A stretch of DNA of 64,000 nucleotides. It comes from Gelidibacter japonicus. GTDB lineage: Bacteria; Bacteroidota; Bacteroidia; Flavobacteriales; Flavobacteriaceae. The stretch covers positions 434,001-498,000 of the forward strand of contig NZ_BJKB01000001.1 of the NCBI RefSeq assembly GCF_010725055.1, in the 5' to 3' direction. Numbering within the stretch: position 1 is the stretch's first letter; each line of letters begins with the position of its first letter. The notes under the pieces were generated by a model, which was given only the letters and a program-made list of their open reading frames with translations, ran no database searches and was not told where the DNA came from. Shown here piece by piece: positions 1 through 64,000 of the stretch. Position numbers and translations under genes: made by a program.

Positions 1-432
1 AAGACTAAGTGATGTCTTTTTCTTTTCATCAAAAAAAGCATTGTTTGGATCCTTTTCAACTCGCTGAATCAAACCCTTTTCATCAATGGCTGCATGGCCA
101 CCAGACAGTTCGTCCCCTTTGAGTTTATACTTTAAGGCTGCTTTCCGTTTCTCTAAAATGGCATCGATATCTGCCCCATCCATCGCCACCAGTTCATCAT
201 CAAAAGCCATTCGGTTTTTATCGAGTTGCCGACGTTTCATCGTATCGATATACCCATTTAATTTCACGAATAATATGATGATCGCAACAATCATCACAAT
301 GGCTATTAAGATGAAGGTCCCAATAATTCCGGGACTGGAAAGCCAATTGTCTGTTGTGATTTTCTCCTGGGCACTCAACAAATTTGGGAGGGCCATTAAA
401 AACAACAAGATTATTATCTTACAATTTTTCAT
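1..432 (-). CDS. Exported, membrane-anchored protein, N-terminal part only (cut by window edge)
   Basis: The reading frame starts at the ATG whose complement is 430-432 and runs off the window after 144 codons, so the C-terminus is missing. Residues 1-22 look like a signal peptide ending in LLSAQ. A second strong hydrophobic segment follows at about residues 35-57, then a charged, lysine-rich stretch and a GGHAAIDEKG segment near residue 110. This layout (signal peptide, one membrane helix, soluble domain beginning) would suit a membrane-anchored respiratory or cytochrome-type subunit, but no CxxCH or other catalytic motif is visible in the part present. I do not recognise the family with confidence. 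It is the only gene left of the tRNA and reads away from it. Confidence 0.6.
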   Translation of the reverse strand, partial: MKNCKIIILLFLMALPNLLSAQEKITTDNWLSSPGIIGTFILIAIVMIVAIIILFVKLNGYIDTMKRRQLDKNRMAFDDELVAMDGADIDAILEKRKAALKYKLKGDELSGGHAAIDEKGLIQRVEKDPNNAFFDEKKKTSLSL

Positions 433-1152
433 AAAGTTTTATTTAGTGCTTTTTATCATTAAATAGTTGAGCCTTTAAAAATGTCCACTTAAAAATATTA
501 ACATCCCAAAACAAGAATTGCCAATCAAACGGCACGATCATCTTTAATGCACGTGGGCCCAACCTTCGGTACACGAAACCAACACCTAACCGCCAAGGCT
601 ATTGATGGACCAAATCTTCCTGAAAACACACGAAGCCGCGGCCACACGCATGCGCATGAAGAGAAATCAACATTAATAAGTATTGTATTTTACCTTCTAT
701 CAGGCTTTCCTTGCCTTTGGAGAAGATATATTTAAGAGACTGCTCGCCATCTTAAACATGAAGTTCATTTATGCAGAATAACCATAAAAGATGACATGGC
801 TATTTGCAATTTTTGCAGATTTAAATGCCACCCTGAAATGCGAATACTAACATTTCAAGTCACCAAGAGGTAAGTCGACAAATATATCTACAAATTTTAT
901 GCAAAGATACATGTGGAATTTATATCAGACAAATATATCCGAGATTAAATAAAAATAATTTTTTCTCACAGAAATCTGCCAACGGGCATTCATATCGTAA
1001 CAGACTAATTTTAAGTATGAGGATTCAGAAACAGAATATTTTTCAACGGTTATCAATCATTATGATAGAATTGAAAGGCATAAAAACTGACCTGGCTGTA
1101 GGGATTAGAAACAAAAAAAAGCCCCCCTTATAAAGAGAAGCTTCGATTTCTG
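433..1152. other. Intergenic stretch without a recognisable gene
   Basis: About 720 bases between the truncated exported protein and the tRNA-Leu region. Positions 545-660 are richer in GC than the surroundings and open in one frame, but the translation has no recognisable domain. The remainder is AT-rich with no convincing coding frame. The upstream region of the gene at 1-432 must lie here; I cannot place its promoter. Confidence 0.5.
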
Positions 1153-1247
1153 TACAGGTGGGATCCCGATAGCAATCAGGACGAACTCCCACACCTCGCG
1201 GCATCACGCCCAAAAGCGTGACGTGTCTACCAATTCCATCATAAAGC
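1153..1247 (-). pseudogene. Decayed tandem copy of tRNA-Leu
   Basis: Read on the minus strand, this copies the neighbouring tRNA-Leu through the D arm, variable arm, half of the T arm and the 3' acceptor strand. It is broken in three ways. The 5' acceptor strand is replaced, so it no longer pairs with the 3' strand. The anticodon stem has changed and encloses an eight-base loop. The T loop is interrupted by about 18 bases containing the partial palindrome CCTGATTGCTATCGGGA. The copy includes the same 3' trailer and a weaker terminator-like sequence. It cannot fold as a tRNA and is read here as a tandem-duplication relic. Confidence 0.75.
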
Positions 1248-1276
1248 AAAAAAGCCCCTCTAAAAAGAGAAGCTTT
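1248..1276 (-). terminator. Intrinsic terminator after tRNA-Leu
   Basis: On the minus strand AAGCTTCTC pairs with GAGGGGCTT around a short T/A loop and is followed by TTTTTT. It lies nine bases beyond the tRNA 3' end. A weaker copy of the same sequence follows the decayed tRNA copy at about 1115-1147. Confidence 0.65.
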
Positions 1277-1284
1277 GATTTCTG

Positions 1285-1366
1285 TACAGGTGGGGAGACT
1301 CGAACTCCCACACCTCGCGGCACTAGATCCTAAGTCTAGCGTGTCTACCAATTCCACCACACCTGC
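1285..1366 (-). tRNA. tRNA-Leu, anticodon TAG
   Basis: The minus strand folds into a class II tRNA of 82 bases with a long variable arm. The acceptor GCAGGTG pairs with CACCTGT, ending in a G-U pair, and the discriminator base is A. The anticodon stem CTAGA/TCTAG encloses the loop CTTAGGA, which places TAG at positions 34-36 (leucine, codon CUA). The T arm contains GTTCGAGTC. The full CCA end is not encoded. A terminator follows directly and a broken tandem copy lies downstream. Confidence 0.95.
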
Positions 1367-1510
1367 ATAGGTTATTATCGGGTTGCAAATATAAACATTC
1401 CATTGAATATACAAATAACTTTATTAAAGAAAAATTCACTTCATTTTTTGTACTTTTGATTCACTTAGAAATCAACTTCCAAAACATTGGAAATAATTAA
1501 ATAGTATAAC

Positions 1511-2902
1511 ATGCAAAACATAGACAGCTACGTAGAAAAAAACAAAGATCGATTTATAAATGAACTGATTGAACTTCTCAAAATCCCATCCGTTAGTGCA
1601 GATTCTGCATTTAAAAAGGACGTTTTAAGAACCGCCGACGAAGTCAAGAAAAGTCTCGAAAAAGCGGGCTGTGATCATGTTGAAATTTGTGAAACTGAAG
1701 GCTATCCTATTGTTTATGGCGAAAAAATAATCGATAAAAATTTACCAACGGTCTTAGTTTATGGACATTACGATGTGCAACCTGCCGACCCGATCGAGTT
1801 ATGGACCTCACCTCCTTTTGAGCCGGTGATTAAAAAAACAGAACTACATCCAGAAGGTGCTATTTATGCAAGAGGTGCCTGCGATGACAAAGGCCAAATG
1901 TATATGCACGTCAAAGCGATGGAGTTTATGACTTCAACCAATCAATTGCCCTGCAATGTCAAATTTATGATTGAAGGCGAAGAGGAAGTAGGAAGTGTCA
2001 ACCTCGCGAAATTCGTAAAAGTCAATCAGGAAAAACTGAAGAATGATGTCATCTTGATCTCTGACACCGGCATGATTTCAAAAGAAACCCCATCGATTAC
2101 CACGGGATTAAGAGGCTTGAGTTATGTAGAAGTAGAAGTCACAGGACCTAACAGAGACTTACATTCTGGTCTATATGGGGGCGCGGTAGCCAATCCGATC
2201 AATGTATTGACCAAGATGATTGCTGCCCTACACGATGAAAACAACCATATCACTATTCCTGGATTTTACGATAAAGTCGAAAATCTTTCAGACGAAGAGC
2301 GTGCACAAATGGCAAAAGCGCCATTTTCATTGGAGGATTATAAAAAAGCATTAGATATCGAGGAGGTCTATGGTGAGAAAGGTTATACCACCAACGAGCG
2401 CAATTCCATAAGACCAACATTGGATGTCAACGGCATTTGGGGAGGTTATATTGGAGAAGGTGCCAAAACAGTTATCGCCAGTAAAGCATTTGCTAAAATC
2501 TCAATGCGATTGGTGCCGCATCAAGACTGGGAGGAAATCACAGAATTGTTCAAGAAACATTTTGAAAGTCTGGCGCCAAAAGGTGTGAAAGTCTTGGTAA
2601 AACCTCATCATGGTGGTCAAGGTTATGTGACACCTATTGACAGTATTGGATATCAGGCCGCTTCAAAAGCCTATGAAGAAACTTTTGGAAAAACGCCAAT
2701 TCCACAACGCAGTGGTGGCAGCATCCCAATTGTTTCTCTTTTTGAACAGGAATTAAAAAGTAAAACGATTTTAATGGGCTTCGGATTGGACAGTGATGCC
2801 ATCCACTCGCCTAACGAACATTTCGGAATCTGGAATTATTTGAAAGGGATTTCGACCATTCCTTTGTTTTATAAGTACTTTACGGAGTTGAGTAAGAAAT
2901 AG
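1511..2902 (+). CDS. M20/M25/M40 family metallopeptidase (dipeptidase)
   Basis: A 463-residue zinc peptidase of the M20 family, probably cytosolic, expected to cleave dipeptides or similar small substrates. Metal-site motifs are intact: GHYDVQP at residues 85-91 (His86, Asp88), ARGACDDKGQ at 120-129 (metal Asp at about 125), and EGEEEVGS at 155-162 (the catalytic/metal Glu pair). DLHSG in the middle marks the lid (dimerisation) domain. Length is normal for the family and there is no signal peptide. It stands alone: the tRNA upstream reads the other way and a strong terminator follows. A TACTTTTG at 1451-1458 fits the Bacteroidota -7 element, although I see no good upstream TTG box. Confidence 0.9.
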   Translation: MQNIDSYVEKNKDRFINELIELLKIPSVSADSAFKKDVLRTADEVKKSLEKAGCDHVEICETEGYPIVYGEKIIDKNLPTVLVYGHYDVQPADPIELWTSPPFEPVIKKTELHPEGAIYARGACDDKGQMYMHVKAMEFMTSTNQLPCNVKFMIEGEEEVGSVNLAKFVKVNQEKLKNDVILISDTGMISKETPSITTGLRGLSYVEVEVTGPNRDLHSGLYGGAVANPINVLTKMIAALHDENNHITIPGFYDKVENLSDEERAQMAKAPFSLEDYKKALDIEEVYGEKGYTTNERNSIRPTLDVNGIWGGYIGEGAKTVIASKAFAKISMRLVPHQDWEEITELFKKHFESLAPKGVKVLVKPHHGGQGYVTPIDSIGYQAASKAYEETFGKTPIPQRSGGSIPIVSLFEQELKSKTILMGFGLDSDAIHSPNEHFGIWNYLKGISTIPLFYKYFTELSKK

Positions 2903-2955
2903 TCTTCGTTTTCTCTCGCAGGAGGATCAAAAGTGCTGAGGCGCTAAGTTTACAG

Positions 2956-3008
2956 GCCACGAATACACGAATATGTTTTTAAACTTTCGTGAATTCGTGG
3001 CTTTTTTT
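2956..3008 (+). terminator. Intrinsic terminator after the M20 peptidase
   Basis: GCCACGAATACACGA pairs with CGTGAATTCGTGGC across a loop of about 17 bases, followed by TTTTTTT. It separates the peptidase from the BlaI gene. Confidence 0.7.
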
Positions 3009-3072
3009 CTTCCCAATTTCTAAAATAACTTCTTATTTATAGGTTCTTGACATATAAAAAAGAAACATTTTA

Positions 3073-3130
3073 TTTGGTCATGTTGTTTTTTGTTCTACAT
3101 TTGTAGAACACATTCTAAACATGTAGAACA
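3073..3130 (+). promoter_or_regulatory. Promoter with overlapping BlaI-type operator
   Basis: TTTG at 3073-3076 and TACATTTG at 3096-3103 are separated by 19 bases and match the Bacteroidota housekeeping promoter pattern (TTTG, 19-21 bases, TAnnTTTG). The -7 element lies inside a perfect inverted repeat, TGTTCTACATTTGTAGAACA, at 3091-3110, whose core TACAnnTGTA is the known BlaI/MecI operator core. A second, imperfect copy with the half-site TGTAGAACA ends right at the start codon (3113-3130). Binding there should block RNA polymerase, so autorepression by the adjacent BlaI protein is expected. Confidence 0.8.
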
Positions 3131-3499
3131 ATGGAACTCACAAAAACAGAAGAAGACTTAATGAACCACCTTTGGAAAATGGAAAAAGCCTTTATGAAAG
3201 ACCTTCTTGAAGCCTATCCCGATCCTAAGCCAGCACCATCTACCGTAGCCACTTTATTGAAACGGATGCATGACAAACATTTTGTGGGGTACACACTTTA
3301 CGGAAAATCAAGGGAATACTATCCATTGGTAAAGAAGAAGGATTATTTCAGTAAACACGTTAACGGCCTCATCAAAAGTTTTTTTAACGACAGCGCCACG
3401 CAGTTTGCATCGTTTTTCACAAAATCGACCAATCTCACCAAAGCAGAATTGGAAGATTTAAAAGCACTCATCGACAGCGAAATCAAAAAGAAACCATGA
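3131..3499 (+). CDS. BlaI/MecI/CopY-family transcriptional repressor
   Basis: A 122-residue winged-helix repressor. The opening LTKTEEDLMNHLWKMEKAF and the wing region STVATLLKRMHDKHFVGY are typical of BlaI. The C-terminal half (about 75-120) forms the dimerisation helices. In this family the partner M56 membrane peptidase causes cleavage or release of the repressor. The gene sits 84 bases before the M56 gene and directly behind an operator/promoter, so the pair is probably self-regulated. The ATG at 3131 is the only sensible start. The inducing signal is unknown: Bacteroidota pairs of this type are often unrelated to beta-lactams. Confidence 0.9.
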   Translation: MELTKTEEDLMNHLWKMEKAFMKDLLEAYPDPKPAPSTVATLLKRMHDKHFVGYTLYGKSREYYPLVKKKDYFSKHVNGLIKSFFNDSATQFASFFTKSTNLTKAELEDLKALIDSEIKKKP

Positions 3500-3583
3500 T
3501 CATTCGATTTTTGAATAGTATGGAATTTCCGTTAAGGCGGAATGAGACCGAATAACAATTAACAAACTTAAAAACAACACATC

Positions 3584-5386
3584 ATGCTTATCTATCTCCT
3601 AAAATCTGGCGCATGTTTGGCGATTTTCATGGCCTTTTATACCTTCTTTTTAGAAAAGGAAAACATGCATGTTTTTAAGCGTTTCTACTTGTTGGTGGCA
3701 CTCATCATAGCGTTTGCCATTCCACTGATCACCTTTACGCAATATATAGAGGTACCCGCTTTACCGATGGCGAAAGAAACCTTTGCACCCGTTGTTTTTT
3801 ATACCGAGAGCGTGCCCCAAGTGGAAGAAACTAATTACTTACCCTTTATTTTATGGAGCATTTATGCATTGGGTGTCTTAGTTTTCGGATCATTATTTGT
3901 AAAAAACCTTAATCAGATTGTTTTTAAGATCAAACGCAATCCGAAGCAAAAATCGAAACATGTCATCCATGTCCTCTTAAATGATCTGGTCACTCCCCAT
4001 ACTTTTTTCAACTACATTTTTTTGAATAGACAGAAATTTGAAAAACATGAAATCCCGAAAGAAGTATTTTGGCATGAAGAGGCGCACGCCAAGCAGAAAC
4101 ACAGTATTGACGTCTTGTTTATCGAATTGCTTCAAGTTATTTTTTGGTTCAATCCGCTTATTTACTTTGTGAAACACGCCATAAAAACGAACCACGAATT
4201 CTTGGCAGACCAGGCAGTTTTAAACAAAGGCATTTCATTACCAACCTACCAACACATTTTATTGGCATTCTCATCAAATGCGTCAGAGTCACCGTTGGCA
4301 AACGCCATCAATTATTCATCCACCCGCCACGCTGCAAGCGTGATCAAAAAACGGTTTAAAGTTATGAAAACACACACCACAAAACGGAAAACTTGGATCT
4401 TGAGCATCTTGCTCTTACCAATATTAGCACTATTAATTTATAGCTTTAGCGAATCAGAAATAATAGAAAAAGAAGTTGCTTCAATGTCAACTGTAGTAAT
4501 TCAGGACACAGAAATAGGGGCTACAGAAGCCATGATGACAGAGTACAAATCTATTATTGATGACATTGAATCTACTCATACAATTTGGACGCCAAAAATA
4601 AATAGAGCTGCTGCAATTTATGATATTATGACAGAAGCACAACGTATAACAGTTAAAAAATATCCTGAAAACCCAGTTATAAATCTTGCCACGGTAAAAC
4701 CAAAAACACCATCCGAAACCTTATTTGATTCTTGGAAAAACAAAGTCGAATTTGCAATCTGGATTGATGGCAAACATGTATCTAACGAAACTTTAAAGGA
4801 CTACAAAGCTTCAGATTTTAAATACTACACAAGTAGTTTTGTATATAATAATGCGCGGAGCAAAAAATTCCCCCAACCGTATCAAAATCATTTATACACC
4901 AAAACCGGTTTTGAAGACAATTATTTAAAAAGCAATGTAAATAAGTATAACCGATTAAAAAATGAATATTTAAAAACTGAAAATGCATTTATTAATTCTA
5001 ACGAAAAAGATGACTCTGAACTCCGGATATTAAAAGCGCAACTGGCTAAAGTGTATAACTCGATTTCTGAAAATGAAATTGAAAGATATGATGTAAAATT
5101 AAGCACGACTTTTCAAACTGAGCAATCGCAAAATTTAAAATCATATCTTTTAGAGCGCGATAAAACCATAACTCTATTAGATAACCCTAAGGCATATCCT
5201 GGTATTTTTTTAGAAATGTCGGATGGTGATCAAAGAATATTTCAAGCGCAATACATGAAGATGCATAGAGCGTATTCAAAGTTGACCGAATTGGAAAAGA
5301 AATCTGCTCCTAAAATGTTGCCACCAGCCCCAGACCCAAAGGGGTATATTTTGAAAAATGGAAAAATTATAAAGAAAAACCAATAG
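3584..5386 (+). CDS. M56-family (BlaR1-like) membrane metallopeptidase
   Basis: A 600-residue integral membrane sensor/protease. Hydrophobic helices lie at about residues 3-22, 34-52 and 88-106. The zinc motif HEEAH is at 164-168, followed by FWFNPLIYF and the third ligand region NHEFLADQAV. A further membrane helix at about 268-286 leads into a long periplasmic C-terminal region of about 310 residues with no penicillin-binding motif that I can see, unlike classical BlaR1. It is therefore likely to sense something other than beta-lactams and to inactivate the BlaI repressor encoded just upstream. A hairpin with a T-run follows the gene. Confidence 0.85.
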   Translation: MLIYLLKSGACLAIFMAFYTFFLEKENMHVFKRFYLLVALIIAFAIPLITFTQYIEVPALPMAKETFAPVVFYTESVPQVEETNYLPFILWSIYALGVLVFGSLFVKNLNQIVFKIKRNPKQKSKHVIHVLLNDLVTPHTFFNYIFLNRQKFEKHEIPKEVFWHEEAHAKQKHSIDVLFIELLQVIFWFNPLIYFVKHAIKTNHEFLADQAVLNKGISLPTYQHILLAFSSNASESPLANAINYSSTRHAASVIKKRFKVMKTHTTKRKTWILSILLLPILALLIYSFSESEIIEKEVASMSTVVIQDTEIGATEAMMTEYKSIIDDIESTHTIWTPKINRAAAIYDIMTEAQRITVKKYPENPVINLATVKPKTPSETLFDSWKNKVEFAIWIDGKHVSNETLKDYKASDFKYYTSSFVYNNARSKKFPQPYQNHLYTKTGFEDNYLKSNVNKYNRLKNEYLKTENAFINSNEKDDSELRILKAQLAKVYNSISENEIERYDVKLSTTFQTEQSQNLKSYLLERDKTITLLDNPKAYPGIFLEMSDGDQRIFQAQYMKMHRAYSKLTELEKKSAPKMLPPAPDPKGYILKNGKIIKKNQ

Positions 5387-5427
5387 CAACTTTAGCTCAA
5401 CAAGATTAATAACCTAATATCATTGTC

Positions 5428-5466
5428 AAACCTCTCAGGTTTCAAAAACCTGAGAGGTTTTTTAAT
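5428..5466. repeat. REP-like palindrome acting as a terminator
   Basis: AAACCTCTCAGGTTT pairs with AACCTGAGAGGTTT around a CAAA loop and is followed by a T-run. It ends the BlaI/M56 transcript. The core CTCTCAGG-TTT is shared with the palindromes flanking the RAYT transposase near 52 kb, so it may be a dispersed REP element. Confidence 0.65.
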
Positions 5467-5858
5467 AGCATTAATTTTTGAAGGACTATTTTCCTAATAA
5501 AACAAGCTCCAAAACGCCAATAAATACTGAGCTTCTATGAAGTCAAAAGCTGGTTGAGGAGTGATTCATCTAAGACATTGATTAACTAAAAATTTATCTT
5601 TATTGTTTATATTTTGTTTCAATTTCATTTATATAGTAAACATGATGAAATCATAAAACAAACCAATTCAATTTTTGGCCTAATTAAAAACCAAAACAAG
5701 TCTATCAAAAATTTCGGACATTCGTTTTAAGAATTAAGACCTATTACAATTTCTTTATCTGACCTCGAAATCTCCAAGTATTGAATCTGAGAGGTTTTTT
5801 ATAAATGTTTATGATAAGAATATTATTATACCAAATCTATTTTCGCCTAAAAGCAGTT
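5467..5858. other. Intergenic stretch between convergent genes
   Basis: About 390 AT-rich bases with no coding frame worth reporting. A partial copy of the CTGAGAGGTTTTTT sequence occurs near 5786-5800 and may help end transcription of the cassette on the other strand. Confidence 0.5.
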
Positions 5859-7496
5859 TTATTTTCTCTCAAAAACATAATAGACATTTAAAAGCCGATC
5901 ACTATACTGTTTGGAGTCTTCAGAAACACGATTTAAATTATAAGTAGTAATTTTCTCTATGTTATACACCTGTTGAAGTTCTTTTAAGGTGTTACCTTTT
6001 AACAATTCATTGGTGAGGAGTCCAAATTCAGGCTCTTTTGGCAGCTTATCCAAGCCATCAAGTGAGGAGATGGAAGGAATCTTTCCACCATAATACCATA
6101 ACATTTCTGGAGCAATATAATTGACACTATATAGGTTCAATCCTTCGTTTTCAACTTCCGTTTTAAGATTTGATATAGGATTGTAAGAATCGCTTGTTAA
6201 ACCTTCAGAAAGTGGTAAAACAGTTAAAACTACACCTGCAAAAAACAGAACAGTCAGTCTAAAGACCAAAGTCATATTCTTTCTTTTTAAGTAAAATAGA
6301 ATCAATACACCAATTGTCAATAATACTAAGGACGCTAAACTATATAAAAACCAATGACCGGAAATATTATCTTTTAAAAACACATAAGCTATCACCGGAA
6401 AAGCAAGGCCAATACAAGCTATCAAACCGAAATTAAAATACACCGGAAACGTTTCCCGTTTATCAGTCATAGTTTTAAATCTTCTGATTAAATAATTGAT
6501 ATAAAATCCAATATTGATCGCTAATGGTATTAAAACGGGCATCAAATACCGAGATTTCTTTTCAGGTACAATCGACAATAGCAGCACCGCCAGAAGAGTC
6601 CAAAGCAAACTAAATTGGTAGGCCTTTAAGTGCTTGACCCTAGATTTTAAATACGGATATAACAAACTGATAAATGCAGGAATGGTCCAAAGTCCACTTT
6701 GGGTAAAGAAACTCCAGTAATAGTAAAATGGTCTGACGTTATAACTTGACCAATTAGAAGTTTCCTTTTCTGTAATGGCATTAAAAGTAATCGGGTCTTG
6801 GAATCGGACATACAAATACCACCAGCCGCCAACGATTAGTGCCAGTAAAACAACACTTAAATAAGAATAAGATTTGACTTTTAAATGTTTAAATTTATAG
6901 GTAAACCCGTATGCCAATAAAAAGGGCAACAATAAAGCATACATAGATACAGGGCCTTTGGACAAAAAAGAGAAGCCCATAAAACAACCGGCCCATAAAG
7001 TGTGTTTCCAATAGGATTTATCTTTCTCAAACAATAAAAACAGCTGGAAAATAGCAAAGCACATAAAGCCATGGGCAAAAATATCCCATGGACCTTCAAT
7101 GGTGATTCCTATAATATAGAAAGAAGTTGTGGCAATAAAGGCATTTTGCAAGCTTTGAGCGGTGTCCTTAACTAGCAACATTGATATTTTAAAAATGGAT
7201 ACCGCAAGCAACATGACCAATAAAATAGCAGGCAGACGCAATCCAAAAACACTTTTTAATCCGAAAATCATTCCAGAAACTGCGGTTAACCAAGTCGGTA
7301 ATGGTGGTTTTTCATAGCGTGCTTCTCCGTTCATGGTGGTTAATAACCAGTTGCCATCCTGAACCATTTCTCTGGCTGTAATAAAGTTTCTGGCTTCCAT
7401 AATTGAAACATGTATCACATCCAAATTTGGCAATAACATGATGGCTGTAAACAAACAAATACTCAATACAGGATGCTTATTAATTGTTTTTATCAT
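5859..7496 (-). CDS. GT39/ArnT-like polyprenyl-phosphate sugar transferase
   Basis: A 545-residue multi-pass membrane glycosyltransferase of the GT-C fold (GT39/ArnT type). The first periplasmic loop holds the family signature EARN..TAREM and the downstream GEARYEKPPLPTWL, which carry the acidic catalytic residue and substrate contacts. About eleven to twelve hydrophobic helices follow, then a periplasmic C-terminal domain of about 110 residues. Such enzymes move a sugar from undecaprenyl- or dolichyl-phosphate onto lipid A, a glycan or a protein outside the membrane. It overlaps the preceding gene by four bases and is the last of three co-transcribed genes. The sugar and acceptor cannot be told from sequence. 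Confidence 0.85.
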   Translation of the reverse strand: MIKTINKHPVLSICLFTAIMLLPNLDVIHVSIMEARNFITAREMVQDGNWLLTTMNGEARYEKPPLPTWLTAVSGMIFGLKSVFGLRLPAILLVMLLAVSIFKISMLLVKDTAQSLQNAFIATTSFYIIGITIEGPWDIFAHGFMCFAIFQLFLLFEKDKSYWKHTLWAGCFMGFSFLSKGPVSMYALLLPFLLAYGFTYKFKHLKVKSYSYLSVVLLALIVGGWWYLYVRFQDPITFNAITEKETSNWSSYNVRPFYYYWSFFTQSGLWTIPAFISLLYPYLKSRVKHLKAYQFSLLWTLLAVLLLSIVPEKKSRYLMPVLIPLAINIGFYINYLIRRFKTMTDKRETFPVYFNFGLIACIGLAFPVIAYVFLKDNISGHWFLYSLASLVLLTIGVLILFYLKRKNMTLVFRLTVLFFAGVVLTVLPLSEGLTSDSYNPISNLKTEVENEGLNLYSVNYIAPEMLWYYGGKIPSISSLDGLDKLPKEPEFGLLTNELLKGNTLKELQQVYNIEKITTYNLNRVSEDSKQYSDRLLNVYYVFERK

Positions 7497-8113
7497 ATTG
7501 ATTTGTTTAATAATACAAGATTTCTAACATAAACAACCATTCCGAAAATATGACCCAAAAAAAGAACCGGATCTCTTCTAAATATGGCATAGGTTAATAT
7601 CAAAACAGATCCAATTAAGCTTAATAACCAAAAACCTAAGGGTAACGAAGACTTTTTGTGTTTTTCTGAATATATCCATTGATACACAAAACGAAGGGTA
7701 AACACAATTTGCGACACGATTCCTAAACCCAACAGCCATAATGGAATAGCTTCGTTTTTAAATAACAACTTCACATCTATCACATTGTTATTGTAATAAA
7801 ATACAACAATTAAAATAGGTACAAAAAACAAAAAGAGCCGTATTAATTTTGGTAAACGCTGCCATTGATTCTGTAACTGCAAATTTCTAATGTAAATAAA
7901 ATAAGTAAGTGATTGCCCAAACATAATCGCAAAGTCATTTCTTAAATAACCATAGATGAATAATAAGAAAGAGGCAATTAAACTTAAAAACCAGAATAGA
8001 GATGGGGAAGCAACTTGTTTTTGTTTTTCGGAAGTTAGCCATTGAACCAGCAGTCTGGAGGAAAATAACATTTGGGCTAAAAACCCAATACTATATATTA
8101 ACCAGCTACTCAT
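7493..8113 (-). CDS. Membrane protein with two LpxB N-terminal-like (LABN) domains
   Basis: A 206-residue membrane protein containing two copies of the small module found at the N-terminus of some lipid-A-disaccharide synthases. Copy 1 spans about residues 5-80 (GFLAQMLFSSRLLVQWLTSEK, then SFLLFIYGYLRND); copy 2 spans about 125-203 (GIVSQIVFTLRFVYQWIYSEK, then ILTYAIFRRDP). Each copy has three hydrophobic segments. Free-standing proteins of this type often sit between a GT2 and a GT39 gene, as here, so a role in handling or flipping the lipid-linked sugar is plausible but unproven. It overlaps both neighbours, showing tight operon structure. Confidence 0.8.
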   Translation of the reverse strand: MSSWLIYSIGFLAQMLFSSRLLVQWLTSEKQKQVASPSLFWFLSLIASFLLFIYGYLRNDFAIMFGQSLTYFIYIRNLQLQNQWQRLPKLIRLFLFFVPILIVVFYYNNNVIDVKLLFKNEAIPLWLLGLGIVSQIVFTLRFVYQWIYSEKHKKSSLPLGFWLLSLIGSVLILTYAIFRRDPVLFLGHIFGMVVYVRNLVLLNKSI

Positions 8114-8825
8114 TATCTTTTTTTGTTACTGAATAGTTGATGTACTTTTTCTTCATCCATAAATAAGCAAAACAATCAACTAATGGTCCTAACAAACGGT
8201 TCCATAGTCCAAATTTAGCTGTTCCGGCTATTCTAGGAAAATGTTGTACCCGAATTTGGATAATTTTTCCTTTCTGCAATAAAATCATGGCAGGCAAAAA
8301 TCTGTGTAAGCCATTAAACATAGGAATACGTTTAGCATAATCAGTTTTAATAACTTTTAACGGACAGCCCGTATCGTCCATGCCATCATGTGTAAATGCC
8401 CTACGAATGCTATTGGCGATAGTAGAGGACATGTTTTTCACAAAGCCATCCTTTCTATTGGCTCTAACACCAGTTACCAAATCGTATTCACCAATATATT
8501 CCAAGAGTAAATTAAAATCTTCAGGAGCAGTTTGCAAATCAGAATCAATATAGCCAACCAATTCTGTGTCAACATAATCAAATCCTGCCTTTATAGCAGT
8601 GCTTAAGCCTCTGTTTTTGTCAAAACTAATAAAAGTAAAATCCGGTTGTCTTTTACAAATATTCTCAATAAGCTCCAAGCTTTTGTCGATAGACCCATCA
8701 TTTACAAATAGGATTTTGGCTTTTTTGCTTGCAATTTTAATATAATCCACCAAAGCTTGTTCAACTCGAATTAAATTGTCTTCTTCATTAAAGACTGGAA
8801 CTATAATCGTAAACTGATAATTCAT
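8106..8825 (-). CDS. GT2 glycosyltransferase, polyprenyl-phosphate sugar synthase type (DPM1/ArnC-like)
   Basis: A soluble GT-A enzyme of about 239 residues that probably charges polyprenyl phosphate with a sugar from a nucleotide sugar. Visible motifs are IIVPVFNEEDN at the N-terminus, FVNDGSID, and the nucleotide/metal site GYIDSDLQTAPEDF. It lacks the C-terminal membrane helices of many relatives. I prefer the ATG at 8825 (MNYQFTI) over one five codons upstream, because the family normally begins just before the IVPVFNE strand. It is the first gene of the GT2 / LABN / GT39 cassette. Confidence 0.87.
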   Translation of the reverse strand: MNYQFTIIVPVFNEEDNLIRVEQALVDYIKIASKKAKILFVNDGSIDKSLELIENICKRQPDFTFISFDKNRGLSTAIKAGFDYVDTELVGYIDSDLQTAPEDFNLLLEYIGEYDLVTGVRANRKDGFVKNMSSTIANSIRRAFTHDGMDDTGCPLKVIKTDYAKRIPMFNGLHRFLPAMILLQKGKIIQIRVQHFPRIAGTAKFGLWNRLLGPLVDCFAYLWMKKKYINYSVTKKDNE

Positions 8826-9232
8826 AAAACAAGGGTACATTAAATTTCACTAAAGAAGCCATCAAAGTTGATTTCATGGATTTCTAAAATGGCTGTTTAT
8901 AAATCATGGGAGATATGTTTATAGATACAATCTTAGGCCGATATAGCTTAGCAAATAGATTTCTCTCATTTTTTTTTACCATTTTTACATCAATTCAATT
9001 GTCATCCATTTTCTACAATACACTCTATACTTTACGCAAACTCCGTAATTCACTTCAACAATCTCAAACCACTCAATTCTGACTTATTTCTGCGTTTTCT
9101 AACGTTTAAGATAACGTTTATAATAAAAGCCAAAGCCATTATAAATAAATTTTTAGAACTGATTTTATTAACACCTCTTCAGTATAATTATGTAAGTCTT
9201 AAAAAAATATTTTTTAGCAATACAAATTTCCT
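8826..9232. other. AT-rich intergenic region
   Basis: About 400 bases upstream of the sugar-transfer cassette, whose promoter must be here. I see no coding frame and no clear promoter element. Confidence 0.45.
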
Positions 9233-9649
9233 TCATATCATTGTAATATTGGCAATCACGAGCCTATTGAAGATCTGCTCCCCAAAATATCCGCAATTGA
9301 GTTTTTGCACAAATTCGTTCAGGTATAATTGAAGATTTTTTTCGTTATATTTAGTAATTAATGTCCACCAAATTCCGCTTGCATAACTAATTGTTATGTG
9401 CACCCACCTCAAGATCTCCTTTGTTGCCTGCCCGCTTGATTTTTTGCTGATGTCGACATGTGATGTGCTTTGATCCGCAAGTATACTGGTCTGATCTCGG
9501 TTAATTGTGAACAAGAGAGTTCTATCAGTGCCATTTGCTTTATGTCCTTCCAAAACTTTGGTAGTGAAATAACGGTATTGGCGTTTAACTTTTCCCATGT
9601 TCAGATCTTTAAGAGTCGTGCTTTCACGTATCATTTTGAAATGGTGCAA
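9233..9649 (-). pseudogene. Decayed transposase, probably IS1595 type
   Basis: A 138-residue frame whose last 45 residues (GIWWTLI, NLQLYLNEFVQKLN, then YFGEQIFNRLVIANI) match the end of IS1595/ISXO2-type DDE transposases as I remember the family. The upstream part does not carry an intact catalytic core: the usual HTNTIEG segment appears as a degraded HITISYASGI. No full-length frame and no terminal inverted repeats can be seen. The surrounding 1.4 kb also lacks intact genes, consistent with an old, eroded insertion. The family call rests on short C-terminal motifs. Confidence 0.5.
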
Positions 9650-10211
9650 ATTACAAGCATAAAAAAACTTAATAAACTATAATATACACATCGTCCAATG
9701 TGTTCTATGAAACCCTTAAAATTCCATACGAAACTTTAATAGACCAAAATTACATGTTAGTAGATAAAGCTATTGAATTAGTATATTTCATTCACAAGCG
9801 TGGATTCAGAAGTTTAAATTTGCCTCATAAATGATAGTTTGAATCTTTAATGATTTTTTAGTAGCTCTTAGATTGCAGGATCTCAAAGCTCATTAAATAC
9901 AGTAAATAACAAAGTGATCATTAACGGTGATTATGCCGTATCAACAGATATTAAGGGCGTTGAGAAGACAAGTGAATCATTGCAAAACATATACTTCTGA
10001 TCAATCGCAATTTGTAATAAGCCATGAAAGTCAAGCACATATATTTAAAGGTATAGCATGAAGGTATTTATTCAAATAATAGATTCATGATATCATGAAT
10101 TTTGAAGAATACCTCATTAAAATAAGTATAATCAAAGTCCTTAAAGCTAATTTTTTACAAACCTTGAATCGATTATAAAATGTATTTTTGTTTTATTAAC
10201 TATATAGTCAT
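9650..10211. other. Intergenic region with short eroded coding scraps
   Basis: No intact gene. Two short plus-strand open stretches look like eroded coding DNA (about 9690-9833, and 9901-10001 in the frame reading VNNKVIINGDYAVS), but I cannot name either. Together with the transposase relic to the left it looks like a decayed insertion site. Confidence 0.4.
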
Positions 10212-10967
10212 ATGAAAGGTACTGTCCATCCGTCCAGTACTTCAAAGTACAATGTTTTACTATCGTTTGTAAACAATTTTAAAACTGATGGAATCCTATT
10301 CATCAAAGGCCACCGAAATGTTATTAAACTATTTAATTTAGAAGGTACTACTTTAAATATAAAATCTTTTAAAAAGCCCAACTTCATCAACCAAATAGCC
10401 TATCGTTATTTCAGGAAATCCAAGGCCAGACGTTCATATGAATTCGCTAATATTCTACTCAAAAAAAATATTGGAACACCACAACCCATTGCCTATTTTG
10501 AGCGATTTAACTTATTTGGTATTACAGATAGTTACTATATATGTGAACATTTGAAACATGACTTAACTTATCGCGATTTGGTTATACAGCCCAATTATAA
10601 AAATCATGAAGAAATACTTAGGAAATTCACCAGATTTACTTGGGATATGCATGAAAAAGGAATCTACTTCAAAGATCATTCACCAGGCAACACTCTGATT
10701 GTCGAAAACAACAATACCTATGAGTTTTATTTAGTCGATTTAAACAGAATGTCGTTCACTAAATTAGATTTTAAGGCGAGAATGAAAAGTTTTGCAAGAT
10801 TGACTCCCAAAAAGGAAATGGTGAGAATAATGAGTGATGAATATGCCAAATTAAGCGAAGAGGATTTTGAAAAAACCTATCAATTAATGTGGTATTACAC
10901 CAACCAATTTAGAGAAAGATCCAAAAGAAAAAAAAGGATAAAACAAAAATACCTCGGAAAAAAGTAA
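10212..10967 (+). CDS. Kdo-kinase-like lipopolysaccharide kinase (InaA/KdkA family)
   Basis: A 251-residue protein-kinase-fold enzyme expected to phosphorylate Kdo or a sugar in the LPS core at the inner face of the membrane. The N-lobe covers about residues 1-90, with NIKSFKKP as a probable ATP lysine strand. The catalytic loop reads GIYFKDHSPGNTLI (about 153-166, Asp157 and Asn163), and the metal-binding aspartate follows in VDLNRM (about 177). The tail is very rich in Arg and Lys (RERSKRKKRIKQK), suiting membrane association. It stands alone but near the lipid-linked sugar cassette, so both may modify the cell surface. Confidence 0.78.
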   Translation: MKGTVHPSSTSKYNVLLSFVNNFKTDGILFIKGHRNVIKLFNLEGTTLNIKSFKKPNFINQIAYRYFRKSKARRSYEFANILLKKNIGTPQPIAYFERFNLFGITDSYYICEHLKHDLTYRDLVIQPNYKNHEEILRKFTRFTWDMHEKGIYFKDHSPGNTLIVENNNTYEFYLVDLNRMSFTKLDFKARMKSFARLTPKKEMVRIMSDEYAKLSEEDFEKTYQLMWYYTNQFRERSKRKKRIKQKYLGKK

Positions 10968-11327
10968 GAGCGACATTCTTCTAAAGAAATAATCATCTGT
11001 TTTGATTTGTATATACAACTAGCACATTTCGAAAAAAAACAAGGATACTTGTCGGTTAGGTTACACGGCACTAAGACGTAAAGAGATCGAAGAAGTATAA
11101 CAGAGGATTTGACCATCACAACTCTTTCGTAATAAAAAATAGATTTTCAGAGCGCGGAAAGATGAGTACATCAAACTCGTAGATTTACCAATTGTTTACA
11201 TCCCTAACTAAAATTCAATTATATTAGTGCTATTGAAATTCTAAACCATGAGCTAAATGCAAGTGAAAACATTCACCGCATTTCCTAAAAGCGCTCAACT
11301 TATGATTAAACTATAAATACCTCTTCA
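10968..11327. other. Intergenic region upstream of the sugar oxidoreductase operon
   Basis: 360 bases with no supported gene. A direct promoter match is not evident; the leader of the operon starting at 11328 must lie here. Confidence 0.45.
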
Positions 11328-12677
11328 ATGGAAAAACCCAGACGACTATTTTTAAGAAACCTTGGCTTAGCAGGTGCTGCAGCGGTATTGACACCGTCAG
11401 TCTTTGCTAAAACACCGGAAACAATTAATTTTCTTGAAAGAAAGACTTTACCTTCCAACAATCTTAAAACCTTAAAAATCGCATTAATAGGAGCCGGAGG
11501 CATGGGTGTTGCCGATACCAATACGGCCTTACAACATCAAAACATAGAACTGGTTGCTGTTTGTGATCTTTACGATGGAAGGCTAACCGACGCCAAAAAT
11601 AATTGGGGAAGCGACTTGATGGTCACTAAAAACTACAAAGACATATTAAAACGTGCTGACATAGATGCCGTTATCATAGGAACACCCGATTTCTGGCATA
11701 AAAAAATAAGCATTGATGCCCTAAATGCCGGCAAGCACGTCTATTGTGAAAAGCCCATGGTGCACAGTGTCGATGAAGGACACGACATCATCAATGCCTG
11801 GAAGAAATCAGGCAAGGTGTATATCGTAGGCAGTCAAGGGATGTCATCCTTAGGCAACGAAAAAGCAAAGGAGCTTTTGGCAGCGGGTGCTATTGGTGAG
11901 CTCAATTATGCCGAAGGATTTTGGGCCCGAAACTCTCCTGTCGGAGCTTGGCAATATCCAATTCCAAAGGATGCCTCTACGAAAACGGTAGATTGGAAGA
12001 ATTATATTTCCATAAGCAAAGACCTTCCTTTTGACCCACTACGTTTTTTTAGATGGCGAAATTACCTCGATTATGGAACAGGAATGGCGGGCGATCTTTT
12101 TGTGCATCTTTTTTCCAGTTTGCATTTCATCACAGATTCGCTGGGCCCCAATAAAATTGCCGCCATGGGAGGCTTGCGTTATTGGAAAGATGGCCGGGAA
12201 GTACCGGATGTCCTTTTAGGGATGTTTGATTATCCAGATACCAAGCAACATCCAGCATTCAACCTCTCTTTACGTTGTAATTTTGTGGATGGCACCAGTG
12301 GCACCACCTATTTAAAACTGGTGGGCAGCAAAGGATCGATGGACGTTGAATGGGATCGTGTGACTTTAAAACGCAATGCAGGAGGCGAAAGTGATGATCC
12401 ATTTTTAGCCGAAAAAGCCAAGGAAGAAACATCAAGTCAGCCTGATCGAAAAAAAATGGAACCGCCACTAACCACAGTTTATAACGCCCAAAGCGGTTAT
12501 AAAGGGGCACATTATGATCATTTCGCGAATTTCTTCGATGCCATCCGAAATAATGGTACTGTAGCCGAAGATCCTCTTTTTGGTTTTCGCGCGGCGGCCC
12601 CAGCATTACTCTGTAACGAAAGCTATGAGAAAAATGCGTTTATAGGTTGGGATCCTGTAAAAATGAAACAGATTTAA
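11328..12677 (+). CDS. Tat-exported Gfo/Idh/MocA-family oxidoreductase
   Basis: A 449-residue NAD(P)-dependent sugar or polyol oxidoreductase. A twin-arginine signal opens the protein (RRLFLRNLGLAGAAAVLTP, ending near SVFA at about residue 26). The Rossmann domain follows, with IALIGAGGMGVADTN, AVCDLYDGR, IGTPDFWHK and the family lysine in HVYCEKPM. The C-terminal sheet domain includes WRNYLDYGTGMAGDLFVH. Tat export fits a folded, cofactor-loaded periplasmic enzyme. It is followed within 16 bases by a DUF1080 lipoprotein, a common pairing for 3-keto-glycoside chemistry. Confidence 0.87.
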   Translation: MEKPRRLFLRNLGLAGAAAVLTPSVFAKTPETINFLERKTLPSNNLKTLKIALIGAGGMGVADTNTALQHQNIELVAVCDLYDGRLTDAKNNWGSDLMVTKNYKDILKRADIDAVIIGTPDFWHKKISIDALNAGKHVYCEKPMVHSVDEGHDIINAWKKSGKVYIVGSQGMSSLGNEKAKELLAAGAIGELNYAEGFWARNSPVGAWQYPIPKDASTKTVDWKNYISISKDLPFDPLRFFRWRNYLDYGTGMAGDLFVHLFSSLHFITDSLGPNKIAAMGGLRYWKDGREVPDVLLGMFDYPDTKQHPAFNLSLRCNFVDGTSGTTYLKLVGSKGSMDVEWDRVTLKRNAGGESDDPFLAEKAKEETSSQPDRKKMEPPLTTVYNAQSGYKGAHYDHFANFFDAIRNNGTVAEDPLFGFRAAAPALLCNESYEKNAFIGWDPVKMKQI

Positions 12678-12693
12678 TTCTAAAATTATAACT

Positions 12694-13500
12694 ATGACAA
12701 AAACGGTAATGACTGTGCTATTGGCACTTTCAATAATCGCTTGTAAAGATTCAAATGAGACCAAAGAGCAAGTTGAAGAAGGAGCGCTAACCCAAGACGA
12801 TATTCACAAGACTGAAGGCGAATGGCAGTATTTGTTTGATGGTACCACTTTGGAGGGCTGGAGAGGCTATAACGAAGACAAAATGCCTCCGGGCTGGGTC
12901 ATCAATAACGGCGAGCTTACTTATGACACTGAACTTGGATTGGAACAAGACTACACAGGCGGAAGGGACATTATCTACGGCGCCGAAGAGTTTGATAACT
13001 TTGAACTCTACTTGGAATGGAAACTTCCCAAAGGGGGCAACAGCGGCATTTTTTATCATATTAAAGAAGGCTACCCCGCTCCCTACGATTCGGCTCCCGA
13101 ATATCAACTCATAGACGATGACAACTATGCCCAAATCCACGATTTAACCGGTTATAATAAAAGTGTTGGCCACACCGAAAACCTTTCGGAATTAAAACCG
13201 CTAAATAAAACCGCTGCCGATTACGCCATGCACGGGCCGGATCTCGACATGAAAAAACTAAACCCTGTAGGAGAATGGAATAGCAGTAAAATTGTTTTCA
13301 CACCCGAAAAAGTAGAACATTGGTTAAATGGTGAAAAGGTACTTTCATTCGTGCCTTGGGATGACGAATGGCATAAGAAAAAGAATTCCGGAAAATGGAA
13401 AGAGAGCCCAGATTACGGTAAATTCAAATCAGGCTATATTGGCTTGCAAGATCATGCCAGCCCGATTTGGTTTCGAAATATAAAAATCAGAAAATTATAA
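12694..13500 (+). CDS. DUF1080 (3-keto-disaccharide hydrolase-like) lipoprotein
   Basis: A 268-residue exported lipoprotein. The signal peptide ends at the lipobox LSIIAC (Cys at about 17). The DUF1080 domain starts at LFDGTTLEGWRGY and continues with the jelly-roll core LEWKLPKGGNSGIFYH, EYQLIDDD, WNSSKIVF, VEHWLNGEKV and WFRNIKIRKL. DUF1080 proteins include enzymes that cleave 3-keto-glycosides made by sugar oxidoreductases. It shares a transcript with the upstream Gfo/Idh/MocA gene (16-base gap) and is followed by a clear hairpin. Confidence 0.87.
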   Translation: MTKTVMTVLLALSIIACKDSNETKEQVEEGALTQDDIHKTEGEWQYLFDGTTLEGWRGYNEDKMPPGWVINNGELTYDTELGLEQDYTGGRDIIYGAEEFDNFELYLEWKLPKGGNSGIFYHIKEGYPAPYDSAPEYQLIDDDNYAQIHDLTGYNKSVGHTENLSELKPLNKTAADYAMHGPDLDMKKLNPVGEWNSSKIVFTPEKVEHWLNGEKVLSFVPWDDEWHKKKNSGKWKESPDYGKFKSGYIGLQDHASPIWFRNIKIRKL

Positions 13501-13505
13501 GATTT

Positions 13506-13538
13506 GTCAGCCTAAGAAATATTTAGGCTGACATTTTT
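13506..13538 (+). terminator. Intrinsic terminator between the DUF1080 genes
   Basis: GTCAGCCTAA pairs perfectly with TTAGGCTGAC around a seven-base loop and is followed by ATTTTTAT. It can end or attenuate the first transcript ahead of the second DUF1080 gene. Confidence 0.75.
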
Positions 13539-13601
13539 ATTTATAAATCGAGGTTCAAGCCATCTGAAATGCAGAAGACATTGACCTATTAAAGATAAAA
13601 T

Positions 13602-14195
13602 ATGAAAAAAATAAGTTTGTTCGCGATTTTACTTAGTATCACATTTACAGGGTGTCAGTCAGGGAAAAATCTTTTCAATGGAAAAAATCTTGACGGATGG
13701 CAAACCTACGGCACCGAAAAATGGTATGTAGAAGATGGCTTGTTGGTCTCTGAAAGTGGTCCAGACAAGATGTATGGCTATCTCGCCACTAAGGATAATT
13801 ATAAAGACTTTGAAATCACTTTGGAATTCAAACAAGAAGCCGATGGAAACAGCGGCGTGTTTATACGATCTGAGATTGAAGGTACCAAAATAGCGGGATG
13901 GCAGATAGAAGTCGCACCTCCGAATCTTCACACCGGTGGGATTTATGAATCCTATGGCCGTGGTTGGCTGATAAAACCTTCACTAGAAAAAGAAGCGGCG
14001 CTAAAATACGGCGAATGGAATCACTTAAAGATAAGAGTAAAAGGCAATCAGGTAACTAGCTGGCTAAATGATGTGGAAATGGTCGATTTCTCCGATGATA
14101 AAATAGGCGCGGCAAATGGCAAAATTGCGTTACAAATACATGACGGCGGCGGCATCAAAGTATATTGGAGGAATATCCGATTGAAGACGCTTTAA
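13602..14195 (+). CDS. DUF1080 lipoprotein, second copy (shorter)
   Basis: A 197-residue exported lipoprotein with lipobox TFTGC (Cys at about 19). The DUF1080 fold is shorter than that of the preceding gene: LFNGKNLDGWQTYG, LEFKQEADGNSGVFIRS, GWQIEVAPPN, WNHLKIRVKGNQVTSWLNDV and YWRNIRLKTL. It probably acts on a related 3-keto-sugar or glycoside. It lies 101 bases after the first copy, behind a terminator, so may be expressed separately or by read-through. The two copies are only distantly alike, which argues against a recent duplication. Confidence 0.85.
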   Translation: MKKISLFAILLSITFTGCQSGKNLFNGKNLDGWQTYGTEKWYVEDGLLVSESGPDKMYGYLATKDNYKDFEITLEFKQEADGNSGVFIRSEIEGTKIAGWQIEVAPPNLHTGGIYESYGRGWLIKPSLEKEAALKYGEWNHLKIRVKGNQVTSWLNDVEMVDFSDDKIGAANGKIALQIHDGGGIKVYWRNIRLKTL

Positions 14196-14302
14196 AATCT
14201 AATTCCAAAGCCGACTGATATTCAAACCTGATAGGTTTCTTCAGCAGACCATTTTAAGAGAAATATCTTACACTAAATTCAACCGTCTAAATACCTTCTA
14301 AC

Positions 14303-14749
14303 ATGAAACTTATTTATGCACTCCTAATTTTACTTGTATTTTCTTGCAATTCAAAAGACAAAAACAATCTGTTTCCATCAGAAAACGAGGCGAAAACTGC
14401 TATAGAAAAAATCTTGGCCAGTCAGGAGATTGCATGGAACAATCATGATTTGGAAGGCTTTATGCAAGGTTATTGGAAAAACGATTCTCTTAGGTTTTTC
14501 GGGAGCAAAGGGCTTACTTACGGCTGGGACAAGGCATTATTAAACTACCAAAATGGGTACCCTAGTCCTGATGAGACTGGAACACTCAAGTTTGTCATCA
14601 CTGATATTTCAAAGATTGAAAACGGTGCTTATTTGGTGTTTGGGGAATACCATTTGGAAAGAAACGTAGGCAACGCCAATGGCATTTTCACTATTGTATT
14701 CAAATACATTAATGGCCATTGGAAAATCATAGCAGACATGTCCTGTTGA
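14303..14749 (+). CDS. SnoaL/DUF4440-like (NTF2-fold) lipoprotein
   Basis: A 148-residue lipoprotein with signal peptide and lipobox LLVFSC (Cys at about 15). The rest is a small NTF2-like cone: IEKILASQEIAWNNHDLEGFMQGYW, SLRFFGSKGLTYGWDKALLNYQ, VFGEYHLER, and GIFTIVFKYINGHWKIIADM. Proteins of this type often bind or isomerise small molecules, but the role here is unknown. It reads with the DUF1080 genes (107-base gap). Its stop codon directly abuts the stop of the convergent STAS gene with no base between. Confidence 0.78.
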   Translation: MKLIYALLILLVFSCNSKDKNNLFPSENEAKTAIEKILASQEIAWNNHDLEGFMQGYWKNDSLRFFGSKGLTYGWDKALLNYQNGYPSPDETGTLKFVITDISKIENGAYLVFGEYHLERNVGNANGIFTIVFKYINGHWKIIADMSC

Positions 14750-15031
14750 TTAGGCTGCGGTTTCTTCAGACTTGAAATGCTCATATAGGTCATCGCATCC
14801 CATTCCTATTATAGAAAGTTTTTTACGTTTAGCAAGAGATTCATTGTGCAACTGAGCTAAAGCATTCACACCATAACGATCAATACTCGTAAGACCTTCG
14901 ATATTTATGATCAGGGAATCACGTTTATCAAAAATATTTGAAAATTCCTTTTTGAAGAGATGAAGATTGAATTTGGTAAGCGTACCTTTTACTTGAAAAA
15001 AAGCAGGGTGTTTGATAATTTCTAAATCCAT
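14750..15031 (-). CDS. STAS-domain protein (anti-sigma-factor antagonist-like)
   Basis: A 93-residue single-domain STAS protein: FFQVKGTLTKFNLHLFKKEF, LIINIEGLTSIDRYGVNALAQLHNESLAKRKKLSIIG. In SpoIIAA-type antagonists a phosphorylatable serine or threonine follows the LxxIDSxG turn; here that position reads SIDRYGV, so the usual phosphosite is replaced by Arg. It may therefore be a non-phosphorylated scaffold. No kinase or anti-sigma partner is adjacent. The last residues (KSEETAA) are acidic. Confidence 0.72.
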   Translation of the reverse strand: MDLEIIKHPAFFQVKGTLTKFNLHLFKKEFSNIFDKRDSLIINIEGLTSIDRYGVNALAQLHNESLAKRKKLSIIGMGCDDLYEHFKSEETAA

Positions 15032-15206
15032 AATAGCGTCAATTAATGTGGTTAAAAAAAATAAATTCTGCGCTATTAATCATTGGGGATGAACCAAATA
15101 TCATAAATAATATCAAAACCACACAATGTTTTCGACAAACGGTATTTTCATGGGTTTAGCGAAAGATAAACTCCATTTACTTCGTTAAAATGGGAGCGAT
15201 GTTTAC

Positions 15207-16454
15207 TTAAAACCTTCGGTCTGGATTAAACATATCCAAATTTAAACTCGGCGACTTTTCTGAAATGAGTTCTGATACCAGTTTTCCAGTTCCAGTACCC
15301 ATGCTCCAACCCAACATGGCGTGACCGGTTGCAATCGTTAAGTTGGAACATTTTGAAGACCTTCCAATATACGCCAATCCATCTGGAGACACGGGGCGTA
15401 GTCCCGAAGCCACATCGTCCTTTTCAATTTCAGTTAAAGCTATCTCAGGGTAATATTTTGTAACCGCATTCGCAATGGCATTTACCCTCGTTTTATTGAT
15501 CTTATCGTTGATTCCGCCTATTTCCATAGTGCCTGCAAAACGTGTGAAACCGTTCATAGGTGTAACTGCCACCTTAGATTCCATTAAAATAGCGGGCAAT
15601 TTTATTCCAGTGGGTTTTGTCGTATTGATTCTATACCCTTTTCCAGCCTGCAATAATAAATGGATTCCGACTTTCTTACTCAACAAGGCGCTCCATGATC
15701 CAGCGGCCAATACAAATTCGTCAGCCTTCAACTTTTGGTTTTTAGTGATCAGGGCCGTTATTTTTCGATCTTTTAATTCGAGGTCCTCAACCTTTTCATT
15801 GGGATGGAACACTACACCTTTTGACTTTAAATACGTCTTCATTTCAGTCATAAACTCACTTGGCGTGGAATGTGAATCGCTTCTATAATAAGTACCACCA
15901 ATGACATTTAGATTGACATTGGGTTCCAATTGTTTTAAATCTTCAAGAGTCACTTCCTGTACGTCCAAACCTTCATTTATAGCCATTTCTGCATTTTCCA
16001 TTTCTTCCTCAAGGGCTTTTTGAGTTTGGCATAACATCAATAAGCCTTCTTTTTTATACTGAAATGTGAAATGCTCATTTGCTTTTATGTCATTGTACAA
16101 CTCCTGGCTCAGAAGCGTCAAATCTTTTATACTGGGAATTGCCTTTTTCACATGATCGGCAGTACAGGATTTGTTGAAGGCATAGGTCCATTTTAAAAAA
16201 TCAGGATCCAATCGGGGCTTGATATAAAGCGGACTTGCGGGATTGAACATCCACTTCAAGCCTTTCTTCATGACCCCAGGTGCCGACAATGGGATGATGT
16301 GGCTTGGAGACACAAATCCAGCATTAACATACGAAGCACCAACGTCCATATTTGATTGGTCGATAATCGTGACCTGATGTCCTTCTTTTTGAAGGTAATA
16401 GGCGGAACACAAACCGATGATGCCTCCGCCGATAACGATAACACTTTTATTCAT
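15207..16454 (-). CDS. D-amino-acid / D-hydroxyproline dehydrogenase (DadA-like FAD oxidoreductase)
   Basis: A 415-residue FAD-dependent oxidoreductase. The dinucleotide-binding motif is VIGGGIIGLCSAYYLQKEG at residues 6-24; DAO-fold signatures follow, including NAGFVSP, VLAAGSWSALLS and a C-terminal GLRPVSPDGLAYIG. In this operon it most likely oxidises cis-4-hydroxy-D-proline, made by the epimerase two genes upstream, to pyrroline-4-hydroxy-2-carboxylate. Its start abuts the stop of the DPP-IV gene with no gap, so translation is probably coupled. It is the last gene of the hydroxyproline operon; a gene for the next step, the deaminase, is not found. Confidence 0.85.
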   Translation of the reverse strand: MNKSVIVIGGGIIGLCSAYYLQKEGHQVTIIDQSNMDVGASYVNAGFVSPSHIIPLSAPGVMKKGLKWMFNPASPLYIKPRLDPDFLKWTYAFNKSCTADHVKKAIPSIKDLTLLSQELYNDIKANEHFTFQYKKEGLLMLCQTQKALEEEMENAEMAINEGLDVQEVTLEDLKQLEPNVNLNVIGGTYYRSDSHSTPSEFMTEMKTYLKSKGVVFHPNEKVEDLELKDRKITALITKNQKLKADEFVLAAGSWSALLSKKVGIHLLLQAGKGYRINTTKPTGIKLPAILMESKVAVTPMNGFTRFAGTMEIGGINDKINKTRVNAIANAVTKYYPEIALTEIEKDDVASGLRPVSPDGLAYIGRSSKCSNLTIATGHAMLGWSMGTGTGKLVSELISEKSPSLNLDMFNPDRRF

Positions 16455-18710
16455 TTATTCCCATTTAAAATCCCAAATTGGTGTTTCTCCTTTTAGATGC
16501 TCAACAAAATAATTCCATCGTTTCTTGGTGAAGTATTTGTTGGCCTTCCCTTGATATCCATGTCGTTGACTCGGAAATATCAACAAATCAAATTCCTTAT
16601 CGGCATTTACTAAGGCCTCTGCCAATTTAAACGTTGCCGAAGGATTGACGTTCTCATCAATGCCACCATGCACCAACAACAATTTTCCCTTTAAATTTTT
16701 TGCATTCGTTATATTGGACACCTCATGATAGGTTGAATCTACTGGCCAACCTTGATACATTTCAGGCCACCAGGCTTTTTCCATTCTAAAATCATGGTCT
16801 GCAGAACTGGCTACACCCACTTTGTAAACGTCTGGAAAAGCGAGCATTGCCCTTCCTGTATCGAATCCTCCTGCAGAATGACCAAATATACCAACACGAT
16901 CAGTATCAATCCAAGGATATTTTTCTCCCAAATAGGTAATGGCCAAAACGTGATCTTCAAGATTATTGCCCATATTTTTATAGGAATAATTATGAAATTC
17001 CTTGGAGCGTCCAGAAGTCCCCAATCCATCAACCATCATTACGATAAACCCAAGTTCTGCCAACGACTGGTTCATAAATGCTCTATCAAACGATTTTGGA
17101 AACATCTGTGTATGTGGACCAGTATAAGTATGATCAATTATTGGATAGGATTGGGTAGGATCAAAATTGGTCGGTTTCCAGATAGCACCATAAATAGTCG
17201 TTTTTCCATCTTTTGCGGTCAATTGAAAGGTTTCTGGCGATTGCCATCCTTTTGCCAAGGCTTCGGAAGCATCTGCGGAGGTCAATTCTGCCACTATTTT
17301 TCCTGATTTAGCCAATCTCAATACCGTTTTGGTCGGATGGTTGACCGTTGAATAATTATCGACAAAATAGTTTCCATCTTCTGAAAAGGACACGATGTGA
17401 TGGGCATTCTCAGGCGTCAGTAGGGTCGTGTTCCCTTTAAAATCAACCTTATAAAGCAGTTGGTGATAAGGATTCATCTTTGGGTCCTTGCCCGACGCCA
17501 AAAAGAAGATTTCTTCCTTGTCTTCATTGGTGTGGACCACAGAATTGATATAATAATTTCCTTGACTTAAAGGTTTTGTTTCTTTCGTTATCATATCGAC
17601 CATATAGAGTTGTCGCCACCCACTGCGTTCGGACAAGAAAATGACTTTTTGTTTTTTATCCAACTTTCTAAACCAAAAATTGTCAATATTAGTTTCACTT
17701 GTTTCTTCAATCAGTGTTTCCTCGGTTTCATTATTAAGATCTACAAGTTTTAGAAATTCCTTTTGAAACCCTCTTTCTGAATATCCAGCCAAAAGTTGGC
17801 CTGACTTTTCCATCCACTCAATAGCTACTGAGTTTATATGTGTGCCTGTTGGCAAATTTGTTTTTACTTCTTTTTTGGTTTCAACATTAAAAAATACAGG
17901 TTTCACATGAACCATAGTGGTATCTCCTGGTGAACCCCGATAGTAGGAAAGTAATTTTGATTTGTAGAGCGAGTCGATGCTGTGATCCAACAAATACATT
18001 TTTTCAGCATTTCTAAAGTCGACAACATCAGCTCCAATCCATTTGGAATCCTTGGACCAGTTTACTCTGAAGCGTTTGGGACGTTCTGCATTTTCACCTT
18101 CTATAATATCATACCAACCATAATAGGTGGCGTATTCATAATCTCTTTTACCATCGTGGCTCAATTGATATTCCTGGCCAGTCGTGGTTGATTTTATATA
18201 TAAATTATAGTCTTTGCTATAAGCAATCCATTTTCCATCTGGAGATTTGGTTTCAAATTCGTTCTTTTCTTCCTTCTTCTCTTCTTTTTCAATCTGTAAT
18301 TGATAGGTTTTAAGGTCAAGTATATAAGTCTTCGATTCAAAATTAAATTTAAGATGTCCATCTTTTGTCCGCTCAATGTTTGAAAGCGACCATTGACCTG
18401 ATTCAAGCTTATTTTCTGCTAGTTTGGATAATTCCTGTGCCAATTTATCATGGTCAAACATAGGTTGTACCCTGTTGTTTTTAAAAGATAAAGTTTTATA
18501 GGTCTTACCATTTTTGTCATGGTCCACAAACCAAATTCCAGAGTTGTCCTTAAACCAATAGACTTGAGTGTACAGATTAAAAACCGTTTTATTGTTTAAA
18601 TTCTCGGGCAAAAAACTCACGGCTCTTTGGTAATCTTCTAATGTGGGTTTTTGGGCCTGAAGTTGAATTGTCAAAAACAACATCAGTACTGCGTAATAAT
18701 AATTTTTCAT
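16455..18710 (-). CDS. Exported S9B family (DPP-IV-like) serine peptidase
   Basis: A 751-residue exported prolyl-dipeptidyl peptidase. A signal peptide (about 1-19, ending LQAQ) is followed by an eight-bladed-propeller region with DPP-IV features such as SPDGKWIAYSKDYNLY and YEYATYYGWYD, then the alpha/beta hydrolase domain. The triad is visible: Ser612 in GIFGHSAGG, Asp685 in GGIDENV, His717 in PSQRHGY. It should release X-Pro or X-Hyp dipeptides in the periplasm, supplying the hydroxyproline enzymes encoded around it. Eleven bases separate it from the upstream epimerase gene. Confidence 0.9.
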   Translation of the reverse strand: MKNYYYAVLMLFLTIQLQAQKPTLEDYQRAVSFLPENLNNKTVFNLYTQVYWFKDNSGIWFVDHDKNGKTYKTLSFKNNRVQPMFDHDKLAQELSKLAENKLESGQWSLSNIERTKDGHLKFNFESKTYILDLKTYQLQIEKEEKKEEKNEFETKSPDGKWIAYSKDYNLYIKSTTTGQEYQLSHDGKRDYEYATYYGWYDIIEGENAERPKRFRVNWSKDSKWIGADVVDFRNAEKMYLLDHSIDSLYKSKLLSYYRGSPGDTTMVHVKPVFFNVETKKEVKTNLPTGTHINSVAIEWMEKSGQLLAGYSERGFQKEFLKLVDLNNETEETLIEETSETNIDNFWFRKLDKKQKVIFLSERSGWRQLYMVDMITKETKPLSQGNYYINSVVHTNEDKEEIFFLASGKDPKMNPYHQLLYKVDFKGNTTLLTPENAHHIVSFSEDGNYFVDNYSTVNHPTKTVLRLAKSGKIVAELTSADASEALAKGWQSPETFQLTAKDGKTTIYGAIWKPTNFDPTQSYPIIDHTYTGPHTQMFPKSFDRAFMNQSLAELGFIVMMVDGLGTSGRSKEFHNYSYKNMGNNLEDHVLAITYLGEKYPWIDTDRVGIFGHSAGGFDTGRAMLAFPDVYKVGVASSADHDFRMEKAWWPEMYQGWPVDSTYHEVSNITNAKNLKGKLLLVHGGIDENVNPSATFKLAEALVNADKEFDLLIFPSQRHGYQGKANKYFTKKRWNYFVEHLKGETPIWDFKWE

Positions 18711-18720
18711 TTTAATAATT

Positions 18721-19728
18721 TTATATCACCTGAAATCCAAACGCATACGGATCGTCTTCAGAATCAATGGTTATTGTGTTATGTCCATAAATTTTTGCCC
18801 AACCTTTTATGCTCGGGATAATTGCAAGATTATCATTGAGAGTAGTTTCCCTTTCAACCCGGCCGACAAATTTGCTACCTATGAAGCTTTCGTGAATATA
18901 ATCTTCACCAACTTTCAGTTTTCCTTTTGCATACAGTTGCGCCAAGCGAGCCGATGTCCCCGTGCCACAAGGACTTCGATCAATCGCCTTATCACCATAA
19001 AACACAGCATTTCTACCAGATGATAAAGGATCGATTGGGGCCCCAGTCCATTGCAGATGTGTGACGTCTCTAATAGCCTCATTCTCTGGATGGATGAATT
19101 TGTTGGGGTATTTCTCATTGATACGCTGTCTTACAACTTGCGAAAACTGAATGATTTTTGAAGCAGAAAAATTCTGTATGCCTGAAAAATTCTGTTGCTC
19201 ATCCACTATGGCATAATAATTTCCTCCATAAGCGACATCGAATGATAACTCTCCCAATTCTGGACATTCAACAGTAAGGTTTTGAGCTGCCAAATAACTT
19301 TTTACATTGGTCAATTTGACCCAATCAACTTTTGTTCCCGTTTGCTGATATTCAATTTCCACCAAGCCTGCAGGTGCTTCCATTCTTATCCTTCCTGGAG
19401 CTTTGGGTTGCACTAAGCCTTCTTCTATTGCAATAGTTATTGTTCCTATCGTCCCATGGCCACACATTGGCAAACAACCAGAGGTTTCTATAAAAAGAAT
19501 GGCAAAATCATTTTCAGGATTATCTGGCGGAAACAACATTGAGCCACTCATCATATCATGGCCACGTGGTTCAAACATTAAGCCTTTCCTTATCCAATCG
19601 TATTCCTTCAAAAAGTGCTGGCGTTTTTCGCTTATCGAATTTCCAATGAGATTTGGATTACCTTCGCGGACGACTCTCACAGGGTTGCCGCAGGTATGCG
19701 CATCGATACAGACAAATGTGTGTTTCAT
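18721..19728 (-). CDS. 4-hydroxyproline 2-epimerase (proline racemase family)
   Basis: A 335-residue enzyme of the proline racemase fold. Both catalytic cysteines are present: Cys89 in PMCGHGTIG and Cys254 in SPCGTGTSA. This argues for an epimerase or racemase rather than the related trans-3-hydroxyproline dehydratase, which has a Thr in place of a Cys. The N-terminal HTCGNPVRVV motif is typical. It should turn trans-4-hydroxy-L-proline into cis-4-hydroxy-D-proline, the substrate of the DadA-like gene. Context with two proline-peptide peptidases and a semialdehyde dehydrogenase supports hydroxyproline over proline. Confidence 0.9.
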   Translation of the reverse strand: MKHTFVCIDAHTCGNPVRVVREGNPNLIGNSISEKRQHFLKEYDWIRKGLMFEPRGHDMMSGSMLFPPDNPENDFAILFIETSGCLPMCGHGTIGTITIAIEEGLVQPKAPGRIRMEAPAGLVEIEYQQTGTKVDWVKLTNVKSYLAAQNLTVECPELGELSFDVAYGGNYYAIVDEQQNFSGIQNFSASKIIQFSQVVRQRINEKYPNKFIHPENEAIRDVTHLQWTGAPIDPLSSGRNAVFYGDKAIDRSPCGTGTSARLAQLYAKGKLKVGEDYIHESFIGSKFVGRVERETTLNDNLAIIPSIKGWAKIYGHNTITIDSEDDPYAFGFQVI

Positions 19729-19798
19729 ATCATTATTATTACTCTTTCCGTTCCCTTTAAGCCATTCCTTTGCTAAAAGTAGATGGAATTGATTCCGG

Positions 19799-21526
19799 CT
19801 ATTCTTTAAGTTTCTTGATATAATTATTGACCCTATCTTCCATAATAGCCAAGGTCACGGTGCCTTGCTCAAGAATAATCTCATGGAACTCCCGGATATC
19901 AAATTTGGCTCCCAATTCATTTTCTGCTTTTTGACGCAGCTCCCTTATTTTCAATTCCCCTATTTTATAAGACAGTGCCTGACCAGGCCAAGAAATATAG
20001 CGATCCGTTTCAGTATTGATTTCATGCATGGACAACGCTGTATTTGAAGACATATAATCCACAACTTGCTGGCGCGTCCATCCTTTGGCATGAATTCCGG
20101 TATCAACGACCAACCTACAGGCACGCCACATTTCGTAAGTAAGTTGACCAAACTGCTCATAAGGCGTGGTGTACATTCCCATTTCATCCGCTAAAAACTC
20201 GCTATACAAGCCCCAACCCTCACCATAAGCTGAGAGGTATAAATTTTTGCGAAACCTCGGAATACTATCGCCCAATTCATTGTTTAAACTGCCTTGCAAG
20301 TGATGGCCCGGAACAGCTTCGTGTACAGTTAAAGCGGGTAAAGTGTATAAAGTTCTACTTGGTAAATCATAGGTATTCACCCAATAATATCCAGGTTCTG
20401 TACTTTCTTTTGAAGTCCCAATATAACGACCTGCCGTGTATTTCGGGGCAATGGCATCAGGCACTGGCGCCACACCATAAGGTTTACGGGGTAAAGTTTT
20501 AAAATATCGCGGTAATTGTGCATCTGCCCGTTTAGCCATATCACGTGCAATCATCAACAATTGCTCTGGAGTTTCAGCATAGAACTGTTTGTCTGTTCTT
20601 AAAAAATGGAAGAAATCGGCAAAGCTTCCTTCGAACTTTAAATCTTCGATAATTTGCTTCATTTCTGCTTTGATACGTGCCACTTCACGCAATCCAATTT
20701 GATGGATGTCGTCCGCCGTATATTGGGTACTCGTCGTGTAAAAATTAATTCTATTTTGATAAAATGCCTTTCCATTGGGAGTTTCAGAGACGCCTAATGT
20801 AGTTCTTGTCTTTGGAAAATATTCTGTTTCAAAAAAGCTTTTGATCCGTCTAAATTCTGGAGTAACATTCGTTTCAATAGTTATTTTAGCAGCTGCCAAC
20901 ACCGAATCCCTCTGTGCTATGGTCAAGTCGTTCGGTAGGTTTTTAAATGGCGAATAGTAAAAACTATCTTCAAAATTACTGACAATATGATCGTTATATG
21001 TCGATTCATAACCTTTAAAAATCACTAAAGGTTGTGACACCCCCTTTTCTAAACCTTCCCTTAAATTGATGAGATTCTGGCTAACGAATTGTGGGATGGC
21101 ATTCAATCGATCCAAATAACTTTTTACCTGTGCATAGTTGGCCAATGGCCTTACCTGATAGGTTAAGTTGGTGTGAAATCCGGTATCGGAGAGTAGCGGA
21201 TTCAGAAATTGTTCAAACTTGTAATAATCGATTTTATCTTGCAATACAAACCCCAACAGTTTGGCCGAAATTTGTTGGGTTTCACTCAGCCCGGAAGTTT
21301 CAACCTTATTGAGTTCATCCAATACTTGTTGGGCAAATTCAGCTTCGGCCTTAAAATAATCTCTGGTGTACAATCCCAAAGGATAGGTTTTCCGGTCATA
21401 GCCTTTATGTTCCTCATATTTTTTAATCACACTATCCAAAACAACGATAGTGTTTTGTGCTGTTGAAGAACTTATTCCAAATTGGAAAAGCAACAATGTA
21501 ACAATGGTAGCCTGTAAGTAACTCAT
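19799..21526 (-). CDS. Exported DUF885 metallopeptidase-like protein
   Basis: A 575-residue DUF885 protein with an N-terminal signal peptide (about 1-23, ending SSTAQ). The family zinc motif reads LTVHEAVPGHHLQG at about residues 393-406 (HExxPGHH). The C-terminus contains WPGQALSYKIGELKIRELR, another DUF885 hallmark. Members are related to carboxypeptidases and are often encoded with prolyl peptidases. It is likely to act on collagen-like peptides outside the cytoplasm. Its start overlaps the stop of the aldehyde dehydrogenase gene by four bases, so the two are translated together. Confidence 0.85.
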   Translation of the reverse strand: MSYLQATIVTLLLFQFGISSSTAQNTIVVLDSVIKKYEEHKGYDRKTYPLGLYTRDYFKAEAEFAQQVLDELNKVETSGLSETQQISAKLLGFVLQDKIDYYKFEQFLNPLLSDTGFHTNLTYQVRPLANYAQVKSYLDRLNAIPQFVSQNLINLREGLEKGVSQPLVIFKGYESTYNDHIVSNFEDSFYYSPFKNLPNDLTIAQRDSVLAAAKITIETNVTPEFRRIKSFFETEYFPKTRTTLGVSETPNGKAFYQNRINFYTTSTQYTADDIHQIGLREVARIKAEMKQIIEDLKFEGSFADFFHFLRTDKQFYAETPEQLLMIARDMAKRADAQLPRYFKTLPRKPYGVAPVPDAIAPKYTAGRYIGTSKESTEPGYYWVNTYDLPSRTLYTLPALTVHEAVPGHHLQGSLNNELGDSIPRFRKNLYLSAYGEGWGLYSEFLADEMGMYTTPYEQFGQLTYEMWRACRLVVDTGIHAKGWTRQQVVDYMSSNTALSMHEINTETDRYISWPGQALSYKIGELKIRELRQKAENELGAKFDIREFHEIILEQGTVTLAIMEDRVNNYIKKLKE

Positions 21527-23106
21527 AATTTATTTTTGGTTTGAATACCGTCAATGTAACGATTTATTCCTAAAGGATTTTCATTTTTCAATGCCTCTGG
21601 CAACAATTTATTTGGCCAATCTTGATAGCTGAAAGGTCGCACCCACCGTTTAATTGCGTGAACCCCAATGGCGGTAAATCTGCTATCGGTAGACGCCGGG
21701 AAAGGACCACCATGCATCATGGACGGACATACCTCAACACCCGTTGGAACACCATTAAAGATGATACGTCCTACTTTATTTTGCAAGGCGGCAATCACTT
21801 TACTATATCTTGTTATTTCATTTTCATCGGCCATAATAGTACCCGTGAGCTGACCTTCCAAATTTAAAATGACTTTTTCCAACTGATTTTCGTTTTCACA
21901 TTGTACCACGATAGAATATGGGCCAAAAACTTCTTGATGTAGAGACGTGTTTTTCAAAAAGACATCTCCTTTAACAGTGGCTACTGTTTGTTTGGCATGG
22001 TTTGGCTTTGTATCTGATGGATAATCTGCAAGCACTTCAATTCCATGTTGTGAGATTGCCTTCTTTTTGTTGCTATTATAGGTTTCATAAATATTGGGAT
22101 GCAACATACAAGTAGGTTCAATTTTGAGAATTTCTTCAGATAGATTCTGAATAAAGCCTGATAAGGCATCACTTTTAATCCCCAATAACAATCCCGGCTT
22201 GGTACAAAATTGACCAGTCCCCAAGCTTATAGAACCTGCATAGGTTTTTGCTAAAGTATCCCCTTTGGTTTTTAAGGCTTCCGGAAGTAAAACAACAGGG
22301 TTGATACTTCCCATTTCCGCAAACACGGGAATTGGTTCATCACGTTGTGCCGCTAAGTCGAACAAGGCCTTGCCTCCCTTATAACTTCCTGTAAATCCAA
22401 CAGCTTTTACTTTAGGATGTTTTACTAATTGTTGTCCAACTTCAATACCACTCCCGTTGAGATTTGAAAAAACACCGTCAGGCATTCCCGCCTTTTGCGC
22501 TGCTTTTATAATGGCCGATGACACCAATTCACCTGTTCCAGAATGCATAGGGTGCGATTTAACGATTACTGGACAGCCAGATGCTAATGCCGAAGCTGTA
22601 TCACCACCCGCAGTTGAAAAAGCCAATGGAAAATTGCTCGCTCCAAAAACCACGACTGGGCCAATAGGAATCAGCATTTTTCGAATGTCTGATTTTGGCA
22701 TTGGTTGGCGTTCTGGTTGGGCCGTGTCGATGGTAGCCTCTACCCAAGATCCTTCTACCAAGGCATCGGCAAACGATTTCAATTGCCCAATTGTTCTTCC
22801 GCGTTCACCTATGGCTCGTCCTTCTGGCAATCCAGATTCAACGCAATAGGTTTGAATCAGGATATCACCTAACGCTAAAATCTCTTCTGCAATGGTATTG
22901 AGAAATTCAGCCTTCTTTATTCCTGATATATTCTTATAGGTTTCAAATGCCTTTGAAGCTAAAGTAACGGCAGCATCAATTTCATTTGAAGTAGCTTCCG
23001 TAAAACCCGTTTCATTTTCAATATTCAGTTGCGGATTAAAAGTTCTGTACACTTTGCCACCTTCTGCTGATTGTCTATTCCCAATATAATTTTTTCCTGT
23101 AATCAT
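21523..23106 (-). CDS. Alpha-ketoglutarate semialdehyde dehydrogenase (2,5-dioxovalerate type)
   Basis: A 527-residue NAD(P)-dependent aldehyde dehydrogenase. Visible motifs are PIGPVVVFGASNFPLAFS (coenzyme site), VFAEMGSINPVV (catalytic Glu), SLGTGQFCTKPGLL (nucleophile Cys) and EVFGPYSIVV. The long form with this FAEMGS motif is typical of ketoglutarate semialdehyde dehydrogenases, which finish hydroxyproline and sugar-acid breakdown by making alpha-ketoglutarate. It is the first gene of the five-gene operon. The 600 bases upstream hold no gene, and beyond them lies an AraC regulator relic. Confidence 0.88.
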   Translation of the reverse strand: MITGKNYIGNRQSAEGGKVYRTFNPQLNIENETGFTEATSNEIDAAVTLASKAFETYKNISGIKKAEFLNTIAEEILALGDILIQTYCVESGLPEGRAIGERGRTIGQLKSFADALVEGSWVEATIDTAQPERQPMPKSDIRKMLIPIGPVVVFGASNFPLAFSTAGGDTASALASGCPVIVKSHPMHSGTGELVSSAIIKAAQKAGMPDGVFSNLNGSGIEVGQQLVKHPKVKAVGFTGSYKGGKALFDLAAQRDEPIPVFAEMGSINPVVLLPEALKTKGDTLAKTYAGSISLGTGQFCTKPGLLLGIKSDALSGFIQNLSEEILKIEPTCMLHPNIYETYNSNKKKAISQHGIEVLADYPSDTKPNHAKQTVATVKGDVFLKNTSLHQEVFGPYSIVVQCENENQLEKVILNLEGQLTGTIMADENEITRYSKVIAALQNKVGRIIFNGVPTGVEVCPSMMHGGPFPASTDSRFTAIGVHAIKRWVRPFSYQDWPNKLLPEALKNENPLGINRYIDGIQTKNKL

Positions 23107-23712
23107 CTTTTCTTCTTTTTTGCCACCAATTCACGAGTCTATATTAATGGGTTTTCTGTTATTGTGATTCTAGGTTAACACTCGATTATTTTTGTTTTTT
23201 AAAACTTAACAAACCTATTCACACGACTATTCTTTTCTTTATTTATTCGTGTATCTGCATATCTTCAGACTGGTTTCTGACTATCCACTACAAATTTTTA
23301 CACTCCGGGTTTTGAACTATTTTCTTAAAGTGAATTCAATTATTCTTACGACCCGATTGAACTCGTCACACTGCAATGACAAACGAGGTACACATCCATT
23401 TTTCAAAACACTTTATAAGTTTAATTCAGATATTTTAATATTCTTTACTAATTTAGGGATAATATCCAATTTGATTAAAAGACGTCAACGAACAGAGAAT
23501 CTCCATGAAATTGAATTTATCGTGGTCAACAAACCTAACCATAGTCATGATTGGCATCCATTGGACACTCATAATTTGTTCCGTTTTAATCATGTAAATT
23601 TAAGACTCTTCAAAGGGTATTATTAATGTACATTTATCCTAATTTAATAGTATGTTATCCATTGCCGAAATAATGTGACTGTTTTTGAATAGTTTTAGTT
23701 AATTGTAGCAGT
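23107..23712. other. Leader region of the hydroxyproline operon, no gene
   Basis: About 600 AT-rich bases between the aldehyde dehydrogenase start and the AraC relic. One plus-strand frame (23249-23626) stays open, but its product has no recognisable domain and I do not count it as a gene. The operon promoter should lie near 23110-23200; I cannot fix it. Confidence 0.45.
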
Positions 23713-23880
23713 TTGAAAGTGCTAACTTTTAAAGTACCGAAACCTCATCAGGATGTTTTTACCAGATTGGTGTTGGACTTATTTATGACAAGTGATATCC
23801 ATTTAAAGAAGTTCAACTCAGTTATATTGTCAGAAATGAGGTCTTCATTGCCGAGATTACGTAGGCATCAGAACCCTCAA
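23713..23880 (+). pseudogene. Relic of an AraC-family regulator, N-terminal cupin part only
   Basis: The frame opening at 23713 reads KVLTFKVPKPHQDVFT, as in the AraC regulators often found next to flavobacterial hydroxyproline genes. After about 23775 the match continues in another frame: YDK, a stop, then YPFKEVQLSYIVRNE (about 23785-23847). This is the cupin strand of such regulators, and another stop follows soon. The rest of the cupin and the whole DNA-binding half are absent. The gene is thus broken by at least one frameshift, an in-frame stop and a truncation. Family assignment comes from short motif memory, not a search. Confidence 0.6.
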
Positions 23881-23956
23881 TTATTTCAAATTTTAACCGA
23901 GAGTTGAAAATGACTTTATCTATGACTACAGTAGCCTACCGAAAAACAACAACAGA

Positions 23957-24106
23957 ATGAAAACACAATATGTTTGGATCCTATTGACCATTGCCGCATT
24001 GATAACAATCTATGGCGTAATTACCGGAAAGTATTTTTTTCTCTTCTTGATGTTGCCCTTTGGCTTTGGAATTTTTAAAAGAAAGGACAAGGATGAAGAC
24101 AGGTGA
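23957..24106 (+). CDS. Small membrane protein, 49 residues
   Basis: An ATG-started frame of 49 residues with two hydrophobic stretches (VWILLTIAALITIYGVI and YFFLFLMLPFGFGIF) joined by a short TGK turn, and a highly charged tail KRKDKDEDR. The two helices followed by a charged tail look like a genuine small membrane protein rather than chance. Function unknown. It converges with the PhnA-like gene. Confidence 0.5.
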   Translation: MKTQYVWILLTIAALITIYGVITGKYFFLFLMLPFGFGIFKRKDKDEDR

Positions 24107-24175
24107 TATGTGAAAAGAATAAGGATAGATTGAAATTTGGAAAGTATAAAACCCCAACCTATCCTTTTGAAAAAA

Positions 24176-24754
24176 TTAGCTCTTTTTGACGTATTTAGTG
24201 ATGATGACAATCTGCTGACCGTCAACACGACCTTCAATAAATTCGGCGTTCTCGTGATCCAGACGAATATTTCTAACGGCGGTTCCTTGTTTGGCAACCA
24301 TACTGGAACCTTTGACCTTTAAATCTTTGATCAAAACGACGGAATCTCCCGCCTCCAAAATAACCCCATTGACATCGCGATGGATAATTTTGTTAGCTTC
24401 ATCTTCGTGCTCGCCTGTGGCTCTTGCCAAGGCCAAAGCCTCGTCATCAAGATACATCATGTCCAACAAGTCTTTTGGCCATCCTTCATGGCGTAAACGC
24501 TGAAGCATCCGCCAAGCCATAATTTGAACGGCTACATGCTCGCTCCACATACTGTCATTCAGGCAGCGCCAATGGTTGACATCCATGTCAACAGTGCCTT
24601 CAATTTGGTCCAAACAGGTTTTGCAGACCAAAACATCATTGGCTACATTTTCATTCAGCGATGGCGGGATGGTATATTGTGATAGATTTTCTTTGGAACC
24701 ACATAGTTCGCAAGTGTTGTTGCTTCGATCTTGAAGCATTTGTAAAACCGACAT
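24176..24754 (-). CDS. PhnA/YjdM-like zinc-ribbon protein
   Basis: A 192-residue protein with the PhnA arrangement. An N-terminal zinc ribbon has CELCG near residue 15 and CKTCLDQI near 43. A C-terminal PhnA SH3-like domain follows: DVNGVILEAGDSVVLIKDLKVKGSSMVAKQGT, then VRNIRLDHENAEFIEGRVDGQQIVI. Despite the old name the family is not shown to process phosphonates. The protein is longer than E. coli YjdM because of a middle segment (about 60-120). No operon partner is evident. Confidence 0.85.
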   Translation of the reverse strand: MSVLQMLQDRSNNTCELCGSKENLSQYTIPPSLNENVANDVLVCKTCLDQIEGTVDMDVNHWRCLNDSMWSEHVAVQIMAWRMLQRLRHEGWPKDLLDMMYLDDEALALARATGEHEDEANKIIHRDVNGVILEAGDSVVLIKDLKVKGSSMVAKQGTAVRNIRLDHENAEFIEGRVDGQQIVIITKYVKKS

Positions 24755-24912
24755 AAGAGTAACGATTGAAGATTAATAGAACTTGAAATTCCAATTAAAA
24801 AAAATAAAATTCCAATTAAAAATTTTGATTGTTCAAAGATAGGGCTTTTTTGAACTTGAAACTCGAAACTTGGAATTATCAACTTCGAACTTTGAACCTT
24901 GAACTTTGCACT

Positions 24913-25275
24913 TTAATTGAGGGAATCCCGCACCTTTTTGGGCATGCCTTTGACCACCATCGCGTAGGAATGGTCAATGAGCTCAGCAAGGAATTTCGGA
25001 GAGATTTCATCCAAGGTCAAATCGATTGTGTTCCAATGTTTTTTACTCATGTGGTAGCCAGGATAGATGGCCTCGTAATCAGCACGCAATTCTTGAGCAT
25101 AAACAGGATCACATTTCAAGTTGATGGCTTTTTGGCCTGCTTCCCATTTCTCCAAACCTATTAATGCAAACATTTTTCCTTGCACTTTGAAAACAAGCGT
25201 ATCGGCATCAAAAGGAAAATCTTCGGTGACTCCCTTTTTTGAAATACAATATTGGCGAAGTTGTTCGATGTTCAT
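24913..25275 (-). CDS. MmcQ/YjbR-family protein
   Basis: A 120-residue protein of the MmcQ/YjbR (DUF419) family with a double-wing, DNA-binding-like fold. Motifs are LRQYCISKKGVTEDFPFDADTLVFKV, KMFALIGLEK, NLKCDP, the central PGYHMSKKHWNTIDL and a closing DHSYAMVVKGMPKK. Length is normal. Specific function is unknown for the family. The 140 bases between it and the PhnA-like gene hold imperfect short repeats of the type AACTTTGAACCTTGAACTTT. Confidence 0.82.
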   Translation of the reverse strand: MNIEQLRQYCISKKGVTEDFPFDADTLVFKVQGKMFALIGLEKWEAGQKAINLKCDPVYAQELRADYEAIYPGYHMSKKHWNTIDLTLDEISPKFLAELIDHSYAMVVKGMPKKVRDSLN

Positions 25276-25433
25276 AAATCAATGTTCAGGTTGAACATTA
25301 TTAAAATTACAAAAATCATCGAAACAAATATAAATCTTAGTGAACATTTCATCTTAATCAAGAACCTTGAGATACGTCCCGAGGCGTTTAATCCCACGAG
25401 TGGGACAAAGAAGAGCTCTCGTAAGCATCCAAG

Positions 25434-26360
25434 TTAATACTGCTCTGCCGATCTAAAATAATAAATAGCACCCTTTGGAACCTCAGCAATACTTGTATGC
25501 TCATGTTTTTTATAGCGAGACCTGTCCTCTTCTGGAGCGTCTGGAAACAAATAGGTTCCTATGACTTCAGTTTTTATTAGATTCCATCCAGCTTTAAATT
25601 TTAAATCATAACTCACCTTGGTTTCTACAAGTAATGGCTCACCGGTATTAGTTAAATCGCCTGTCCAATTTTCATCGGCTCTTAGCGCGCAATCTTTATC
25701 TACATAAACCCATGATAATAGATAACCTTCATCTCCATAATACATATCTCCCAAAGTCAACAGGTTAAGTGTTACTTTCTCAGAATTTCCAATTGTGAGC
25801 ACTCCAATTTTTTGTTCGTTTTGATAGACTAATAAGTAGGGATTGAGCTTAAATCCTGCGTCTCCGCTAGTATATTGAAAAGCATCAAGATTATGGATAT
25901 CATAAAACGGATTGCTATTTTTGAAGTTATTTAAAGGTTTTAATTCAGGTATATCATCCGTTGGGTTCAATTCAACAGTTCCATCTGCTTTGATGGCACC
26001 AACTTTCACATACTTGACCTTATCGTTTCTTGAGTCGTACGCATAGTTGAATACAAGATCTGCGGCACCATTATTCCAATTTATCAATTTAGTATTGTGA
26101 TTACTAACTAGTGTGTTTCTCCAATATTTGTCGTTCCCTTTTGTCGTTTTAGGAATAGCACTTTTTTTATGCTCAATTTTTTTTTCTTTTTGTTGCGCTT
26201 CTGCTTCCTCAATCAACTCCTGAAGGCCAATGCTCTCCATGATACTGTCACGCATTTTCGTCGCCTTATCTATCATTTTTTGTTGTTCAGGTGTTTGGGC
26301 AAAGTTGGTATGTCCAATGACAAATAGCAGTATCAAGAGAATTTTATTACATGTTTTCAT
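25434..26360 (-). CDS. Exported protein of unknown function, last gene of the surface operon
   Basis: About 308 residues when started at the ATG at 26360, which gives a clean signal peptide (CNKILLILLFVIGHTNFAQ); an upstream in-frame ATG would overlap the previous gene. After a glutamate/lysine-rich helix (about 20-70) comes a beta-rich domain ending in YDLKFKAGWNLIKTEVIGTY. The next gene upstream has a matching segment, YDLQLKPGFNFIEYKIES, so the two are probably distant paralogs. No catalytic motif is visible. It is the last of a 12-gene minus-strand run of exported proteins. Confidence 0.65.
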   Translation of the reverse strand: MKTCNKILLILLFVIGHTNFAQTPEQQKMIDKATKMRDSIMESIGLQELIEEAEAQQKEKKIEHKKSAIPKTTKGNDKYWRNTLVSNHNTKLINWNNGAADLVFNYAYDSRNDKVKYVKVGAIKADGTVELNPTDDIPELKPLNNFKNSNPFYDIHNLDAFQYTSGDAGFKLNPYLLVYQNEQKIGVLTIGNSEKVTLNLLTLGDMYYGDEGYLLSWVYVDKDCALRADENWTGDLTNTGEPLLVETKVSYDLKFKAGWNLIKTEVIGTYLFPDAPEEDRSRYKKHEHTSIAEVPKGAIYYFRSAEQY

Positions 26361-26370
26361 GAGGTTGTTT

Positions 26371-27090
26371 TTAAAAATATTTACCAATCCACTTTGTATT
26401 TGGTGGCGTTGATTGTGAAGAGGATACCACTATTTTACTCGGTTTCTGAATTTTGTCAAAAGTATTTTCCTCGTACATACTTGGCACGTTCTGCTCCTCA
26501 ACACTTTCTATTTTATATTCAATAAAATTAAATCCTGGTTTTAATTGCAAATCATATACATATTGGGCTTGATAATTATTTTCAGAATAGGAGACAGAGG
26601 ACGTGCATTCACCTTGAAAATTAAATTCTGACTCTATATAAATAAGTTCAAAATAGGAGCCTAATACAGCATCAACCTCGCCATAGGATTCAATCCAAGG
26701 CACCATCAATTCATCAGTAACCATAAACAGCAAACCCGCATAAGGATTCACTTTAGTGCTTAATGAAATATAACCCGCAGGAACTGCTTTACCATTTTGA
26801 TCTTCAGATAAGATGTGGGAGCTATTATCACATTTGGAAAACAAGGTATAAGCAACTTGCGACATAAAGTTTGATTTTGCTTCTTCGGAAACGCCATTGA
26901 GATTTTCAGGAAAACTAAAACTCAATTCTCCTGACTTAGAAACTGTTCCCACTGGTACGGAATGCTCCATGCCAAATGTGAACAACACCAAATCCATAGA
27001 CTCAGCTGGATGATTTTCAATTTTGGCAACCGATTGGGCCATAACGCTGTTTGCAGCTAATACCATCAAAATTACAAATGCTTTTTTCAT
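26371..27090 (-). CDS. Exported protein of unknown function, distant paralog of its downstream neighbour
   Basis: A 239-residue exported protein with signal peptide KKAFVILMVLAANSVMAQ. The mature part is mostly beta strand with little charge bias and contains LKPGFNFIEYKIESVEE, aligning with LKAGWNLIKTEVIG in the following gene. Ten bases separate it from that gene and 76 from the large vWA protein upstream. I recognise no named domain. Its position suggests a soluble periplasmic or surface partner of the other exported products. Confidence 0.65.
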   Translation of the reverse strand: MKKAFVILMVLAANSVMAQSVAKIENHPAESMDLVLFTFGMEHSVPVGTVSKSGELSFSFPENLNGVSEEAKSNFMSQVAYTLFSKCDNSSHILSEDQNGKAVPAGYISLSTKVNPYAGLLFMVTDELMVPWIESYGEVDAVLGSYFELIYIESEFNFQGECTSSVSYSENNYQAQYVYDLQLKPGFNFIEYKIESVEEQNVPSMYEENTFDKIQKPSKIVVSSSQSTPPNTKWIGKYF

Positions 27091-27166
27091 TATTTATAGA
27101 TCTTATGAGTTAATTTATGCTAATATAAAATTGATATTCCAAATATCTTGATTGTCTAAATTTCAA

Positions 27167-30100
27167 TTATCCACATGCTGTTCCAGGTAAACCACTGCCT
27201 CCCATAAGGGAAATCAACAGGTCTATATTTCCAAACACCTCTCCTACTGCTCCAAGGGCAAAAAACATAATTTCTTTGTTGACATTACATGCTAATTCTT
27301 GTAAAGCTGCCATTACTTTTTCGTCCATCCCAGTTGGGTCCATAATTATAATGACTTCGGTAACAATGGCATAAAGCTTAACAAGCGTTTTTCCATAAGT
27401 GGCTACGATGCCAATGGCTAAATTGGACACGCCCATAGCCGAAAAAATAGCCATATACATATCAATCACCCTATTAAGCTCTTTAAGTTGCTCCTCAATA
27501 CTATTGGATCCACCTCCTGTTCCATCTGCTAGTATACCCAACAACTCCCCCGTCTTTTGATCAATCTGCCAAAAGGCCATACTGACAGCAGCCGCATCAA
27601 AGATCTTAAAATTCCCATCGCCCCTATAAATGCGTTCATTCCAATAATAGGGATTGGTAAATGCGTCCCTTTTTTCCTGAAACCATTTGTCGTCTATAGC
27701 TTTTTGCCTTTCAATTAGTTTTAGATCTTTTAATTCAGATAAAGTATTTGTGGGATAAAAATGACCTTCTCTAATAGCAAATTGGGCCGTTTTTTGAAGC
27801 GTCATCTTAAACGCAGACTCGGACGCTTCTGCTATAGTAGTATAGTTCGAAGACGGTAAATAATCAAAAGAAGTTGTTGATGTGCTTTCTCCAACCCCTA
27901 TTCTATGTTTTATAATGGCCATTCTAATTCCGGCGGCAAAAGTCGTACTACTTTTGGTAACGGCATTTTCCAACGGAGCCATGAGTGGCACTATTTCAGG
28001 ATGATAAATGTAGCCACCTTTACTAAAATGTTCTTTCGCCCTCTCAAGGTCATCTTCCATAAGTGCCTCTCCCCATTCTCTTGTTGTTAATCTGTATTTT
28101 AAAACATCAGACAAGGCTGCCGAAACAGTAGGTCCTTCCCCTTCAATATAAACTGTGGCACCTCCCAGAATGGTGTTTTTGACGGCTATAAAGTGGGAAT
28201 AATCAGGTTTTACGTTCCGTTGTGTGACCGGATCCCAACCTGCCAAAACTCTTTTTATGGTCGATTTCCCAACGTTTATAGTACAATAAAGCCCAATCAA
28301 ACATTGACCGATTTCCTTTTTATCATCTATAAACTTAAAACGATCCCTTTCCATAATTCTATGTGCATCAATCCCAACTTTGGCTTCGTGCTCTTCTGTT
28401 GCACCAACGGCATAATATGTAAAAACATAAGGCGGAATTTCCATTTTAGAGATATAATCCATGATGGCCTCCTGAGTTTTTTCCTGATCTTTTGCATTGA
28501 GCACCATTCCATTGGTAATGTCTGCCATTTTTGCGAAGGTCTCAACTTTATGTCTTCCTTCTTCATCATTAACATTGAGTATAATTGCCGGAGCGCCATT
28601 TTTATAGATCTCCGCATTCGTTTCATCATAAGAATCGTCATTATCGCCATCTGTTGCATAAATAATCAGATCATAATCCGTCTTTGACGCTTTTAAAAGC
28701 CAAATGAACAATTCTGATGGTGTTTTCCATTTGGTAATAAATGACGCCGGATATTTTTCTAAGATCGATTGGTCAAGCGCATTGATAAACGTATCCATAT
28801 TCTCCTCATAATAGGCTTTTGGCATACTCAAAGAGGTGTCATAAAGGATTAAGATTCGCGGTGTTTGACGATTGCTTTCCATCAAAGCTGATACCTGGAT
28901 CTCATTATCTGTTATGGCGAAATCGGAAGTTGACAAACCTTCCACAAAGTCGCCATGGTCATCAGTTGGCGTGACATGCAATTTCACCAGCGGATAGTGA
29001 GCCGGAACAGCCTTAATTTTCAAGGCGGTCACTTTTTTTTGTAAGTCGATACTTGGCTTTTTCAGTAGCGTACTACCATTTATTTTTGGTTCCTCACCTG
29101 AAACATCAAAAACCTTTGCATCTAAAGTAAATGGATTGCCCAAAAAGGAGTTGTCTTCCATGACCTGTAGTTCTTCATCAAAACTCTGAAAAGCGAGAGC
29201 TGGGGTAAACGTACGTAAACTGCCAATTGGAGTGAATGCCTGTTGCTCCAAACTCAATCCGTTTAAAAATGACAGGTTAATCTGATTCCCGATAAGTTGT
29301 GTTGCGAGCCAATCTCCAAACACCAATTCCCTTTCAACGGTTGGCTGAATAGAATCTCTATAGCTTATAGAAATACTGACCTTTTCTTCATTGTCCAATA
29401 CTGGATCCGCTTTTGAGGTCTTTCCGCCATTGTCGTTTTTCAATGCTCCAAAGGCGACTTTTGGATCAAATAGATGGGCAAATTTTGTCTCACCATTTAA
29501 GATAAATTCCACCGTTGGTGTTCTGTAATTATCCCAGCGAAAATCAAAAGGATATTTATTTAGTGTCTCTTTTTCGGGAAGTAGCTCCCATAATTTTTCA
29601 GCGAGATCAGTGGATTCATTAAAGCCCTCATCATATACTGGAATTTCATATTCAGAATCTCCTTTTACTTCAAGTTCATTTTTCCATTGCTTCCATTGTT
29701 GTTTGGAGATATCAAGTCCGAAATGTCTTTGAATCGGTCTAAAAAAATAAGCCGGAACATCTTCTGTTTTTATATCGGTCCGTTCATAAACCACTTTAGA
29801 CTCCATACCAGCAGCCTGATACATCTTGTTTAACAATTCGGCTTTTTCCCGTGGCGTTGCGAATCCTGAACGCAAAACACCTTTGAGCCCCCATTTTAAT
29901 TGGGTGCCTAAGTTTTGTAAATAGGTTTTATGGGTAGGCATTAAATAAATTTCATCACGCACAAAGTGAAACATCGCCTCCGCATCTTTTGACTCTATCA
30001 GCGCATTCATGCGTCCTTCTAAATGATCAGGACTCGTTTTTAAAGCCATCAACATTTCTTCCCAAACTTTGTAGGGTGCCTTTCCAGAACCCACAAAAGT

Positions 30101-30220
30101 TGGTTGATCATCTTTACAACCTAAAAAACTCAATGGAATATGTGCCGCAACATAGCACAAAGCGAGTTGCTGCATAAATTCTCGTCGGCTCGTACCGCCT
30201 CTAATTTTAGAATTCTCCAT
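27167..30220 (-). CDS. Tat-type exported lipoprotein with degenerate transglutaminase and vWA domains
   Basis: A 1017-residue protein. The N-terminus has twin arginines (TSRREFMQQLALCYVAAHIP) and a lipobox-like SFLGC at 31-35, suggesting Tat export and lipidation. Residues about 90-255 resemble a transglutaminase-like fold (TPREKAELLNKMYQAAGMESKVV, then AHLFDP), but the usual nucleophile Cys is not seen, so this part may be inactive. A vWA domain starts near 455 with a complete MIDAS-type DTSLS at 461-465 and YATDGDND further on. The last 100 residues are hydrophobic, with glycine-rich stretches. It is the largest product of the surface operon and sits nine bases after a lipoprotein gene. Confidence 0.75.
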   Translation of the reverse strand: MENSKIRGGTSRREFMQQLALCYVAAHIPLSFLGCKDDQPTFVGSGKAPYKVWEEMLMALKTSPDHLEGRMNALIESKDAEAMFHFVRDEIYLMPTHKTYLQNLGTQLKWGLKGVLRSGFATPREKAELLNKMYQAAGMESKVVYERTDIKTEDVPAYFFRPIQRHFGLDISKQQWKQWKNELEVKGDSEYEIPVYDEGFNESTDLAEKLWELLPEKETLNKYPFDFRWDNYRTPTVEFILNGETKFAHLFDPKVAFGALKNDNGGKTSKADPVLDNEEKVSISISYRDSIQPTVERELVFGDWLATQLIGNQINLSFLNGLSLEQQAFTPIGSLRTFTPALAFQSFDEELQVMEDNSFLGNPFTLDAKVFDVSGEEPKINGSTLLKKPSIDLQKKVTALKIKAVPAHYPLVKLHVTPTDDHGDFVEGLSTSDFAITDNEIQVSALMESNRQTPRILILYDTSLSMPKAYYEENMDTFINALDQSILEKYPASFITKWKTPSELFIWLLKASKTDYDLIIYATDGDNDDSYDETNAEIYKNGAPAIILNVNDEEGRHKVETFAKMADITNGMVLNAKDQEKTQEAIMDYISKMEIPPYVFTYYAVGATEEHEAKVGIDAHRIMERDRFKFIDDKKEIGQCLIGLYCTINVGKSTIKRVLAGWDPVTQRNVKPDYSHFIAVKNTILGGATVYIEGEGPTVSAALSDVLKYRLTTREWGEALMEDDLERAKEHFSKGGYIYHPEIVPLMAPLENAVTKSSTTFAAGIRMAIIKHRIGVGESTSTTSFDYLPSSNYTTIAEASESAFKMTLQKTAQFAIREGHFYPTNTLSELKDLKLIERQKAIDDKWFQEKRDAFTNPYYWNERIYRGDGNFKIFDAAAVSMAFWQIDQKTGELLGILADGTGGGSNSIEEQLKELNRVIDMYMAIFSAMGVSNLAIGIVATYGKTLVKLYAIVTEVIIIMDPTGMDEKVMAALQELACNVNKEIMFFALGAVGEVFGNIDLLISLMGGSGLPGTACG

Positions 30221-30228
30221 GATTAAAT

Positions 30229-30825
30229 TTATCTGTTCAATTCTCTATATTTTTTTAAGGACTCAATATCAAAAGCTTCCCAAAGCTCATCGGGCGTCAT
30301 GGCTTTAGCCCTAAGATTAACCATAAAACGATTGTCAAGAAGCAATTGCATTTCTGTTTCGTTATACTTGTAGTCACTTATCGTTTTAAAACCGTCTCTT
30401 TCAATTTTGATTAGTTTACTCTTTTCATTGGAAGGCGGCACGTAATCATAAAAACTAAGAAAAGTCATGGCGGCAGGATTTTTATTCCCTGCTGCATCGA
30501 CAACGGAAAGTGCAATTTTCCCATCATTAAATTGCCCGTAAACTTGTGACATTCCTGGGATAGCATTGACTTCATCCAACGGAAAACCCATCAACTCCTT
30601 AGGAAATGCACGCACTAATTGTTCATCAGTCAAGGGCGTTTTATTTATAAGCGTTTCTTTTATTTTTTCTAAGTCAGAATTCGACGGGCTGTCTTTTTTC
30701 TCTTTAGAGACTTCTGTATTTACCGATTTCATTTTTGCCTCTCCATCTACTTTAGTGTCATTTTTGCAGCTAAATAAAATAGACAGTACCAACAAAAAAA
30801 CTGATATTTTGGATGTATGTTTCAT
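30229..30825 (-). CDS. Lipoprotein, member of an operon-internal paralog family
   Basis: A 198-residue lipoprotein (lipobox ILFSC, Cys at about 20) with a lysine/glutamate-rich linker up to about residue 60. Its C-terminal part contains RDGFKTISDYKYNE, LDNRFMVNLRAKAMTPDELWEAF, closely mirrored in the lipoprotein at 34147-34728 (RDGFKTFALLEHKFN, NNRFELTVQGHEKPDELWEYL). FPKELMGFPLDEV and FPKQIGDYNLIQV also correspond. The two genes therefore share ancestry although four genes separate them. Function unknown; likely anchored in the outer or inner membrane facing the periplasm. Confidence 0.7.
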   Translation of the reverse strand: MKHTSKISVFLLVLSILFSCKNDTKVDGEAKMKSVNTEVSKEKKDSPSNSDLEKIKETLINKTPLTDEQLVRAFPKELMGFPLDEVNAIPGMSQVYGQFNDGKIALSVVDAAGNKNPAAMTFLSFYDYVPPSNEKSKLIKIERDGFKTISDYKYNETEMQLLLDNRFMVNLRAKAMTPDELWEAFDIESLKKYRELNR

Positions 30826-30834
30826 CTGTAGAAA

Positions 30835-31413
30835 TTAAAATTGTTCAGTAATAATTAGTTTTGCCAATTCGATCGTCTTTTCCTTGTCCAAGTTGTCATC
30901 ATTGGATATATCGACCTGTAGTGTAAAGGAAACGCCGTTATAATACACCTCTAAATGTTGTTTTTCCGGGTTCCAATATGCACGTTGGCCAAGGCCATTG
31001 ATTTCTACCAATTCTGGATGTGCTTCAAGATCGATGAAGTCTAAAAAAGATGCCATATCCGCTTCCCCGTCCACCCATTTTAACTGAACGAGATCAGATC
31101 GCGGGTAACTCACTGTTTTACGATTTGAAGCCGATTTTTCTTTCACTTCTTCTCTTCCATTTTCCCAGTAATACCCCAGGGTTTCACCCATCATCCCTTT
31201 CATGGTATGCATTTTCTTGGCCTTTGATGCATCGAACCCGGTAATTCTGGATGCCATTTCCAAGGTGAGTAAATCGTCGTAATCACCGCTGAACACGAAA
31301 TTACTATCTGGATTGGGACTGTCATTGTTTGATATTGGTTCAGTAGTTTGCCCGTTTCCTTTACAAGAAAAAAAGAGCGCTATAAAAATGGATACATAAA
31401 TATATTTTTTCAT
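30835..31413 (-). CDS. Lipoprotein of unknown function
   Basis: A 192-residue lipoprotein (IALFFSCKGNG, Cys at about 17) with a short Ser/Asn/Pro linker. The folded part has no named domain I recognise: LLTLEMASRITGFDASKAKKM, LGYYWENGREEVK, LVQLKWVDGEADMASFLDFID, then GLGQRAYWNPEKQHLEVYYNGVSF. It resembles small lipoproteins encoded beside the paralog pair 30229/34147 in size and position. Nine bases separate it from each of its neighbours, so it belongs to the same transcript. Confidence 0.68.
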   Translation of the reverse strand: MKKYIYVSIFIALFFSCKGNGQTTEPISNNDSPNPDSNFVFSGDYDDLLTLEMASRITGFDASKAKKMHTMKGMMGETLGYYWENGREEVKEKSASNRKTVSYPRSDLVQLKWVDGEADMASFLDFIDLEAHPELVEINGLGQRAYWNPEKQHLEVYYNGVSFTLQVDISNDDNLDKEKTIELAKLIITEQF

Positions 31414-31421
31414 GACTTTTG

Positions 31422-32807
31422 TTAGTTCTTTATGAATTTGACCGTTTGCTTTCCATCATTCTCAGAGTTGATGTTTAGAAAATAAAGACCTTTAGATAAG
31501 GCTGAAACATCCAATGAAGTAGATGATATGTTCTTGTTTTGTCTTAAAACAAGTTGGCCTAATTGATTGATAACGTTCAATTGATAATTTGCGCCAATTG
31601 GGGTTTCAATGGTTAAAATGGTTGAGACTGGATTTGGGTAAATTTGAAAATTAAATGCATTAAGATGATCAATGCTCAATGCTGTGCAACTTACCTGTCC
31701 ATAAGTATTCCTACTCGTTTTCGTACCATCCCCCAAATTGCCAGATTGATTATCGCCAGTAGTCCATAAGGTACCATCGGTTTTTAAAGCTGCCGAAAAA
31801 ATGTCGCCAGCGGCAATATCAGCCCAATCCGTGTCAGTCCCAATAGCTACTGGAGAAAGTGTTGGTGTATTGTTTCCTGTACCCAACTGCCCCGACGAAT
31901 TATAGCCCCAAGCATATAACATCCCGTCAGATTTTAATGCCTGCACATGCGAATATCTAATTTCCACTTTGCTCCAATTGGTTTCTGTACCAATTTGGGT
32001 AGGTTCCAATTTATGGGCCCTATTTCCACTTCCCAATTCTCCATTGTTATTTCTTCCCCATGCCCATAAAGTGCCGTTTGTTTTTATGGCTAAATTGGAA
32101 TAGTGGGACGCGGTTATAATTTTCCAATCCGTGTCAATCCCAACTTGGGCAGGGGCATTTCTTGAAACATCAGTACCGTCACCCAGCGCCCCAGAAAAAT
32201 TTCTTCCCCACGCCCATAAAGTACCATTGGTTTTAATGGCGACAGAATGGTCGTAGCCGCCTGCGTTCACTTCTTTCCAATCGGTGTCTGTGCCTATTTG
32301 AATGGGTACTCTGGATGCGCTAGTCGTTCCATTGCCCAATTGCGCATAATCATTCTTTCCCCATGCCCATAGCGTGCCATCCGTTTTTATTGCCAAACTG
32401 TGACTAACCCCTGCAGAAACCTTTAACCAATTGGTTTCGGCCCCAATTTGAATGGGAACAAATAGACTGTTGGTGGTGCCATCACCCACTTGTCCATAAA
32501 AACTCCTACCCCATGCCCATAAGGTGCCGTTGGTTTTTACTACCAAATTATATTCATTTCCTACAGAGAGGTATGCCCAATCCTTATCTGTACTTATTTG
32601 AATAGGCTCCGTTTTATCAATATTGGTACCATCTCCCAACATCCCCGTATTATTCTCTCCCCATGCCCATAGAGTACCATCATCATTTAGCGCTATGACA
32701 TGGTAACCTCCTGCGTAAACAGATTGCCAACATTGGGAGAATGCATTTTGAACAACAAACAAAATCATTGCATAAATTAAAACTCTGAGGTGTACTTGCT
32801 TTTTCAT
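31422..32807 (-). CDS. Seven-repeat RCC1-type beta-propeller with T9SS sorting domain
   Basis: About 461 residues from the ATG at 32807, which opens a normal signal peptide (ending NAFSQ); the longer frame would overlap the neighbour. Seven RCC1-like repeats each carry a version of GTLWAWGxNxxGxLGDGT, enough for one seven-bladed propeller. The C-terminal 80 residues are a type A T9SS sorting domain: [36 protein letters not shown] and a terminal VKFIKN. The protein should cross the outer membrane by T9SS and be surface-bound or released. Propellers of this kind usually bind partner proteins or glycans. Confidence 0.9.
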
Positions 32808-32812
32808 AATTC

Positions 32813-33352
32813 TTATTTTAAATTGATTAACTGATTTAAAAACTCCATAACCTCTATATACCAAAATGGCACAAAAACCGACAAACTACTCACCATATAA
32901 AGAATCCCCAGAACACTAATGAACCAAAAAACATCATCTGTTCCGCTAGGTTCAAACACTGTTAATTTTGGTCTTTTAGGATTGTTGAACATATTGACCA
33001 TTTGGTATTTTAAATATTTATGATCAAATTCGGCGGCCAGTCTTTTGATGTAGACGGTGATCTTCGAATCAAAAATCCTACTGCTGACAAGGGCATGATC
33101 GCCTAAGTTATTTGCATAGTAAAGCCCATATTTTACACCCAGCTGTAATCCTTCTGTAGTGGTAATCATCCCATTTATTTTGATCCAACGTTTTGAAGCT
33201 TTTGAAAGCATGACATTACGGATGGTAAACAGCAAAAATGGTGTTGTTGCGACTAACACAATTAATGCGAGCATATTGATTCTGAGATTAAAAAAAATAG
33301 AAACGTCCATATTATCGTTACTAAATATTAGGATCGGCAGCACACCTATCAT
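32813..33352 (-). CDS. DUF3592-like membrane protein
   Basis: A 179-residue protein with hydrophobic segments near residues 26-46 and 146-172 flanking a soluble domain. Features such as [15 protein letters not shown] and a turn of the form [14 protein letters not shown], followed by a helix, match the DUF3592 pattern. Two later in-frame ATGs are possible starts. It is the only clear integral membrane protein in the exported-protein operon and lies five bases before the RCC1 propeller gene. Role unknown; it could help assemble or anchor the surface products. Confidence 0.65.
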
Positions 33353-33498
33353 TCGAATAAAAGCATCATATTAGTCCGCGGCAATTGAAAATCCACCTTC
33401 CGATAACAGGTTTTATTTTTCACACTTTCTTAACCATTATTTTCCCTCATAACCACTTGGCACGTAGTGAATTTTCATTTTTAAGTTGTGTTGGTTTG

Positions 33499-34128
33499 TT
33501 ATTCACGGAAATCATAAATATTGAAACTTTCCAAAACTATTTTTCCTTCAAAAGGGAAGAAATCGTTCTTCGAATCTGCAATGGGCAAGCCTGTTCCAGA
33601 AAATGTGACTACAAGCCTGTTTTCAGAAAGCTCATTTAAAGTTACTGTTCCTTTGTATAAAACTTTAAAATCGCGCTTGTTCTCCGGGACAGTTGGAATA
33701 ATCACTTCTAATCTACTTTGTGATTTTACGTCACCGCTCTCTCCTGGTGGCAACGCATATGTTTGCTGGGAAATAGTGATGGGAATTTTTTTAAAAAAGT
33801 CCGGCGCATACATATTGACTAAAACGGATTGGTTATTCGTAGTATTGATTCGAAACTGTATTCCATTATCAAGATAAACGACATCAGTAGACATGTTTTG
33901 GTCGAAGTCAGTAAAGTTTGCTGTTTGACCGTCATACTGGACTTCAACAATTCCACTTATGACTTTTCTTTCCTCAGATTGTTTTTTGCTCTTTGAGGCC
34001 CGTGATACGTGGTTAGCATCTGTCGCTTCATTTGAACTGTTTTGAGCATCATTTTTACAGCTAACCAATACGAAACACAGCAATGTTGAAAACAAAAAGT
34101 TTTTAAAAGTGATTATGTGAGTTCTCAT
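33499..34128 (-). CDS. Lipoprotein of unknown function
   Basis: A 209-residue lipoprotein with signal peptide and lipobox FVLVSC (Cys at about 24), then a Ser/Lys-rich linker. The mature part is mainly beta strand: ISGIVEVQYDGQTANFTDF, VYLDNGIQFRINTTNNQSVLVNMYAP, YKGTVTLNELSENRLVVTFSG. The layout suggests one small beta-sandwich. I recognise no family. It is 18 bases from the following lipoprotein gene; the 146-base gap after it toward the DUF3592 gene is the largest inside the operon. Confidence 0.68.
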   Translation of the reverse strand: MRTHIITFKNFLFSTLLCFVLVSCKNDAQNSSNEATDANHVSRASKSKKQSEERKVISGIVEVQYDGQTANFTDFDQNMSTDVVYLDNGIQFRINTTNNQSVLVNMYAPDFFKKIPITISQQTYALPPGESGDVKSQSRLEVIIPTVPENKRDFKVLYKGTVTLNELSENRLVVTFSGTGLPIADSKNDFFPFEGKIVLESFNIYDFRE

Positions 34129-34146
34129 TTTTTAAGGGGTTTAATT

Positions 34147-34728
34147 TTAATTTAAATCCAATATTTGCAAATCAGCTTGTTTTAAATACTCCCAAAGTTC
34201 ATCTGGTTTTTCATGACCTTGCACTGTAAGCTCGAAGCGATTATTATAAATAACAGATATTTTATACGAATTAAATTTGTGTTCAAGTAAGGCAAAGGTT
34301 TTAAAACCATCACGCTCCTTTCTAATATACTCTCTCCCCTCTGGTGCTTTCGTGTTTGATTCGTAACTGCTTTTAAAATTCCTTAAAGCAGCCGATCCTT
34401 TTCTATGTCCATCCGTCACATAATAAGTTATCAAATCACCGTAGTCCTTCCCTTTTATATAAGTTCCTGACCCAGTCCCGTTGATTTTATCTTCACCAAC
34501 TTGTATAAGATTATAATCTCCGATTTGTTTTGGGAAAAAACGCTCAAAATCTGCTTTAGTGAGTGTTTTCAGAGGTTTTGAATTTTCAGAAACATCCGCC
34601 TTCTTTTTCTTTGACGTTTGTTCCTTTTCCAACTTAGATTTTAAACTTGACACTTCCTTTTCCTGGTCTTGGCATGAGGTCATCAGCACAAAGACCATAA
34701 CTATTTTTAAATATGTTTTTACGCGCAT
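34147..34728 (-). CDS. Lipoprotein, paralog of the one at 30229
   Basis: A 193-residue lipoprotein (VFVLMTSC, Cys at about 19) with a charged coiled linker (KEVSSLKSKLEKEQTSKKKK). The folded half, from TKADFERFFPKQIGDYNLIQV to PDELWEYLKQADLQIL, aligns in order with the lipoprotein at 30229-30825. Both probably serve the same kind of role. Only five bases separate it from the beta-helix protein gene upstream. Confidence 0.7.
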   Translation of the reverse strand: MRVKTYLKIVMVFVLMTSCQDQEKEVSSLKSKLEKEQTSKKKKADVSENSKPLKTLTKADFERFFPKQIGDYNLIQVGEDKINGTGSGTYIKGKDYGDLITYYVTDGHRKGSAALRNFKSSYESNTKAPEGREYIRKERDGFKTFALLEHKFNSYKISVIYNNRFELTVQGHEKPDELWEYLKQADLQILDLN

Positions 34729-34733
34729 TGTTA

Positions 34734-37403
34734 CTAATTTTTAATAATTTTTATAGTCTGGGAATTCTTGTTGTCATCAGCAATATTTAAAAAATACAAA
34801 CCGCTTGATAGGGAAGACAAATTCAATTCTGCAGAAGCACTATGACTTTGTTGACTCATTACCAGCTGCCCCAAACTATTGACCAGTTTTAAATTGAAAC
34901 GTCTTGATGATGGCGATTGAATAAATAACTTATCGGCAACGGGGTTGGGATACAATTTGACCATTTGATTTTCAAATTGTGTAACAGACAGGGTATAACT
35001 GACATTCACTCCAAATTCTGATGTATTCCCATTGGCATCGGTGGCCGTGGCTACAATGTTCTCATAATCAGCAGGATCATAACCACTTGGAAGCTCCATG
35101 GTTATGGTTTTAACGCCTGGAGCGGTATATGTATCTGAATCTATAAAAAACTTGCCTTGACCATTGGCTGCACCAAAAAACTCAATCCATAAAGGATAGG
35201 CTGAATTGGTCACGGAACTTGGAACGGCATAGGTGATTTCTATCTGATCTCCTCCCATATATGTAATCGTACTGATTTCTGGGGTGTTTTGAAGATTATT
35301 AGGTCCTGTGTCAGCATCGCCAATATCATTTTTAGTTGCCCCCACTAGATGAATTGCTAAAAATGAATTATCAAAAATGCTGTTCTCCAAAATGGATACT
35401 TGAGTTGGAATTCCTGAAGTAGGACTTAATTCTATGCCTGTTTGGTTATTTGCTATACGATTGTACTTGATGGAATTACCTGTGTTGGCACCTGTAATGA
35501 AGATGCCACTATAGCTATTTCCAATATTGGAAGTACCATCTAAACCTACTCCTATAGAATTGTACCCTACGCTATTGTTACTCGAGTTTTCAACCATTAA
35601 TATGCCATTGGTACCATGACTGCCTATGACATTTCCTTCGGCTGCAGTAGTGCCTCCAATCCTATTATTACTGGAGCTATTCAATGTCAGACCAACGCCC
35701 ACATTGACAACTCCCGTATTCCCGTCGGGCAATGTTCCTACTTTATTGCTATAGAAATGAACCTCCTCGGCCAAAACAAAACTCACGTTTATGGATCGGC
35801 CCACAATGGTTCCGTTACCTGAAATTGTATTGTGGGATACCTTGGTATCGGTTAATGTTCCGCCTAAGATTAAGCCTTCGTAACCATTGCTGATGACTCC
35901 TGTGCCCTGCGCATTTAATCCTATATAATTATTCTGAATATTGTGTCCGGTCCCGGAAACTGAAATTCCAAAATTGCTATTTCCAGAAATAATGTTTCGA
36001 TCGGATGGATCAGCACCTCCAACGATCGTGTTTGTCGAAGCAGCTCTAATGGATACTCCTATGGCATTAGGCACCGCATCATTACCCGCAGCGTTTAATC
36101 CTATATAATTTCCGATCACCAGGTTATTCTCACCACTAGTTAAAGAAATCCCGGTATCATTCCCCGAGATCACATTTCGAGAATTTACTGAAGTGCCACC
36201 AATGCTATTATTATTGGTTTGTCCTCCATTCATGATTATGCCCCTTCCGTTAGGCAGGGCGATAGTTCCGGTAACATCAACACCAATATAGTTTCCTTGA
36301 ACAGTATTGGAACTCACAGAATCTAAAGTGTCATCACCTTGAAAATAAACACCAAATAGTCCATTTCCGGAAATTAGGTTTCCTTCTCCCACTTGATCGG
36401 TTCCAATCTCATTATCATGGGCTCCAAACAGCACAAAAATTCCGCCTCTTACATTGGGAATGGATTTGGTTCCCGTAATATCCGTTCCAATATAGTTTCC
36501 GATAATTTTATTACCATAAGACTCCGGACCTGAAACTGCGATTCCAGTTCCTACCCTGTCATCAGTTTCAGAATAACTTCCAGAAATAATATTACGGGCT
36601 GCCTCTGTATTGCCACCCAGAATATTGTTGTGGGCATTTAAAAATTGAACATTATAAACGTTTCCTCTATTTAAAGTCCCGGTAATATCCGTACCGATCA
36701 AGTTACCTTGAACCCTATTATTTGTAGCGGCAGAATTTGTGGCGAGACCTTCAAAAGTAACTCCGGCCGCCCGGTTTCCTGAAATTAAATTCCCCTGATT
36801 TGGTTGGACTCCCCCAACAAGATTTCCGCCCGAATTTCTGAAATACATACCATCACCCGTGTTGGCATTAACGGTCGTCCCGTCTCCCCTCATCCCAATA
36901 TAATTGGCTTGAATAATATGATTCCCTGTATTTGCATATATCCCATAACCCCGACTAAATGGATAGTCCACTAAACGTTTAAAGCCACCAATACTTAATC
37001 CGTAAATTTCACTCCCCTCAGAATTCCCCACAAGCTGCAATCCATTTCTATCTGTTGGCAATGCATTGCCATCTATCTCGATGAGAGGTGCATTGGCATA
37101 ACCAGGTTGAGTACGCCCATCGACTATAATAGGCCTTGTGATAGATGGTAATATGTCATCCATAACCGCAATGACAAATGGTCCCGTTCCAGGAATATTG
37201 AAATGAATGACATCCTTCGTGCTGGTTTTATTTGCATTTTGAATGGCAGCTCGCAAAGTGCAGTTCCCGTTGACATCAGCACAAACCGCGTCGTTGATAT
37301 TGTTATCAGGTAGATTGTCAACACTGTTAACCGTATAGGTCGTTTGTGAAAATAGGGTAACTGTAAACGTTACGCTCAGCAAAAAAGGTAGTAGTTTTTT
37401 CAT
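34734..37403 (-). CDS. Exported parallel beta-helix protein with CSLREAI-type start and T9SS sorting domain
   Basis: An 889-residue surface protein. After the signal peptide (ending LFSQ) comes VNSVDNLPDNNINDAVCADVNGNCTLRAAI in several parts, the hallmark of a CSLREAI domain. Then come many right-handed beta-helix turns (NosD/parallel-helix type) with recurring NLISGN, NxIxGNYIGTD and TGT motifs from about residue 130 to 700, then a beta-sandwich. The C-terminus is a type A T9SS sorting domain (KLYPNPVADKLFIQS, SSLSSGLYFLNI, IKIIKN). It is likely an adhesin-like or glycan-binding surface protein. Confidence 0.87.
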   Translation of the reverse strand: MKKLLPFLLSVTFTVTLFSQTTYTVNSVDNLPDNNINDAVCADVNGNCTLRAAIQNANKTSTKDVIHFNIPGTGPFVIAVMDDILPSITRPIIVDGRTQPGYANAPLIEIDGNALPTDRNGLQLVGNSEGSEIYGLSIGGFKRLVDYPFSRGYGIYANTGNHIIQANYIGMRGDGTTVNANTGDGMYFRNSGGNLVGGVQPNQGNLISGNRAAGVTFEGLATNSAATNNRVQGNLIGTDITGTLNRGNVYNVQFLNAHNNILGGNTEAARNIISGSYSETDDRVGTGIAVSGPESYGNKIIGNYIGTDITGTKSIPNVRGGIFVLFGAHDNEIGTDQVGEGNLISGNGLFGVYFQGDDTLDSVSSNTVQGNYIGVDVTGTIALPNGRGIIMNGGQTNNNSIGGTSVNSRNVISGNDTGISLTSGENNLVIGNYIGLNAAGNDAVPNAIGVSIRAASTNTIVGGADPSDRNIISGNSNFGISVSGTGHNIQNNYIGLNAQGTGVISNGYEGLILGGTLTDTKVSHNTISGNGTIVGRSINVSFVLAEEVHFYSNKVGTLPDGNTGVVNVGVGLTLNSSSNNRIGGTTAAEGNVIGSHGTNGILMVENSSNNSVGYNSIGVGLDGTSNIGNSYSGIFITGANTGNSIKYNRIANNQTGIELSPTSGIPTQVSILENSIFDNSFLAIHLVGATKNDIGDADTGPNNLQNTPEISTITYMGGDQIEITYAVPSSVTNSAYPLWIEFFGAANGQGKFFIDSDTYTAPGVKTITMELPSGYDPADYENIVATATDANGNTSEFGVNVSYTLSVTQFENQMVKLYPNPVADKLFIQSPSSRRFNLKLVNSLGQLVMSQQSHSASAELNLSSLSSGLYFLNIADDNKNSQTIKIIKN

Positions 37404-37442
37404 GGCTTAATTATTTAGATGGTTATGGTTTTTAATTGGCTA

Positions 37443-38270
37443 CTACATGAATGTATAATCAGATTTATTGATCGATTTTTGAATTTCTTCAAGCCCTATG
37501 CATTCCATAGTGGCACTCTCTTTTTTCTTTTTGAGATTTTTCATGTCCATATGGATCATTAAAATTTTATCGTCTTCATTGAAATAATCCTTAAGCGCAT
37601 CGGGGATTTTTGTCTTGCTGTTTTTATAAATGTCATCAAAGCTTATCTCTGCATCCGTTATAAAATACATGGTCATCTCATAGTCCTCATTGACCGCTTT
37701 GACGCCTTTACAATCAAACCCGTTTATGGTCTGGTCAGGCAATGTTTCAAAAGTGAAATTTTCGGAAACTTCATTGGTTTCCTCTATGCCCAAATCATCT
37801 GGCATCTGATTGACCATGCCAATATTGCTACCTTCCGACGCCATAAATACGGCCATAATGTTTTGATCGGTATCCATGACCGTGAACATATTGTTCATCA
37901 TGGCAGAAGTGAATCCGAAATAAGCTACATCAGGTTTTAGATAATAATCAAATACGATCTCCCCTTCTTTAGTGGACATTTTTAGTGTATATTTCCAAGT
38001 AAAATCATAAGTATCGGCAACCAATGAAGGATCCGCCTTTTCTTTACTTCCTCCAAACGGATTGATATCAAATATTTGATCCATGGACCGGGTTGCTTTT
38101 TCAGCAGCCTTATCGGCCGTTTTTTCAATGACCGCATTCTCTACGCGCTGTTCCACCCGTTTTTTAAGTTTTTTTAGAAATTGTGCATTGACATCTGGCA
38201 CAAAAACCAGACAGCACAGTAATAATATCAAATAATGGGACGGCTTTGTTTTAACTTTTAATGGTTTCAT
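37443..38270 (-). CDS. Exported DUF4412-like protein
   Basis: A 275-residue exported protein. A long hydrophobic signal (about 12-30, ending DVNAQ) is followed by a basic/acidic helix (LKKLKKRVEQRVENAVIEKTADKAAEKA in several turns), then a domain with IVFDYYLKPDVAYFG, FETLPDQTINGFDCKGVKA and MTMYFITDAEISF, which matches the DUF4412 style of outer-membrane-associated proteins. Function unknown. Three bases separate it from the LPGD-repeat gene upstream and 39 from the beta-helix gene downstream. Confidence 0.72.
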   Translation of the reverse strand: MKPLKVKTKPSHYLILLLCCLVFVPDVNAQFLKKLKKRVEQRVENAVIEKTADKAAEKATRSMDQIFDINPFGGSKEKADPSLVADTYDFTWKYTLKMSTKEGEIVFDYYLKPDVAYFGFTSAMMNNMFTVMDTDQNIMAVFMASEGSNIGMVNQMPDDLGIEETNEVSENFTFETLPDQTINGFDCKGVKAVNEDYEMTMYFITDAEISFDDIYKNSKTKIPDALKDYFNEDDKILMIHMDMKNLKKKKESATMECIGLEEIQKSINKSDYTFM

Positions 38271-38273
38271 GAG

Positions 38274-38723
38274 TTATAGGGTATTAAAAATGATTTGTGA
38301 AGCATTCACTTCCTTAACTTTAACCTTTGATCTATCAAGTGAGAACATGTCGCCAGGCAAATACATATCTCCAGGCAAAAACATATCTCCGGGAAGAAAT
38401 AGATCTCCGGGAAGAAACAGATCACCTGGTAATTTCTTTTTATCGGTGTACATGGTAATGACCGCTCCTTTGTTAGGCCTGACCATATTATTCGCTATTT
38501 TATAACTGCCTTTTAACTCCCCAAAAAAGAATTTTTTATTTGGGTGTTTTTTTACCAGCATTTCTGCTCTTTCTTTTTCGAAAAGCTCTAAACTTTCAAT
38601 TTTGTTCGACTTTTCATGGACTACAAATACCACTTTGGTAGATTTCAACTGTCGCCTCTGTGAATAGGTTTGTTGTACAGCAAAACCCAATACAATTAGA
38701 CATACGATAATTTTAGATTTCAT
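38274..38723 (-). CDS. Exported protein with LPGD hexapeptide repeats, first gene of the surface operon
   Basis: A 149-residue exported protein. The signal peptide (KSKIIVCLIVLGFAVQQTYSQ) is followed by a domain of about 75 residues with VVFVVHEKSNKIESLELFEKE and KKFFFGELKGSYKI. Five tandem hexapeptides of the form LPGD(L/M)(F/Y) then occupy about residues 98-127, and a short tail ends SQIIFNTL. The repeat should form a stiff, regularly turning rod with an acidic residue in each unit. As the first gene after promoter P1 it is the likely lead product of the operon. I recognise no named family. Confidence 0.7.
   Translation of the reverse strand: MKSKIIVCLIVLGFAVQQTYSQRRQLKSTKVVFVVHEKSNKIESLELFEKERAEMLVKKHPNKKFFFGELKGSYKIANNMVRPNKGAVITMYTDKKKLPGDLFLPGDLFLPGDMFLPGDMYLPGDMFSLDRSKVKVKEVNASQIIFNTL
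38343..38432 (-). repeat. Five 18-base tandem repeats encoding LPGD(L/M)(F/Y)
   Basis: Ninety bases inside the first surface-operon gene consist of five in-frame 18-base units. Neighbouring units differ at a few positions, often silently (the Pro, Gly and Asp codons vary). That pattern suggests selection for the peptide repeat rather than a very recent slippage. Confidence 0.85.
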
Positions 38724-38750
38724 TTTGATTTGATTTAGAATGATTTATCT

Positions 38751-38779
38751 TTAGTGGTGAGAAAAAACCTATTGTTAAC
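38751..38779 (-). promoter_or_regulatory. P1: GTTAAC-N18-ACTAA motif, proposed ECF sigma promoter of the surface operon
   Basis: On the minus strand, GTTAAC (complement of 38774-38779) is followed 18 bases later by ACTAA (complement of 38751-38755), then AGATAAAT. The ATG of the first surface-operon gene lies 28 bases beyond ACTAA. The same two boxes with identical spacing occur at 44776-44804 and 49916-49944. The layout of a -35 and a -10 box fits an alternative (ECF) sigma promoter; the assignment to the sigma factors here is inferred. Confidence 0.6.
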
Positions 38780-38807
38780 ATTTTCTTAGTAAAATCTTCA
38801 AAATTAT

Positions 38808-39359
38808 ATGGAGCACAATTACGTGGATGCTTTAAAAGATAATAACGACAAGATTGTCAGAGAACTTTATGGGCGACATAGAGCTGAATTTTTTGGTTTT
38901 TCAAGAACATATCGCATCTCAGAAAATGATAGTGCTGACATTTATCAAGAGGCGTTTTTAGCCATGAGAAAACATGCCATCTCAGGGAAGCTAAATGAGG
39001 TCAACTGCAGTTTTAAAACCTATCTCTTTGGAATTGGAAAATATTTGATTTTTAATAAGCATAAAGCTGATGCTTCTATGAGTCACTACAATGGAAATCT
39101 CCATAATTCTGATTCAGATTACGAAAGTATCAGTGTTGACATCACTAATGAACTGACAGAACAGCAAAGGCTATTGAGGCATTATTTCAAACAATTAGGA
39201 AAAAGTTGCCAGCAAATGTTAACATTGAGCTTTTATAGAGGACTAACCAATGAGGAAATAGCAAAACAATACGGTTATGAAAGTGAAGCGGTAGTACGAA
39301 GTCAAAAATCGCGTTGCCTTAAAACACTGAAAAACCTGATCAAAACATCCCCAAGATGA
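38808..39359 (+). CDS. ECF-type RNA polymerase sigma factor (copy 1)
   Basis: A 183-residue sigma-70-family factor of ECF size. Region 2 includes DSADIYQEAFLAMRKHAISGK (about 44-64) and SFKTYLFGIGKYLIF. Region 4 is QQMLTLSFYRGLTNEEIAKQYGYESEAVVRSQKSRCLKTLKNLI, a helix-turn-helix. It closely resembles the sigma factor at 44861-45418, sharing for example DIYQEAF, RKHAI-GKL, KTYLFGIGK and VVRSQKSRCLK. The start lies 84 bases from the divergent surface operon. Its stop overlaps the start of the TPR protein gene by four bases, so the two are translationally coupled. Confidence 0.9.
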   Translation: MEHNYVDALKDNNDKIVRELYGRHRAEFFGFSRTYRISENDSADIYQEAFLAMRKHAISGKLNEVNCSFKTYLFGIGKYLIFNKHKADASMSHYNGNLHNSDSDYESISVDITNELTEQQRLLRHYFKQLGKSCQQMLTLSFYRGLTNEEIAKQYGYESEAVVRSQKSRCLKTLKNLIKTSPR

Positions 39360-40087
39360 CAATTAATGAAACACTAATAGAAAAAAAGTTTTCTAATGAC
39401 CTGACAGAAGCAGAGCTTCTGGAATTTAAAAAACTTTATGAAACTGATGATGCTTTTAAACAAGAGGTCGATTTTCTGAAAAATGTGCAACGGGTTTCTG
39501 AAACCGAAGATGATGCCCTTTTTAGAAATCAATTGGCAACTTATGAAACTGAGATTTCGCCAAAGAAGGTATTTCTTAACTCCAAGTGGATAAAACCTTT
39601 CTCAGCCATAGCTGCAATCTTCATCATCACTATAAGCATTAGTCTTTTCATGAACAAAGACATCAATAATGACAGCTTATTCAGTTCTTATTTTGAACCT
39701 TCGAAAAATGTGAGCGCTCCGATTGTACGTTCAGAAAAAGATGAACACCTTACAAACAGGGCGTTTATTGCCTATAGTGAAGCCGATTATCAACAGGCCA
39801 CCTCGCTTTTTCAAAAAGCTTTTGAACAAACGGGAAATTCGGAGTTATTGCTTTATGAAGGCAATGCTCTCTTGGCTATGGACAAAGTGACGGAAGCCAT
39901 TGAAGTTTTCAAGACCCACCTCACCTATTCTGACGCTTTGACCAACAGAACGCATTGGTATTTGGCATTGGCTTATGTAAAGTCCGACCAACTTGATAAA
40001 GCAAAACAAGAACTCACGATCTATATTGATTCTGAAGAAAAATTCAAAAAAACTGAGGCCAAATCACTTCTTAAAAAACTTAAATAA
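39356..40087 (+). CDS. Membrane-spanning TPR protein, anti-sigma-like topology (copy 1)
   Basis: A 243-residue protein. The N-terminal 75 residues (ETLIEKKFSNDLTEAELLEFKKLYETDDAFKQEV in part) look like the short cytosolic domain of Bacteroidota anti-sigma proteins, without a zinc site. One membrane helix lies at about 80-98. Immediately after it is the segment LFSSYFEPSKNVSAPIVR, conserved in copy 2, and then a periplasmic TPR domain of about three repeats. It is coupled to the sigma gene, as expected for its regulator. Its 3' end overlaps the convergent CHAT gene by 24 bases. Confidence 0.8.
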   Translation: MTINETLIEKKFSNDLTEAELLEFKKLYETDDAFKQEVDFLKNVQRVSETEDDALFRNQLATYETEISPKKVFLNSKWIKPFSAIAAIFIITISISLFMNKDINNDSLFSSYFEPSKNVSAPIVRSEKDEHLTNRAFIAYSEADYQQATSLFQKAFEQTGNSELLLYEGNALLAMDKVTEAIEVFKTHLTYSDALTNRTHWYLALAYVKSDQLDKAKQELTIYIDSEEKFKKTEAKSLLKKLK

Positions 40088-43000
40088 CCTTTTTCTGAAT
40101 AATCCCAAAGCAAGCATCGGTAAAACAGAAAGGTAAATCCAGTAATTTTGTTTTTCAACAAGTGCATCTGTATTGCCTGAAAGTACAAATCCCGACCAGT
40201 AATACGGATGTTTCAACAAATCGTCGTCGGTATGTTTCAAATAATCCAATTTAGCATTTTTAAGTGCTTCATCTTTGGTCTCGCCCAATTTTAAATGTTC
40301 GTAAAAATACATCATGATTTTTGCGGTGGCTTCATCATCTACTTTCCACAAACTGACCACCGTACTCGGAACACCTGCATAACTGAAGGCACGCGATAGG
40401 CTAATCACGCCTTCGCCATTTTCATAAAAACCGCTGCCCGTGTCGCAAGCGCTCAATACCGCCAAATCGGCATCTAAACTTTCATTATAAAGTTCCGAAA
40501 TAAACAATTGATTATTGGTCTCACCATAAAAGTTCAAGGACGAAAACTCTGGATGCGATTCATGTATATTGGAGTGCATGGCTAAATGCAGGATATTAAA
40601 ACCCTCAACACTTTCAAGAAACTCTTTTTTTGATGCATTGATATAACTCTTTCCATCAAATATTTTAAAAATAGCCATCACCTCATCTGACGCCTTTGGC
40701 AGTTTGCTTTTACTATTGGATGCAGAAAATGCACCGACCTGAATAGGTTCAAAATTTGAATTGGTGTTTTTTTGCTCTTGAAACAAAGACAACGAGGAGG
40801 CATAACTGACTGAAGGCATTTCATCATCCAACAGAAGCGATTCGAACGGAAAATAATTCAAGGCACCGTCTGGAATTATAATTAATCTATTATAGGATTT
40901 AAAGTCGATGGCATTGAACAATAAATCACGCATCGTATTAAATGACATCTCATAATCTGGTTTTCTTTGCTTTAAAATGTCCAAGCAGATTTTTAAGGTA
41001 TTTAGAGTCTTGGTTTTGTCCTGTGGCGACAATAACTCAATGCCCTTATTAGAAATCAAAAAGGTATGCAGGTGCTTATCTGTAAGAAGATACTTTAAAA
41101 TCAATTCATCGTTTTTCAAGGCGTTTTGCAACGGAGCAATTTCGAAATTTTTGACATTTAAATCATAATAGGTTTTATTCTCATGTTTAATGGAGTCCTG
41201 AATTTTGACCAAATCATTTTTCAGTTCGTAGATTTTTCTCTTCCACAGTGCTAGTTTTTCTTCAGAATTGCCATCAACCTTCAACACCGCCCTCTGATAA
41301 AAATTAAGTTCTGCTTTTATATCATCTTCAATAGTTATAAAATGTTCAGAAACAATAATATCCTGACGTTGATTGTTAAACATAAATTTTGACAGGGTCA
41401 ATTTGGAACCGTTATTTTCAATGGTGTTTATAATTTTGGACAATAATATAGGTTTTGATTCCTGCATCAGTCCCACTTCTACCAAACGTTCATTGATATC
41501 ATCAAAAATTGTAAACAGACGTTCATTATAGCGTTGACCCAAATACAATTGATTGAAAATTTTTGCTGCAAAAAAATAGCGATGGCTGGCCCTTGTCAGA
41601 TATTCCTTAGTGTTTTCTCTTTCATAAAGTTGAAGATAAAAATCGCCCATAGTCAAGAAGCCTTCAATGATTTCGAAAGAAACCAATGCTCCTGAACCTG
41701 AAGTTCCCACATATTCTACCTCATCATCGGAATCGTTCAAAAGAGTATAGGCATCGTCAAAATATGCTTTTGCTTTCTCATTATCATTTAATGCCCGTGC
41801 TGTTTCAGCGTTTAAAATGGCCAGTTCAAATTTGGAATTGATTTCGTTTATTTCATTTAAACCATTCAATTCTTCCAATAATAACTGAGCTTCAGATTGT
41901 TTTTGAACTTTTAACAACAATCTAATTTTGTACAACAAATATTCATGAGGCTTGGTATAGTACACATCTTGATATTGCTGTTGGATGTCAATGGCCCTAT
42001 CCATAACCCTCAGCGCTTCTTCAGGCTTCTCATCATCAAGAAAAGATGCATAAAACTTTAATGTAGAACTCAAAATGTTGGTTTCAAAACTGTGAAGTTT
42101 CTTATCAGAATCAATGGTCCTTAAAATATGGTCTATATACGAAAGGGATTTGGCGGTATCCTTTTTTCTGGAATAATGCAACATCAAATCATACCATTCG
42201 GACAATTGGCTCTTATAAACTTCCTCCTTGTTTCTGAAAAAGGAATTCGTTCCTCTATTTTTAGCCCGTGTTCTTAACTCATTTTTCTTTAAAATATAGG
42301 CTTCGGCTTTTTCAAAATCGCCATAATAGGAATACCAAAAGAACAAATTCCCATAGCATACATGTAGAAATTTTTCAAGGCTTTCATCGTTGAGATTTTC
42401 CCAAATACTCTGCGCTTTCAATAGCGACTCCAATTCCCTTTTTCTTAGGCCCAATTTCCTGTACTGAACGGAAATATTATTATAGGCAAGAGCAACATCG
42501 TGATTTTCTTCACCAATACTGTTCCTATATAAATCTAATGAGATCTGATAATTTTCAACTGATTTTGAATAATCTCCCAATTGTCCGTATATGTACCCAA
42601 TATCATAAATCAGATCCACAAAATTTTTGTCAGAGCTTGTTAGCGTATCCTTCAAAAACTCATAACCCAATTTTGCTTGCTCCAAAGCGTGTTTCCAATT
42701 GCCTAAATAAGCCGTTTGATGATAGACCCTACTCTGAATTTGATGTTGAAAAATTCGATCTGGACGCTCCATTCCATCTAATAGATCCTTGGCTTTCAAA
42801 GCCGATTGAAGCGCACTGTCCAAATATTGTTGCTGCACTTTTTGAGTGATTATCTTGTCTGGTCTGTAATAGTTGTAGCTATCAAATTCGTAGTCGCAGG
42901 ATTTGGCGTGATGGTACTTTGCGTTAAGGTAGGCTCTGTAATCCTTTGACGAATTATGATATTGTTTTAACGCTTGTTTTCTAACCGAAATGGCCTTTTT

Positions 43001-43126
43001 ATAAGAACCTTCCTTGGTTAGGGAATCCGCAAGAATGGTTAGGGCATCTTTGCGATAAATGCTTTGGGAATATCCAAAAGACAGCCAAAATATAGACAGG
43101 AAAACGAAAACAAGACATCTCATCAT
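40064..43126 (-). CDS. Exported TPR-CHAT protease (copy 1)
   Basis: A 1020-residue protein with a signal peptide (about 1-20, ending GYSQ), a long series of TPR-like helical pairs (about 22-560), a coiled section, and a C-terminal CHAT (caspase-like) protease domain. The catalytic dyad is visible: His851 in LHLAMHS and Cys894 in LSACDTGSG, followed by GEGVISLSRAFSYAGVPSTVVSLWKV. A membrane helix (about 995-1010) and a basic tail FRKRLFKFFKK end the protein. The protease should thus face the periplasm, tethered to the inner membrane. It converges with the sigma/TPR pair and is a likely partner of that pair. Confidence 0.88.
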   Translation of the reverse strand: MMRCLVFVFLSIFWLSFGYSQSIYRKDALTILADSLTKEGSYKKAISVRKQALKQYHNSSKDYRAYLNAKYHHAKSCDYEFDSYNYYRPDKIITQKVQQQYLDSALQSALKAKDLLDGMERPDRIFQHQIQSRVYHQTAYLGNWKHALEQAKLGYEFLKDTLTSSDKNFVDLIYDIGYIYGQLGDYSKSVENYQISLDLYRNSIGEENHDVALAYNNISVQYRKLGLRKRELESLLKAQSIWENLNDESLEKFLHVCYGNLFFWYSYYGDFEKAEAYILKKNELRTRAKNRGTNSFFRNKEEVYKSQLSEWYDLMLHYSRKKDTAKSLSYIDHILRTIDSDKKLHSFETNILSSTLKFYASFLDDEKPEEALRVMDRAIDIQQQYQDVYYTKPHEYLLYKIRLLLKVQKQSEAQLLLEELNGLNEINEINSKFELAILNAETARALNDNEKAKAYFDDAYTLLNDSDDEVEYVGTSGSGALVSFEIIEGFLTMGDFYLQLYERENTKEYLTRASHRYFFAAKIFNQLYLGQRYNERLFTIFDDINERLVEVGLMQESKPILLSKIINTIENNGSKLTLSKFMFNNQRQDIIVSEHFITIEDDIKAELNFYQRAVLKVDGNSEEKLALWKRKIYELKNDLVKIQDSIKHENKTYYDLNVKNFEIAPLQNALKNDELILKYLLTDKHLHTFLISNKGIELLSPQDKTKTLNTLKICLDILKQRKPDYEMSFNTMRDLLFNAIDFKSYNRLIIIPDGALNYFPFESLLLDDEMPSVSYASSLSLFQEQKNTNSNFEPIQVGAFSASNSKSKLPKASDEVMAIFKIFDGKSYINASKKEFLESVEGFNILHLAMHSNIHESHPEFSSLNFYGETNNQLFISELYNESLDADLAVLSACDTGSGFYENGEGVISLSRAFSYAGVPSTVVSLWKVDDEATAKIMMYFYEHLKLGETKDEALKNAKLDYLKHTDDDLLKHPYYWSGFVLSGNTDALVEKQNYWIYLSVLPMLALGLFRKRLFKFFKK

Positions 43127-43540
43127 AAGTCTGTTTAAACTTCTTAAATTTAAACAATTAACTCAATGAATTACAGATTTATCTTACTATTTTTCAAATT
43201 CAGTTTTCGTCAATTTTCTATAAAATCCCCAAATATGTGTCATTAAATGAAGTGTCGTATTCCAGTCCATAGCCAGAAATCCTTTCGATAGCTGAGCGAG
43301 AAAACACGATGGTTCCGGTAATCTGCACAATTTCTAAATACCCGCAAAATGCGCCAAGAAAGCCATTACTTTAGGATCAAAAACATGACGTATTTCAATA
43401 AAATTTATCGTTTTCTTATATAATTTCTTAAGGGATTTGATGGTTCGTCTAAGGTTCCAAATTCATTGTTCACAACTGTCCCTAAAGCATTATCTGATGT
43501 TAGAATTAGAGTACATCTTCCTGGCACCACATGACTGTTT
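43127..43540. other. Upstream region of CHAT copy 1; first part duplicated near 51 kb
   Basis: No gene. The first 110 bases, including TTTAAATTTAAAC and TTAACTCA, are matched by 51047-51158 upstream of the third CHAT relic, so this is the ancestral CHAT leader. The rest, to the propeller gene, holds nothing I recognise. Confidence 0.6.
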
Positions 43541-44565
43541 TTAATTTTTTGTGACGAAAACACCGTTTACGTTCGCATCATCGGTGCCATCTGTTAAATT
43601 GATTGGTACACCGTTTTTCCATATTCTTGCGTTCGATGGATAGGGTTCATTATTTTTATTTCCTCCCACATACACATCGTTTCCTAAAACAAAACTGGAA
43701 TTAATATATGAAAATTCGTTTTCATCACTTATTGAAGTTTCTGTCCCGTTTTTCCACATTTTTATAATTCTACTATCTTTTCTATATTCTTGACCAAATG
43801 CATAAACATCCTTGCCTGACACAAAAACGGAGGTTGCTACCACATCATTTGATCCGTTGGATAAATAAACAGGGACCCCATTTTTCCAAATCCGAGCTTT
43901 ATTTGCACCACTGTGATCATTGCCCGCAACATATACATCATTTCCAGAAACAAACACGGATGATGCATCTGAATTAACCGCATCGTTTAGAGTTAATTTC
44001 ACATTGTTCTTCCATAAAACAGCATATTCACTGTTGTTTATAATCTCATATCCCGCAACATACACATCGCCATTAGCCACAAACACCGAGATTGCTCCAG
44101 ACTGATTTGTACCATCCGTAAGGGAAGTTTTAATACCGTTTTTCCATAGTACGGCGTGATATTTATTGTTTCTTACTTCAATTCCTGCAACAAACACATC
44201 ATTGTTAACTACAAAAAGTGATTCTGCATAACTGCTATTAGTTCCTTGAGACAATACACTTTTTACACCATTTTTCCATAATATGGGAACAAGTGACGTT
44301 TCAGTTTCTTCAATAATTAATATATAAACATCTGTTCTAAAACATAAATGGCTTTAGCTTCAGCATTATATGTTCCATCGGTTAATGGAGTGGCTACCCC
44401 GTTTTTCCACATTTTAGCTGTACGATTTACGCCATTGTACTCATGTCCCACCGCATATACATGGGTTACTGCTTCAGGTATGTCTTGATTGTCATCCTCT
44501 TTACTGCACGAAGATGAGAAACAAATTAGTAGAAAAAATGTACTGAGTTTTAATATGGTTTTCAT
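43541..44565 (-). pseudogene. Seven-repeat propeller-like lipoprotein, broken by a frameshift
   Basis: Two adjoining minus-strand frames form one gene. The first (44317-44565) has a lipobox FSSSC and ends MFIY-stop; the second continues the pattern from about 44338. Seven repeats of about 40-45 residues each contain (K/R)xWKNGxxxxL and VFVxGNDVYVAG, consistent with a seven-bladed propeller. The break falls at a run of four A (44339-44342); one more base would restore VFRTDVYILIIEE in frame. It is either a recent inactivation or a sequencing error. Promoter motif P2 lies about 210 bases upstream and the second sigma gene is divergent. Confidence 0.75.
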
Positions 44566-44775
44566 TATCTATCGATTTTTAGTTTTAATATTTAAGTTTT
44601 CAAAGCGTATAGTGAACTTTCAATGTTTATATAGCATTATGGCCATGACATAACTTAATTTGTTGTTTAAATTTTTAATGACGAAACCACTATCGGTAGT
44701 GGTTTTCGACGCTAAAGTTAATCAGGCTTTGATTTTTTAGAAAAGTTCATAATGTTCTATTTTCTGCATTCACCT

Positions 44776-44804
44776 TTAGTAGGTTATAGAATTTAAAGGT
44801 TAAC
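44776..44804 (-). promoter_or_regulatory. P2: GTTAAC-N18-ACTAA motif upstream of the propeller gene
   Basis: On the minus strand GTTAAC (complement of 44799-44804) and ACTAA (complement of 44776-44780) are exactly 18 bases apart and followed by AGGTGAAT, matching P1 and P3. It reads toward the propeller gene at 44565, giving a leader of about 200 bases. It also lies in the divergent region 56 bases before the sigma gene start. Confidence 0.58.
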
Positions 44805-44860
44805 ATTAGTTTCTAAGTATTTTTATATTATTTATCTTAGGTTTCATTATTACATACTAA

Positions 44861-45418
44861 ATGGAAGAAAAACACATTAAATCTTTTATCCATGGAAAGC
44901 CTAAAGAGATCCAAGAACTCTACACGACCCATAAAGATGCTTTTTTGAACTTTGGAATGAAGTACGGCTTAGACTATGACGATCTTATTGACATCTACCA
45001 AGAAGCTTTTATTGCCTTAAGAAAACATGCCATCAATGGCAAATTAGCCAATGTAAAAAGCTCCTTAAAAACCTATCTATTTGGTATCGGAAAATTCATG
45101 ATTTATGATTTATTAAAAGAGAAAAAGAAAACCACGACGTTAAACACAGATACTGTATCAAAATATGCTCATATTGAACCAGTGGCTGTAGAATTCGAAA
45201 ACGAAGAACTTACCATAGAACAACAACTATTGAGAACCCATTTTAACAAATTAGGAAAAAAATGCAGAGAATTGTTAACCTTATTCTATTATAGAGGACT
45301 AACTATCGACGACATTGTTGAATTTACAGGTTATACAAACGGAAGTGTAGTCAGAAGTCAAAAGTCAAGATGTTTAAAAAGCTTGAAGGAAATGATTAAA
45401 TCCCAAAGTAATGAATAA
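44861..45418 (+). CDS. ECF-type RNA polymerase sigma factor (copy 2)
   Basis: A 185-residue ECF-size sigma factor. Region 2 holds DLIDIYQEAFIALRKHAINGKL and SLKTYLFGIGKFMIYDLL; region 4 holds CRELLTLFYYRGLTIDDIVEFTGYTNGSVVRSQKSRCLKSL. The similarity to copy 1 is strong in both DNA-contact regions, especially the recognition helix VVRSQKSRCLK, so both may read the same promoters. Its stop overlaps the following TPR gene start by eight bases. It is divergent from the propeller gene. Confidence 0.9.
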   Translation: MEEKHIKSFIHGKPKEIQELYTTHKDAFLNFGMKYGLDYDDLIDIYQEAFIALRKHAINGKLANVKSSLKTYLFGIGKFMIYDLLKEKKKTTTLNTDTVSKYAHIEPVAVEFENEELTIEQQLLRTHFNKLGKKCRELLTLFYYRGLTIDDIVEFTGYTNGSVVRSQKSRCLKSLKEMIKSQSNE

Positions 45419-46127
45419 AGACGAGTTAATAGAAAAGTATATTCAAAATAGGCTTTCGTCAGCCGAACAGCTCGAATTTGACACCTTGTTATCAAGTGAT
45501 GACGCCTTTAAAAAAGAGGTGGAATTTCATATTAATATAAAGAAAGTCGCTCAACACGAAGACGATATTGCATTTAGAGAATTAGTAACTGGTTTCGAAA
45601 CTAAAAAACCTCAAAAAAGAAGACTATTTAATACAAAATGGTTGGCCGCGGCAAGCATCGTTTTATTATTAGGTTTATCCTATTTTTTTAATGTTAACAA
45701 TACCGCCAATACTAATGAGCTCTTTAACAATTACTTCGAACCTTACAGAAACGTTATTGAGCCTATAGAGCGAGGAACAACAGAGCAAAATGAAAAAACA
45801 ATGGCTTTTACGGCTTATGAAAAAGGAAATTATGACGAGGCAGTAAGGTTATTTACAAATTTATATACTTCCACTAAAGAGCCTTATTACTTATTCTATA
45901 AAGCAAATGCATTATTAAAGTTAGACAGGGCCTATGAGGCCTTACCTTTATTAAAAGAACATCTTAAAACAAAAGACAGCTTAACCGATAAAACACCGTG
46001 GTATATGGCATTGGCTTATTTAAAACTCGAAGATAAAGCAAATGCAAAAAAGTTATTGCAACAAGTAATTACAGAGGAAAAATTCAATAGCAAAGAAGCA
46101 AAAAAATTATTAAAAGAGTTTGACTGA
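45411..46127 (+). CDS. Membrane-spanning TPR protein, anti-sigma-like topology (copy 2)
   Basis: A 238-residue counterpart of the protein at 39356. The cytosolic part (KDELIEKYIQNRLSSAEQLEFDTLLSSDDAFKKEVEFH in outline) is followed by a membrane helix at about 77-94, the shared segment LFNNYFEPYRNVIEPIER, and a periplasmic TPR domain ending KKLLQQVITEEKFNSKEAKKLL. The N-terminal heptads look able to bind the partner sigma. Translation is coupled to the sigma gene by overlap. A gap of 190 bases separates it from the convergent CHAT gene. Confidence 0.8.
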   Translation: MNKDELIEKYIQNRLSSAEQLEFDTLLSSDDAFKKEVEFHINIKKVAQHEDDIAFRELVTGFETKKPQKRRLFNTKWLAAASIVLLLGLSYFFNVNNTANTNELFNNYFEPYRNVIEPIERGTTEQNEKTMAFTAYEKGNYDEAVRLFTNLYTSTKEPYYLFYKANALLKLDRAYEALPLLKEHLKTKDSLTDKTPWYMALAYLKLEDKANAKKLLQQVITEEKFNSKEAKKLLKEFD

Positions 46128-46320
46128 TACCTTATGGAATTAAACACGACGTTAAAAAATTATATTGGCACAACCTGTAAGTCAGGACATGGGTTTAGCT
46201 TTTTTTGCCACTAATTCTCGAATGAAACTGGTTAGGGGAAATTTAATTATCACGAATAAAATCTATAGTTTTATCTAAAAAAATTAGTGTTGATCTTTTT
46301 TTACAGCCTACAATATATTA

Positions 46321-49212
46321 TTAATTAGTGGACCTACCTCCTCCGGCAAACGGGTCCGTGGCATCTTTTCTTTTGAGTAGTTTTTTAACCAATAATAAGA
46401 TTATAATTAGTCCGACAATTCCAACGATTGCCCATAATACATGATTGGTTGATGTTAGCGGTGATGTATTACCAGTAATAATTATACCCGACCAATAATA
46501 AGGATGCTGCAACAACACATCGTCAGCATTTACAGTCAAATACTTAATTTTAGCTTGTCTTAGCGCTTCTTTTTTATCGAGACCTTCACTTAAATTTTTA
46601 TAAAAATCATGCATAATATCTGAGGTGCTCTGATCACTGATTTTCCATAAGGTAGTCACAATAGACGGTACGCCGGCATAATTAAATGCCCTTGCCAAAC
46701 TCAACATACCTTCGCCTTTCTGAAGTTGTCCGAAGCCTGTTTCGCAAGCACTCAACGTGGCCATATCTGCATTAAACGTGTAATTATAGATGTCTTTAAC
46801 ATAAAGCAAGTTCGAATTGGAGCTGTCCTTTGAAAATGCCAGATAAGAATAGTCTGGGTATTCATCATTTGCTGAAGCATGTGTTGCGAAATGAAGTAAA
46901 TTATAGGAATGAACTTCATTTTCTAAATTAGAAATGGTGGCTTCATTGCTCTTAAAAACCTTCGAATTAAAATATTGGGCAATGTTTTCTGCTTCTATCG
47001 TATTATACAAGAGTGGCCCCATATCAGCTCTTTCTTGTTCAATATTTCGGTTGTCCTTAAACGTGGGAGCAAATACCAATAAACGATTGCTTTTTACCTT
47101 TTTGACGTCTTGTTGTTTTTGATATAGCGTGGCTGAATTGGCATAACTCACAGCATGTGTGTGAATTAAAAATGAGGCTTTATCACTGTTTGAAGTTTGT
47201 ACGGCATCAAATGGTATATAGTATAACACATCGTCTGGCAAAATTATCAAATCTGAAGCATGGGTTTTGAGCAAGCCCGGTTCTAAAATAGTTTTATAAA
47301 TAGTATAGCTATCCTCGTAAATTGAATTATCGCTAATATCAAGTTTAGAACTTTTTCTATATAGATTTTTTACGGACGTCTTAATTTCATCATTAAATAA
47401 AAGTTTTAAAAATCCTTTTTTCTGCCCATCTATCACTATTAAGAATAAATGCTTATCAGCGCTCAAATAGCTAAAAAGCGCCTGATTGTGCCCTAACTGC
47501 TGTTGCACCTCCTTAAGTGAAGATACATCAGGGTTATATTTCATAGCATAATAAGTAGCATAGTCCTTTTCTATTTTTCCAATATAATTGTAGTAATTGT
47601 TTTTTATAGTGCTTAATGAATCCGACAGTGATGGGATCTCATCGGGGGAAGCATTGAAAATCTGCTGTTCAAAGTACGAAATAGAGGCTCTGAATTCATG
47701 CCCTTTTACGAGAACTTCATCGGGCACGTTTCCGTATTTTGTTGCTTCAGCATTGCGATGTGCTTCTAACAGCGAAATGCTTTTGCTCTTTTCCATAAAG
47801 TGAAAAGCATCATCAATATAGATAGGATCCTTAGTTGTCTCATATAGTATATAAGCTACTGAAACGGCTGTTTGAAACGAGGGATAGGTCTCATTGATCA
47901 AAAACTGCTTGTCTAACTTGCTTTCAAATTCTGGTCGCAATACATCTAAGGTAACAATGATGGTTTTTGAAGTATTATGGGCCATTTTTAGATAGTTGAC
48001 CTCTTTTGCTTGGTCATGGGCGGTATTTAAGGCTTCTAATTTCTCTCTTAAAATTTTGATGAATGCAGTTTTGTAATCTACTTTCAAAGGATTGGGGTTG
48101 GATTCTAAATCTTTAGAATTAAACTCGTTGTCAAATTGCATCAAAGCCAATTGGTAATACTGTAAACCCTTGTTGATGTTACGCTGTGAGATATAGAGTT
48201 TGCCCAACCTGGCATAGGCGGCAGCAACGTCTTGGTGTTTTTTGTTATTGTGTTTTTTTAAGGCTTTATCAAGGCTATTGTTATAATAAGCGGATGCTTT
48301 TTCATAATTTTTCAGTCCTAAATAACTATCTCCATAAACCAGGTCGAATTCACTTGCATAGGGATTTTCTTCGTATTTATATCCCGTTACTTCGTCCAAT
48401 TTTTGCAGTGCCAAGTCATACCTACCCTGCTCGCTGTAGTTCTTGGCAATCAATAAAAACGACGATAAAATATTATTTTTAAATCGAGGATTATGTTGTT
48501 TCTTTTTATAAAAAGCCAACACTTCTTCTGAGAGACGATTGGCATCATTGAAGTTCTTGGTTGCAGTATACACTTGGGCAAGCAACTTCTTCGAATTATT
48601 GACATCCGACTCCCATTCTGCAATACTGTCTTTATATTTAGTTAAGTGTGCAATATCCCTTTTAAAAGAATAGGAGGCCAATTCGTACTTATTAGTATGG
48701 TGATAGATAAGTCCTAAAAAGCTATATAAACTTGACATCATTGCTAAATCCATAGCAGTACGTTGTTCCACGGGGATAGCATCTATCTTGTCATATAACT
48801 TTTGAAAATATGTTTTTGAATTTGCATATTGTTTGAGCTTGTAGTGATAATTCCCTCTATCAAATAGTAAATAGTCTTTATAGGTTTCTATCTCAGGAAA
48901 ATTAGCTATCCGTTTATCTTCTAAAATAAACCTTTCTTCACGTTCGATATTTTTTTTATAATTTTCTAAATCTAGATAATATCCATTTGCATTGATCAAG
49001 TAAAGAAAACCATTAAAAATGTAGGTTAAATCATTGCTTTTATCGGCCAGTCGAATTGTTTTTTCATAATAGAAATAAGCACTATCTTTATTTGTATAAT
49101 GATTTTTAACGGCTTTGTTAAATGCGTTTTCAATCTCTATTTCAGTGTTTTGGGAAGCGACTTTCTGAATAGAAAAAACGATTAAAATGAGGAATAAAAC
49201 ACTGTATTTCAT
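46321..49212 (-). CDS. Exported TPR-CHAT protease (copy 2)
   Basis: A 963-residue protein with a signal peptide (MKYSVLFLILIVFSIQKVASQ, about 1-20), TPR helices to about 480, a connecting region, and a CHAT domain. Catalytic residues are His778 in LHFATHAS and Cys823 in LSACETGFG, followed by GEGMLSLARAFNYAGVPSIVTTLWKI. A membrane helix (about 925-942) and a basic stretch KKLLKRK come before a glycine-rich end. Its organisation equals that of copy 1, but sequence outside the CHAT domain differs strongly. The start codon lies directly after a terminator hairpin. Confidence 0.88.
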   Translation of the reverse strand: MKYSVLFLILIVFSIQKVASQNTEIEIENAFNKAVKNHYTNKDSAYFYYEKTIRLADKSNDLTYIFNGFLYLINANGYYLDLENYKKNIEREERFILEDKRIANFPEIETYKDYLLFDRGNYHYKLKQYANSKTYFQKLYDKIDAIPVEQRTAMDLAMMSSLYSFLGLIYHHTNKYELASYSFKRDIAHLTKYKDSIAEWESDVNNSKKLLAQVYTATKNFNDANRLSEEVLAFYKKKQHNPRFKNNILSSFLLIAKNYSEQGRYDLALQKLDEVTGYKYEENPYASEFDLVYGDSYLGLKNYEKASAYYNNSLDKALKKHNNKKHQDVAAAYARLGKLYISQRNINKGLQYYQLALMQFDNEFNSKDLESNPNPLKVDYKTAFIKILREKLEALNTAHDQAKEVNYLKMAHNTSKTIIVTLDVLRPEFESKLDKQFLINETYPSFQTAVSVAYILYETTKDPIYIDDAFHFMEKSKSISLLEAHRNAEATKYGNVPDEVLVKGHEFRASISYFEQQIFNASPDEIPSLSDSLSTIKNNYYNYIGKIEKDYATYYAMKYNPDVSSLKEVQQQLGHNQALFSYLSADKHLFLIVIDGQKKGFLKLLFNDEIKTSVKNLYRKSSKLDISDNSIYEDSYTIYKTILEPGLLKTHASDLIILPDDVLYYIPFDAVQTSNSDKASFLIHTHAVSYANSATLYQKQQDVKKVKSNRLLVFAPTFKDNRNIEQERADMGPLLYNTIEAENIAQYFNSKVFKSNEATISNLENEVHSYNLLHFATHASANDEYPDYSYLAFSKDSSNSNLLYVKDIYNYTFNADMATLSACETGFGQLQKGEGMLSLARAFNYAGVPSIVTTLWKISDQSTSDIMHDFYKNLSEGLDKKEALRQAKIKYLTVNADDVLLQHPYYWSGIIITGNTSPLTSTNHVLWAIVGIVGLIIILLLVKKLLKRKDATDPFAGGGRSTN

Positions 49213-49241
49213 AAAAAAGCTCTCATGTAACAGAGAGCTTC
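49213..49241 (-). terminator. Terminator or attenuator touching the CHAT copy 2 start codon
   Basis: On the minus strand GAAGCTCTC pairs with GAGAGCTT across an eight-base loop and runs into TTTTTT, with the CHAT ATG the very next codon. It also lies 24 bases after the stop of the upstream lipoprotein gene, so transcripts from P3 meet it before the CHAT gene. Confidence 0.7.
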
Positions 49242-49265
49242 AATATACGTAAATTTAGTTTATTT

Positions 49266-49892
49266 TTATTTAGAAATGGATATCGGAATTTCTGATGTAA
49301 TCTTTCCTAATTTTCCGATGTTCGAACTGATTTGTAAATGGCCACTCCCTTCTAACCTGGTTTCAAATAGCACGACCATCTGACCTTCGTCATTTTTTAT
49401 TGTTTCGGTTTTTGTGTCCATGCTATTGTTTTTAAAATCTGCGATTTCCATGTGGAATTCCTTAAAACTATCTTCAAGGATTATTCCCGCAATATTTGAC
49501 AGATCTCTTTTTGGATCACAATTGGAAACATCCAGACAACCTTTAGGAGGAAACTTGATTGGCATGTCGGGTAATTTTAATAAAAACTCCATAAATCCAT
49601 TTAGCCTTCGTTCCTCCTTTTGAATCCTTTCTAACTTTTCGACCGCAGATTTGTCACCTTTTTCAATGGCAATTAAAATATCCTCTTTTTCTTTTTTCAA
49701 GGTATTGATTTTGCTAACAGTACTGAGATAGTGTATTTCGCGTTCATACAAATACTCATTTGCTTCTTGTGTGCTTCTATTCGATTTCAATTCGGATACC
49801 CCCATCTCAGGGACATCCATTTCATCTTGTGACGTACAAGTAAAAATCATGAATAGACTAAGTACTAACGGGATGACAGTTATGTTTTTCAT
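49266..49892 (-). CDS. Lipoprotein with coiled coil, upstream of CHAT copy 2
   Basis: A 208-residue exported protein with a signal peptide and lipobox-like MIFTC (Cys at about 19). A charged, coiled-coil-like helix covers about residues 45-95 (EREIHYLSTVSKINTLKKEKEDI and on). The C-terminal half has a CLDVSNC pair of cysteines that could form a disulfide, then a beta-rich end GHLQISSNIGKLGKITSEIPISI. No named family. Promoter motif P3 lies just upstream, and the CHAT gene follows after a terminator. Confidence 0.68.
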   Translation of the reverse strand: MKNITVIPLVLSLFMIFTCTSQDEMDVPEMGVSELKSNRSTQEANEYLYEREIHYLSTVSKINTLKKEKEDILIAIEKGDKSAVEKLERIQKEERRLNGFMEFLLKLPDMPIKFPPKGCLDVSNCDPKRDLSNIAGIILEDSFKEFHMEIADFKNNSMDTKTETIKNDEGQMVVLFETRLEGSGHLQISSNIGKLGKITSEIPISISK

Positions 49893-49915
49893 TTTTTATA
49901 AAGATTTATTTCTCA

Positions 49916-49944
49916 TTAGTCTTTCTGCTTCCAAAAATGTTAAC
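49916..49944 (-). promoter_or_regulatory. P3: GTTAAC-N18-ACTAA motif upstream of the lipoprotein / CHAT copy 2 unit
   Basis: On the minus strand GTTAAC (complement of 49939-49944) and ACTAA (complement of 49916-49920) are 18 bases apart, followed by TGAGAAAT. The lipoprotein ATG lies 24 bases beyond ACTAA, close to the distance at P1 (28). All three copies have AAT before GTTAAC or at least AT, and share ACTAA-W-G-R-N-R-AAT as the second box region. Confidence 0.6.
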
Positions 49945-50200
49945 ATTTTTCTTCTTAAGAATCATTTTCTGGGTGTACAAAGGGCTACTGATCATTCCCT
50001 TGGAAGATTAAAGCTTTGAGCATGTTCTTTACATGAGTTTTTAGTTTTCATTTCGAATTAAATTTATATCAGAAAGGGATATAAATGATAGAACAATGTA
50101 CAGTTTGTAGAAAAAACTGTATAGTTGGTAGTATTTCTTACTTATAAAAGTCAGAAGCTAAAACCTTATTCTTCAGCTATCTCAAATGATTGAAGCATTA

Positions 50201-51046
50201 TTACGAATTTTTAAGTTTGTTCTGTAACCGTGCAATAGTTTGCTTATATGAACCCATTTCGATTAACGAATCGGCAAGAAGTATTAAGCTATCTTTTTGA
50301 TAAATCGTTTTGAGATAACGTTTCGTACTCGAGCAGTGGCACCTGTCAGAAGGATTCTTTCGGGCTGGTTGCTGATGCACATTGCTGTCAATTGTTTTTA
50401 TTTCAATCTCTAAATTCCGCTTAATATGAATCCGAGAATTATAATAATCAGCGAAGTCATAAAAAACGGTTCTTTACTTTTATAAATATCTGAAATTAAA
50501 TTCCAACAATACACATAAATAAAAATCGGAATCATAAATCCCAAATAAACGAAGTCCTTTTCAATTGTCAAATCCACTCCAGCAAAAATCCAAAACATCC
50601 GCAAAAGAAAAAGTAATGTTCCGAATAAAATCCAAATTGGATTAATTTGAGCCATTCTTAATCTTATAGTTTTTTTCCTGATGGACGCAAAAGGTTTGCT
50701 CATCCACAAATAGGTTGTAAAACAAAATGAAAATCCAACGGATGCAAAACCAATTAAAGTCAGATAATAAATAGAAAATTCATAACTATAGTAGTTCGAC
50801 CAGCTTAAGTCCGCGATAACTTCTCCAACATTACACATCTTTAAAATTACCCGAAATAGAATATTAAACACTATGCTGAATCCGATTCCGATTGCAATTC
50901 CGCTATAAAATCGGAATTTTCCAATTTCGTTTATTGTGAAGTCAGATTTAAGTTTTTTCAATTCAGCGTATTGTTTGGTCAAATGTTCTACAACTAAAAG
51001 ATACACAAAATACAGATTGAAAAATAAAAACACGGCATTGCATCAT
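50201..51046 (-). pseudogene. 5' relic of a third TPR-CHAT gene, split by an insertion
   Basis: Two pieces align in order with the start of CHAT copy 1. Piece A (about 50995-51046) reads MMQCRVFIFQSVFCVSF against MMRCLVFVFLSIFWLSF of copy 1. Piece B (about 50201-50320) reads IYQKDSLILLADSLIEMGSYK against IYRKDALTILADSLTKEGSYK, and then ends at stops. The sequence upstream of piece A also matches the leader of copy 1. Between the pieces sits a membrane-protein gene of about 670 bases. Everything downstream, including the CHAT domain, is gone. Confidence 0.75.
50410..51033 (-). CDS. Multi-pass membrane protein inserted in the CHAT relic
   Basis: A 207-residue protein with about five hydrophobic helices (for example FYSGIAIGIGFSIVFNILF, FSIYYLTLIGFASVGFSFCF, PIWILFGTLLFLLRMFWIFA, LGFMIPIFIYVYCW, IIIILGFILSGI). 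The only available upstream start is GTG at 51033, which lies inside the old CHAT signal-peptide codons read in another frame. The gene may therefore have lost its own start and borrowed one, or the true start is further in. No family recognised. It is unlike the exported proteins around it. Confidence 0.55.
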   Translation of the reverse strand: MFLFFNLYFVYLLVVEHLTKQYAELKKLKSDFTINEIGKFRFYSGIAIGIGFSIVFNILFRVILKMCNVGEVIADLSWSNYYSYEFSIYYLTLIGFASVGFSFCFTTYLWMSKPFASIRKKTIRLRMAQINPIWILFGTLLFLLRMFWIFAGVDLTIEKDFVYLGFMIPIFIYVYCWNLISDIYKSKEPFFMTSLIIIILGFILSGI

Positions 51047-51201
51047 GAGTTTGTTTAAACCACTTATATTTAAATAATTAACTCATGAAATACGGATTCA
51101 CCCGACTGTCTTCAAGTCCAATTCCCATTAATTTTCTGTAAAGACCACAAATGGCCAATCCAAATATTAGCCATTTTTCCAATTTTAAACTTGCTTTCAT
51201 A

Positions 51202-51954
51202 TTAATCTACAAGTTTATATAATACAGGCTTACTCGGCGTGGCATCATTCACAAAAGGAGCAATTTGTAAATTCAGTAAATAACTGCCATCTTCTATTTT
51301 GTTCTTAACATAGATGAATTCTGTGATGGTACAATCCATCCTTCTCTCGCCATCAAAATCCCAGAAGGCTTTATGTGAGAGCAGTTTTCCACCATCGTGT
51401 TCCCGATCCACACTTGGCAAATCTATCAACAAATGCTTGATACCTTTCTCTTTGATGAATACCATGGCCTCTTCGGTCAAATAGGCCCAATTGGTTTCAG
51501 AATAATGTCGACTTTTTTTGTTTTTCGTATTGGGCAGGGTACGAATGACCAATGCTTCAGGCGTTTTATCTTGTAATAATATTTCTATTTGTTGCTTGGA
51601 AATAACCGTGTCCTTCATAAAGTTTTCCGGAGCGACAGAAATCAATTCCGCAGTAAAGAAAAACTGTTTTAAATTTTTATTGATAGAGTGAAATTCCTCC
51701 GTAATGTGTCCAATACACTCAGTATGTGTCCCATGAGCGTGGGGATTGAAATAAATATTGTTAAAATTGACCGCACCACCCGCTTTTACATTTCCAATCC
51801 AATCGCGTGTTTTAACCGGTTCAATTTTTGGGTTGTCAATATACCACGCATTCACGTTGTCTTGGGTTGCACGCAGGGGAATTGAAATATCAAGTGGTTG
51901 TGATAAATCTATCTCGTAAGTATTTGACTGGTATTGTATGGTTGTTTTCATCAT
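51202..51954 (-). CDS. Cyclase-family metal-dependent hydrolase (kynurenine-formamidase-like)
   Basis: A 250-residue cytosolic protein of the cyclase family. The metal-binding motif is PHAHGTHTECIGH at about residues 72-84 (family pattern HxGTHxDxPxH, with Glu in place of Asp). Other markers are IDLSQPLDISIPL at the start, KHLLIDLPSVDREHDGG, and a late FIYVKNKIEDGSYLLNLQIAPF. The family includes arylformamidases and other amide or ester hydrolases; the substrate is not evident here. It starts with MMKT; either Met may be used. It is separated from the RAYT gene by REP-like palindromes. Confidence 0.83.
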   Translation of the reverse strand: MMKTTIQYQSNTYEIDLSQPLDISIPLRATQDNVNAWYIDNPKIEPVKTRDWIGNVKAGGAVNFNNIYFNPHAHGTHTECIGHITEEFHSINKNLKQFFFTAELISVAPENFMKDTVISKQQIEILLQDKTPEALVIRTLPNTKNKKSRHYSETNWAYLTEEAMVFIKEKGIKHLLIDLPSVDREHDGGKLLSHKAFWDFDGERRMDCTITEFIYVKNKIEDGSYLLNLQIAPFVNDATPSKPVLYKLVD

Positions 51955-51985
51955 TTTACTTGTATTTCAATTTTTTTTATCACTT

Positions 51986-52038
51986 AGCCCTCTTAGGTTT
52001 TTAAACCCTGAGAGGGCTGGGTTCGAACCCCTGAGAGG
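51986..52038. repeat. REP-like palindromes on the 3' side of the RAYT gene
   Basis: AGCCCTCTTAGGTTT pairs with AAACCCTGAGAGGGCT (51986-52018). It is followed by a second small palindrome, GGGTTCGAACCC, and another CTGAGAGG. The CTCT-AGG-TTT core is the same as in the palindromes at 52698 and 5428. They lie directly after the transposase stop codon and could also end transcription. Confidence 0.7.
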
Positions 52039-52047
52039 CCTTAAAAA

Positions 52048-52665
52048 TCACTCCAAAATTAAAGAGTTAATATCTTCAAAATCTTGATTCCTGGAATGAT
52101 ATATTTTAAAATTCGGCAAATCGTCAAACAGCTCAATGACGTCATTTTTTAATATATAAGTTGACTTAGATGATAGGATGGAATGGTTAGAAGACCTTTT
52201 ATAATCTGAAATTGTATCCACTAATCGGTGATGAACAGGATTATTATGGATATAAAAAATCAATTTTCTGAAATAATCCTGAGAAGATACTATTTTTCTT
52301 TTGAAAGGTTTTTCAAACACGCTTCCGGTTCGGTCATACTTTTTATTTACAGCTTGTGTGTAAGCATTGAACAGATGTGAAAATTGCTTTGACGGATTAA
52401 CTTTTTCTATGTTTATTCTAATGTTCGTGGAATAATGTAATTGTTCTATCTTGATTTCATCAAGTTCTCTAATCCTGATTAAAAAATGAAAGTGGTTTTT
52501 TAGCAAGCACCAACAATAAGTATCTGCTACAGGATAAATATACTTTAGATAGAGTGAAAGAAAATATCTGTAATTTTCTTCATCAAAGAAAATAGCATCA
52601 CCATTGTTTCCCCTATTATAAATAGGGTAATAATGACCGAATTGTATTTTATCTAATGACGCCAT
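52048..52665 (-). CDS. REP-associated tyrosine transposase (RAYT, Y1 family)
   Basis: A 205-residue Y1 transposase of the RAYT group. Visible features are the opening HYYPIYNRGNNGDAIFFDEENYRYFLSLY, the metal-binding pair in KNHFHFLIRIRE (family HuH motif), and the catalytic-tyrosine region DYFRKLIFYIHNNPVHHRLV (Tyr in YIHNNPVxH). RAYTs are single-copy, usually domesticated, and process the REP palindromes that surround them. Related palindromes flank the gene on both sides. Length is complete and no break is visible. Confidence 0.85.
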   Translation of the reverse strand: MASLDKIQFGHYYPIYNRGNNGDAIFFDEENYRYFLSLYLKYIYPVADTYCWCLLKNHFHFLIRIRELDEIKIEQLHYSTNIRINIEKVNPSKQFSHLFNAYTQAVNKKYDRTGSVFEKPFKRKIVSSQDYFRKLIFYIHNNPVHHRLVDTISDYKRSSNHSILSSKSTYILKNDVIELFDDLPNFKIYHSRNQDFEDINSLILE

Positions 52666-52697
52666 ATTATTTAAAACGCTCTCAAAACTCTCTCCAA

Positions 52698-52730
52698 AAC
52701 TCTCTCAGGGTTTGAAACCCTGAGGGAGTT
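52698..52730. repeat. REP-like palindrome on the 5' side of the RAYT gene
   Basis: AACTCTCTCAGGGTTT pairs with AAACCCTGAGGGAGTT with one mismatch. Shorter CTCTC(C)AAAACTCTC copies precede it (52678-52697) and a CTGAGAGAGTT follows (52736-52746). It shares the core of the palindromes at 51986 and 5428. Confidence 0.7.
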
Positions 52731-52755
52731 ATCTCCTGAGAGAGTTATCTTTTCT

Positions 52756-53922
52756 TTAATTCAACATAAATAAATCAGAAGCTATGCCATCACTCAAAAA
52801 CTTACCTTTTTTGGTGACTAGCAATTTGCCATCGTCAAGATACAATAATTGTTCAATAATATGTTTTTGGGATTGCTCCAGCAGATAGGTTTTGTATTTT
52901 TCTCCGAATTCCTGCTCTACTTTTTCCAAGGAAACACCCCAAATGGTTCGCAATCCTGTCATCACATATTCATTGTATTTATCAGTTGTAGAAAGGGTTT
53001 CTGTTTCTATGGGAAGTATATTCTTTTCTAAAGAATTGATGTATTTTGAATTATTTCTAACGTTCCAACTACGATGTTTCCCGTCAAAAGAATGTGCCGA
53101 AGGTCCAATGCCCAAATACGGTTTGCCTTGCCAATAGGCTGAATTGTTTCTGCTGAAATACTCTGGTTTTCCAAAATTGGAAAGTTCGTAATGTATAAAG
53201 CCAGCATCTCGCAATTTTTCAATCATGATGTGAAATTGCTCTTGCGCCAAATCATCATCCACATTTTTAATGATGCCTTTTTTAATAAAGTTAGCTAATG
53301 CGGTTTTGGGCTCCACGGTCAAGGCATAACTTGAAATATGGGGAATGTTGAATGCTAAGACGGTCTCGATATTTTGAATCCAGCGTTCGTTGCTCATACC
53401 GGGAATGCCGTAAATTAAGTCGATGGAAATATTATCGAAGTGTTTGGTGGCTTCTTCCAAACATTTTTTTGCTTCTTCTGAATTGTGTGCGCGATTCATC
53501 AGTTTTAAGTCTTCCTCAAAAAAGGATTGGATGCCGATGGAAAGGCGGTTGATACCGATGGTTTTGTAATCGTGGAAAATTGTTAGGGGACGCACTTCGG
53601 CTGGGTTCAATACGATCGAATCACTAATAAGATCATCGGGGTTGGCTTCAATCGTAATTTCTGGACTTTCAGAAACCTCATAATTTTTGTAAACTTCATC
53701 AATCAAAAATCTTAACTCATCAATCGACAATAAACTTGGGGTACCGCCACCAAAATAGATGGTTTCAACTATTCGGTTTTTGAATTCATCGTTTCGCAAC
53801 ACCAATTCTTTAGCCAAGGCATTGACCAATTCATCTTTTTTCTTTAAGGAGGTCGAAAAATGGAAGTCGCAGTAGTGACAGGCCTGTTTGCAAAATGGGA
53901 TGTGGATGTAGATGCCAGACAT
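52756..53922 (-). CDS. hemW: HemW-like radical SAM heme chaperone
   Basis: A 388-residue radical SAM protein of the HemW/HemN-like group. The cluster motif is HIPFCKQACHYCDFH (CxxxCxxC at about 11-18), preceded by GIYIHIPF. Other landmarks are VETIYFGGGTPSLL, ITIEANPDD, GINRLSIGIQSF, IDLIYGIPGM and HYELSNFGKP. HemW delivers heme rather than oxidising coproporphyrinogen; older databases call it oxygen-independent coproporphyrinogen oxidase. The length is normal. It shares its strand with ruvC but a repetitive 260-base stretch lies between them. Confidence 0.9.
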   Translation of the reverse strand: MSGIYIHIPFCKQACHYCDFHFSTSLKKKDELVNALAKELVLRNDEFKNRIVETIYFGGGTPSLLSIDELRFLIDEVYKNYEVSESPEITIEANPDDLISDSIVLNPAEVRPLTIFHDYKTIGINRLSIGIQSFFEEDLKLMNRAHNSEEAKKCLEEATKHFDNISIDLIYGIPGMSNERWIQNIETVLAFNIPHISSYALTVEPKTALANFIKKGIIKNVDDDLAQEQFHIMIEKLRDAGFIHYELSNFGKPEYFSRNNSAYWQGKPYLGIGPSAHSFDGKHRSWNVRNNSKYINSLEKNILPIETETLSTTDKYNEYVMTGLRTIWGVSLEKVEQEFGEKYKTYLLEQSQKHIIEQLLYLDDGKLLVTKKGKFLSDGIASDLFMLN

Positions 53923-54183
53923 GATAACGATTTACGATTGATGATTTACGATTAAGGACTTACGACCTGCCCGAACGCACCGTTTTTGGGACGGGCGGGT
54001 TAACGTTTTACGAAAATAAAAAAGCTATTCCACAAAGTTGCACAAAGGAGCACGAAGTTTCACAAAGGATTAAAATAGAATAAAACAGAAGGTCGCCAAC
54101 TGCGGACTGCAAACTGTCAACTGCGGACTGATGACTGCCTACTGATGACTGATGACTGATGACTGCCTACTGCCAACTGCCAA
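53923..54183. repeat. Short imperfect direct repeats between hemW and ruvC
   Basis: From about 54090 to 54185 the sequence is built of units such as ACTGATG, ACTGCCTACTG and GCGGACTG, repeated imperfectly; 53930-53965 carries ATTTACGATT copies. It is low-complexity noncoding DNA of the kind seen between other genes here (compare 24840-24910). No hairpin array or spacer structure. Confidence 0.6.
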
Positions 54184-54786
54184 CTACTTTTTCTTGGTTC
54201 TCAAATCAACAATCAAATTGTTTCGTACACCTCCCTTTGGAACTGGGATACTATTCTGTTTTACAAATGCGGTCCAACCCGTATAACTTTTTCCAATCTC
54301 AATCTTACCTGAATTATAAAAATGACAAACCGCTGCGGCCAATCCATCGGTGGCGTCGAGGTTTTTTGGTAATGTCTTTAATCCCAATAAACTTTGAAGC
54401 ATTTTGGCCACTTGTTCTTTGCTTGCATTTCCGTTACCGGTGATGGCCATTTTTATTTTTTTGGGAGAATATTCGGTGATCGGAATCTCCCTGCTTAATC
54501 CTGCTGCCATGGCGACGCCCTGAGCACGTCCCAACTTCAACATACTTTGTACATTTTTTCCAAAAAAAGGCGCTTCAATAGCTATTTCATCCGGATGATG
54601 GGTGTCAATAAGTTCAATGGTACGTTCAAAAATAAGTTTCAGCTTAAGGTAGTGGTCATCGTATTTTTTGAGATCGAGTTCGTTTAATTGTAAAAACAAC
54701 ATGTTTTTACCAACTACTTTTATAAGTCCAAAACCCATAATCGTAGTACCAGGATCGATTCCTAAAATAATTTTTTCCTTTATCAT
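54184..54786 (-). CDS. ruvC: Crossover junction endodeoxyribonuclease RuvC
   Basis: A 200-residue Holliday-junction resolvase that cuts four-way DNA junctions with RuvAB. Catalytic acidic residues are visible: Asp in [12 protein letters not shown], Glu in IAIEAPFFG, and the Asp pair in [29 protein letters not shown] is also typical. A basic tail after the core (about 185-200, ending LRTKKK) makes it slightly longer than the E. coli enzyme. It abuts the beta-barrel protein gene upstream with no gap. Confidence 0.93.
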
Positions 54787-55428
54787 TTAATTACAATAAT
54801 GGCATCCGCTCAACGATATGGATACCCCGAAAGCAACATACGCTAAATCGCCGTTAAAAGAAAATCCGTCTGTCGCCACATTATATTTATCACTTCCCGA
54901 AAGCGAATAGGCATAGCCTCCATCAACAAAAATTGATACGGATCTGGACAACCTGTAATGCACTTCCAATCCGCCTAAAACATTTACATACGTATAGGTG
55001 TTATTTGCATAGGCACCCAAAGGCTTGGTCATACTCACACCCGGACCTGCGTGGGCCACAACCCAAATTGGCGGGGGTAAAAAGGTTAATAGATCTTTGA
55101 AATCATAAACCGCTTGAACATTGATGCGGGTATAATTCATTTTATAGGGCAACGATCCGCTATGCGCAGCAGCTCTATTATATCCCAGGTCAAGTTTCGC
55201 TCCCAAATCATTAGAAAACATATGTTGAACCCCTAAATTAATGGTCGGAAAATTGACCTGTTTAGAATAATAGCCCTCTGCTCCTCCACGATCAACGGGG
55301 TTGTTAAGTCCCAAAGCGAGCTGTAGTTTCCACTTTTCAACATCTTTTTGGGCCATACTCAAAGAGCTAGTCATAAGTGTTAAAAGTAAAAGCCAACTTA
55401 AGTTTTGTATTTTAAAATAAGGCGCCAT
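54787..55428 (-). CDS. Outer-membrane beta-barrel protein (OmpA-barrel-like)
   Basis: A 213-residue exported protein with a signal peptide (about 8-27, ending SLSMAQ). Alternating hydrophobic strands such as LQLALGLNNP, TINLGVQHMF, AKLDLGYN, YTRINVQAVYDF, GGLEVHYRL, SIFVDGGYAY and AYVAFGVSISL are consistent with an eight-stranded barrel. There is no peptidoglycan-binding OmpA tail. The C-terminal SGCHYCN with two cysteines is unusual for a barrel. It lies directly upstream of ruvC on the same strand and is divergent from the flippase-like gene. Confidence 0.72.
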   Translation of the reverse strand: MAPYFKIQNLSWLLLLTLMTSSLSMAQKDVEKWKLQLALGLNNPVDRGGAEGYYSKQVNFPTINLGVQHMFSNDLGAKLDLGYNRAAAHSGSLPYKMNYTRINVQAVYDFKDLLTFLPPPIWVVAHAGPGVSMTKPLGAYANNTYTYVNVLGGLEVHYRLSRSVSIFVDGGYAYSLSGSDKYNVATDGFSFNGDLAYVAFGVSISLSGCHYCN

Positions 55429-55455
55429 AAGCTAATTATCATTTAATTTGTGTCT

Positions 55456-56424
55456 ATGTTAACCGCGATCTCCTACAAAACTAAACAATTCTTGCTTGTA
55501 CTAATAAAAATAAGCCTTGTTGTTGCGGCATTTTACTTTATATACTCCAGATTATTTCAAAATAAGGATTTAAGTTTTGTCGAATTCATCCAAAATCTGA
55601 TCAATTATAGTTCTTTTTCAACGAATACTGTGGTAGTTTTAGTGTTTTTAAGCATCCTTAATTGGTTTTTTGAGATCAATAAATGGCAGGCTTTGGTAAG
55701 TACCGTTACCGAAATTTTATGGGTTGAAGCCAAATCACAAAGTTTGGGAGCCCTTACCGCTTCGTTATTCACTCCAAACCGTATTGGTGATTATGGTGCA
55801 AAGGCAATGTATTATCTCCCTCAATATCGCAAAAAAATAATGTTTCTGAACTTACTCGGAAATTGCACACAAATGGGCATTACCACTATTTTTGGGACGG
55901 TCGGATTGATATACTTTGCACACCACCATCAGCCCCAATTAAACTATGTCGGCATCCTAATTTGGCTTTCCGGGATTGGAATTATAGGGCTTCTATTGGT
56001 TTGGACCTTTAAAACGACGTGGTTAAATAAGCAGGCAAATACTATTTATAGACTATTTGGTTTTGTGAAGCGTATTTCTAACAAAATCATACTCAAAGTA
56101 GCTCTGTATTCCTTACTGCGCTATTTGATTTTTACCTTTCAGTTTTACTACCTCTTGGTCTTATTTGGGATTGACATGAGCTATTTGGAAGCCATGTCTG
56201 CCATTGCATGCATGTATATTTTATCGTCAATTATTCCTTCTATCTTTATTTTTGATGTGATTATTAAGGGTGGCGTTGCGGTGTATCTATTCGGACTTAT
56301 TGGCGTTTCAGAGTCTATTGTGTTGTCCATTGTCACCTTCATGTGGATTTTAAATTTTGTACTTCCAAGCGTTATTGGCAGTTACCATGTGCTTAAGTTT
56401 AAATTTCCTAAAACTACGTCATGA
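55456..56424 (+). CDS. YbhN/UPF0104-like multi-pass membrane protein (LPG-synthase TM family)
   Basis: About 322 residues with seven to eight membrane helices, of the lysylphosphatidylglycerol synthase transmembrane family. Markers are LGALTASLFTPNRIGDYGAKAMYY and a late SSIIPSIFIFDVIIKGGVAVYLFG. I choose ATG 55456 over a GTG two codons earlier. Family members are proposed to move or load lipid-linked compounds. It overlaps the following GT2 gene by four bases, so the pair probably builds or exports a glycolipid. Confidence 0.82.
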   Translation: MLTAISYKTKQFLLVLIKISLVVAAFYFIYSRLFQNKDLSFVEFIQNLINYSSFSTNTVVVLVFLSILNWFFEINKWQALVSTVTEILWVEAKSQSLGALTASLFTPNRIGDYGAKAMYYLPQYRKKIMFLNLLGNCTQMGITTIFGTVGLIYFAHHHQPQLNYVGILIWLSGIGIIGLLLVWTFKTTWLNKQANTIYRLFGFVKRISNKIILKVALYSLLRYLIFTFQFYYLLVLFGIDMSYLEAMSAIACMYILSSIIPSIFIFDVIIKGGVAVYLFGLIGVSESIVLSIVTFMWILNFVLPSVIGSYHVLKFKFPKTTS

Positions 56425-57554
56425 TTTTTATCTGCATTGGCATCACCTTAATTTACGTCATGCTCATCATGGGTTTTAGCTTGGGCTTTGACCGTATCAA
56501 AACTTTTGAGTTGGGCCAGATGAAACCAACTACACGTTTTAGTCTTATCATTCCATTTAGGAATGAGGAAAAAATGCTTCCTGCACTTTTGGCATCTATT
56601 GCAAATTTGAATTATCCGAAGGATTATTTTGAAATTATTTTTGTGGATGACGATTCTGAAGACAGGTCGGTTCATCTGATCCATTCAATTTTGACTATTC
56701 CTGAAAGTACTCCAATGGATTTCAGGGTGATCGAAAATATAATAACCAGCCATTCACCAAAGAAAGATGCCATTAGCTTGGCCATTTCACAAGCTAAATA
56801 CGATTGGATTGTAACGACAGATGCCGATTGTGTGCTCCCAAAATATTGGTTGGATAGCTTTGACGAATTCATTCAAAAACAACAGCCCGATTTCATTGTT
56901 GCACCAATAACCTACGCCAAGTGCCAAGGATTTTTACAAAACTTCCAACTTTTGGATGTCTTGAGTTTGCAAGGTGCAACCATTGGCGGCTTCGGCATAA
57001 AACAACCATTTTTATGCAATGGCGCCAATATGGCTTATAAAAAGGAACTTTTTAATATACTGAACGGCTTTCAAGGCAATTCAGAAATAGCAAGTGGGGA
57101 TGATGTGTTTTTACTTGAAAAGGCCACAGAACAAAATGCCAGCAAGGTGCATTATTTAAAATGCCAAGATGCTATCGTTTACACTTCAGCATTAAATTCA
57201 TGGGCCGATTTGATTCAACAACGCGTACGATGGGCGGCTAAATCGAGTGTTTATAAAAATTATTTTGGAAGACTCGTGGGGCTGATCGTTTTTAGTCAAA
57301 ATGTGCTTTTGGTCGGCTTAGTATTGCTGTTTCTAACTGGTGTTGTAAAACCTCAGCCACTATTATATATGTTCATCATAAAATTGGGCGTTGATTTTCT
57401 ATTGATATATAAAGCAGCCCATTTTTTCAATCAGAAAAGTCATTTAAAACATTACTTTTTATCATCCCTATGCTATCCTCTCTTCGGTATTCATGTAGTG
57501 CTTTTAGCTGTATTTAAGGACTTTAGATGGAAAGATAGAACTTATAAAAAATAA
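56421..57554 (+). CDS. Membrane-associated GT2 glycosyltransferase
   Basis: A 377-residue glycosyltransferase. An N-terminal membrane helix (about 1-19) precedes a GT-A domain with FSLIIPFRNEEKMLPALL, IIFVDDDSEDRSV, TTDADCVLP (DxD) and a QxxRW-like QQRVRWAAKS. Two to three C-terminal membrane helices follow (FSQNVLLVGLVLLFL, PLLYMFIIKLGVDFLLIY, CYPLFGIHVVLLAV). The QxxRW motif suits processive or lipid-linked sugar transfer. It is co-transcribed with the YbhN-like gene, with four bases shared. Confidence 0.87.
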   Translation: MIFICIGITLIYVMLIMGFSLGFDRIKTFELGQMKPTTRFSLIIPFRNEEKMLPALLASIANLNYPKDYFEIIFVDDDSEDRSVHLIHSILTIPESTPMDFRVIENIITSHSPKKDAISLAISQAKYDWIVTTDADCVLPKYWLDSFDEFIQKQQPDFIVAPITYAKCQGFLQNFQLLDVLSLQGATIGGFGIKQPFLCNGANMAYKKELFNILNGFQGNSEIASGDDVFLLEKATEQNASKVHYLKCQDAIVYTSALNSWADLIQQRVRWAAKSSVYKNYFGRLVGLIVFSQNVLLVGLVLLFLTGVVKPQPLLYMFIIKLGVDFLLIYKAAHFFNQKSHLKHYFLSSLCYPLFGIHVVLLAVFKDFRWKDRTYKK

Positions 57555-57604
57555 GTCCGCTATCATTTCTTTTTGTAGATTTACAATCATCCAACTCCTG
57601 TTTT

Positions 57605-58483
57605 ATGAAAAAATCAATTCTTATTGCAGTTTTTTTATTCAGCTCCACTTTGATTATTGCCCAAGAAACCCATACTGTTGATGGTCAATCTGTTCAATTA
57701 AAAACTGCAGTTACAGGCCCCTTAGGTTTACTTTGGACCATTATTGACGATGAGTATCGCTACTTCATAAAAACTCAGGACCATCAATTGGTGGAATTGA
57801 TCAACACTAAAAATGCAGACCATGTCTATCAGGAAGAATATAAATCGACCTTAAAAGAGCTTACAGACAACAGCATAGATGCTTCCAAGGTCAAGTTGAG
57901 CTTGCCAAGTTTAGCACGTTTTATAGACCGCTATAATAGCTTTGTCAATCCAGATTATGTATCTATGCACTCCAATTTTAATCCCGACATCCGCTTAGGG
58001 GTTTTTGGGGGCATCACCAATAGTCCGTTTGTAAGCAATCCTCAGAATGTAAATTCGACTGTGGTTGGTGCGGAGATTGAAATGCTTGGCGGTGTAAACA
58101 ATAGGCATTCGGGCTATTTACAATTGCGACATGTGGCGGAAAAAGATGAATTCAAATATAAAACGACAGAGCTTTCCTTAGGGTACCGGTATCGGTTTTT
58201 TCAGAAGCCGAGATTTAGTCTGTACGGCGATGCCAAGTTTGCAACGCTGAATTTCACCAAGGCGACCGTTACCTATATCGACGATAATGACCTTAGCCAC
58301 ACAGAATATATTGACCAAACAGCATTTGATCTACCGCTTATTATCGGATTGGGTGCTGACGTCAAATTAAGTCATGCCATTTATGCCAATCTGAGCTACA
58401 ACCAAATTTTTGCAATATTCTTTAAAAACCAAGGCAACTTTTCTTCGGATATTACCCTCGGACTCAAATTTAAAGTCAATTAG
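57605..58483 (+). CDS. Exported protein with C-terminal beta-barrel-like region
   Basis: A 292-residue protein with signal peptide KKSILIAVFLFSSTLIIAQ. Residues 20-125 are mixed and partly helical. From about 128 the sequence shows barrel-like strands: IRLGVFGGITNSPFV, VVGAEIEMLGG, GYLQLRHVAEK, TELSLGYRYRFF, FSLYGDAKFATLNFT, LIIGLGADVKL, IYANLSYNQIF and ITLGLKFKVN with a closing hydrophobic residue. Probably an outer-membrane protein. Function unknown. It overlaps the convergent TonB-domain lipoprotein gene by four bases. Confidence 0.68.
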   Translation: MKKSILIAVFLFSSTLIIAQETHTVDGQSVQLKTAVTGPLGLLWTIIDDEYRYFIKTQDHQLVELINTKNADHVYQEEYKSTLKELTDNSIDASKVKLSLPSLARFIDRYNSFVNPDYVSMHSNFNPDIRLGVFGGITNSPFVSNPQNVNSTVVGAEIEMLGGVNNRHSGYLQLRHVAEKDEFKYKTTELSLGYRYRFFQKPRFSLYGDAKFATLNFTKATVTYIDDNDLSHTEYIDQTAFDLPLIIGLGADVKLSHAIYANLSYNQIFAIFFKNQGNFSSDITLGLKFKVN

Positions 58484-58953
58484 TTAATGTTGACAATGAC
58501 CGGCAAACTAAACTCAGTAGCAACCTGCTGGCTGCGTTTAATAGCAGGATAAATTTTAGGAAGTGAATCAAAACTATGCCTCAAAATGCTGTCCAGCTGT
58601 GGAATTTGAGCATTGGTTATCGAATCCATATCAATGTTTTGGATGGAAAAGCGTCCAGTCTTATCAATATGAATTTTTAACAGTACAGTATCCGAAACAT
58701 CTTCAGTCACCACAATTTTTTGGTTTTCTAAATGCGACGTAAGCAAATCATGAAGGTAGTTTTCAAAACAGGCCTTTTTTTCTTGAGTGGTAGTGGCCGC
58801 TTCACAATCAGTGAAGGTCGGATACACATCCACGTCATTCCAGTTGATGGCTTGTATTTCTTCTTCCAAAAGTTGTTCGGGGGACACCTTTTTGGATTGA
58901 AAATAATCACAAGAGCACAGTAGGATAAAAAAAACAAGTAATAATGGCTTCAT
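58480..58953 (-). CDS. Small lipoprotein with TonB-C-like domain
   Basis: About 157 residues from the ATG at 58953, which gives a proper signal and lipobox LLCSC (Cys at about 13); the longer frame adds a non-signal leader. The C-terminal part LLKIHIDKTGRFSIQNIDMDS and the ending FSLPVIVNIN follow the plan of the TonB C-terminal domain (KIxxDGxI ... PVxFxI) also found twice in the M56 protein at 60976-63291. It lacks the TonB membrane helix and proline-rich region, so it is not a classical energy transducer. Confidence 0.65.
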   Translation of the reverse strand: MKPLLLVFFILLCSCDYFQSKKVSPEQLLEEEIQAINWNDVDVYPTFTDCEAATTTQEKKACFENYLHDLLTSHLENQKIVVTEDVSDTVLLKIHIDKTGRFSIQNIDMDSITNAQIPQLDSILRHSFDSLPKIYPAIKRSQQVATEFSLPVIVNIN

Positions 58954-59263
58954 TTCATAGTGTACTGAAGCTGAAAAGTACAATTTTTTTAGAGAATAAA
59001 TTCATTCGAAGCTGTTCTGTTCTTTAATTTATTTCGACCAGTAGGTTTTAATACACAAGGTTGGCCTCGATCAAAAAATCATTTTCGTTTTAGGGGACAG
59101 TTCTTATGCATAAACTTAACCGCAAGGAACACAACTAAAAAACGCAAGTAACGCAAAGAACACCGTGTTTTAAAAAGCGAATAGAATAAAGTATGGCGAA
59201 CTCGGCGCTACCCTTTGCTCCCGTTAGATATCGGGATTGCGGTAAAATATAGCATCTCGACAC
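58954..59263. other. Intergenic region without a gene
   Basis: 310 bases. 59110-59165 carries loosely repeated AACGCAA/AACACAA units. I see no coding frame or clear promoter. Confidence 0.45.
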
Positions 59264-60400
59264 TTATTCAGATTTCATGAATTTCTCGTCCTTAAGTTCT
59301 TTCAACCGCCCATTGGCAAAAGGAATATAGACGCTTTTGGGAAACTTTTCCTTAAACACTTCGTAGGCCTTAATCTTGGAATCCTTATCGGCGTAGTATT
59401 CGTCCTTTGTCCGCACCAAAAAGAATTGTGCGGTCTCATCCTGTGGATCCTCCTTTATGGCAGATTGAAGGGCCGCAATGGCTTCCTTATACTTTCCTTG
59501 ACGATTTAAGACCGTGGCCAGTTTGGTGTATTCGGCGTTTAATGGTTGATCCATAATGTCCAAAGCCTCAGAAATCCATTTTTCCGCAGATACATAATCA
59601 TTAATAGTTTCGTACAGCTGTCCCAAAATATAAAGATTGGTTGCGCTTTTTGGATCGAAATTTACGGCTTGATTCGCATGGACAATCGCTTTCTCATACA
59701 AGGCCTGTTGAGCATAGCAGAAACTCAATTTTTCATGGATAAACTGAGAGTTTTCACCCAGAGCCAATAATTTCTCAAACCATAGTGAAGCTTCTTTATA
59801 ATCCTCTTTCCAATAATAATTGAGCGCTTTTAAATTGATCAGTTCCGCATTGTTGGCATAACTCTCCAAACCCGTATTGATGTAGTGCAGTGATGACTCA
59901 TGTTTTCGCTTTACCAAAAAATATCTGGCCATTTTAGCGATGGCTTTTTGGTGGGTGGGATCGAGCTCATAAGCCGAATGAAATCTGTTCATCGCGGTGG
60001 AATCGCCTTGCTTTTCAAATACCAGGCCTAATTCGTAATGGTAATTTGGGTTTCTATAATCAAGATAGACCAATTCACTCAACAACACCGCAGCATCATT
60101 AAGCTTATTGCTTCTGGATAGCAATTTGGCATAATCATATTTAATGAGTGCGTCCTCAGGAAAAGCATTGAGCGCAAGGTCATAGTTTTTTAAGGCTAAA
60201 TCATAGTTACCAAGGGCCAGATAAGCTTTGGCCATCTTTTCATAGACCAAATCTTGCGGGTCATAGGTTTTATAAGCCTCAATGGCTTTAGAGTAGTTGC
60301 CATGGGCATACAGGCTGTCCGCGCGTTTTAAGAGGGTGCCCTGGCCTTGTGTGGACCATGTGAGCAACGCAATTATTAAAAAAGTACAAAATTTAATCAT
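59264..60400 (-). CDS. Exported TPR protein
   Basis: A 378-residue protein with a signal peptide (FCTFLIIALLTWSTQGQ) followed by about nine consecutive TPR motifs filling the rest, for example ALGNYDLALKNYDLALNAFPED, YEKAIVHANQAVNFDPKSATNLYILGQLYE and GKYKEAIAALQSAIKEDPQDE. It most likely works as a periplasmic protein-binding scaffold. It is the last gene of the BlaI / M56 / exported protein / TPR run, seven bases after its neighbour, so it should be controlled by the BlaI-type repressor at 63294. Confidence 0.83.
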   Translation of the reverse strand: MIKFCTFLIIALLTWSTQGQGTLLKRADSLYAHGNYSKAIEAYKTYDPQDLVYEKMAKAYLALGNYDLALKNYDLALNAFPEDALIKYDYAKLLSRSNKLNDAAVLLSELVYLDYRNPNYHYELGLVFEKQGDSTAMNRFHSAYELDPTHQKAIAKMARYFLVKRKHESSLHYINTGLESYANNAELINLKALNYYWKEDYKEASLWFEKLLALGENSQFIHEKLSFCYAQQALYEKAIVHANQAVNFDPKSATNLYILGQLYETINDYVSAEKWISEALDIMDQPLNAEYTKLATVLNRQGKYKEAIAALQSAIKEDPQDETAQFFLVRTKDEYYADKDSKIKAYEVFKEKFPKSVYIPFANGRLKELKDEKFMKSE

Positions 60401-60407
60401 GAGGCGG

Positions 60408-60962
60408 TTAATTGGTATTGGGCATCATCTTTTTAGTGGTTTTGCCATCAGTAATATTTAGATGGGTAAAATAAGGATCGCGATTCAGTAAAATAATGAG
60501 ACCGTCATAACGTTTTTGTTCAGCTTCTGTGAATTGGTCAAAATCATCCACCACCAATTTTAAAATGCCATCTTGGGTATTATTTTCCCATTGCTCTTTG
60601 GCCTTATCAGTTTTTCTTTGATTGACATAGTCCTGATAGGTCTTTTGTTTTTTTAGTTTTTTGGCCATTTCAAAATCGCTAGCCGCATCACTTCCATTTT
60701 CCATTTTAATGGCCAACATTTTATCTGCGACATAATTCATATGGACCACAAATCGGTAATACGCTTCACGAGACATCATATATTGATCGGTTTCCACGAT
60801 AAATTTTTCAAATATCAATGGTGGGGTGGCGCCTCTACGTTCCATATCCAAGAGTTCTTTTTCAAGGGTGAATTGAAGTTGCTCATCGGACATACTTTCA
60901 TAACCAGGGTGTTGGGCAATAACACCCAAAGGGAAAAGCATAAGTAGAAAAAATTTATACAT
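60408..60962 (-). CDS. Exported protein sharing a module with the M56 sensor
   Basis: About 184 residues from the ATG at 60962, giving signal peptide YKFFLLMLFPLGVIAQ; the longer frame overlaps the M56 gene. The segment from about KAKEQWENNTQDGILKLVVDDF to LNITDGKTTKK corresponds in order to AISNWESGTMGGVLRLAVKDM to LIITDGKITTS inside the adjacent M56 protein. It appears to be a free-standing version of that protein's periplasmic sensor module. It lies 13 bases after the M56 gene and is probably co-expressed. Confidence 0.7.
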   Translation of the reverse strand: MYKFFLLMLFPLGVIAQHPGYESMSDEQLQFTLEKELLDMERRGATPPLIFEKFIVETDQYMMSREAYYRFVVHMNYVADKMLAIKMENGSDAASDFEMAKKLKKQKTYQDYVNQRKTDKAKEQWENNTQDGILKLVVDDFDQFTEAEQKRYDGLIILLNRDPYFTHLNITDGKTTKKMMPNTN

Positions 60963-60975
60963 ATTTAGAGTGTAT

Positions 60976-63291
60976 TTATTGGACTTCAAAAAGTATCGGA
61001 AGGCTATACGGCACAATTACCGCTTCACCATTTTGTTTGCCAGGTTGCATTTTTGGTAAGGCTTCTATGACGCGAATTAACTCCTTTTCCAATTCAGGAC
61101 GAGCGGCTCTTGCTCTAATGTTTGAAATCGTGCCGTCAGTACCAATTTTAAATATAACCGTCATGCGTTGCCTTCCAGTCAAACCTACTTCTTTGGCCAG
61201 TTTGGCATTGAAGTTTTTATTGACGAAGGAGGCGATTTTATCCGAAGTACACTGTTTACGTTCTTTATTCGAACTTAAACCTTGACAAGATGGAAATATT
61301 GGCACTTCATCTACAACGGCATAAGGGATTTCCGTTTCATCCACTATTTTGTTCTGTTCTTTAAATTGCAAGGCTTTAAGATAATCCTGTTCAGACTGAT
61401 CTGTGTTCTCCTTATTTGTATCTGGCGCATCATCTTTAACCTGAAACAAAATAGGCAAGCTATAAGGCACTGTTACAGTATTTCCTCTTTGTTTTCCAGG
61501 GGTGAAATCTGGCATGGATTGAATGACCCTAACTGCCTCTGCTTCCAACGCAGGATGTGGCGCTCTTGCCATAACATCTCTAATCTTTCCATCCTTCCCT
61601 ATTTTAAAAATGACGTTGATGCGCTGTCTTCCTTTAAGGTTCTTTTCTGTAGCAATATCGACGTTGAAGTTTTTATTGACAAATTGCGCTATATTATCAG
61701 AGGTGCATCGTTTATCATGGTCCTTAGACCCAGTTGCTTCACAACCATCGAATAACGGTGGTTGGTCAATTACGGCGTAAGGCACTTCAACATCATAAGA
61801 TTCAAAGGATTCCGTTTTCTCTTCCTTTTCTTTTTTACCAAAATCCAATGAAGTAGTTATTTTACCATCGGTAATAATTAATGTATGGAAAAAGTCGTCA
61901 TTTTTAATCATATCCATTTTTTTATCATAACGTTTTTGCTCTGCTACTGTAAAGTTTTTCATATCCTTAACAGCTAACCTTAACACACCGCCCATTGTAC
62001 CACTTTCCCAATTAGAGATAGCTTCATCCGTTTTTTGATGCGCCAAATACGCTTCATATGTATTGTATTGGTTAAGCACTTTATTAACAAAGGTCTTTTC
62101 CCTATCATTGTAAGTCCCCTCTTTTTTGGCTTGCTCAACGAACAATTCTGCATGATATTTATCATAAGCTTTTCTTCTTGCTACCTCATCCATAGACTTA
62201 ATATACTTTTCACTTTCGCTCCCATAATCATGGATTATTTTAGATTGATTGCCATTTCTTGCTAATTCTAAAATCTCATTATAATATTTGTCCACAAGCT
62301 CCTGAAAAGTCAATTCCTGGTTCAAAACTTCATTATCAAACACGGGAAAAGGATCTTTTATTTCACTCGCATAAGACGAGGTGTACATCAACATACCCAT
62401 GACCATAGGGACCAATAAGGCGTACTTAATAAGATGGATTTGTTTTGATTTTGATTTGCTCAACATAAGGATTCGTTTTTTGACCTGCCCGTTATGGAAT
62501 GTAAATTGTTTTCCAAATACGTTCAGGCGGGTTAATGATTGTTTGAAAAATGGATTGATGAATGAGACCTGATGGGTCTCAAAGACCTGGGACAGCAAAC
62601 TTTGATAATAGGCCGATTTGCCTTTATAGTTTACGGCTTTTGCATCGGCGATGAACTCGTGCAAATTGGAGAGTCGGGTTTGATACATATAGATGAATGG
62701 ATTGAACCAAAACACGATGCGTAAGATCTCGAAGACCAGTAAATCCCAACTATGTTTCTCCTTGACATGCACCATTTCGTGCTGTAGAATATGTTCTTTC
62801 TTTTCTGCTGAAAGATCAGTTCCCAAAAAGATATAGTGGAAAAAAGAAAAGGCTGCGCTGCTGTTCAATAAAAACACAATCAGGGCGTCACCTTGCCAAC
62901 GTTGCGGATTTTTGTAAAGCATTCTGCCAATCATAATGATCTTATAGGCTAAAATTAATGCCGCCAAGACCATTCCCACAATCCAAACGTAAGTCCATGA
63001 AAAACTTGCCGCTTGCTCTGTAATTTGCTGGGATCCCATCACCAATACAGGGCTGTCAAATGTTGGCGAAACATCTCCAATGATGACTTCTGGCAGTCGC
63101 ACGACCATAGGTTCCGGAACCATGGCTTTAATGCTCTCAAATTTTAAAAAAGGCAGGATAAACGACAAGAATGCCGTACCGATCAAATACGCACGATTCC
63201 AATTAAAAAAAGTTTCGTTCTTTAAAAACACATCGTAAATGATCAAAAAGAACACTTGAAACGCAATGGTCTGTAGAATATAGTGTAACAT
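60976..63291 (-). CDS. M56 (BlaR1-like) membrane metallopeptidase with two TonB-like domains
   Basis: A 771-residue membrane protein. Helices lie near 4-21, 34-50 and 98-120. The zinc motif HEMVH is at 171-175, followed by FWFNPFIYMY and the ligand region LHEFIADAKAV. A fourth helix (about 287-305) leads to a periplasmic region holding a sensor-like module (about 330-495) and two similar TonB-C-type domains. The first includes GRQRINVIFKIGKDGKI and PYSLPILFQV; the second includes GRQRMTVIFKIGTDGTI and PYSLPILFEV. Each is preceded by a Cys-x(10)-Cys segment (CEATGSKDHDKRC; CQGLSSNKERKQC). It probably controls the BlaI repressor encoded two bases upstream. Confidence 0.85.
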   Translation of the reverse strand: MLHYILQTIAFQVFFLIIYDVFLKNETFFNWNRAYLIGTAFLSFILPFLKFESIKAMVPEPMVVRLPEVIIGDVSPTFDSPVLVMGSQQITEQAASFSWTYVWIVGMVLAALILAYKIIMIGRMLYKNPQRWQGDALIVFLLNSSAAFSFFHYIFLGTDLSAEKKEHILQHEMVHVKEKHSWDLLVFEILRIVFWFNPFIYMYQTRLSNLHEFIADAKAVNYKGKSAYYQSLLSQVFETHQVSFINPFFKQSLTRLNVFGKQFTFHNGQVKKRILMLSKSKSKQIHLIKYALLVPMVMGMLMYTSSYASEIKDPFPVFDNEVLNQELTFQELVDKYYNEILELARNGNQSKIIHDYGSESEKYIKSMDEVARRKAYDKYHAELFVEQAKKEGTYNDREKTFVNKVLNQYNTYEAYLAHQKTDEAISNWESGTMGGVLRLAVKDMKNFTVAEQKRYDKKMDMIKNDDFFHTLIITDGKITTSLDFGKKEKEEKTESFESYDVEVPYAVIDQPPLFDGCEATGSKDHDKRCTSDNIAQFVNKNFNVDIATEKNLKGRQRINVIFKIGKDGKIRDVMARAPHPALEAEAVRVIQSMPDFTPGKQRGNTVTVPYSLPILFQVKDDAPDTNKENTDQSEQDYLKALQFKEQNKIVDETEIPYAVVDEVPIFPSCQGLSSNKERKQCTSDKIASFVNKNFNAKLAKEVGLTGRQRMTVIFKIGTDGTISNIRARAARPELEKELIRVIEALPKMQPGKQNGEAVIVPYSLPILFEVQ

Positions 63292-63293
63292 AT

Positions 63294-63656
63294 TTAGTCG
63301 TCTTTTTTGTTAATCTCCTTTAAAATGGATTCCATATCCTTTAAGCTCAAATCATTTTTCTTGACAAAAAACGACACCATACTTTTAAACGAGCCTTGAA
63401 AATAATTATCCACCAGCATATTGATACTTTGGTTGCTGTATTCCGTTTTTGCCAGCAGTGGAAAATACACATGGCCTTTGCCTTGTTTTTCATAATCCAC
63501 AAAACCTTTGCTTTCTAAAATCCGCACAATGGTCGATACCGTATTATAGGCAGGCTTCGGTTCAGGCAATTCTTCTATAATTTGTTTGACGTTGGCTTTT
63601 TGCAGTTGCCATAACACCTGCATAATCTCTTCTTCGGCTTTGGTAAGTTGTTTCAT
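63294..63656 (-). CDS. BlaI/MecI/CopY-family transcriptional repressor (second pair)
   Basis: A 120-residue BlaI-type repressor: LTKAEEEIMQVLWQLQKANVKQIIEELPEPKPAYNTVSTIVRILESKGFVDYE in outline, followed by dimerisation helices. Compared with the one at 3131 it shares the fold and NTVSTIVRIL/STVATLLKRM recognition region but is clearly distinct. It lies two bases before the M56 gene. Unlike the first pair, I cannot find a TACAnnTGTA palindrome in the visible upstream sequence. Confidence 0.9.
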   Translation of the reverse strand: MKQLTKAEEEIMQVLWQLQKANVKQIIEELPEPKPAYNTVSTIVRILESKGFVDYEKQGKGHVYFPLLAKTEYSNQSINMLVDNYFQGSFKSMVSFFVKKNDLSLKDMESILKEINKKDD

Positions 63657-64000
63657 AATAATTTCCTGCGTGAGCAGGAAGGTTTTTAGTTATACTTTAA
63701 TCTTGAGTCAATAAATCAGGTTAAAAGTTTGCAGCCTGTTAATACCGACTATGATTTTAAATGGCGTATTCATGCTCCTTAAAATCGATGCAGATATTAT
63801 ACTTTATAAAAATTAACACGACGTTAAAAAATTAAATGGATCTGACTTGACAATGCTAATATAACTAAAATATCAGTTCAAACTAATCTTTTAGTTTAAA
63901 AGATTTAAAAATAAATATAGAAGTGGGAAAAGTATTTATAAATATCTTGGAGTACCAATAAGATATGAAAGAGCGGAAATTCACGTTATTGTATACGAGG
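63657..64000. other. Upstream region of the second BlaI operon
   Basis: No gene. A small hairpin TTCCTGCGTGAGCAGGAA occurs at 63663-63680. Bases 63815-63834 repeat a 20-base sequence found at 46143-46162 after the second sigma/TPR pair. The rest is AT-rich and the promoter is not clear. Confidence 0.45.

Follow-up and report, generated by a model that had tools for sequence, protein, structure and literature searches.

The window analysed here, the whole stretch of 64,000 nucleotides from Gelidibacter japonicus, encodes two modules, at about 37443-43126 and 43541-49892, each combining an ECF sigma factor gene, an overlapping gene whose product is a TPR protein with a single transmembrane helix (TM), and, converging on these, a gene that encodes an exported TPR-CHAT protein. 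The open reading frames agree with an earlier note on this DNA, which had described the same gene order at both loci. In module 1 the sigma factor gene (38808..39359, plus strand; TIGR02937 65.2 bits, cut-off 42.9) overlaps by 4 bases the gene for a putative anti-sigma factor (39356..40087, plus strand), a protein predicted to have a cytosolic N-terminus, one TM and a periplasmic TPR domain. This gene shares 24 bases at the 3' ends with the gene for a putative exported TPR-CHAT protease (40064..43126, minus strand; PF12770 E=9e-50), which carries a C-terminal TM and both of the pocket acids, Glu and Asp, described below. Divergent from the sigma factor gene are, on the minus strand, a gene for an exported 149-amino-acid protein with LPGD repeats (38274..38723) and, after it on the same strand, a gene for an exported DUF4412 protein (37443..38270), both candidate targets of module 1 and both preceded by an ECF-like promoter sequence, GTTAAC-N18-ACTAAA (38750..38779, minus strand). 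Homologues of the LPGD protein were found at loci L122 and L114, and the DUF4412 protein has homologues somewhere within 6 of the 41 other convergent module loci versus 1 of 116 other module loci.

Module 2 has an ECF sigma factor gene (44861..45418, plus strand; TIGR02937 65.7 bits, cut-off 42.9) that overlaps by 8 bases the gene for its putative anti-sigma factor (45411..46127, plus strand; model pLDDT 89), again with a predicted cytosolic N-terminus, one TM and a periplasmic TPR domain, followed by the gene for a putative exported TPR-CHAT protease with a C-terminal TM (46321..49212, minus strand; PF12770 E=2e-60; dyad H778/C823; model pLDDT 89). The same promoter-like sequence (44775..44804, minus strand) precedes the divergent exported gene. 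The exported divergent gene that the earlier note reported at both loci is broken in module 2, where a start piece with a lipoprotein signal peptide (44317..44565, minus strand) and a larger piece of the exported repeat protein (43541..44254, minus strand) are parts of one lipoprotein gene that lie in different frames. At the right edge, directly 5' of the module-2 CHAT gene, is a gene for a 208-amino-acid lipoprotein (49266..49892, minus strand) with homologues at 10 of 41 other convergent module loci versus 1 of 116 other module loci, and this lipoprotein is a possible sensor or co-factor.

The two modules share 45% identity in the ECF sigma factor, 39% in the TPR protein and 29% in the CHAT protein, and nearer relatives of each exist elsewhere, at L122 for module 1 and L046 for module 2. 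By sequence comparison they are old paralogues, and "duplicated", the word used for them in the earlier note, is misleading, given these identities, the closer relatives and a total of five modules in the genome. All 5 CHAT genes found in that genome (4.67 Mb) sit in ECF/TPR/CHAT modules, three of them further modules on contigs 9, 12 and 25.

Similar modules are widespread. Among the best 80 of 568 confirmed loci for a CHAT query, nearly all from Bacteroidota, an ECF gene and a TPR anti-sigma gene were both present within the flanks of 38, and adjacent to one another in 36, many of the 80 loci ending at contig ends. A survey of 80 genomes of the family, own genome included, at a threshold of 100 bits or more, found 61 CHATs and 52 TPR anti-sigma factors; 43 of the 52 anti-sigma genes have a CHAT gene within 10 kb (38 of 47 when the own genome is set aside), and 44 of the 61 CHAT genes have an anti-sigma gene within that distance, where chance, with genomes taken as 3.3 Mb, would give roughly 0.5% for each gene. 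In a sample of the phylum the anti-sigma factor was detected at E up to 1e-28 in 78 of 392 genomes, and when the surroundings of 100 of 112 additional matches were taken in, an ECF gene adjoined 94 of the 100 and a CHAT gene lay within 10 kb of 79, a figure that may be inflated because the profile was built from CHAT-linked loci. The survey kept only anti-sigma factors under 400-450 amino acids, a limit by which fused CHAT forms elsewhere would escape. The layouts vary, and include the convergent arrangement seen in the window, same-strand operons, and divergent arrangements with genes between. A search for the neighbourhood in related genomes had been suggested as a check in the earlier note, which counted its absence there as a refutation; the neighbourhood is conserved across Bacteroidota, so that this refutation failed, and the original observation is both right and larger than stated.

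The family assignments of the sigma factors and the CHAT proteins are supported by profile scores. The PF12770 scores of the two window CHATs are 170 and 206 bits, against a cut-off of 24, and both sigma factors exceed the TIGR02937 cut-off, with Pfam sub-domain matches that fall under their gathering scores. The catalytic His/Cys dyad is intact, as had been noted: H778 and C823 (module-2 numbering) are invariant in a 40-row CHAT alignment, and all 77 pairs added later, selected for having C823, also have H778. The predicted topology, an exported and anchored CHAT opposite a one-helix TPR protein, also agrees with the earlier description. Judged only by hydropathy, an N-terminus resembling a signal peptide is present in 147 of 151 full-length linked CHATs and a C-terminal TM in 124 of 151, its tail being net positive in 122 of the 124; a TM-like stretch lies elsewhere in the chain in 10 of 151. 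By the same measure 151 of 158 TPR anti-sigma factors have exactly one TM, with the N-terminal flank of the TM more positive in 131 of 151. From these features we infer that the CHAT and TPR domains probably face one another in the periplasm. In Foldseek searches the best match to the CHAT model was Csx29 (8eey; E=4e-18), and human separase was also matched (9hma; E=3e-15). PDB profile searches with whole CHATs were swamped by TPRs, and for this reason a CHAT-only alignment was used.

A gene beside an ECF gene that encodes a protein with a single TM and a cytosolic N-terminus is the usual layout of an ECF anti-sigma factor, and the TPR protein conforms to this layout, with gene overlap in both window modules and an adjoining ECF gene in nearly all of the phylum sample. 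Its cytosolic N-terminus is weakly similar to anti-sigma models, in module 2 only (NF047528 at E=1.4e-4, below cut-off, and NF052375 likewise below cut-off), a phmmer search of the PDB with its first 75 residues gave nothing convincing (best E=0.37), and the 50 Foldseek matches listed for the model of the whole protein are largely TPR-type structures. These sequence and structure searches would suit a different role, in which the TPR protein is a scaffold or activator rather than an anti-sigma factor, and a cut by CHAT frees its cytosolic part as a signal. Set against the gene arrangement and the topology, that role seems quite improbable, and we favour the reading of the TPR protein as an anti-sigma factor whose N-terminus would hold the co-expressed sigma factor.

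Alignment of the TPR proteins (45, and then 91) showed that the linker joining the TM to the TPR domain, although variable elsewhere, has one conserved residue. This residue is Arg in most proteins and in some lineages is Met, Lys or Gln, usually located before Gly or Ser; it follows the TM at a median distance of 24 residues (5-95% range 17-30; 157 proteins). Counts made by script for the 91 were 64 Arg, 14 Met, 10 Lys and 3 Gln, the script being biased towards Arg in that it picks any Arg within an 11-residue stretch. At locus L007 the script read an upstream Arg, and the residue was re-read by hand from the alignment as Met. The aligned linkers place the candidate cut sites of the window after R125 in module 1 (APIVR/SEK; codon 39728-39730, plus strand) and after R121 in module 2 (EPIER/GTT; codon 45771-45773, plus strand).

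Evidence that this residue is matched to the CHAT protease came from a scan of well-filled CHAT-domain columns for association with an Arg or non-Arg residue in the partner linker, with Fisher values that treat pairs as independent. In the first set, 81 pairs with 80 CHATs, the highest-ranking columns were D860 and E740, in module-2 CHAT numbering: D860 is present in 58 of 58 Arg pairs versus 5 of 23 non-Arg pairs, and E740 in 58 of 58 versus 6 of 23, and they remain the top two when the large Met clade is left out. A second set of 76 newly fetched pairs, with a median identity of 34% to the nearest first-set CHAT and none at 90% or above, gave the same two columns as the best of 360, with the third far behind; here E740 is found in 65 of 66 Arg pairs versus 0 of 10 non-Arg pairs, and D860 in 66 of 66 versus 1 of 10. 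The rule is obeyed by 69 of the 70 second-set pairs that are less than 60% identical to the first set. Over all 157 pairs, both acids are present in 123 of 124 Arg pairs, and at least one acid is missing from 29 of 33 non-Arg pairs (20 of 20 Met, 3 of 3 Gln, 6 of 10 Lys), the four non-Arg pairs that keep both acids all being Lys. The pattern holds within the genome of the window, where three modules pair Arg with E/D and two pair Met with L/E. At locus L218 the linker has no clear site, yet the pocket keeps both acids, and in the reverse scan R121 was only fifth among the anti-sigma columns associated with Asp or Glu at 860.

Shared ancestry could produce associations of this kind, and would do so if CHAT were a mere effector of the sigma regulon and another site-1 protease cut the anti-sigma factor. 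In favour of this, CHAT genes frequently stand in convergent orientation or at a distance of some kilobases, and of 21 anti-sigma factors in the 100 loci with no CHAT gene within 10 kb, 16 still read Arg by the same script, so the linker Arg alone needs no neighbouring CHAT. A CHAT tree of 156 rows, made with the E740 and D860 columns excluded, has few independent switches: the linker class changes 10 times and the acid pair 9 times. Supported branches yield 5 independent pairs, of which on average 4.3 agree and none goes the other way, and since there are only 5 a sign test cannot reach 0.05. The same tree, used for simulation of the linker class, reached the observed association in 0 of 4000 runs, which argues against ancestry alone, as does the return of the same two columns at the top of the distant second set. 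Both kinds of module are present together in 13 of the 27 genomes for which several loci were listed, and in these mixed genomes the rule fits 36 of 37 cognate pairs versus 33 of 84 non-cognate pairs. In view of these results a purely effector role for CHAT appears highly improbable, and we retain the interpretation that pocket and linker are matched as protease and substrate.

The positions of the two acids are consistent with an S1 pocket. Specificity at S1 in clan CD proteases is attributed to the alpha1/L1, L4 and L5 regions (PMC4357240), and a model of separase assigns recognition of P1 Arg to an acid near alpha1 and an acid at the start of alpha4 (PMC4626109). In the CHAT model (pLDDT 89) E740 lies within the helix 737-745, and D860 begins the helix 860-875, just after W856, which is invariant in the 40-row alignment. 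E740 and D860 are thus putative S1-pocket acids, placed by modelling in a region that agrees with related proteases, in a column that does not agree exactly: the acid of separase lies 41 residues after the catalytic Cys (C2029, D2070), versus 37 for D860. An equivalence of D860 with separase D2151 was considered and dropped when the distances to the catalytic Cys disagreed. In the CHAT-only alignment the D860 column holds Ser in the Scalindua-type TPR-CHAT.

The earlier note had proposed that CHAT either cuts the anti-sigma factor or is held inactive by it, and the covariation favours cutting, the second option being less favoured. Covariation in itself shows that linker and pocket are paired rather than that the linker is cut, and it is compatible with a pseudosubstrate arrangement in which the linker occupies the CHAT pocket and blocks the protease, in the way that securin blocks separase, until removal of the anti-sigma factor frees it to act on a real target elsewhere. 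Securin, according to PMC10317155, puts a hydrophobic residue where the substrate has its P1 Arg while the pocket Asp stays, and in the same source the substrate state is Arg with an acidic pocket. Here, on the contrary, Arg goes with both acids almost without exception and every one of the 20 Met pairs lacks at least one; by analogy, this pairing of Arg with acids and Met with their loss would favour re-tuned substrates rather than inhibitors. We therefore regard the pseudosubstrate arrangement as unlikely and cutting of the linker as the better account.

What the freed sigma factor would transcribe is suggested by the promoter-like sequences. GTTAAC-N18-ACTAAA has 3 matches in the window versus 0.08 expected in shuffles, one of them inside another open reading frame, although the motif was derived from the window and related loci and this count is not an independent test; the GTTAAC form is also present at the related loci L122, L152, L154 and L046. 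Genome-wide there are 7 exact matches versus 22 for a reversed-pattern control, indicating that the sequence alone is unspecific and that position and conservation carry the weight. A looser pattern applied to 40 convergent modules found a site towards the upstream gene in 10 and towards the sigma factor gene in 6. Modules of the contig-25 type have GGTAACA-N14-18-GATA before the divergent gene in 19 of 30 loci, and a longer form of this motif has 3 matches in the genome, 2 of them in the contig-25 module, with 0 for the control. The gene upstream of the sigma factor gene is divergent in 121 of 153 modules and, by a crude test, both divergent and exported in only 57 of 153; exported genes make up 310 of 761 genes near modules versus 280 of 841 elsewhere. 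A link to type IX secretion (T9SS) cargo was also considered and rejected for want of enrichment, T9SS-tailed open reading frames being present at 22 of 79 linked versus 8 of 21 unlinked loci. The suggestion in the earlier note that the sigma factors switch on surface proteins is plausible for the modules of the window, both of which have the promoter-like sequence, as do four related loci, and weaker as a general rule.

Taken together, these observations point to CHAT as the site-1 protease of an ECF anti-sigma factor, cutting the linker after its conserved residue, a reading to which we assign a probability of about three in four. The anti-sigma factor, with one helix through the inner membrane, a short linker and a periplasmic TPR domain, would hold the sigma factor by its cytosolic N-terminus, and the exported TPR-CHAT protein, anchored by its C-terminal helix, would be activated by an envelope signal, perhaps received through its own TPR region or the neighbouring lipoprotein. 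CHAT would then cut the linker some 24 residues out from the membrane, after the conserved Arg or, in certain lineages, after the Met, Lys or Gln that replaces it, leaving a stump of the anti-sigma factor that would pass to a general site-2 protease of the RseP type and to cytosolic proteases, and the freed sigma factor would transcribe the adjacent exported genes. The genome encodes two proteins of the M50 family (PF02163), among them a candidate site-2 protease.

If this is correct, many orphan CHAT proteases of Bacteroidota would gain a substrate and a role, an enzyme of the caspase/separase type would join the site-1 proteases of anti-sigma factors, and the type III-E triad of TPR-CHAT, sigma inhibitor and sigma factor would have a membrane counterpart. 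The claim is directly testable, as the cut residue, the pocket residues and the behaviour of non-cognate pairs are all predicted. More tentatively, and at somewhat less than even odds, the modules of one cell may form a periplasmic, multi-channel proteolytic code of parallel, insulated ECF pathways, in which the S1 pocket (E740/D860) of each CHAT is matched to the linker residue of its own anti-sigma factor, whether Arg or, with an altered pocket, Met, Lys or Gln, and cross-cutting is avoided, with Csx29/Csx30/CASP-sigma as a soluble, RNA-triggered offshoot. The literature searched, which included few subscription papers and preprints, contained no account of a split ECF/TPR/CHAT module or of a matched cut site.

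The nearest published parallel is the type III-E CRISPR system (Craspase), which comprises Csx29 (a TPR-CHAT protein), Csx30 and CASP-sigma/RpoE, and in which cutting of Csx30 is proposed to free the sigma factor (PMC10028731). As in the modules described here, a TPR-CHAT protease, a sigma inhibitor and an ECF sigma factor are encoded together, but that protease is cytosolic and RNA-guided, whereas the present one is exported and membrane-anchored by hydropathy, with an inhibitor that has a TM and TPRs. The reported cuts in Csx30 fall between residues 427 and 429 in Desulfonema (PMC10028731) and after L407 (PMC9729208). Kinship of the TPR protein with Csx30 was considered and set aside: none of the 50 listed Foldseek matches carries the name Csx30, and the phmmer search of the N-terminus was unconvincing. 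A role as a defence system was likewise set aside, as PADLOC returned no match for the four main module proteins; on ten neighbouring proteins it gave one weak match, PDC-M51A (52756-53922), to a protein that we read as radical-SAM-like, and no CRISPR model was matched among the 14 window proteins submitted.

Other systems share single elements with the module. CHAT genes occur in the neighbourhood of ECF group 54, for which proteolytic control has been proposed (PMC8999054), a proposal that concerns sigma factors without an anti-sigma factor and to which the present sigma factors are likened by neighbourhood and not by group assignment. In Myxococcus xanthus, DdvA is the cognate anti-sigma factor of the ECF sigma factor DdvS (PMC4374960), and this pair resembles the module in joining an ECF sigma factor to a transmembrane anti-sigma factor and a CHAT-domain protein, to judge by the names of PDB entries 8rot and 8rw5. 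By the same names anti-sigma factor and CHAT are one chain in DdvA, unlike the separate genes of both window modules. These entries, titled "transmembrane anti-sigma factor DdvA" and with a chain named as a CHAT-domain protein, also mean that the contrast drawn in the earlier note, that CHAT proteases are best known as cytosolic, needs a caveat. Eukaryotic separase is similar in structure, as the match to 9hma indicates, and in specificity for P1 Arg through pocket acids; it differs from the periplasmic signalling suggested here and in the position of the second acid, which in CHAT is closer to the catalytic Cys by four residues.

The module fits best within regulated anti-sigma proteolysis, as a form split into two matched proteins. 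In the regulated intramembrane proteolysis of RseA and RsiW, a first periplasmic cut near the membrane, by DegS or PrsW, is followed by a cut by RseP. DegS, RseA and RseP are among the components described in PMC10028731. The module would share with RseA and RsiW a membrane-bound anti-sigma factor, a candidate first cut in the periplasm near the membrane and a presumed RseP step, and would differ in its first protease, a separase-like cysteine protease dedicated to each anti-sigma factor, with several such proteases per cell.

Two anti-sigmas with no CHAT gene in reach, those of loci L112 and L113, lack in the alignment the Met-Ser/Gly step, the Met-type form of the candidate cut site in the linker, that their nearest kin have. 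Judged from sequence, this absence would agree with the loss of a CHAT partner, but Arg, the residue at this site in most anti-sigmas, is kept in 16 of the 21 other unlinked anti-sigmas.

Left of module 1 in the window are two genes for T9SS-sorted proteins, both on the minus strand (34734-37403 and 31422-32864). The exported repeat lipoprotein gene of module 2 (43541-44565, minus strand) is broken into two frames near 44340, either by the organism's own frameshift or by an assembly error. Just upstream of this split gene, at about 44620-44700, a lipoprotein-signal-like remnant was recognized by eye, and it resembles, also by eye, the gene start in L152, a locus related to the window modules. 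The same neighbor genes recur beside modules of the type found on contig 25 of this genome (L006) and related loci: a lipoprotein (its sequence cluster spans 24 loci), an exported PKD-domain protein with DUF7849 (28 loci), and a retropepsin-like aspartyl protease (19 loci); L006 additionally has a LuxR-type regulator.

Among the 80 Flavobacteriaceae genomes, three CHAT matches (G013 C19:241764, G039 C12:50354, and G063 C42:198223) lie in very long open frames of 1789-1863 aa. No anti-sigma lies within 10 kb of them, and these proteins are another CHAT architecture within the same family.
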